Positions 1 through 22,893 of a stretch of DNA of 22,893 nt are shown piece by piece. Both the position numbers and the translations under genes were made by a program. This DNA comes from a virus: IMG/VR virus record IMGVR_UViG_3300000827_000030, positions 1 to 22,893 of that record, one strand, 5' to 3'. The first letter of the stretch is position 1, and each line of letters opens with the position of its first letter. The notes below the pieces were generated by a model. That model made no database searches and was not told the DNA's origin. It was given only the letters and a program-made list of their open reading frames with translations.

Positions 1-58
1 CCGCCAGCAGCTCCGCCAGGCTCGACGCTCGATCTAGTTCCTCTTGTGATAGTGCCAT
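1..58 (-). CDS. Possible start of the next gene, cut by the left edge
   Basis: An ATG at 58-56 has TTAGGAG six bases upstream and opens MALSQEELDRASSLAELLA in a different frame from the ejection-type gene. The peptide is a plausible amphipathic N-terminal helix. Only 19 codons are visible, so product and reality cannot be judged further. Confidence 0.45.
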   Translation of the reverse strand, partial: MALSQEELDRASSLAELLA

Positions 59-1076
59 CAGTTTCTCCTAACTTTAGTGTACCGTCCGTGGGGATTAGTT
101 GCTTAATCGGCTCTGGTTGCTTTGCGAAACCAGGGATTCCCGCTCTGGCCGTGGCTGGCCCAGGGGAAGTAGCAGGCAGAACCTTAGCGGCCTGGCGAAC
201 TGTCTCCATCGCTCCTGGCCGAAACGGCTGGCGCACAATCTGAGCACCCTCGGCCACACTCCTGGCGAGCGCTGGGGCTTTTTTGCTTGTCGCTCTAACG
301 CCCATACCCGCTCCCACCACACCAATGGCATCCATTATCAGGCTGGCAGGGTCGGTGAGTGCGCGGGTTCTGAGCATCTCACCCGCTTTCTTGGGTGAGC
401 CAAACGCCAGCTCAGACAGCTCGCCCGCTGCGGGCACGAGAAAGCCGCCTAGATCCGCCGTTGCCGCTTTGTTTGCTTGACGCTGGTAGTTTTTTGCCTC
501 CGCTCCCATGCCACGCGCTTTCAGATTTGCTTGAAGAGCGCTCTGGGTGCTGGCATCGGTGATTATTTTCTGGAGAGCAAGCGATCCCGTGACCGGCATG
601 GTCGAGAGAGTCAGGGGAAGCTTCACCGCCCCCGTGACCAGGTTGCTCATCCAGTCACCTGCGTTCTTTGGCGCAGGGGTTGAGTCGGCATACTTCCCGC
701 CAAGCACCTCTGTCAGCTCCTGTCCACCATTGTAGAGCTTAATCGCAAGGTCGTTTAATGCCTGGAGTGCTGCGGGCTTGCGAGTGGTAGGGCCAATAGT
801 CTCGACAGCTCTGCGACCCGTGGTGCGGGGTGTACCACGGGGAGTGGGGGCTGCTGGCTTGAAGTCCGACTGGGGCTTCATCTTGACCTGCCCGAAGTCG
901 TTCTGCTTGCGCTGGAGCCCCACCAGGTCACCACCGCGAATAATCCCCGCTGCTACCAGTGCTTGTGCCTGAGCCCGTTTTGTGGAACTCTTGGCATAGG
1001 TGCCGTCCCTGAGGTACTTCTCGTGCTTGGCCTGAGCCTCTGGGTCAAACGCATCTACCAGTTTATCTTCCGCCAT
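1..1076 (-). CDS. Second ejection-type virion protein, 3' end off the window
   Basis: The ATG at 1076 has AAGGAG six bases upstream and follows the previous stop by 10 bases. The frame stays open to the left edge (358 codons). The N-terminus is charged (MAEDKLVDAFDPEAQAKHEK). A Pro/Thr/Arg-rich linker follows at about 65-100. Then come helices with amphipathic or hydrophobic segments, such as LVTGAVKLPLTLSTMPVTG (about 145-163) and SLIMDAIGVVGAGMGV (about 253-268), typical of membrane-active ejection proteins. The last residues before the edge become Gly/Thr-rich. No enzyme motif is seen in the part present. A second, well-supported start in another frame at 58 suggests the gene may end soon beyond the edge. 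Confidence 0.65.
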   Translation of the reverse strand, partial: MAEDKLVDAFDPEAQAKHEKYLRDGTYAKSSTKRAQAQALVAAGIIRGGDLVGLQRKQNDFGQVKMKPQSDFKPAAPTPRGTPRTTGRRAVETIGPTTRKPAALQALNDLAIKLYNGGQELTEVLGGKYADSTPAPKNAGDWMSNLVTGAVKLPLTLSTMPVTGSLALQKIITDASTQSALQANLKARGMGAEAKNYQRQANKAATADLGGFLVPAAGELSELAFGSPKKAGEMLRTRALTDPASLIMDAIGVVGAGMGVRATSKKAPALARSVAEGAQIVRQPFRPGAMETVRQAAKVLPATSPGPATARAGIPGFAKQPEPIKQLIPTDGTLKLGETDGTITRGTRSSVEPGGAAG

Positions 1077-1086
1077 GTCTCTCTCC

Positions 1087-2439
1087 TTAGAATCCGCTTG
1101 TCATGCGCTTCTTCTCGCTGCTCTTAATCGCTGGTTTCTTTGGTGTCGGCTTAGCTATTGGCTTACGATTTCCGGGTTGTGCCTCTGGATTTGCTGTAGG
1201 TGTCACAATGAACTTCTTGCTGGGTGGTGTAAACCCTCCACCCCCAGAACGACCGGGCATGTTCACCGTGGGGGCGGGGGGAATCGTGGGCTTGAAGGAT
1301 GGTGAGCCGCCACCGGGCGGTAGTGTGTAGGGGCTAACAGCGGGAGCACTCCCCACAATAGGGTCTGTTATCCCGCCTGCGAGCGCTCGCAGGGTGCGAC
1401 TCATTGCATCCAGCGCCACTTTATCGGATGGATCAACCCCCCGCTCATTGGCAAGAGCGCCCGCCCGAAGAGATAGTGAGAGAGCGGCCTCGGGCTCGAT
1501 CCCCGCCAGCTTTACCGCTTCCATTTCCTGGTTGAACTGTGCGATCTGACCACGAAGTCCCAGCTCCTGAGCACGGAGCCCTGTATTCGCCGCTGCGTTT
1601 GCGTTGCGTTGCTGTCCCAGTCCTAGCTGGCCACGCTGCCAGACTTTGAGCTGCTTGAGTTTCTCAATCTGGAGATTGAGCATGCCCATTTTATAAGGGT
1701 CTGCTGGCTTAGGCGCGACTTTAAGCGGTTCGGCAAAGGGCTGCACACCGAGCTTTTGCAGGAGTGGTGTGCCCACCTTCCCGACACTAACCTGGCTTTT
1801 TGAGTCAAAGCGTGCAATAAACCGCCCGTAGGATTCCATCGCCTGGAGGGCAGCAAGCGAGGCGCTGCGCTCGTCGAGGATGTCCTGGCGATTGAACTGC
1901 CGAGCATCCCGCTCTTTATTGTAGGTGAACTGGCTATCCCGGAACTGACGACCCTCTTCGTAGCGAGTGTCGCCGACTCTATCGCGGCCACGTCCATACT
2001 GGATCTGCTCACCCTGGCGATCATAGCCCTTTTGCCAGCGCTCCTGCCCGATGCGAGCTTGCTCTTCCTGGAAGTCCATAGCATCGAGGCGACTCTCGTC
2101 CCCGAAGCGCTGGCGATTGGCTCCGTACTGCACCATGGCGGTCTGGTTCACTCGCTGGTTGTCGGCCACCTCATTTGCAAACTTGGAGTCCGCTCCCGCC
2201 TGGCCGCCCTTGAGGAAGCTCGCCACCGCACCGATACCACGGCGCGGAGCAAAGAGCGCGGAGACAATCGCCGCCGTGAGAGCGCCTTTCAGTCGCTGGC
2301 TCGCCTCGCCTTGTAGATCGCGGGTCGGAGGTGCCTTCAGAGCGGGGGCTTCCGGCGCTACCTGCGCACGCCGTTTGCGAGCCTGAGCGGGCGTGTCTAC
2401 CCGGAGCTTATCGTCGTTACTGTAGAATCCAAAAGCCAT
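1087..2439 (-). CDS. Internal virion / ejection-type protein
   Basis: The 450-aa protein starts with AGGAG seven bases before the ATG. The N-terminus has a short hydrophobic-amphipathic segment (about 50-80, LKGALTAAIVSALFAPRRGI). A long, highly charged, Gln/Arg/Asp-rich helical region follows (about 85-200, with many RQ, DR and YxxGR units), then more helix (about 250-315) and a Pro/Gly/Lys-rich disordered end. This composition is like T7-type internal core proteins, which leave the capsid and form a channel through the cell envelope. Position after the nozzle agrees. No enzyme motif is seen. Confidence 0.65.
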   Translation of the reverse strand: MAFGFYSNDDKLRVDTPAQARKRRAQVAPEAPALKAPPTRDLQGEASQRLKGALTAAIVSALFAPRRGIGAVASFLKGGQAGADSKFANEVADNQRVNQTAMVQYGANRQRFGDESRLDAMDFQEEQARIGQERWQKGYDRQGEQIQYGRGRDRVGDTRYEEGRQFRDSQFTYNKERDARQFNRQDILDERSASLAALQAMESYGRFIARFDSKSQVSVGKVGTPLLQKLGVQPFAEPLKVAPKPADPYKMGMLNLQIEKLKQLKVWQRGQLGLGQQRNANAAANTGLRAQELGLRGQIAQFNQEMEAVKLAGIEPEAALSLSLRAGALANERGVDPSDKVALDAMSRTLRALAGGITDPIVGSAPAVSPYTLPPGGGSPSFKPTIPPAPTVNMPGRSGGGGFTPPSKKFIVTPTANPEAQPGNRKPIAKPTPKKPAIKSSEKKRMTSGF

Positions 2440-2449
2440 TAACTTTCTC

Positions 2450-2788
2450 CTATTCCATCATTGAGGCGATTAGCCCCACAAAGGCTAAGTGCATTGATTG
2501 ATCGATGCATAACGGACCAACTGTCCACATTTCTGGCGGGCTTTGGCGGTACAGTTTCATCCAGCGCAAATGTAGAGCAAAACGATCTTGAAACCAGTGC
2601 TGACACAATATTGCCCCTATAGCCCAGCAAGGAAGGTACCCGCGCCACACAAGAACCCAAAAAGGCAACGAGTAGAACGCAACATGGACAGAGCAAACAA
2701 TACTATTTTTACTCTTGGCCTGCATCCAATGATTCTGAAGTAGAAAATCACCAATTAAGTGAGCGATAATCAAATAACTTAGTAACAT
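2450..2788 (-). CDS. DUF3307-like integral membrane protein
   Basis: The 112-aa protein starts on TAATG with GGAGG eight bases upstream. Several hydrophobic segments hold the DUF3307 pattern: AHLIGDFLLQNHWMQAKSKN near the N-terminus, HVAFYSLPFWVL, CQHWFQDRFALHLRW and DQSMHLAFVGLIA. His10/Asp14, His35, His64/Asp68 and Asp96/His100 stand in or next to membrane helices, an arrangement suggesting bound metal. The family is known from bacteria and phages but its function is not established. Here it lies inside the tail/ejection cluster. Holin or lysis help, DNA entry or a moron-like role are all open. Confidence 0.7.
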   Translation of the reverse strand: MLLSYLIIAHLIGDFLLQNHWMQAKSKNSIVCSVHVAFYSLPFWVLVWRGYLPCWAIGAILCQHWFQDRFALHLRWMKLYRQSPPEMWTVGPLCIDQSMHLAFVGLIASMME

Positions 2789-5700
2789 TAGTAGTTCCTC
2801 CGAGAAAAAGGGGTCGCCTCGATGGTGAGGCGACGAAGTCGAAACTCTCCGTAGGTCGCGCCCGTGACCTTGAGCACAAGGGAGCGCCCTTGGGGGCAGT
2901 GCGACGTGCGAAAGCGGGCAACCGCGCGAGGGTTGAGCTGGTAGGTTCTAGCTGCTGCTTCACTGGGATCATCACCCGCGACCGTGAGGATCAGCGTCTC
3001 CCCGCTGGCGATGGTCGCGTCAATTCCCAAGTGGTGGGGCCGGAGCATCTCCTGTCGCGATCCCAAAGGCCGTGTGTCCGCTCGCGGGTTTATGTCCGTA
3101 GTTCCCGTGCCATCGCCCGAGGAGAGCTTGAGGAGCGCGATTTGTCCGCCCGCTGTGCCGAGTGCCACAACAGGGATCTCAGGCCGCGCAGCTCCTCCCA
3201 CCAAGCTGAGTCCCGGCCACTTGGTCCAGGCATCAGAGCGAACGCCAAGACACAGAACGGTATCGGCTGTCGTCGAGTTCGCATTGGTCGGAACGCAGAC
3301 CAGGAGCTGCTCTGGCGTGGAGATCAGGCTTGAGGCACTATAGGCGGAAGCGGTGGCTCCAGAGCGTGGCGGCAGGGAGTCCTGGACACGAACATCGAGC
3401 TGACCCGGCCACTTGACCAGCCCTTCGTGGGTGAGCCAGTAGAGCGTTCCCTGGTGCTCCGTGATCCCATCCTGAGCCGCCAGCCCGCGCTGGCTGACTT
3501 GCTCTAGGCGGTAGTCCTCAAAGCTCGACCCCGTCAGCGCCCACACGCCGCGCTCCGCGAAGATCAAGAGTGATCCACGGCTTGGCCAGAGCCGCACAAT
3601 TGAATCGCCTGCCAGAAGGGGGAGGCGAACCCAGAAGCCCTTCTCAGAGGCGCGTGGGTCTTGCGACTGCGGAAGGTTGATCCGGCTCCAGTAGAGTGCG
3701 GCAGGTTGCTGGCTCTCGACGAGCCACGAGCCAAAGACCTCGCTTTCGGTCGAGAGCCAGACACGCTGATTCCAGATGGCCACAGAGCGCGGTATGTCCG
3801 GCGGCTTGTCGCGCCCCAGGCGAAACGTCTCTGCGCCAAAGAGCCACCCGTCTGGGGTGTTGTCCACCAGCGTGTCCACTGCGGCATCTGTATAGGCTAT
3901 GTAAGGGTTTGAGATAGCACGAACATGGGGGTCTACCCCTGTTGCCGCATTGCCCCCCATAGCAAAAGTGCTAGACGAGAACGGCACGATTGCAACAAGG
4001 CGACCAATGGGCTGGGCTCCAGAGCTATCTTCGACGAGTCCACCCCCAAAACGGTAGATAGCTCTATGCGTCGCGCTGGGATTCTTCTTGGCGGGGAGTC
4101 GGAGCAGCGCTCGCCGCTGTTGGTAGCCGGGGAGTATCTCCCCGCTGGGCTTGCTCCCCTCACTCTCGATTGTATTGAGCACCGAAGCGTCGCCTGCTGA
4201 ATCAATCTCCACCACTCGATACCAGTAGCGCCGCCCTGTGGCCAGGTTGCCCGGGGAGCGTAGCGCTCCTACCGTGCAGACTGTCGCAGTCCCCGCTTCT
4301 TGTAGGTTCTCGATGAGCACATCCTCACGAATCTCAAAGATCACCCGATCCACCGCCGTGAGATTCTTTTGAAGGTCGCGTAGATCCGCCAGCCCCCAGC
4401 CCTCTTCCAGTGTGGTGTCGAGGGTTTGCGTCCAGTAGATTGTCCCACCAGAGCGCAACCCTAGCCGCACCAGAAGGCCGCTTACACCCGCACCCGTTGT
4501 CAGCTCCAGCGCGAGGGTATCGGTGCCCGACCAGTCCACCGCCGTGATGTCGCTAAATGCCTGAAGTCCTGCCGTCAGGAGTCGTCCCGGAGGAGCCTGC
4601 GCGGGGTCGCTCTGCCCTCCTACGGCACCGCTCGGTGTCAGAGCAGAGCCAGAACCCGCCCAGACCTGGACACTGCCCTGACGAATCGCAATAAGATCGG
4701 GGGTTGTCTTAACGATCTCCAGCTCCATGCGCGGGACAAAGAGCGCCACACGGTTGACATCTGCCCCTTGGTTGCTATTGAGCGCGACAGGTTGAGTAAA
4801 GCCCACTCGGATCGAACGAGGGACTATGGAAAGTCCCCGAATATCCACAAGCTGGCGCACTTGGGTCGAAGCATCGTTTTTCAGAAACGGCGAGCGCCAG
4901 GTCTTTGTGCCGCCAGCGATAGGTGTAGAACCGCCCGTGTCCGAGTAGGCCACCACATCCGCATCCACCACCATCGAGTTACTTGTCGCGTCTTCCGCAG
5001 CGGCTTCATAGGAAAGCACTGCCACACGGGCATAGCCAGAGGTGTTTCCGGCATTAAGAAGCAGCGGGCCAGAGCGTACCGAGTCTCCCGAGCCTGTGTC
5101 CGAATCAAGCTCCACCGCATTTGCCCCGTTACCATCCTGGACATTAGGAGAGTAGGCCGGAGATCCAGCACGGGTAGACCAGAGCGCCGTCCCCGTGAGG
5201 TTCGACCCGTCCCAGAAGTTACTATCGGACTGAGTGATAGAGCTCATCGGGGCGAGCGTGTCACCCGCTCCCGATGTACTTGGAGTGGTAATTGCGCCTG
5301 TGATGAAGTTTTGACTCCATGTCAGCAAGCCCGGTGAGCTGATTAGGGTCTGGTGGGACAGCTCCAAGAGTGGCTGATCTGGCGCATCGAGCCCAGCTAG
5401 GCTCCCAATAGCGGTTCCATTGAAAAAGCGGGGGCCATTTACCCCATCCACAATCCAGAACATCCCAAAGCCTTGCGCTGCTTGTACATCACCCGGTGTG
5501 ACCGTAATAGAAGTCTGGCCTGTCGGTAGACTCGTAGAGTTTGCCGCCCATGCCCACTTGCGTATCTTTCCATTTGCTGCCACCAGGAGGTAGTCTCCCG
5601 CGCCATCGCTAGCAGAACCCAGCACGTAGACTGCTGTGGGGAGCACCGATGCAAGCTGGTTTACAATCCCTGGGCGCAAACGAATCTCCCCTCCTTCGAC

Positions 5701-5805
5701 GATCACATGATCTGCGCGAGAGAGATAACCCTCAGGAAGTAGCTCCGGGGCAATTGACTCATTGATTCCTTTAAACCCGGTCTCACTGATGCGGATGTCA
5801 GGCAT
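2788..5805 (-). CDS. Tail nozzle / stabilisation protein with inserted beta domains
   Basis: The ATG at 5805 (GGAGG ten bases upstream, 8-base overlap with the connector) gives 1005 aa starting MPDIRISETGFKGINES; a longer frame to 5919 is rejected. The start, with GYLSRADHVIVEGGEIRLRP, is typical of podovirus nozzle or stabilisation proteins, whose first residues grip the adaptor and whose body is a beta propeller. Propeller-like parts are seen at about 545-1000 (IWNQRVWLS, WPSRGSLLIFAERGVW, HQGTLYWLTHEGLVKWPG, LCLGVRSDAWTKWPG). Residues about 155-510 look inserted, with LLTWSQNFI and Trp/Asn/Gly-rich beta segments like sugar-binding modules of phage tails. It shares TAATG with the membrane gene after it. 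Confidence 0.8.
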   Translation of the reverse strand: MPDIRISETGFKGINESIAPELLPEGYLSRADHVIVEGGEIRLRPGIVNQLASVLPTAVYVLGSASDGAGDYLLVAANGKIRKWAWAANSTSLPTGQTSITVTPGDVQAAQGFGMFWIVDGVNGPRFFNGTAIGSLAGLDAPDQPLLELSHQTLISSPGLLTWSQNFITGAITTPSTSGAGDTLAPMSSITQSDSNFWDGSNLTGTALWSTRAGSPAYSPNVQDGNGANAVELDSDTGSGDSVRSGPLLLNAGNTSGYARVAVLSYEAAAEDATSNSMVVDADVVAYSDTGGSTPIAGGTKTWRSPFLKNDASTQVRQLVDIRGLSIVPRSIRVGFTQPVALNSNQGADVNRVALFVPRMELEIVKTTPDLIAIRQGSVQVWAGSGSALTPSGAVGGQSDPAQAPPGRLLTAGLQAFSDITAVDWSGTDTLALELTTGAGVSGLLVRLGLRSGGTIYWTQTLDTTLEEGWGLADLRDLQKNLTAVDRVIFEIREDVLIENLQEAGTATVCTVGALRSPGNLATGRRYWYRVVEIDSAGDASVLNTIESEGSKPSGEILPGYQQRRALLRLPAKKNPSATHRAIYRFGGGLVEDSSGAQPIGRLVAIVPFSSSTFAMGGNAATGVDPHVRAISNPYIAYTDAAVDTLVDNTPDGWLFGAETFRLGRDKPPDIPRSVAIWNQRVWLSTESEVFGSWLVESQQPAALYWSRINLPQSQDPRASEKGFWVRLPLLAGDSIVRLWPSRGSLLIFAERGVWALTGSSFEDYRLEQVSQRGLAAQDGITEHQGTLYWLTHEGLVKWPGQLDVRVQDSLPPRSGATASAYSASSLISTPEQLLVCVPTNANSTTADTVLCLGVRSDAWTKWPGLSLVGGAARPEIPVVALGTAGGQIALLKLSSGDGTGTTDINPRADTRPLGSRQEMLRPHHLGIDATIASGETLILTVAGDDPSEAAARTYQLNPRAVARFRTSHCPQGRSLVLKVTGATYGEFRLRRLTIEATPFSRRNY

Positions 5806-6484
5806 CGCGGCGTGTCCTCCGTGGCACAGGAGCGCCACGCCACTCTGCTTCCCAGATAGGCAACACTGCCGCCAGAGCTGTCTCCGCACCATTTTGCTTG
5901 GTGAGCATCGCGCAGGCATATGCGATAAGGCGGGGGGCGATCTCTACCGGCAAGTCGGCAAAGGAGCCACCTGCGATACCTGGGCGGGGGAAGACAACGC
6001 CCTCTAGCACCAGTGTGCCCGGTGTAAGGGGGCGAGGACCAAGGAGCACACCGTCGGCCTCTTGGTACACGCGCTCGGGAATGGCTTTATCCTCGACCAG
6101 TATCATGGGGTGGTGAACCTCGTACCATTTTCTGTCGCAGTACTGCACCGGAGTCGAAACCACGGGGTCGCCTTGGCTCCAGCTCCCTTGCCGCACAGTG
6201 AACATCCTTTGGTTTGCTACAGACATGCTCAATCCGGTGAACAAAACCTTCACCGTACCACCTGCGACATCGGACTTCGTTCCCTTGCCAAAGGTCTGGA
6301 TCACGCCCAGCTCTGTGAGCCGTTCCTGCCCTTCGTTAAGAAAAATTAGAATCTGCTCTGCCGTTGAAATCTCAGGACTGATCGCCGGGCCTCCATCTGC
6401 GGGAAGCTCCGCCACTTGCGAACCCTCCGCTTCGGCGAGCCGCGACAGCACCTGCGCAATTGCATCATCAACAACGTACGGCAT
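5798..6484 (-). CDS. Second head-tail connector (neck) protein
   Basis: The start on the TAATG at 6484 gives 228 aa beginning MPYVVDDAIAQVLSRLAEAE; an upstream frame to 6607 would overlap the first connector by 124 bases. The N-terminal helices with AEQILIFLNEGQERLTELG and the later FPRPGIAGG and PRLIAYACAMLTKQNG parts look like the same general adaptor plan as the upstream gene. Its end overlaps the nozzle gene by 8 bases (ATGCCTGA). A role between adaptor ring and nozzle is inferred from position. Confidence 0.68.
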   Translation of the reverse strand: MPYVVDDAIAQVLSRLAEAEGSQVAELPADGGPAISPEISTAEQILIFLNEGQERLTELGVIQTFGKGTKSDVAGGTVKVLFTGLSMSVANQRMFTVRQGSWSQGDPVVSTPVQYCDRKWYEVHHPMILVEDKAIPERVYQEADGVLLGPRPLTPGTLVLEGVVFPRPGIAGGSFADLPVEIAPRLIAYACAMLTKQNGAETALAAVLPIWEAEWRGAPVPRRTRRDA

Positions 6485-7158
6485 TAGCTCCACTCTTTCC
6501 GTAGGCGAGAGTAGGAATCTCCCGCCAGACGATTGACTATCCCCTGTGCCTCGCGGGCTCTGGGTGTGATCATTCCGAGACGCTGGCCGTCGCCGGTTTG
6601 GATGCACCTCAGCTCAGCAGCCTTGTAGGTAACCGCGTCTACAGCCCACTGCGCCAGGGGGAACTCGTCACTAGGGCCAGGAGCCGTCTTTGTCGTGTCC
6701 CAGAGCCTTCCAGGCACAGCAAAGCCCCGCACAGTTACAGCCGCTGCCTTGAGATAGTTAGGGCGAGGGTGAAGATACAGAATGGGGCGCGCAAAAGCAA
6801 CATAGCGCGGCGTGCCCAGTTCAGGCGCGGTCTTCCAGTTTGGGAGCACTCGATCTAGATAGGCCGCAGTGACCAGCCCAACCCCTTCGCGTAGCAACGT
6901 CTTTTGTCCCGTAGAGGAAAGCACCTCTACTACCTTGGGCTTGTAGAGATTATCCGGGAGGCACACCTCAGAGACGGGGGTGGTAGTTCCGTCGATATCC
7001 AAAGAAAAATAGGTGTACCAGGCATCTGCTTCTCGTGCGACCTGGTCGGTCGCATCTATCACTGTTTCACGTAGCCAAATAGGTTCACCGAAAAAGGGGG
7101 AGTCAGCCGACTCCCCCAGTAGCAAACCAACGCGGCGCTCAAGTTCCCAGCGCTTCAT
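6484..7158 (-). CDS. Head-tail connector (adaptor) protein
   Basis: The 224-aa protein starts MKRWELERRVGLLLGE, like phage adaptor proteins that bind below the portal: N-terminal helices, a middle with beta strands (FSLDIDGTTTPVSEVCLP, then YVAFARPILYLHPRP), and a C-terminal helix bundle (WAVDAVTYKAAELRCIQTGD). The ATG has AAAGG nine bases upstream. Its TAA shares a base with the start of the next gene (TAATG, 6486-6482). Order capsid, cement, adaptor, second connector, nozzle supports assembly of a short neck. Confidence 0.72.
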   Translation of the reverse strand: MKRWELERRVGLLLGESADSPFFGEPIWLRETVIDATDQVAREADAWYTYFSLDIDGTTTPVSEVCLPDNLYKPKVVEVLSSTGQKTLLREGVGLVTAAYLDRVLPNWKTAPELGTPRYVAFARPILYLHPRPNYLKAAAVTVRGFAVPGRLWDTTKTAPGPSDEFPLAQWAVDAVTYKAAELRCIQTGDGQRLGMITPRAREAQGIVNRLAGDSYSRLRKEWS

Positions 7159-7170
7159 TGTTAAGCCTTT

Positions 7171-7554
7171 CTAAGCGTACCGGGTCTGGCTCCAGTTGCA
7201 TTCCCACTTAAAATCCGTCGTATTAGCGCTGGCCTCGATCTTGCACCGAAACTCTTGAAATCGAGAGTTGATCGGGGCGGCGAGCTGGACATTCTGCTCT
7301 GTCGTGGTCACGGTAATTACGTCGTCTGAGTACGACACGGGGTTCCATGTGCCTCCCGTCAAACGCCCCTCTACAAGAAGCCGAAGGGTGGCAGTAGACG
7401 TGCTTGTCTTGAGAGATCGTAGGACAGCGCGGGCATAGCCGCCCATGATGTCGGCTCCCTCAGTAAGCGTCACCACGCTATCGCCCGTATACGTCGCTGC
7501 CCCGTCTTGCAGAGTCTCAGCGTCCGCATGGAAAACTAATGTTGCATCAACCAT
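7171..7554 (-). CDS. Capsid cement/decoration-like protein (Bbp16-like)
   Basis: Starting at the ATG at 7554, which has GGAGG ten bases upstream, the protein is 127 aa and opens MVDATLVFHADAETLQDG. This resembles the start of the Bbp16-type cement proteins of BPP-1-like phages, as far as I can recall them. The rest is all-beta with many Thr, Val and Ser, and ends KWECNWSQTRYA. Cement proteins sit on capsid surfaces and hold the expanded shell together. GTG 7596 and ATG 7584 are alternative starts with weaker ribosome sites. Position right after the coat gene supports a head role; the family name is tentative. Confidence 0.65.
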   Translation of the reverse strand: MVDATLVFHADAETLQDGAATYTGDSVVTLTEGADIMGGYARAVLRSLKTSTSTATLRLLVEGRLTGGTWNPVSYSDDVITVTTTEQNVQLAAPINSRFQEFRCKIEASANTTDFKWECNWSQTRYA

Positions 7555-7606
7555 CTTCTGTAAATCCTCCAGGGCAAAAGCCATCCCTTGCCCCACTATC
7601 GCTAAG

Positions 7607-8626
7607 CTAGCTGTTGGTGCCCTGAATCCCGGTCAGGCGGGCAAACGCACGCTCTTTTTTGGCGAGGCGACCCATTCCCCATTCAATGTGCGCCATTTTC
7701 TTAGAACCGATCTGGCCCTGCATCTCAGGCACGAGGGTCTGAGGTTGAAACACATCTAGCGCCTCGGGATCGGTGTTGGTGATGTATGCCGATGTGTAGA
7801 CCGTACCACCTGACGCGCCTGTGACTGTCTCCGTTGCAGAGATCACAGGGGTGGAGCCGTCCGCTTTCCATCCAACTTTCTGCACAATCGCTTTTTTGTA
7901 CTTGAGCATGTCGTTGCCAAACTGGTCTTTTTCAATAGAGAACATTCGCCCCATTTGGAGCGCCGTTACCCAGTTAGTAACGAGCTGGTAATCCATTGAG
8001 ATAACGCAGTTTTGTCCCTCGCGGCTACCCATCCAGAAAAGCTTTTTGTCGATCTCGCCGCACAAAATAAGTGCGGCGTTTGCACTAAGCCCGCCCGTGG
8101 ACAGGTTGATCGTGGGGGTCTGGGACTTAGAGTTTGGATCGAGCTTGTACTGCGTGGGGTTGTCCAGCATGGTCTTTAGACCAGCAGGGCAGTCCTCGTA
8201 CGAGACAAGCGCGGGGTTGGCATTAAACCAAACGTCCTCAATCTCGAAGTCCAGCGCGGTCTGCCACATGGAGAACTGCTCCGCCACGGGGTCGGTGATG
8301 AGCTTGCCTGCCTTGTAGGCACGAAGCTCGGCGACATCGAACTCCAGATCATTGGCAATGATGTGAAGCTCTGCTTCAACGGCGCGAGTTTTACCCTTGG
8401 TGGCTTCCGATTGCTCATTAAGCTTACGCCAACCGATAGGGGGCAGTCCCGCATGGGTGAGCTGTCGCCCTTGCACCTTCAAGCTCGGATCTGTCCGAAA
8501 CTTGAAGTACTTAATCATCATGTCTCCCGCATAGATGCTTTTAGCGAGCTTCATCGCCATGGCACTATTAGAGAGTTTCGCCCAGTCGTAAAGCGACATG
8601 GGAGTCCTAAAATCAACTACCGACAT
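7607..8626 (-). CDS. Major capsid protein (HK97-fold expected)
   Basis: The 339-aa protein follows the scaffold and precedes a cement-like protein, the normal place of the coat gene. The start has AAGGAG nine bases upstream. Features in keeping with an HK97-fold coat are an N-terminal helix region (MSLYDWAKLSNSAMAMKLAK), an extended loop with a long helix (TKGKTRAVEAELHIIANDLE), a P-domain helix with NAALILCGEIDKKLFWMGSR, and a beta-rich segment near FGNDMLKYKKAIVQKVGW before the last strands. I see no clear similarity to P22 or T7 coats from memory, so the assignment rests mainly on size, composition and context. Translation is probably high, given the best ribosome site in the cluster. Confidence 0.82.
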   Translation of the reverse strand: MSVVDFRTPMSLYDWAKLSNSAMAMKLAKSIYAGDMMIKYFKFRTDPSLKVQGRQLTHAGLPPIGWRKLNEQSEATKGKTRAVEAELHIIANDLEFDVAELRAYKAGKLITDPVAEQFSMWQTALDFEIEDVWFNANPALVSYEDCPAGLKTMLDNPTQYKLDPNSKSQTPTINLSTGGLSANAALILCGEIDKKLFWMGSREGQNCVISMDYQLVTNWVTALQMGRMFSIEKDQFGNDMLKYKKAIVQKVGWKADGSTPVISATETVTGASGGTVYTSAYITNTDPEALDVFQPQTLVPEMQGQIGSKKMAHIEWGMGRLAKKERAFARLTGIQGTNS

Positions 8627-8642
8627 ACTACTCTGCTCCTTC

Positions 8643-8657
8643 CGCGCCGAAAGCGCG
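8643..8657 (-). other. Small hairpin before the capsid gene ribosome site
   Basis: On the minus strand CGCGC (8657-8653) pairs with GCGCG (8647-8643) around the loop TTTCG. AAGGAG for the capsid gene follows at once. No T-run is present, so it is not a terminator; it may stabilise the capsid mRNA 5' end or mark RNA processing. Confidence 0.3.
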
Positions 8658-8669
8658 TTGCAAGTTCCT

Positions 8670-9389
8670 CTACAGCCCTAGGAGACTCCCCCAGTCGCTG
8701 TCCTCGTCGAGCACCTTCCCACCACTCAGGCGGGAAGAGCTTCCACCGGCAGGGACGAACGCGCCCCCATCCTCGGTTTTTGCGGCCACGTACTTGGCTA
8801 CTGCCTCGTCCGTGAGCTTCTTAGCGGTCGCGCTCTGGCGGGCCGCGATTGTGCGCAGCGCGTTGGGCTCGATCCCCTGACCTGAGAGCAGCTTGAGCGT
8901 CTCCACGTCAGCACCAGGAAACTCACTGGTCACTTGAGTGAAGAACGCATCGAGCTGTGCAGCCCGCGCCACTTGCTGGGCCTGCGTCTGGGCTTGCTCG
9001 CGCTCCATGCGGGCCGTGGTGGCCTCGACACGCGCTTCGAGCAGCTCGTTGGCGGCTTCCGTGCTCAGCTCGCCCGCCTCGATCCGTGCGCCCAGTTGCT
9101 GGCGATACGGCTCAATGGCCTGAGCGACTTGCTGAGAAAGCGCCGCCTCACGCGCATCTGCCAGGATCTGGGCACGCTCTTCCGGGCTGGCCTGAGAGAG
9201 CATCTGCAGGAGCTCGTCTTGACCCATGGGGGATTCTTCTGCTACGAGAGGCTCCGCCACAGGCAATTCCTCGGTCACAGGTAGCGCCTCGCCCACGGGT
9301 TCCGGTGCAGGCTCGGGGGCAGGCTCGGGCGTAGCGCTGGCAGTGCCAAGCAGCTCGTCTACAGCGTCCATCGGGTTGTCTTCGTCCAT
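8670..9389 (-). CDS. Capsid scaffolding protein
   Basis: The 239-aa protein is acidic. Residues 1-55 are Pro/Glu/Val-rich with EPAPEPAPEP repeats. Residues about 55-160 are long helices with many Gln, Glu and Ala (coiled coil), and a helix-rich C-terminal half ends in DSDWGSLLGL. This composition and its place between portal and major capsid genes are typical of scaffolds, which guide procapsid assembly and leave before packaging. The ATG at 9389 is directly preceded by AGGAGATAGGAG. No protease gene is visible, so scaffold exit without cleavage is likely; this is inference. Confidence 0.8.
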   Translation of the reverse strand: MDEDNPMDAVDELLGTASATPEPAPEPAPEPVGEALPVTEELPVAEPLVAEESPMGQDELLQMLSQASPEERAQILADAREAALSQQVAQAIEPYRQQLGARIEAGELSTEAANELLEARVEATTARMEREQAQTQAQQVARAAQLDAFFTQVTSEFPGADVETLKLLSGQGIEPNALRTIAARQSATAKKLTDEAVAKYVAAKTEDGGAFVPAGGSSSRLSGGKVLDEDSDWGSLLGL

Positions 9390-9400
9390 TCTCCTATCTC

Positions 9401-11203
9401 CTACATCCTCTCTTCCAGTTGCGCGGCGATCATCTGGCGCTTCTGGTCTAGCTCTCGCTTCTTGCGGAGCGCTTCGACTGCCTTACTGGCAGCAGGGCTG
9501 GCCATGAGGCCAAAGATCATCTCCTGGGTATCAGGATCAGCGGGGTCGCCCAGAAGTCCCGCAGCCGCCCAGTCTTGAATCGCGGAGTCCTGAGCCTCGG
9601 GAGTGCTCGGGGTCAGGCTTCCCTTCACGACTCGAACCACGGCGCTCCCACCCGCTGTGAGAGCCCCCAGACGAGAGACACTGATCCGTCCTTCTTCCGG
9701 GTTCTTGGTATCGTCGAGCCCCCAGGCGCGGGGCTCACGCACATACTTGCCCAAGATCACGCCACGGCGACGCGCACGCTCCTCGATAAAGCGCTCCAGG
9801 CGGGCGGAAAACGGGGCGTTCTGGGTGTTGTCGGCATCGAGCGCGATCCGCAGAGCGTAGCCAGAGGGTTTCTCCCCACCCATGTTCATGAGCTGGTTTA
9901 CGTGGACACCTGCGATATCCGACATCTGGCGCTCCAGCACGGCCAGCGCTTCGGGCGTGTCCGAATGAACGGTGGGGGAGGCTGCAAGCTGACCCATGCT
10001 TTTCGTCCAGATCGTGACAAAGTTCCCACTCTCCTCGACCGGCGCTTGGAGCCTCTCCTCGATGTCCGCCCCGCTGCCGTCGTTAGGGTCGCGGAAGAAC
10101 ACGTATTTCCTGTTATTGCGCTCGGCTAGCCAGCGGCTCTGGAGTAGGTTATAGGAGAACTGGGGCTCGACCAGATCGCACACAATCCCCCGGTGGTAGC
10201 ACGTCCCCACTTGCTCCTGGTACCCCAGGTGCAAGAGCGGGATCATGCCACAGGGTAGCTCGCCTTTGTAGAAGACATCGTTGCCACAGACCACAATCGT
10301 GCGCCCTTTGCGAAAGCGAGCGGTGGCTTTCTCGTACATAAAGAGCACCGTGGGGTTCTTGGTATCCTTGGCGGCCTGGCCGTTAGCTGCCCAGGGTGAA
10401 GTGAAGACCTCTTTGAGTGAGCGCCATAAGTTGGTCGCACCCAGCATGCCTGTCTCAGGAACGCGCCCATAGCGGCGCTCGACCTCGGCGAGGGGCATCT
10501 CAACGGCATGAATGACCCACTGGCAATCTTCCCACCGTGCGGCTCTGGGGTCGGCGTACACATCCCAGCCCGGTACGATCACCTCGACCAGATCACCCAC
10601 GGGGCGCTCTTCGTAGCCGACAATCTCGCCTGTTTTGTCCCACTTGACCGGGACACTGGCTAATGCGGTCGGGTCCCAATACTGCAAGAGGAACGAATCG
10701 CCGACTGTCCAGGACAAGCGCGAGAGCCTCTGGAGCTGGGCGCGTGAGTCGAGCTTGGCGTTGTAGTGCTCCTCGGCGACGCGCAGCTCCTGGGCAGCTC
10801 TCTGGTCGAGGTCGCGCTTGGTCAGCGGCTGGATGAGTGCGCCAGGCTCCATCATGGTGAAGCGCGCAACAGCCATCGAGCCAAAGCCACGGATAAGGTT
10901 GGTAGGTCGCCAGAAGTCTAGGTCGTCTGGGTTGCGTCCATCCTCCAGGGTGCGAGTCGCCGCGTTATACTTCAGGTGTGAGTAGCCACGCTCCGCCGCA
11001 ATGCACATTGCCCACTCGGGCTCTAAGTCTTGGCGGGCTTGCATGGCCAGCTCAAAGCGCTGGGTCACTAGCTCGATAAGTGCCTGATCGTCTTCTCCCG
11101 CGCTCTTGCTCACCTGCTGCACAGACGAAGCATCGGGCTCGCTCTCTGGATCGCTGGGATTCAGGAGCGGGGCAGGCTTGGAGCGAGAGAACGGCCAGTG
11201 CAT
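9401..11203 (-). CDS. Portal protein (podovirus type)
   Basis: At 600 aa this has the length and order expected for a portal, the twelve-fold ring at the capsid vertex through which the terminase moves DNA. After a disordered 40-residue N-terminus come the helix-rich base (LIELVTQRFELAMQARQDLE, WAMCIAAERGYSHLKYN, WRPTNLIRGF), a beta-rich wing with PGWDVYADP, the stem region with QFSYNLLQSRWLAERNNRKY, and a helical C-terminal part with SGYALRIALDADNTQNAP followed by RLERFIEERARRRG. The end (ASKAVEALRKKRELDQ onward) suits a short barrel. It is between the coiled-coil gene and the scaffold. No ribosome site is evident before the ATG, so translation may depend on coupling to the upstream gene (5 bases away). 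Confidence 0.85.
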   Translation of the reverse strand: MHWPFSRSKPAPLLNPSDPESEPDASSVQQVSKSAGEDDQALIELVTQRFELAMQARQDLEPEWAMCIAAERGYSHLKYNAATRTLEDGRNPDDLDFWRPTNLIRGFGSMAVARFTMMEPGALIQPLTKRDLDQRAAQELRVAEEHYNAKLDSRAQLQRLSRLSWTVGDSFLLQYWDPTALASVPVKWDKTGEIVGYEERPVGDLVEVIVPGWDVYADPRAARWEDCQWVIHAVEMPLAEVERRYGRVPETGMLGATNLWRSLKEVFTSPWAANGQAAKDTKNPTVLFMYEKATARFRKGRTIVVCGNDVFYKGELPCGMIPLLHLGYQEQVGTCYHRGIVCDLVEPQFSYNLLQSRWLAERNNRKYVFFRDPNDGSGADIEERLQAPVEESGNFVTIWTKSMGQLAASPTVHSDTPEALAVLERQMSDIAGVHVNQLMNMGGEKPSGYALRIALDADNTQNAPFSARLERFIEERARRRGVILGKYVREPRAWGLDDTKNPEEGRISVSRLGALTAGGSAVVRVVKGSLTPSTPEAQDSAIQDWAAAGLLGDPADPDTQEMIFGLMASPAASKAVEALRKKRELDQKRQMIAAQLEERM

Positions 11204-11208
11204 GGGGA

Positions 11209-11664
11209 TTACTCAGCCGCCGCCAGAAGCTCGACGATCAGAGGACGAAGTGCGGCCTGGTCGTTGGCGGAGAGGGAGCCGTTGGAGAAGATCGCCTCGT
11301 TCAAAAGGCGAGCTGCTGTCTTGAGCGTTGAGGGAGCGTGGTGCAGAGTATCGGCAAGTTTCTTGCGCAGATCTTCCGCTTCAGTCGCGAGAGAAATCTT
11401 TTCCGACCGCAGATCTTCGATGTCTTCAACAACACCACGAATAGGACCACGAATCTCACCAACTGCGGCAGCGTGCATCGAAGCGATTGTTTCACACGCG
11501 CCCTCGTAGGACTCCTTAAACTGACCAAGCCCAAGATCTAGCTCACTAATCTGAGATAGGAGCTTATCGTTCTCGTCGGTCAGGCGAACATTGGCCGCAT
11601 TCGCCGCCGCTAGAAGCCCTTCAGGAGTCGTCGCTTCCGCCGCTTTATCTTTTTCAGTTGCCAT
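11209..11664 (-). CDS. Coiled-coil protein preceding the portal
   Basis: The 151-aa protein is almost entirely helical, with long heptad-like stretches (about 25-60 and 75-110), an acidic N-terminus (MATEKDKAAEATT) and an Ala-rich end. No motif or family is recognised. It lies between the small membrane protein and the portal, with 5 bases on each side. A minor head protein or packaging accessory is plausible from position alone. Confidence 0.65.
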   Translation of the reverse strand: MATEKDKAAEATTPEGLLAAANAANVRLTDENDKLLSQISELDLGLGQFKESYEGACETIASMHAAAVGEIRGPIRGVVEDIEDLRSEKISLATEAEDLRKKLADTLHHAPSTLKTAARLLNEAIFSNGSLSANDQAALRPLIVELLAAAE

Positions 11665-11669
11665 AGTTT

Positions 11670-11903
11670 TTAGTCCAAGTACCTCGGCGCTATCGCCTGG
11701 GTCTTTGCTGCCTCTCGCCGTGCCAGTTGCCTTGCCTGCGTGTTTCGGAGCGCTAGGGTATCAAGGCTCTCGCGCAGGAGCTTCCAGAAGCCGGGCTGAA
11801 CCTGACCACACCGCAGCAAGCGCAGCTCACTGGCCAGCCAAAGCAAGCCAAGAGCCACGATCCACAACGGTGCGGCCATGATCCAGAGAGAAGAGAGCCC
11901 CAT
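11670..11903 (-). CDS. Small single-span membrane protein
   Basis: The 77-aa frame has one hydrophobic segment near the N-terminus (about residues 7-25, IMAAPLWIVALGLLWLASEL) and then a basic, helical, cytoplasm-like tail. An inner ATG at 11879 would still keep the membrane segment. The ribosome site is poor for both starts (GGAG is 13 bases from the first). It is the first gene after the terminator and ends 5 bases before the coiled-coil gene. Holin-like, spanin-like or virion roles are all possible from size, but no family is recognised. Confidence 0.55.
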   Translation of the reverse strand: MGLSSLWIMAAPLWIVALGLLWLASELRLLRCGQVQPGFWKLLRESLDTLALRNTQARQLARREAAKTQAIAPRYLD

Positions 11904-11957
11904 ATCTAAATATATGCTCCAAGTGCTGAGCGTCCGTGCTTCGAGTGGATGGGTATG
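11901..11957 (-). promoter_or_regulatory. Candidate start region of the structural operon
   Basis: This is the only non-coding stretch between the terminator and the structural genes, so a late promoter is expected here. Its 3' end on the minus strand is AT-rich, with CATAT and ATATG arms of an inverted repeat around ATTTAG (11916-11901) and TATATTTA as a loose -10-like element. TTGGAG lies only just before it, too close for a standard -35. The last ATG of the repeat is the start codon of the next gene. A non-standard promoter read with a phage factor is possible; nothing here proves it. Confidence 0.35.
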
Positions 11958-11983
11958 AAAAAAGCCCCGTCCGTAGCGGGGTT
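11958..11983 (-). terminator. Rho-independent terminator after the early/middle operon
   Basis: On the minus strand, CCCCG (11981-11977) and CGGGG (11969-11965) pair around the 7-base loop CTACGGA, with an extra closing G-U. Six T follow the stem (11963-11958). It lies about 12 bases past the stop of the zinc-knuckle gene and before the structural genes, so it separates two transcription units. Confidence 0.8.
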
Positions 11984-11994
11984 ATCCTAAAATT

Positions 11995-12201
11995 TCAATC
12001 GAAACTTGGGCCACCTGTCTTGTATTTAGCGACCGGCACATTGGCGAAGATCTTCTGAAGGGAAGTCTGGGGGTTTTCGCAGTCGCACAGAGGGTACGTC
12101 CGGTGCGACAAGACAATATCCTGAGGCGGGGTTATCCAATGTCCGCAGTTCGCGCATTTCTCCCCCATGACGCGCTGCGCATGCTTCTCTTTCTCGCTCA
12201 C
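11995..12201 (-). CDS. Small zinc-knuckle protein
   Basis: The GTG at 12201-12199 overlaps the phosphatase TGA (GTGA) and has GAGGGA six bases upstream, so 68 aa is preferred to the 76-aa reading from 12225. The N-terminus is charged. Cys16, Cys19, Cys39 and Cys41 (CANC and CDC) make a probable single zinc site. The remaining residues have no recognised fold. It is the last gene before the terminator, so it ends the early/middle operon. Function unknown; small zinc proteins in this position may bind nucleic acid. Confidence 0.7.
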   Translation of the reverse strand: MSEKEKHAQRVMGEKCANCGHWITPPQDIVLSHRTYPLCDCENPQTSLQKIFANVPVAKYKTGGPSFD

Positions 12202-12593
12202 AGCAATCCCTCTTTCTCCAGCCACTTCTCAACGGCATCCCAGTTCACCATGTCCCGCTCTCCTGGCTCGCCTGGGAGCAGAGGACAGCCAAGGGCCGCA
12301 TCGTCGATATAGAGGTTGGCGTATGCCTTCGGGCTCTGGCTCCAGTATTGGGATGGGTTTGAATTGACTCCATAGAGAGGAATGCTACGGACCGCAAACC
12401 ATGCAGCAGCATCGGTGAGAACCTTGCGGTCTTCAGAATCGCTACGCATCGTCCAAAGAATGAGCTTGTGCCCATTGGCGACAAGACGCTTCAGAACCTG
12501 GACGGCTCCAGGAACGTCGCGCCCAACCTTCGGAAACTCATGGGTAACGCAAGTACCGTCGAAGTCAACAGCGATAATGATTTTGTTATTCAT
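12198..12593 (-). CDS. HAD-superfamily phosphatase
   Basis: The ATG at 12593 has AAGGA eight bases upstream; a longer frame from 12680 would overlap the terminase gene and adds no domain. The 131-aa protein has the HAD motifs: Asp10/Asp12 in VDFDGT (nucleophile and acid-base), Thr48 in ILWTMR, Lys89 in SPKAY and Asp97/Asp98 in YIDDAALG. There is no cap domain of any size, as in small phosphatases acting on large or polymer-bound substrates, though nucleotides are also possible. Stand-alone HAD proteins of this size occur in many phages with unknown substrate. It follows the terminase by 28 bases and shares GTGA with the next gene. Confidence 0.85.
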   Translation of the reverse strand: MNNKIIIAVDFDGTCVTHEFPKVGRDVPGAVQVLKRLVANGHKLILWTMRSDSEDRKVLTDAAAWFAVRSIPLYGVNSNPSQYWSQSPKAYANLYIDDAALGCPLLPGEPGERDMVNWDAVEKWLEKEGLL

Positions 12594-12621
12594 ACTCTCT
12601 TTCCTTGCTCCCTCTGGAGCG

Positions 12622-14238
12622 TCAATTGATCCTTGCGCCTTTGGTCTTGCCCTTGAGCCAGCTCGGACGGTTGCGGTCATAGGCCAGCTTTTCGTCGAGC
12701 TGCTCAGGGCTTTTTGGCGGCGGTTGGATCGAGCGATGTAGCCCCATCCTCAGAGCATCGGCAGGGTGGTCTTCCTGCTTGGGAGCCTGCTCGATCTCCT
12801 CACGATCTATGGCATCCTCGTCGAGGCTATTTAACACTCGGATCAAGTGCTTGCACGTCGCCAGAATCCGAAAGCGGGGGAGCGCGTATTCCTCGCCATC
12901 ACTCCGAATCTCCGTGCGGGTTGCATGTAAGAAACGCTTCACGGTGCGCCAGCCAGCCTTGCGGTCTTTGTCGCCCTTGACGGCTGGCAAGCCTCTCTCC
13001 CAGTAGACCTCAGCAGCATATTTGCCTACACCCGCTCTCCTGGGTGTGCTTGCGTCCTCGGGCGGGAAGGTGCTTGCCCAGTCCATGGGGAGGCTCTCAA
13101 AGCCGCCACGGGATTTCTCGTCAGGCCCTTGCCAGCGTGACAGCTCCCAGCGACCCTCACGATCTCGCACGGGCGAGGCAAGCCCCCACTTCTCCAGACA
13201 CTCCAGAATGAGCTGGGCTTGCTCGTCGTCGCCCTTGCCCGCATCGTAGATCTCGTCCACCGCGTAAATATCGCCCAGGTGATCCTGCACCAGGAGCGCA
13301 AAGTAGAACGTCGGGCTCGTGGCGCTGGTGCCGTAGTCCACCGTGCCCCACCAGTTGCACCAGAGCCCGATGTGTAAGGGTAGAGACGCGATGACGTGCC
13401 ATGGCTCTGCGTGGTAGGTAAAGTGGCCACGCTCCTCATCCCAGACGGGAAAGCGGTGCTCCTCCTCAAACTCGTCAAAGAACCTACCCTGGCGATCCAG
13501 GAATCCCGCCTCGATCTCTTGGTGGAACTCTGCGGTCGAGAGGTCTTTGCGCAGGCTCTCGATCTCACTGGGGGCGATATGAGGGTTAGATCTCGTGGGC
13601 ATCTGCCAGCTCTTCCAGTCGGGATCATAGGTCTCGTCCTCAGGCTGTCCCTTGCGCCAGAGCCCATGGTAATCATCGCGACCTCGGGGAGTGGACGGGA
13701 ACCATGCGCGACCTCGGTAGTCGGCCAGGGCGGGACGGATCGCCATGCGCCACGCGACCATGAGGTGCCGAGACTTAGCGGCCTCGTTGATGATCACGTC
13801 TTTGTATTTGCGCCCGCGACAAGCTTCTGGGTCGCCATCCAGGCTCCAGAACTCGATGATCCCGCCATTGACAAGTTCCAGGCGCTTGTTCTGCTCACTG
13901 ACGCTCTTGGTCGCGGGCTTACAGTACGCTTTCATGGCTCGCCAGACATCGAGCAGGCTCTTGTACGTGGGCTGAAACCACCCGACAGGAAGAGCGTGGA
14001 GGACAAGGCTCTCGATGCCGATGTTGATACACATGACATCTTTACCAAAACGTCGCCCGCAGCAGATCACATTGAAGCGCTTGGACTCCCGCTTAATCTG
14101 CTCTTGGGCGCTATGCAGACTCGGTATCCGAATCGTCGGGGGAGATACAGACGTACTCAATTTTGATTTCTTGTGCGACACTTCCCGCGCTTTCTGAATC
14201 TCCCGCCGCATCGCCCTTGCTCTCGTCCTGGCCGCCAT
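12622..14238 (-). CDS. Terminase large subunit
   Basis: The 538-aa motor and nuclease has an ATPase domain with Walker A GRRFGKD (61-67), Walker B VIINEA (148-153) and coupling motif PSTPRG (181-186). The nuclease domain has Asp301 (TVDYGTS), Asp328/Glu329 (AVDEI) and the end motif EDHPADALRMGL with Asp490/Asp494. It cuts concatemers and pumps DNA through the portal. Two residues differ from the textbook: Asp67 replaces Ser/Thr after the Walker A lysine, and Asn151 replaces Asp in Walker B. The ATG at 14238 has GGAG seven bases upstream but overlaps the small subunit by 128 bases; internal starts at 14211 (ATG) or 14181 (GTG) would reduce this without touching the motifs. Confidence 0.93.
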   Translation of the reverse strand: MAARTRARAMRREIQKAREVSHKKSKLSTSVSPPTIRIPSLHSAQEQIKRESKRFNVICCGRRFGKDVMCINIGIESLVLHALPVGWFQPTYKSLLDVWRAMKAYCKPATKSVSEQNKRLELVNGGIIEFWSLDGDPEACRGRKYKDVIINEAAKSRHLMVAWRMAIRPALADYRGRAWFPSTPRGRDDYHGLWRKGQPEDETYDPDWKSWQMPTRSNPHIAPSEIESLRKDLSTAEFHQEIEAGFLDRQGRFFDEFEEEHRFPVWDEERGHFTYHAEPWHVIASLPLHIGLWCNWWGTVDYGTSATSPTFYFALLVQDHLGDIYAVDEIYDAGKGDDEQAQLILECLEKWGLASPVRDREGRWELSRWQGPDEKSRGGFESLPMDWASTFPPEDASTPRRAGVGKYAAEVYWERGLPAVKGDKDRKAGWRTVKRFLHATRTEIRSDGEEYALPRFRILATCKHLIRVLNSLDEDAIDREEIEQAPKQEDHPADALRMGLHRSIQPPPKSPEQLDEKLAYDRNRPSWLKGKTKGARIN

Positions 14239-14683
14239 CTGGTTTCTCCAACTCTTTCTGGAGAAGCTTCTCCTCCAACTCCGCCAAGCGCAGCTCCAGC
14301 TGCGTCAGGCGAACACGCGATTTCGATTCTACGATCCTCTGGATAGCCTCCGGGCTCTGCCACTCCTCCGGGAATCTCTGAGCCAGGTACCGCCACGCTA
14401 GAGCGGGATCTCGTGGTATCCGGTTGAGCAGAACTGTCTCGACAGCACCTTGGGCTCTTGCCTCCGCCCGATCCACGCGCTGGGCAAAAGTGAGTTTCTG
14501 GCCATCATCGTGCTCCTCCGTGGAATTTGTAGAATCGCCAAGCCAGTTGTAGAAGGTTTTTTTATCAATCCCTGCCGCAGCACAAGCAGCCGTGCGGGTG
14601 TATCCCATCTCCAGCGCCTTGAGGCAGGTGGTCTGCCTTTCCGGGGTGAAGTGGTGGTACCGCCGGGGGACGATCTCAGACAT
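14111..14683 (-). CDS. Terminase small subunit
   Basis: The chosen ATG at 14683 has a strong ribosome site (GAGGAGGAAGCTA before it) and overlaps the sigma-like stop by 8 bases; an upstream ATG at 14725 would add 14 unlikely residues. The 190-aa protein opens with a homeodomain-like HTH (ERQTTCLKALEMGYTRTAAC, then AAAGIDKKTFYNWLG), which in this family recognises the packaging site. A helical core follows (FAQRVDRAEARAQGAVETVL, then AWRYLAQRFPEEW), a common end pattern in terminase small subunits. After that come a coiled coil (about 122-147) for oligomerisation and an acidic tail. It would bind concatemer DNA and load the large subunit, which lies immediately downstream and overlaps it. Confidence 0.85.
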   Translation of the reverse strand: MSEIVPRRYHHFTPERQTTCLKALEMGYTRTAACAAAGIDKKTFYNWLGDSTNSTEEHDDGQKLTFAQRVDRAEARAQGAVETVLLNRIPRDPALAWRYLAQRFPEEWQSPEAIQRIVESKSRVRLTQLELRLAELEEKLLQKELEKPDGGQDESKGDAAGDSESAGSVAQEIKIEYVCISPDDSDTESA

Positions 14684-15053
14684 TAGCTTCCTCCTCGCAA
14701 AGTGCTTGAGAAGGATCGGTATCATACTGCCCGGACCGCTGCGCGACTCGTGCTAACATCAATATCTGGACTTGTCTTTGCGAATAACGACCTTGCTTTC
14801 GCAACTCCATGAGAATGCCCCAGCGTATGGCCTGTTGTGCGTATTTGTAAAACCCTCTTGGGGAGCGTGATGCATCCCATTTCAGAGCGGCATTACACAA
14901 CGCCAAGTGCCCCTCGGAAAGCAGTTCATCGTAGAGATTCGGACACCCCTTGGCATACTGCCCCGCCAAAACTTTGGGCAAATGTTGCCACTGGTCAATC
15001 AGCTTCTCGGCGCACGGGCAACCCACCAGCCCGCAGTGGGGGCACCGGGTCAC
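14676..15053 (-). CDS. Sigma-70 region-2-like protein with N-terminal cysteine cluster
   Basis: Residues about 38-90 align well with sigma-70 region 2, the part that binds the RNA polymerase clamp: LYDELLSEGHLALCNAALKW corresponds to the FLDLIQEGNIGLMKAVDKF part of RpoD, and FYKYAQQAIRWGILMELRKQ corresponds to regions 2.3-2.4. The paired tryptophans used for promoter melting in RpoD are replaced by Gln-Ala. No region 3 or 4 follows; the rest is a 35-residue helical and acidic tail. The N-terminus has Cys4, Cys7, Cys12 and Cys14 (CPHC and CPC), a possible zinc site. The GTG start shares bases with the micro-ORF stop. It stands directly before the terminase genes, a good place for a middle/late regulator. 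It could instead be an anti-termination or packaging-related protein. Confidence 0.65.
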   Translation of the reverse strand: MTRCPHCGLVGCPCAEKLIDQWQHLPKVLAGQYAKGCPNLYDELLSEGHLALCNAALKWDASRSPRGFYKYAQQAIRWGILMELRKQGRYSQRQVQILMLARVAQRSGQYDTDPSQALCEEEANV

Positions 15054-15118
15054 TCTTCCCCCCGGTTACCATCGAGCGCCACCACACCGCACTGCAAGCA
15101 ATAAATGAGATGACTCAC
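15050..15118 (-). CDS. 22-aa micro-ORF with a CxxC knuckle
   Basis: A GTG at 15118-15116 overlaps the replication gene's TGA (GTGA), and its own TGA at 15052-15050 overlaps the GTG start of the sigma-like gene, also GTGA. The peptide is MSHLIYCLQCGVVALDGNRG plus EE. YCLQCG is half of a zinc ribbon. Near its end lies a run of six G (15063-15058), where a -1 slip would join it in frame to the sigma-like protein. It may be a coupling peptide, or the N-terminal part of a longer frameshifted product. Confidence 0.4.
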   Translation of the reverse strand: MSHLIYCLQCGVVALDGNRGEE

Positions 15119-16245
15119 TGAGACCCCACTGACAGTGCCAACGTCTTAGCCCGAGAAATAACCAGGTGCGACCGGGTCCCTTTTTTGCGTGCTTGCTCTC
15201 GGTAGAAGGGAGTTTCGCTCTGCACCATCTCTGCCAGTGCCGCCTCCAGAAAATCTTGTTGTCGCACCTCACCCAGTAGCTCCCAAGCGCTGGGCTCGGT
15301 AGACACGGCAGGGCACGGATGCGGTGTAATCCTGGCCTTGGCGGGGGTGTGCCGAGGCGCACGGCTGATCTCGCTGGGATGGCTGGCAGGTGCTACGGGA
15401 GCGCTGTAGCCCTCTGGCGAGCGTAGAGCGGCGCGGAGCCACCCTCCAGCATTCTGGACACGTCCACGGGCTTTTGCGGCATGGAAGCAGCTGAGGATGT
15501 GCTCGATGGTGGCGCGGCTCAGGTCCTTGGTCGCCGATCTGACTTGGGGATCGTGGGCTATGCTTTGGGCTACGGGCAGTGGGATTCCGGCAGATTCTGC
15601 AAGAAGAGAAGCAGCAGCAAGAGACTCGGTAGACTGGGACGTTTTGGGGTTTGGATAAAGCCCCTGCGCTGACTGCTGTCCTTCCTGCTTTGCAGGAGTC
15701 TGCAAGGTATCCCTACGGGATACTTTATACTGACCCTCCGCAACAGTCTCCGCAGAACCCTCCGCAACAAGGGGGCAAAAAGAGGGGGCACCTGTGTGGT
15801 TTTCAAGGCTTTCAGGGGTGGTTTTTGCCGCGTTTTCATGCCTCGTTTTGGGCACTTTTGGAGCCGAAAAACGGGCAGTTGTTGCGGAGGGTCGGAGGTC
15901 GGGTGCAGACTCCCTCCAATGGGTTTTGTGACCGGGAAAAAGCAGGGCTTTAAGACTCTCTGGAGACAGCAAAACGCGGATACGGCGCTCAATGCCTATA
16001 ACCTGCTCAACTGCCAGAGCGCCCAAAGCCACCAGGCGGGCTATGTATCGCTCTACCGTGTCCACAGAGCATTTTAGATACCCTGCCAGATATTTATTCG
16101 TAGCCCAGCAGAAGCGATCTTTGTTGCGCGTCAGGCGGCGCACTTCAAAAAACAAATTCAGAAGCCCTGCCTGATTTCGTATCCGGCAGGGTTCTGGAAC
16201 CTCTTTGGTAAAAGTCAGCTGGTTAGGTGCGGCGAGCGTTGCCAT
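15115..16245 (-). CDS. Winged-helix replication-initiator-like protein
   Basis: The N-terminal 100 residues fit the winged-helix domain of phage and plasmid replication initiators and replisome organisers. A helix NQAGLLNLFFEVRRLT is followed by NKYLAGYLKCSVDTVERYI (HTH with recognition helix) and a wing EQVIGIERRIRVLL. This domain would bind the phage origin. Residues 100-210 are low-complexity and Ser/Thr/Pro-rich. The middle (about 205-275) is helical, and the C-terminal part has a basic stretch and ends with SRAKTLALSVGSQ. No helicase motifs are present, so it would have to recruit the host replication machinery. A GGAG six bases before the ATG at 16245 supports that start. It overlaps the recombinase stop by 23 bases. 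A plain transcription regulator is the alternative. Confidence 0.7.
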   Translation of the reverse strand: MATLAAPNQLTFTKEVPEPCRIRNQAGLLNLFFEVRRLTRNKDRFCWATNKYLAGYLKCSVDTVERYIARLVALGALAVEQVIGIERRIRVLLSPESLKALLFPGHKTHWRESAPDLRPSATTARFSAPKVPKTRHENAAKTTPESLENHTGAPSFCPLVAEGSAETVAEGQYKVSRRDTLQTPAKQEGQQSAQGLYPNPKTSQSTESLAAASLLAESAGIPLPVAQSIAHDPQVRSATKDLSRATIEHILSCFHAAKARGRVQNAGGWLRAALRSPEGYSAPVAPASHPSEISRAPRHTPAKARITPHPCPAVSTEPSAWELLGEVRQQDFLEAALAEMVQSETPFYREQARKKGTRSHLVISRAKTLALSVGSQ

Positions 16246-17923
16246 GGTTGTCTCCAGCAGAGACTACAAGGCGTAAAACCTCCCGCTCGCCTGGTTTTAG
16301 GCCAGGTTTTAAAGCAGGAAGGGTTATAGCGGCCAGGGCGAGGTCGCCCTGTTTTGTAGCATTCTGCGAACCCGTAGATGGGGACACCTCAAATTGAGTG
16401 CCCGATGAAACTCCGAAATCACTGTAGATTTCAGCCTCCAGTGAGAGAGTCTTGGGCGATATAACCGTCACCCGATGTACAAAGCCTCGCAAGATCGTGC
16501 GACGCTCCGTTTCTGTAGCAGCTTCCCAAAGCTCACCAAATCGCCCTAGGAGCACTTCTAGCTGGTGCTGAGTGGGCAGCGCCGCGCTTGCACGGGACAT
16601 CTCATGATCTAGCCGATCTGCCTCAATGCGCAGTAGCTCGGCCTGGGTTGCCCGCGTGTCCAGCTCACGCAACAATATTTGCCGAGCAGCCCCACCGAGG
16701 TTTCCTGCGAGATCTCCCGTCAGTCGCCGCACCGCCTCCTCTTCCGTCTTGACGCGGCGCAGTGCGGCGCGGTGGGCATCGCGTAGCTCTTTAGGATCTC
16801 CCATGATCTGAGCGGCTTGGGCGAGGGTCTGCCGGATGCGCCACGGGTGCTTGCCCATGCGGATCAGCTCCCCCACCAGCAGCTCGTGGAGCGTGTTGGC
16901 GTTCACCCGCGCCTTGCACAGCCCGAGCCGGACGTGGTAGCAGATGTAATACGGGTAACGTCCCCCACGGCCTTTGGCGGCTCCGGGCGGCATGGACTGA
17001 CCACAGGCGCAACGCACCCGCCCCACAAGCAGATTGTCAGAATCCCGACGCGCGGCATTGCAATGCTCTGGGTTGCGAGCGTTTTGCCGCTTCTCGCTGA
17101 GCTTAACCTGCACGGCGTGGAATATCTCCTCGCTGATCAGAGCCTCGTGGTGGCTCTCGTTTACCGCCTCGCCCCAGTTCCACTGCCCGAGGTAACAGCG
17201 GTTCTGCAGCAGGCTCTTGGTGCGCTCCAGCCTCCAGGGCTCCTCCGTCTCCTCGGCGAGCAGGTCGCGCACGGCGGCGATAGATCCCGTGCTTAAGTAG
17301 AGCATGAACGCCTCAATGGCAAGCTGCTGGGTCTCGGGGTTTATCGTGATACGCTTGGGTATGCGCTTGCCCGGTGCGGCCAGGTCGTAGGCGGGAGTCA
17401 GTGCGTAGCCCACGGGCAGCGATCCGCCCGTGTGGAGTCCCGCCTTGAGCATCTCCAGCATCTTGGTGCGCGTCCAAGCGGCCACCATGATCGGGTAGGT
17501 GCCATCTATCATCTGTGTGGCACTGCGGGCGATGTAGCCCCCCAGGTCATTGGTGAAGCTCTCTTTGATGTGCTCGACACTCACCCCGTGCTTTAAGAGC
17601 TCGTGCTTGGCAAGTGTGAACTGCTCCCCGCGCCCCAGCCGGGACATGAAGGTGATGACAACGATGTCGAATTTCTTCTGCTGTGCGTCTGCCAGGAGGG
17701 CTCGCCACTTGGGACGGCGCAGGTTCGTGCCCGTGCGATCTGGTTCCTGGTAGACCGCCGAGACGGTTCCCCCAAGCCCTTGGATATGCTCCGTGCAGGC
17801 GGCGATCTGTGCATCTGTCGAGGCGAACGCCCCCTCCTCTTTTCCAGAGAAGCGGGCATAGATAACGTAGCGAAGGGCCGAAGTGGGCCGGGCGCTGGAG
17901 GGTTGGTTAGAGCGTACTTTCAT
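16223..17923 (-). CDS. Large serine recombinase (integrase family)
   Basis: The 566-aa protein has the three-part layout of large serine recombinases. The resolvase-like catalytic domain (about 18-150) holds YARFS with nucleophile Ser26, a DRTGTNLRRP loop, and SRLGRG with Arg95 and Arg98. The recombinase DNA-binding domain follows (about 160-285), with LPVGYAL. A zinc ribbon uses Cys305, Cys307, Cys328 and Cys336. A helical, coiled-coil-prone region (about 380-460) precedes a beta-rich end. Such enzymes integrate and excise phage DNA by double-strand exchange through a Ser-DNA link. The usual DRLGR acid is Ser here (MSRLGRG). It starts on ATGA with the 52-aa ORF and overlaps the next gene by 23 bases. 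Its place inside the replication operon, without a gap for attP, is unusual. Confidence 0.92.
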   Translation of the reverse strand: MKVRSNQPSSARPTSALRYVIYARFSGKEEGAFASTDAQIAACTEHIQGLGGTVSAVYQEPDRTGTNLRRPKWRALLADAQQKKFDIVVITFMSRLGRGEQFTLAKHELLKHGVSVEHIKESFTNDLGGYIARSATQMIDGTYPIMVAAWTRTKMLEMLKAGLHTGGSLPVGYALTPAYDLAAPGKRIPKRITINPETQQLAIEAFMLYLSTGSIAAVRDLLAEETEEPWRLERTKSLLQNRCYLGQWNWGEAVNESHHEALISEEIFHAVQVKLSEKRQNARNPEHCNAARRDSDNLLVGRVRCACGQSMPPGAAKGRGGRYPYYICYHVRLGLCKARVNANTLHELLVGELIRMGKHPWRIRQTLAQAAQIMGDPKELRDAHRAALRRVKTEEEAVRRLTGDLAGNLGGAARQILLRELDTRATQAELLRIEADRLDHEMSRASAALPTQHQLEVLLGRFGELWEAATETERRTILRGFVHRVTVISPKTLSLEAEIYSDFGVSSGTQFEVSPSTGSQNATKQGDLALAAITLPALKPGLKPGEREVLRLVVSAGDNHGNARRT

Positions 17924-18078
17924 CCGCTTTGGTTCCCCCTGGTCCTTGGCTTCTCCTCTGCTCCGTCCAGGCGAGCGGCAATCTGAAGCAATACTCGTAG
18001 CGCCTCGACCGTCTCTTGGACGGCGACGCAGCGAGAGACGGGAGCCGCCTTGATTTCGATGGTCGGCTTTGCAGACAT
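17920..18078 (-). CDS. Small 52-aa protein coupled to the recombinase gene
   Basis: The ATG at 18078-18076 shares its first base with the resolvase stop (TGATG). The TGA at 17922-17920 overlaps the recombinase start (ATGA). The frame therefore fills the 154-base gap exactly, which strongly favours a translated gene. The product starts MSAKPTIEIKAAPVSR and contains a probable helix (VQETVEALRVLLQIAARLDG), then a charged tail ending GNQSG. No family is recognised. It may be a small accessory of the recombinase or a pure coupling ORF. Confidence 0.65.
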   Translation of the reverse strand: MSAKPTIEIKAAPVSRCVAVQETVEALRVLLQIAARLDGAEEKPRTRGNQSG

Positions 18079-18728
18079 CAGACCGTTACTGCCTTGCGCG
18101 CGGAAGATGCTCGCAGCTTCAGGCTCCCCTGCCCCGCTTTTGCCTCTTTAGCCTTGATCTCCGCCCATGCCTTGCGCCCGGCGACAACCCCTACGGCAAT
18201 GGCATCCGCTTTTGCATCCTGGGTAGGATCGAGCTGGAGGTTACAAAGCGCGTTTACTCCCTCGATCACAGCCTGCTTGAGTCGCTTTTTCTTGGCCGTC
18301 TTCTCGGCAGATGTAGTGCCCGCTTTCTCTCGGTACACTCCACTTGCGCCGACGGCTGCGCAGGCAGAGACACGGGCAACTCCCTCCAGTGGGACTCCGG
18401 CCAGGCGCGGAAGGCACAGAAACGCGCCCGTCGCCATATTAATGGCCTCGGTGGCGTAGTGGCCCCGCTCGGTCTGCTGCTCGTAGGCCACCAGGTCAAT
18501 GCCAGGTGCATTGTCTCTAATCCAGACCGTCATAGCAGAGCGGATCGCACCAATGCGATCTAGCCGGTGTCGAAGGGTGGTATGGCTTTTTAGATGCCCT
18601 GTGAGTTCAAATCCATCGAAGGCCGCAGATTTGGCGAGGATAGCGCCCCCACGATCTACAGTGACGAGTGCAACGCCGACAATATCGGTGCTTGGATCAA
18701 TGGCGAGGACGTGTAGTATGTCAGGCAT
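18078..18728 (-). CDS. RuvC-like Holliday junction resolvase
   Basis: The 216-aa protein has the RNase H-like core of RuvC nucleases: LAIDPSTDIVGVAL at the N-terminus with Asp11, VAYEQQ with Glu83, and DAKADAIAVG near residues 171-180 giving Asp171 and Asp175. These acidic residues bind the metal ions that cut four-way junctions symmetrically. The C-terminal end is rich in Lys and Ala, suited to DNA binding. Phages use such enzymes to clear recombination branches before packaging. It overlaps the exonuclease stop by 8 bases and shares TGATG with the 52-aa ORF downstream. The spacing of the last two acidic residues is four, against three in Escherichia coli RuvC, so the exact catalytic assignment is tentative. 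Confidence 0.85.
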   Translation of the reverse strand: MPDILHVLAIDPSTDIVGVALVTVDRGGAILAKSAAFDGFELTGHLKSHTTLRHRLDRIGAIRSAMTVWIRDNAPGIDLVAYEQQTERGHYATEAINMATGAFLCLPRLAGVPLEGVARVSACAAVGASGVYREKAGTTSAEKTAKKKRLKQAVIEGVNALCNLQLDPTQDAKADAIAVGVVAGRKAWAEIKAKEAKAGQGSLKLRASSARKAVTV

Positions 18729-19653
18729 TAACGTTATCTTTCTTCTGCTGGACTTTGGCCAGCTTTTCGAGGTCTTCGAGAGTGCTCAGGATGTTGCGAA
18801 ACGCACCGATCACAAAGCGATTGGTATCCTCCACGGGGCCAGATCGTGAGGAGAACCCTTCGACTTTTTCCAGCTCGCCACTCTTGGCCTTACGGTGCAG
18901 CTCGCATAGCTGTTTAGAGACGGAGAAGAATGGTTTTGGAGCTGGCTTTGTGTCGGAAGTGGGTTTCTGAGGGCTTTGCACTACGGCTGGGGATGATTGG
19001 TGCTTGTAAACCCTGCCCACAGGCTCCGCAGAAGCCTCATCCAGCAAGTTCCCACTGGATGCTAAGAGATGTTCTTGCCAGGCAAAGAGTGCGGCGCATA
19101 TCTTCGTGTCCTGAAGCGCGTCGTGAGCCTCATCCTGAGTCAGCCCGATAGATTTAGCGAGGGTGGACAGCTTCAAGTTCTCTGTCTTGGCAACAGTTTT
19201 TCGACGTACCAGCTCTCGTTGGCGCACGATCGTGCAAAGGGCATCGCGGGCGGGGACGGGTATGTTGTGACGACGATAAAGAGCACTGAGGAAGTCGTGG
19301 TCGAACTGACCATTATGAGCCACAAACGGTGCGCACTCAAAGCCTTCGGGCAGCCCTCCGAAGAACTCTTGAAGCTCTTTGACGAGATCCGTCTCGGTAA
19401 TCTGGTTTGGACGGCGGAGGAGGCTTGTTCGGGTATGTCCCTGAATCTCCAGTGCCCTGTCCTCGATCATGAGTCCTGGCGCGGGTCGCACTGCCCAGAC
19501 GCGCACAAACCGCCCCACTTCGGAGCGGTCGAGCGTAGGCACCTTGACAGTCCCTGAGCCATGCGCCTCGCACGCCACCACCGCAAGCTGGGTGATGGGA
19601 TGGCGATCAGGAGAGAGTCCCCCGGTCTCGAAGTCAAAGGCGATGATGCGCAT
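18721..19653 (-). CDS. DnaQ-like DEDDh 3'-5' exonuclease
   Basis: The first 195 residues show the complete DEDDh exonuclease set: Asp7 and Glu9 in FDFETGG (Exo I), Asp118 in VAHNGQFD (Exo II), and His177 and Asp182 in HDALQD (Exo III). Such enzymes remove nucleotides from 3' ends with two metal ions, as in proofreading subunits and RNase T-like nucleases. The last 110 residues are a Pro/Ser/Lys-rich linker and a helical, Lys-rich end with no known domain, perhaps for partner or DNA contact. The gene begins on the TAATG shared with the 512-aa gene and overlaps the resolvase by 8 bases (ATGCCTGA). Context suggests processing of recombination or replication intermediates with the RecT-like and RuvC-like proteins. 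Confidence 0.88.
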   Translation of the reverse strand: MRIIAFDFETGGLSPDRHPITQLAVVACEAHGSGTVKVPTLDRSEVGRFVRVWAVRPAPGLMIEDRALEIQGHTRTSLLRRPNQITETDLVKELQEFFGGLPEGFECAPFVAHNGQFDHDFLSALYRRHNIPVPARDALCTIVRQRELVRRKTVAKTENLKLSTLAKSIGLTQDEAHDALQDTKICAALFAWQEHLLASSGNLLDEASAEPVGRVYKHQSSPAVVQSPQKPTSDTKPAPKPFFSVSKQLCELHRKAKSGELEKVEGFSSRSGPVEDTNRFVIGAFRNILSTLEDLEKLAKVQQKKDNVNA

Positions 19654-21191
19654 TAGAGTATCTGCCCCGCAGCCGCGTCAGCTCCTGCCAGTGCTCCCAC
19701 GGGCTCCGGCAATCCTAGAGTGTCGCCCTCCCCGATTCCAAGGCGCTTGGCACTGGCTTCCCACTCGTCATCCGAGAGGATCACAGCAAGCGCTTCGTTT
19801 GCCTGTTGGGTGGCTTCCCTGAGTTGCTCCTTGATAGAGAGCGATCCTGGCCACATTGCTCTGCCTTGATCCCGCTTGGCTGTGGGCTTGCTATTGCACG
19901 GCCAGCCGCCTGAGGAGACATGCGCCGCGAACAAAGGCAAGTCATCCCCCGCAGCAAGGAATAAATCTGCGTCCCTCAGCTCCTGGACTCCAAGGTTCGC
20001 ACCTGTCGATCTCCCATAAAGTACCAGCCGGGCGAATCTAGCCGTCTCAACGTAGGAAGGGCAAATAAAATCCTTGGTAATGTAGCCCTCCAGGTTGGCG
20101 GCCAACACCGCATTGGCAAAGTTACGTCGATCGGCGGGCCACTGCTCCACAGGGACCGTTTGATTATCCTCTAAGTCGTGCACGATATCTTCAGAAGCCG
20201 GTATGCCATCCTCATCCGCATCGTCCACTTTGATGATCAGCGCACCGTGCCCTTCGGCAGTCTCACCGCCCTCTTCCTTGGGCTGGCTTCCGTATTCAGG
20301 CTCTAGCAACCTATAGCCTGTCTGAGCAATGACCCACCTGCCGCCTGTGGGCTCCACGTCCTGGCCCTGGGCATCGTCCCAGCTCACGCCCTCGGTCTCC
20401 ACCTGCATCCCCGGCACGACAAAGCGCGTGTCGTAGGGCAGTTCGGGCTGGCCATGCACCTGCTCCCAGGCCTTGACCCGCACGGCATGGCGAAATCGCC
20501 CGCCCTCATCGCACTGCGGATCGGTATCAAGAACGAGGAACGCCTCTTCACTGGGCTTCTCGCCAATAACCAGGATGTCACGGCCCTTGCCGACCTTGAA
20601 GTTTTTCTTGGGGTGATCCACTCCCCCAATGGCCTGGGCGCGTGTCCACTCGTTTGGCGTGAGGTAAAGCGAGAGCAAAAGGTCATTTCCCGTGGGGCGA
20701 TTCTTGAGGCGCGACATGACGGCGCGTAGGGTCAGTCCGTCCTCACCCCACACAGAGATCTCCTCACTGAAGAGGCGCGTGTCGGGCTTGGCGGTCATGA
20801 GCACCTGGGTCTCCGGGTGCACCTGGCAGTGCAGCAGCAGGTGGTACATGCCCTGGAGCCGCTTAGCTTCCGCTTCTTCGGGCTTGTACCCAGAGTCCGG
20901 GTTGCTGATGGCGTTCCAAAGGTCCTCATTGACTTCCACCAGAAAGCACTTCTCGGTGTTGTCGCACTCTATCGTCTCTCCCTCGCGCAAGAGCCCCTGA
21001 AGAGCCACCGCAGTGAGGTGGCTCTTCAGGCTCACGCGCCCAAAGAGAAATTCCTTATCGCCCTTCCAGCCCGACTCCATCACAAAGACGAGAGAGACTC
21101 CCTGAAGATGCCCTAGGTGCATCGCGGGGTCTTTAATTAGAGAGAGTGCCAGGGGAGCTAAAATCCCATACGCTAGTTTTACAGATGCCAT
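19653..21191 (-). CDS. Unrecognised 512-aa protein of the recombination cluster
   Basis: I do not recognise a family. The protein is soluble-looking and acidic, with no signal peptide, membrane helix or clear nucleotide-binding motif. The N-terminal third looks alpha/beta mixed. The middle (about 190-330) contains HAVRVKAWEQVHGQPELPYDTRFVVPG, broken here only for description by its key Trp, Pro and Gly residues, followed by very acidic stretches. A region at about 305-345 (DDADEDGIPASEDIVHDLED) is strongly acidic. The tail is Ala/Gly-rich. Its stop and the next ATG share a base (TAATG, 19655-19651), so it is co-translated with the exonuclease. Location between a RecT-like and an exonuclease gene suggests a replication or recombination accessory role. 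Its closeness to the CRISPR-repeat-like element makes an anti-defence role thinkable, but nothing in the sequence shows it. Confidence 0.8.
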   Translation of the reverse strand: MASVKLAYGILAPLALSLIKDPAMHLGHLQGVSLVFVMESGWKGDKEFLFGRVSLKSHLTAVALQGLLREGETIECDNTEKCFLVEVNEDLWNAISNPDSGYKPEEAEAKRLQGMYHLLLHCQVHPETQVLMTAKPDTRLFSEEISVWGEDGLTLRAVMSRLKNRPTGNDLLLSLYLTPNEWTRAQAIGGVDHPKKNFKVGKGRDILVIGEKPSEEAFLVLDTDPQCDEGGRFRHAVRVKAWEQVHGQPELPYDTRFVVPGMQVETEGVSWDDAQGQDVEPTGGRWVIAQTGYRLLEPEYGSQPKEEGGETAEGHGALIIKVDDADEDGIPASEDIVHDLEDNQTVPVEQWPADRRNFANAVLAANLEGYITKDFICPSYVETARFARLVLYGRSTGANLGVQELRDADLFLAAGDDLPLFAAHVSSGGWPCNSKPTAKRDQGRAMWPGSLSIKEQLREATQQANEALAVILSDDEWEASAKRLGIGEGDTLGLPEPVGALAGADAAAGQIL

Positions 21192-21194
21192 TGT

Positions 21195-21317
21195 TTATTC
21201 GACCTTTCGAGTTTCAATCCTCACCCGGTCTTCGGGCCGGGTGCAACTTTGCTTGATGCGCTCATCCGAGGAGACGCAAGAGCTGAAGATTTTGTGGGCA
21301 GTCGCAGAGAGGCTCAT
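21195..21317 (-). CDS. Possible 40-aa ORF spanning the CRISPR-repeat-like gap
   Basis: An ATG overlapping the RecT-like stop codon (ATGA, 21317-21314) opens a 40-codon frame that ends TAA at 21195, three bases before the ATG of the 512-aa gene. It starts MSLSATAHKIFSS and ends RVRIETRKVE, basic at the C-terminus, with two cysteines and no recognised domain. The tight tiling is like other small genes in this operon, which favours translation. There is only a weak ribosome site, and the CRISPR-repeat-like hairpin occupies its second half. Either the DNA is coding and the resemblance is accidental, or the ORF only couples ribosomes across the gap, or both functions coexist. Confidence 0.35.
   Translation of the reverse strand: MSLSATAHKIFSSCVSSDERIKQSCTRPEDRVRIETRKVE
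21211..21247 (-). repeat. Solitary CRISPR-repeat-like element (candidate RNA anti-CRISPR)
   Basis: Read on the minus strand, these 37 bases start GTTG (21247-21244), then stem arm CACCCGG (21243-21237), an 8-base loop (21236-21229), the perfect partner arm CCGGGTG (21228-21222), then AGG and ATTGAAAC (21218-21211). Length, GC stem position, GTTG start and ATTGAAAC end match the known layout of Cas6-processed class 1 CRISPR repeats, where ATTGAAAC forms the 8-base crRNA 5' tag. No second copy lies within a spacer distance on either side, so this is not an array. All genes run the same way, so the operon transcript carries it in crRNA sense. It sits in the gap between the RecT-like and 512-aa genes. 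A 40-codon ORF also runs through it, which is the main alternative reading. Confidence 0.65.
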
Positions 21318-22231
21318 GACCCTGCTCTTTCTTCTTCGTCCGCGAACGGATCACTCAGATCGCTCTCCACCTCTAGGGGTGCCTCTGGGTAGACCGCCAG
21401 GAGAGCCGCCAAGTGCTTCTCCCAAGCCGCGTGATCGTTGGGTGCGGGCAGTTCCGTAACCTCCTCACCACGCACCTCCGAGAGGAGAACCAGGGTGCCC
21501 TTCTTGCTGATCTTCCCATCTGCCGTGATGGCTGGTGGTGTCAGCCTGAGGTCTTTGGCACGGGCAATGAACTTATCCATGGGTGCAGGTGGCCGAGGGT
21601 TTGTGGGAGCGGCGGGAAGTGCGGGGGGCATGGTGTGCTGCGTTCCTGCGCTTGGCAACACGTCCTCGGGGGTGATAGCCCTGGGCTGAGATCGTGGCGA
21701 TCTAGCCGAGCCATACACTGGCTCTGGGGATGGCATGTGCAACGCTTCATCCTCCGTGTAGATGCCATTGGTCACGCCAGGTGCAACAGACCGTACTGCC
21801 TCCGAGATGCAGCGGTTTCTCAGCATGGCATCGGGGTACTTGCGCCATGTGTCCGTCTTGCCCCAGAGATCGGCTCTCTGCGCTTTTGCCTTGTCCCAGG
21901 TCAGGGTGATGGTACTCCCATCTGCGGCAATGAACTTCCCTGTGACGCACTCAGCGCTGTAGTCAACCCACTCCACCGAGCCACCAGCCTTCTGGAACTC
22001 TGCCAGCATCGCCTCAGATTTCATCGTGGGACGACCATTGATGATGTGGTAACGGCGCACGGCCTCAATGGGGTTAAGCCCATCTGCCAGGCAGAGCAGC
22101 ATTAACGTGATAGCCTCCTCTTTGCGCTTAATGCCAAAGAAGTTGCTGGAGACGATGTAGCCTGCCATCTGCTCTAGTTGGGGCAGATCAACGGATAGGG
22201 CTGATGGTGATTGTAAAATGAGATTACTCAT
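21314..22231 (-). CDS. RecT-like single-strand annealing protein
   Basis: This 305-aa protein belongs by sequence pattern to the phage RecT/Bet type of annealing proteins, which coat resected single strands and anneal homologous DNA. Residues 1-165 carry the family pattern: an LNPIEAVRRYHIINGRPTMK segment (about 52-71), the following MLAEFQKAGG, then WRKYPDAMLRNR and a SEAVRSVAPGVTNGIYTEDE end. The Pro-rich linker (about 165-220) and acidic C-terminus ending DPFADEEERAGS resemble the flexible tails that contact host SSB in other annealing proteins; that role is inferred. The start has AGGAA seven bases upstream of the ATG. It sits between the HTH gene (22 bases) and the CRISPR-repeat-like gap. 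The nuclease downstream is a 3'-5' DnaQ type, not the usual lambda-exo partner. Confidence 0.85.
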   Translation of the reverse strand: MSNLILQSPSALSVDLPQLEQMAGYIVSSNFFGIKRKEEAITLMLLCLADGLNPIEAVRRYHIINGRPTMKSEAMLAEFQKAGGSVEWVDYSAECVTGKFIAADGSTITLTWDKAKAQRADLWGKTDTWRKYPDAMLRNRCISEAVRSVAPGVTNGIYTEDEALHMPSPEPVYGSARSPRSQPRAITPEDVLPSAGTQHTMPPALPAAPTNPRPPAPMDKFIARAKDLRLTPPAITADGKISKKGTLVLLSEVRGEEVTELPAPNDHAAWEKHLAALLAVYPEAPLEVESDLSDPFADEEERAGS

Positions 22232-22253
22232 AACGATTTCCTGTTCTGACTGC

Positions 22254-22893
22254 CTATTGGGGCAGCGTTCCTACCATTGGGCCACGAACGGTGCCGATTC
22301 CAGCCCCTACAGCCCACGGAATCTCAGGGGTGGACTCCCATCGGCCAAGGCCATTGCATCGCCACTCCTCGATGACCTCCCAACTGGGATCACACTCCCG
22401 GTTAGGCTGAGCGTCCCAGAGATAGCCCGACTCGGTTGTCTTTCTTGCCAGGTAAAAAATCTTAATGAAGCGATAGGTAACTTTTCCCCCCTCAATCTGA
22501 CTTTGCTTGCCATCCTCGTTGACATCGAACGTGGGCACCGGAGCATCTGCGAATTTTTTATGCTGTCCTGGAGTTATGCGGGATTCCTGGTAGGCTTCGA
22601 CACTGGAGCGGGTAACATGCCCTTTTGCCCCTGCGGGCTCCAAAGCCCCCTTACTGGCATAGAGGCGCACCGTATCACGGCTCACCCCGAGCACTCTTGA
22701 AGCCGCCTCCCAGGACATTGTCTCAACATCTTCAATCTCCGTTCCCGCAGTTTCGGGAAGTGCTGGAGTCTCTGGGAGAGAGGCGAGTGCTTCTCTCTGT
22801 GGTAAATCCCCGGAAACTGCGGGAATGTCCGGGAGAGTGGATTGAGGAAGTGCTACCTCCAAAGTGGAGAGAAGGACAGATCGGTAGACTCGG
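22254..22893 (-). CDS. Excisionase-like helix-turn-helix protein, 5' end off the window
   Basis: The frame stays open to the right edge, so the gene is probably partial. A TTG at 22862 would give 202 aa but has no clear reason to be the true start. About 48 residues in from that TTG, the stretch from MSWEAASRVLGVSRDT to SSVEAYQESR has the layout of the excisionase/MerR-type HTH (HTH_17): a recognition helix, a short wing, then a closing helix. Before it is a Pro/Glu-rich linker with repeated LPxx units (LPQ, LPD, LPE). The C-terminal 100 residues are unrecognised. It is the first gene seen of a long minus-strand operon and ends 22 bases before the RecT-like gene. It could be a transcription regulator or a directionality factor for the downstream serine recombinase; the second idea is only inference from domain type and shared operon. 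Confidence 0.7.
   Translation of the reverse strand, partial: RVYRSVLLSTLEVALPQSTLPDIPAVSGDLPQREALASLPETPALPETAGTEIEDVETMSWEAASRVLGVSRDTVRLYASKGALEPAGAKGHVTRSSVEAYQESRITPGQHKKFADAPVPTFDVNEDGKQSQIEGGKVTYRFIKIFYLARKTTESGYLWDAQPNRECDPSWEVIEEWRCNGLGRWESTPEIPWAVGAGIGTVRGPMVGTLPQ
22742..22825. repeat. 13-bp perfect inverted repeat inside the HTH gene
   Basis: Arms TTCCCGCAGTTTC (22742-22754) and GAAACTGCGGGAA (22813-22825) are exact reverse complements separated by 58 bases. A GGG/CCC pair continues the symmetry with one base offset. The repeat lies in the Pro/Glu-rich linker before the HTH domain, so part of it may simply reflect repeated LP/AG codons. It could also be a DNA-binding or RNA-folding site. 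Confidence 0.5.

Follow-up and report, generated by a model that had tools for sequence, protein, structure and literature searches.

The Locus

The stretch of viral DNA analysed here, called the window, comprises positions 1 to 22,893 of an IMG/VR record (IMGVR_UViG_3300000827_000030), and it encodes a terminase, a portal protein, a major head protein and an integrase. On the minus strand, a recombination operon runs from a RecT-like gene through the gene of a 512-aa protein (p512) to the genes of a DnaQ-like exonuclease and a RuvC-like resolvase (Table 1). Between the RecT-like and p512 genes lies an element, SRU-A, which reads on the minus strand (21247 to 21211) GTTG, CACCCGG, CCCGAAGA, CCGGGTG, AGG and the octamer ATTGAAAC, 37 bases in all. 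Its 7-bp stem is perfect, its loop has 8 bases, and its sense is that of the flanking genes. SRU-A is solitary, since elsewhere in the window the best match reaches 21/37, and in the 150-base flanks 18/37. This confirms the initial annotation, which had described at this place a single-copy, 37-base minus-strand element with a stem and a loop, in the sense of the operon.

When the 37-mer is folded alone, the 7-bp hairpin has an energy of -13.5 kcal/mol, with z -2.45 relative to shuffles; in a 146-nt context of the operon, folding is no better than that of shuffles (z 0.12). A single promoter-like site was found near SRU-A, within and after it, at the level of chance. No cas families were found among the 10 window proteins scanned against PHROGs, nor among the 10 scanned against Pfam.

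SRU-A lies between two clear genes, yet inside a 40-codon ORF, which starts in an ATGA overlap, as do its neighbours in the operon, and stops 3 bases ahead of the next ATG. In codon bias this ORF is intermediate: 5.6% of real-gene windows have a score no higher, and 1.8% of off-frame windows have one no lower. Ahead of the repeat the bias resembles that of a gene, at a level which about 2% of off-frame windows reach, and within the repeat it is poor (-0.16 per codon). Since the bias is intermediate, and more gene-like ahead of the element, the ORF may be a genuine small gene with SRU-A inside it. Read in sense, the repeat is open in a single frame of three, and this is the one that the ORF uses. 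The initial annotation had mentioned a peptide among the things that might speak against an RNA role; it had left the 40-codon ORF across SRU-A undescribed. The p512 ATG comes 19 bases past SRU-A, with a separate AAAGG nearer to it.

Searches by way of the 512-aa protein, the RecT-like protein, the terminase and the exonuclease yielded no relatives spanning SRU-A. The relatives of RecT (33-38%) and the closer relatives of the terminase (about 39-46%) were without such a unit in the stretches examined.

Table 1. Features of the window and of the overlapping record, with their positions (in the window unless stated otherwise)
Feature	Position	Strand	Basis or remark
RecT-like single-strand annealing protein, upstream gene	21314..22231	-	phrog_561 (2e-20), PF03837
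40-codon ORF, MSLSATAHKIFSSCVSSDERIKQSCTRPEDRVRIETRKVE, holding SRU-A in frame	21195..21317	-	ATGA overlap with the stop of the RecT-like gene
SRU-A, solitary type I-C CRISPR-repeat-like unit, GTTGCACCCGGCCCGAAGACCGGGTGAGGATTGAAAC	21211..21247	-	matches array repeats at every non-loop position
SRU-A hairpin, 5' arm CACCCGG	21237..21243	-	fold, and covariation over 12 solitary units
SRU-A hairpin, 3' arm CCGGGTG	21222..21228	-	fold, and covariation over 12 solitary units
Would-be crRNA 5' handle, AGGATTGAAAC	21211..21221	-	in 12/12 solitary viral units; fixed by the search pattern
p512, downstream gene, function not assigned	19653..21191	-	no PHROG or Pfam match
DnaQ-like exonuclease, same operon	18721..19653	-	phrog_192, PF00929
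RuvC-like resolvase, same operon	18078..18728	-	phrog_159 (1.7e-6)
Stretch common to the window and IMGVR_UViG_3300000829_000041	1..16799 = 13692-30490 of that record	.	99.99%
SRU-B, GTTGCACCGGGGTCTCGGCTCCGGTGAGGATTGAAAC	3328-3364 of IMGVR_UViG_3300000829_000041	+	28/37 like SRU-A

The Repeat Family and Its Subtype

A loop-tolerant pattern run on species-representative genomes matched 25 stretches, mostly arrays, in Chloroflexi, Armatimonadota (including Chthonomonadaceae and Capsulimonas), Geobacillus, Moorella, Nitrospirae, Cyanobacteria and others. In several of these stretches, all 29 of the 29 non-loop bases are those of SRU-A. The best full-length match to an array repeat is 33/37 (89%), with four differences, all in the loop, and the closest array is one of 40 repeats in a Chloroflexi genome; none of the 25 stretches bearing the family pattern contains an array with SRU-A's own loop or SRU-A exactly. 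Thus the idea that the element mimics a CRISPR repeat, put forward in the initial annotation, is borne out by a known family that agrees at all 29 non-loop bases, by the recurrence of solitary units in phages and by the presence of a second unit in this phage. The finding feared there, that no repeat family would resemble the element beyond its octamer, was looked for and did not appear.

The cas genes adjoining such arrays in a Clostridia MAG, a Chloroflexi MAG, Moorella and two Armatimonadota-group genomes are those of subtype I-C (Cas1c, Cas3c, Cas4c, Cas5c, Cas7c and Cas8c), to which SRU-A's repeat family belongs. Type I-C systems are without Cas6, and their crRNAs are processed by Cas5 (PMC7913775; also PMC10651486), so the initial proposal that Cas6 recognises or cuts the element has to be abandoned. 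Because the family is of subtype I-C, Cas5c replaces Cas6 as the predicted cutter of SRU-A, with a predicted cut site immediately 3' of the 3' arm. The cut would leave AGGATTGAAAC, which we take to be the 11-nt 5' handle of type I-C crRNAs. The type I-C repeats of Armatimonadota, Chloroflexi, Geobacillus and Moorella share with SRU-A the position of the stem, the ends and the length, and several of them agree with it at every one of the 29 non-loop bases; in contrast to these array repeats, SRU-A is present in a single copy, without spacer or cas genes, and has a loop sequence of its own.

Solitary Units in Other Viruses

All of IMG/VR was scanned with the pattern GTTGC-N20-GAGGATTGAAAC, in which the 5' GTTGC and the 3' GAGGATTGAAAC are fixed and the stems are free except for the outermost pair; the ends are therefore invariant in the viral units because the search fixed them. 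At exactly 37 nt, 16 contigs match, and 15 of them form a hairpin at the expected position, the exception being L037. Their stems vary in sequence yet remain complementary. The reversed pattern has no match in the whole of IMG/VR. Ten other gap lengths gave about 20 matches in total, with a proper hairpin in two (L127, with a 5-bp stem, and the second unit of L041); lengths other than 37 nt were set aside, the matches being mostly chance ones in which the stem is absent. With pieces of arrays left out (L042 and L028/L030) and L040 and L046 treated as duplicates, there are at least 12 distinct solitary viral units, SRU-A included. Among 12 solitary units, 94.4% of the pair cells hold standard pairs and eight of the nine pairs show double-sided changes; none of 500 shuffles was as good, and sliding the partners destroys the pairing. 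A full-length match to the unit was not found among the named phages of INPHARED.

Most of the viral units are at gene boundaries and in the sense orientation, whereas L035 and SRU-B are antisense to their neighbours. The distance from the unit to the next ATG is 19 bases in the window, 11 for the second unit of L041 and 4 for L036, and in L043 and L045 there is none, the ATG following directly on GAGGATTGAAAC. Since the unit abuts the ATG in these last two, the GAGG of the repeat can serve there as a ribosome-binding site: it is so placed for a phrog_503 protein in L043 (3250-3286, +) and for a phrog_1 integrase in L045 (3218-3254, -).

Other placements were also observed. The duplicates L040 (2719-2755, -) and L046 (1854-1890, -) have a solitary unit in frame within an 84-aa ORF, with a phrog_2201 match directly after it. 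The frame that L040 shares with SRU-A was dropped as evidence; as this repeat has one open sense frame, the coincidence is not independent. A 13-kb phage contig (L041, IMGVR_UViG_3300026278_000025) carries three solitary I-C-like units on the plus strand (1801-1837, 1971-2005 and about 7365-7399), the second just before the gene of the terminase small subunit, and after two of the three, GAAAC-like copies of the end of the handle stand in tandem. In L027 (12092-12128, -), the unit begins 4 bases past the stop of an 87-aa ORF, which is the layout of acrIC5-RacrIC1 and makes the product of this ORF a candidate Acr. A 54.8-kb viral contig (IMGVR_UViG_3300022554_000219) has identical I-C-like repeats at its ends, three at one (L028, 21-201) and one at the other (L030, 11000-11036); this is either a mini-array lying over a circular junction or a provirus adjoining an array.

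A Second Unit in the Same Phage

Another record, IMGVR_UViG_3300000829_000041 (30,490 bases), has about 16.5-16.8 kb in common with the window and, judging by this near-identical overlap, is from the same phage. It ends before SRU-A and extends in the other direction to a second unit, SRU-B, whose stem of 9 bp is complementary and different from that of SRU-A. SRU-B sits between two late genes, antisense to both, and no clear promoter for it was found by consensus. Since no single record spans both units, it is from the overlap of the records that we infer SRU-A and SRU-B to be on one molecule.

Hints as to the Host

An Armatimonadota host for this phage is only suggested, by hints of several kinds. 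The repeat family occurs in 28 of 291 Armatimonadota-group genomes, with no match to the reversed control pattern in the genomes of this group listed. Viral units L029, L040, L027 and L041 are identical at 35-36 of 37 bases to Armatimonadota-group arrays. A solitary prophage unit adjoining terminase, portal and head genes (L137, 6433-6469, -, in genome G199) is identical at 37/37 to a 21-repeat array (L083) in another Armatimonadota-group genome. Relatives of the terminase (E<=1e-20) are present in 17/291 Armatimonadota-group genomes versus 3/251 Chloroflexi-group genomes. A comparison of 591 spacers with the phages gave only chance-level matches, like those of the reversed control, and no host could be assigned by spacer.

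Proposed Function and Alternatives

SRU-A mimics, as a solitary unit, the repeat of a type I-C array and probably acts as an RNA anti-CRISPR (Racr), and the most likely reading of the two units together is that both are decoy RNAs that would jam type I-C defence. SRU-A would be transcribed within the mRNA of the recombination operon. In a type I-C host, Cas5c would bind its hairpin and cut at the base of the stem, as in a pre-crRNA, and the fragments released would be the hairpin, or the 11-nt handle joined to phage mRNA. Such fragments might sequester Cas5c, Cas8c and Cas7c in dead-end complexes without a useful guide and so lower interference. SRU-B, with its other stem, might raise the dose of the decoy or allow more kinds of host repeat to be mimicked. 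What the analysis establishes is the sequence, the hairpin, the repeat family with its subtype, the recurrence of solitary units in phages and the pair of units in this one; transcription, cutting, sequestration and the suppression of immunity are what we infer for SRU-A. Translation of the 40-codon ORF, if it occurs, would bring in ribosomes that disturb the hairpin. A more elaborate version, which is conceivable though rather unlikely, is one of dual use: the I-C mimic would lie in frame within a translated small gene of the recombination operon, in relatives the unit would merge with a ribosome-binding site, the mRNA itself would be the decoy, and a Cas cut would both release the decoy and reset the expression of the next gene, with the two stems of one phage covering different host repeats.

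Another explanation is that SRU-A is a Cas-responsive control element of the mRNA, in which a cut by Cas5c parts recT from p512, or GAGG acts as a ribosome-binding site, so that expression of p512 depends on the Cas proteins of the host. The short distances to the ATG in the window, L043, L045, L036 and the second unit of L041 are in its favour, as is a solitary unit of a host genome placed about 12 bases before a Cmr1-Cas10-Cmr3 operon. However, such control cannot apply to L027, L035 and SRU-B, which follow the last gene or run antisense to genes; the separate AAAGG is nearer to the p512 ATG than is SRU-A; and gene boundaries are where a phage tolerates any inserted element. We therefore consider control of this kind improbable. 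It is less probable still that the 37 bases of SRU-A are simply part of a real 40-aa gene, with a likeness to the repeat that is historical (a captured repeat, now coding) and no role as RNA. The start in an ATGA overlap like those of neighbouring genes and the gene-like codon bias ahead of the repeat would fit a gene, as would the unit in frame in L040/L046 with its 84-aa ORF and the phrog_2201 domain after it; but the codon bias within the repeat is poor, the frame shared with L040 is not independent, and conservation of a peptide would not keep the stem perfect in unrelated phages whose stems differ.

The unit might also be the decaying remnant of a host-derived CRISPR array or mini-array, or else an attachment site used in integrating into arrays. 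Multi-copy viral contigs do exist (the two-copy L042, and L028/L030 with repeats at both ends of the 54.8-kb contig), and CRISPR-repeat-like sequences mediating integration into arrays are mentioned in PMC10651486. Either reading is nevertheless very unlikely, given that the flanks of SRU-A hold no partial second repeat, that all of its non-loop bases are intact, that two different units occur in one phage, and that the serine recombinase gene (16223-17923) is more than 3 kb away. As to chance resemblance, the octamer by itself is common; but the architecture of SRU-A (scored as GTTG, a 7-bp stem, an 8-base loop, 3 bases and ATTGAAAC) is expected about 8e-8 times in 22.9 kb, by a Markov/composition estimate, and the 25-base family pattern about 8e-11 times in the window. 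These numbers already refute chance, as do the empty reversed controls in IMG/VR and in the Armatimonadota-group genomes listed, and its probability is negligible.

Relation to Known Systems

SRU-A, read as a repeat mimic, belongs to a kind that is already known. Camara-Wilpert et al. (2023, PMC10651486) described RacrIC1 from a Bifidobacterium pseudocatenulatum prophage, which is on one transcript with acrIC5 and inhibits type I-C in vivo. Like SRU-A, RacrIC1 is a solitary type I-C unit without cas genes, and the transcript that it shares with a protein gene would have its counterpart in that of SRU-A. RacrIC1 differs in being 11 nt after a known acr gene, acrIC5, and in having been tested experimentally, whereas SRU-A is embedded in a recombination operon, within what may be a small coding ORF, is of the 37-nt GTTGC...GAGGATTGAAAC branch, and is accompanied in this phage by another unit that differs from it. 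The same paper describes RacrIF1, from a Thiocystis violascens prophage, which captures Cas6f and Cas7f. RacrIF1 is likewise a repeat mimic and traps Cas proteins in an aberrant complex, as SRU-A would do; it is, however, of type I-F, relies on Cas6f and has its own promoter, while for SRU-A, of type I-C, Cas5c is the predicted cutter. The mini-CRISPR arrays borne by viruses, reviewed in PMC11656645, resemble SRU-A in being host-type repeats carried by a virus but contain two repeats separated by one spacer or more, whereas SRU-A is one repeat; SRU-A as a mini-array was rejected, as there is no second repeat with a spacer.

The 2023 survey reported 2,103 viral units (PMC10651486). Its SRUFinder procedure required at least 90% identity to a known repeat and masked ORFs predicted at 80% confidence or more, coding units being treated as likely false positives (PMC10651486). 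The repeat nearest to SRU-A among those found here is 89% identical, just under this cut-off, although it agrees at 29/29 bases outside the loop, and for this reason SRU-A may have escaped the survey. More generally, the masking of genes and the 90% rule create a blind spot in which units within reading frames or with new loops are missed. Term searches of the main text of PMC10651486 brought up no discussion of several units per virus.

What is new, then, is the pair of stems in one phage, the location of SRU-A within a recombination operon and perhaps a small gene, and the merging of the unit with ribosome-binding sites or coding sequence in relatives. This adds a testable family of type I-C decoys in phages of poorly known bacteria, and it indicates that two repeat mimics which differ in their stems can be present in a single phage. 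If the Cas5c of the host can cut decoys from ordinary phage mRNA, a dedicated promoter would be needless, which would explain the placement at gene boundaries.

Solitary Units in Cellular Genomes

The solitary unit upstream of the Cmr1-Cas10-Cmr3 (type III-B) operon is in an Armatimonadota-group genome (L138, 7596-7632, +, in G198) and is possibly an element of Cas autoregulation. A solitary repeat-like unit with an imperfect stem (L139, 5413-5449, -, in G057) is followed, after about 70 bases, by an ORF that to the eye resembles that of an IMP dehydrogenase.
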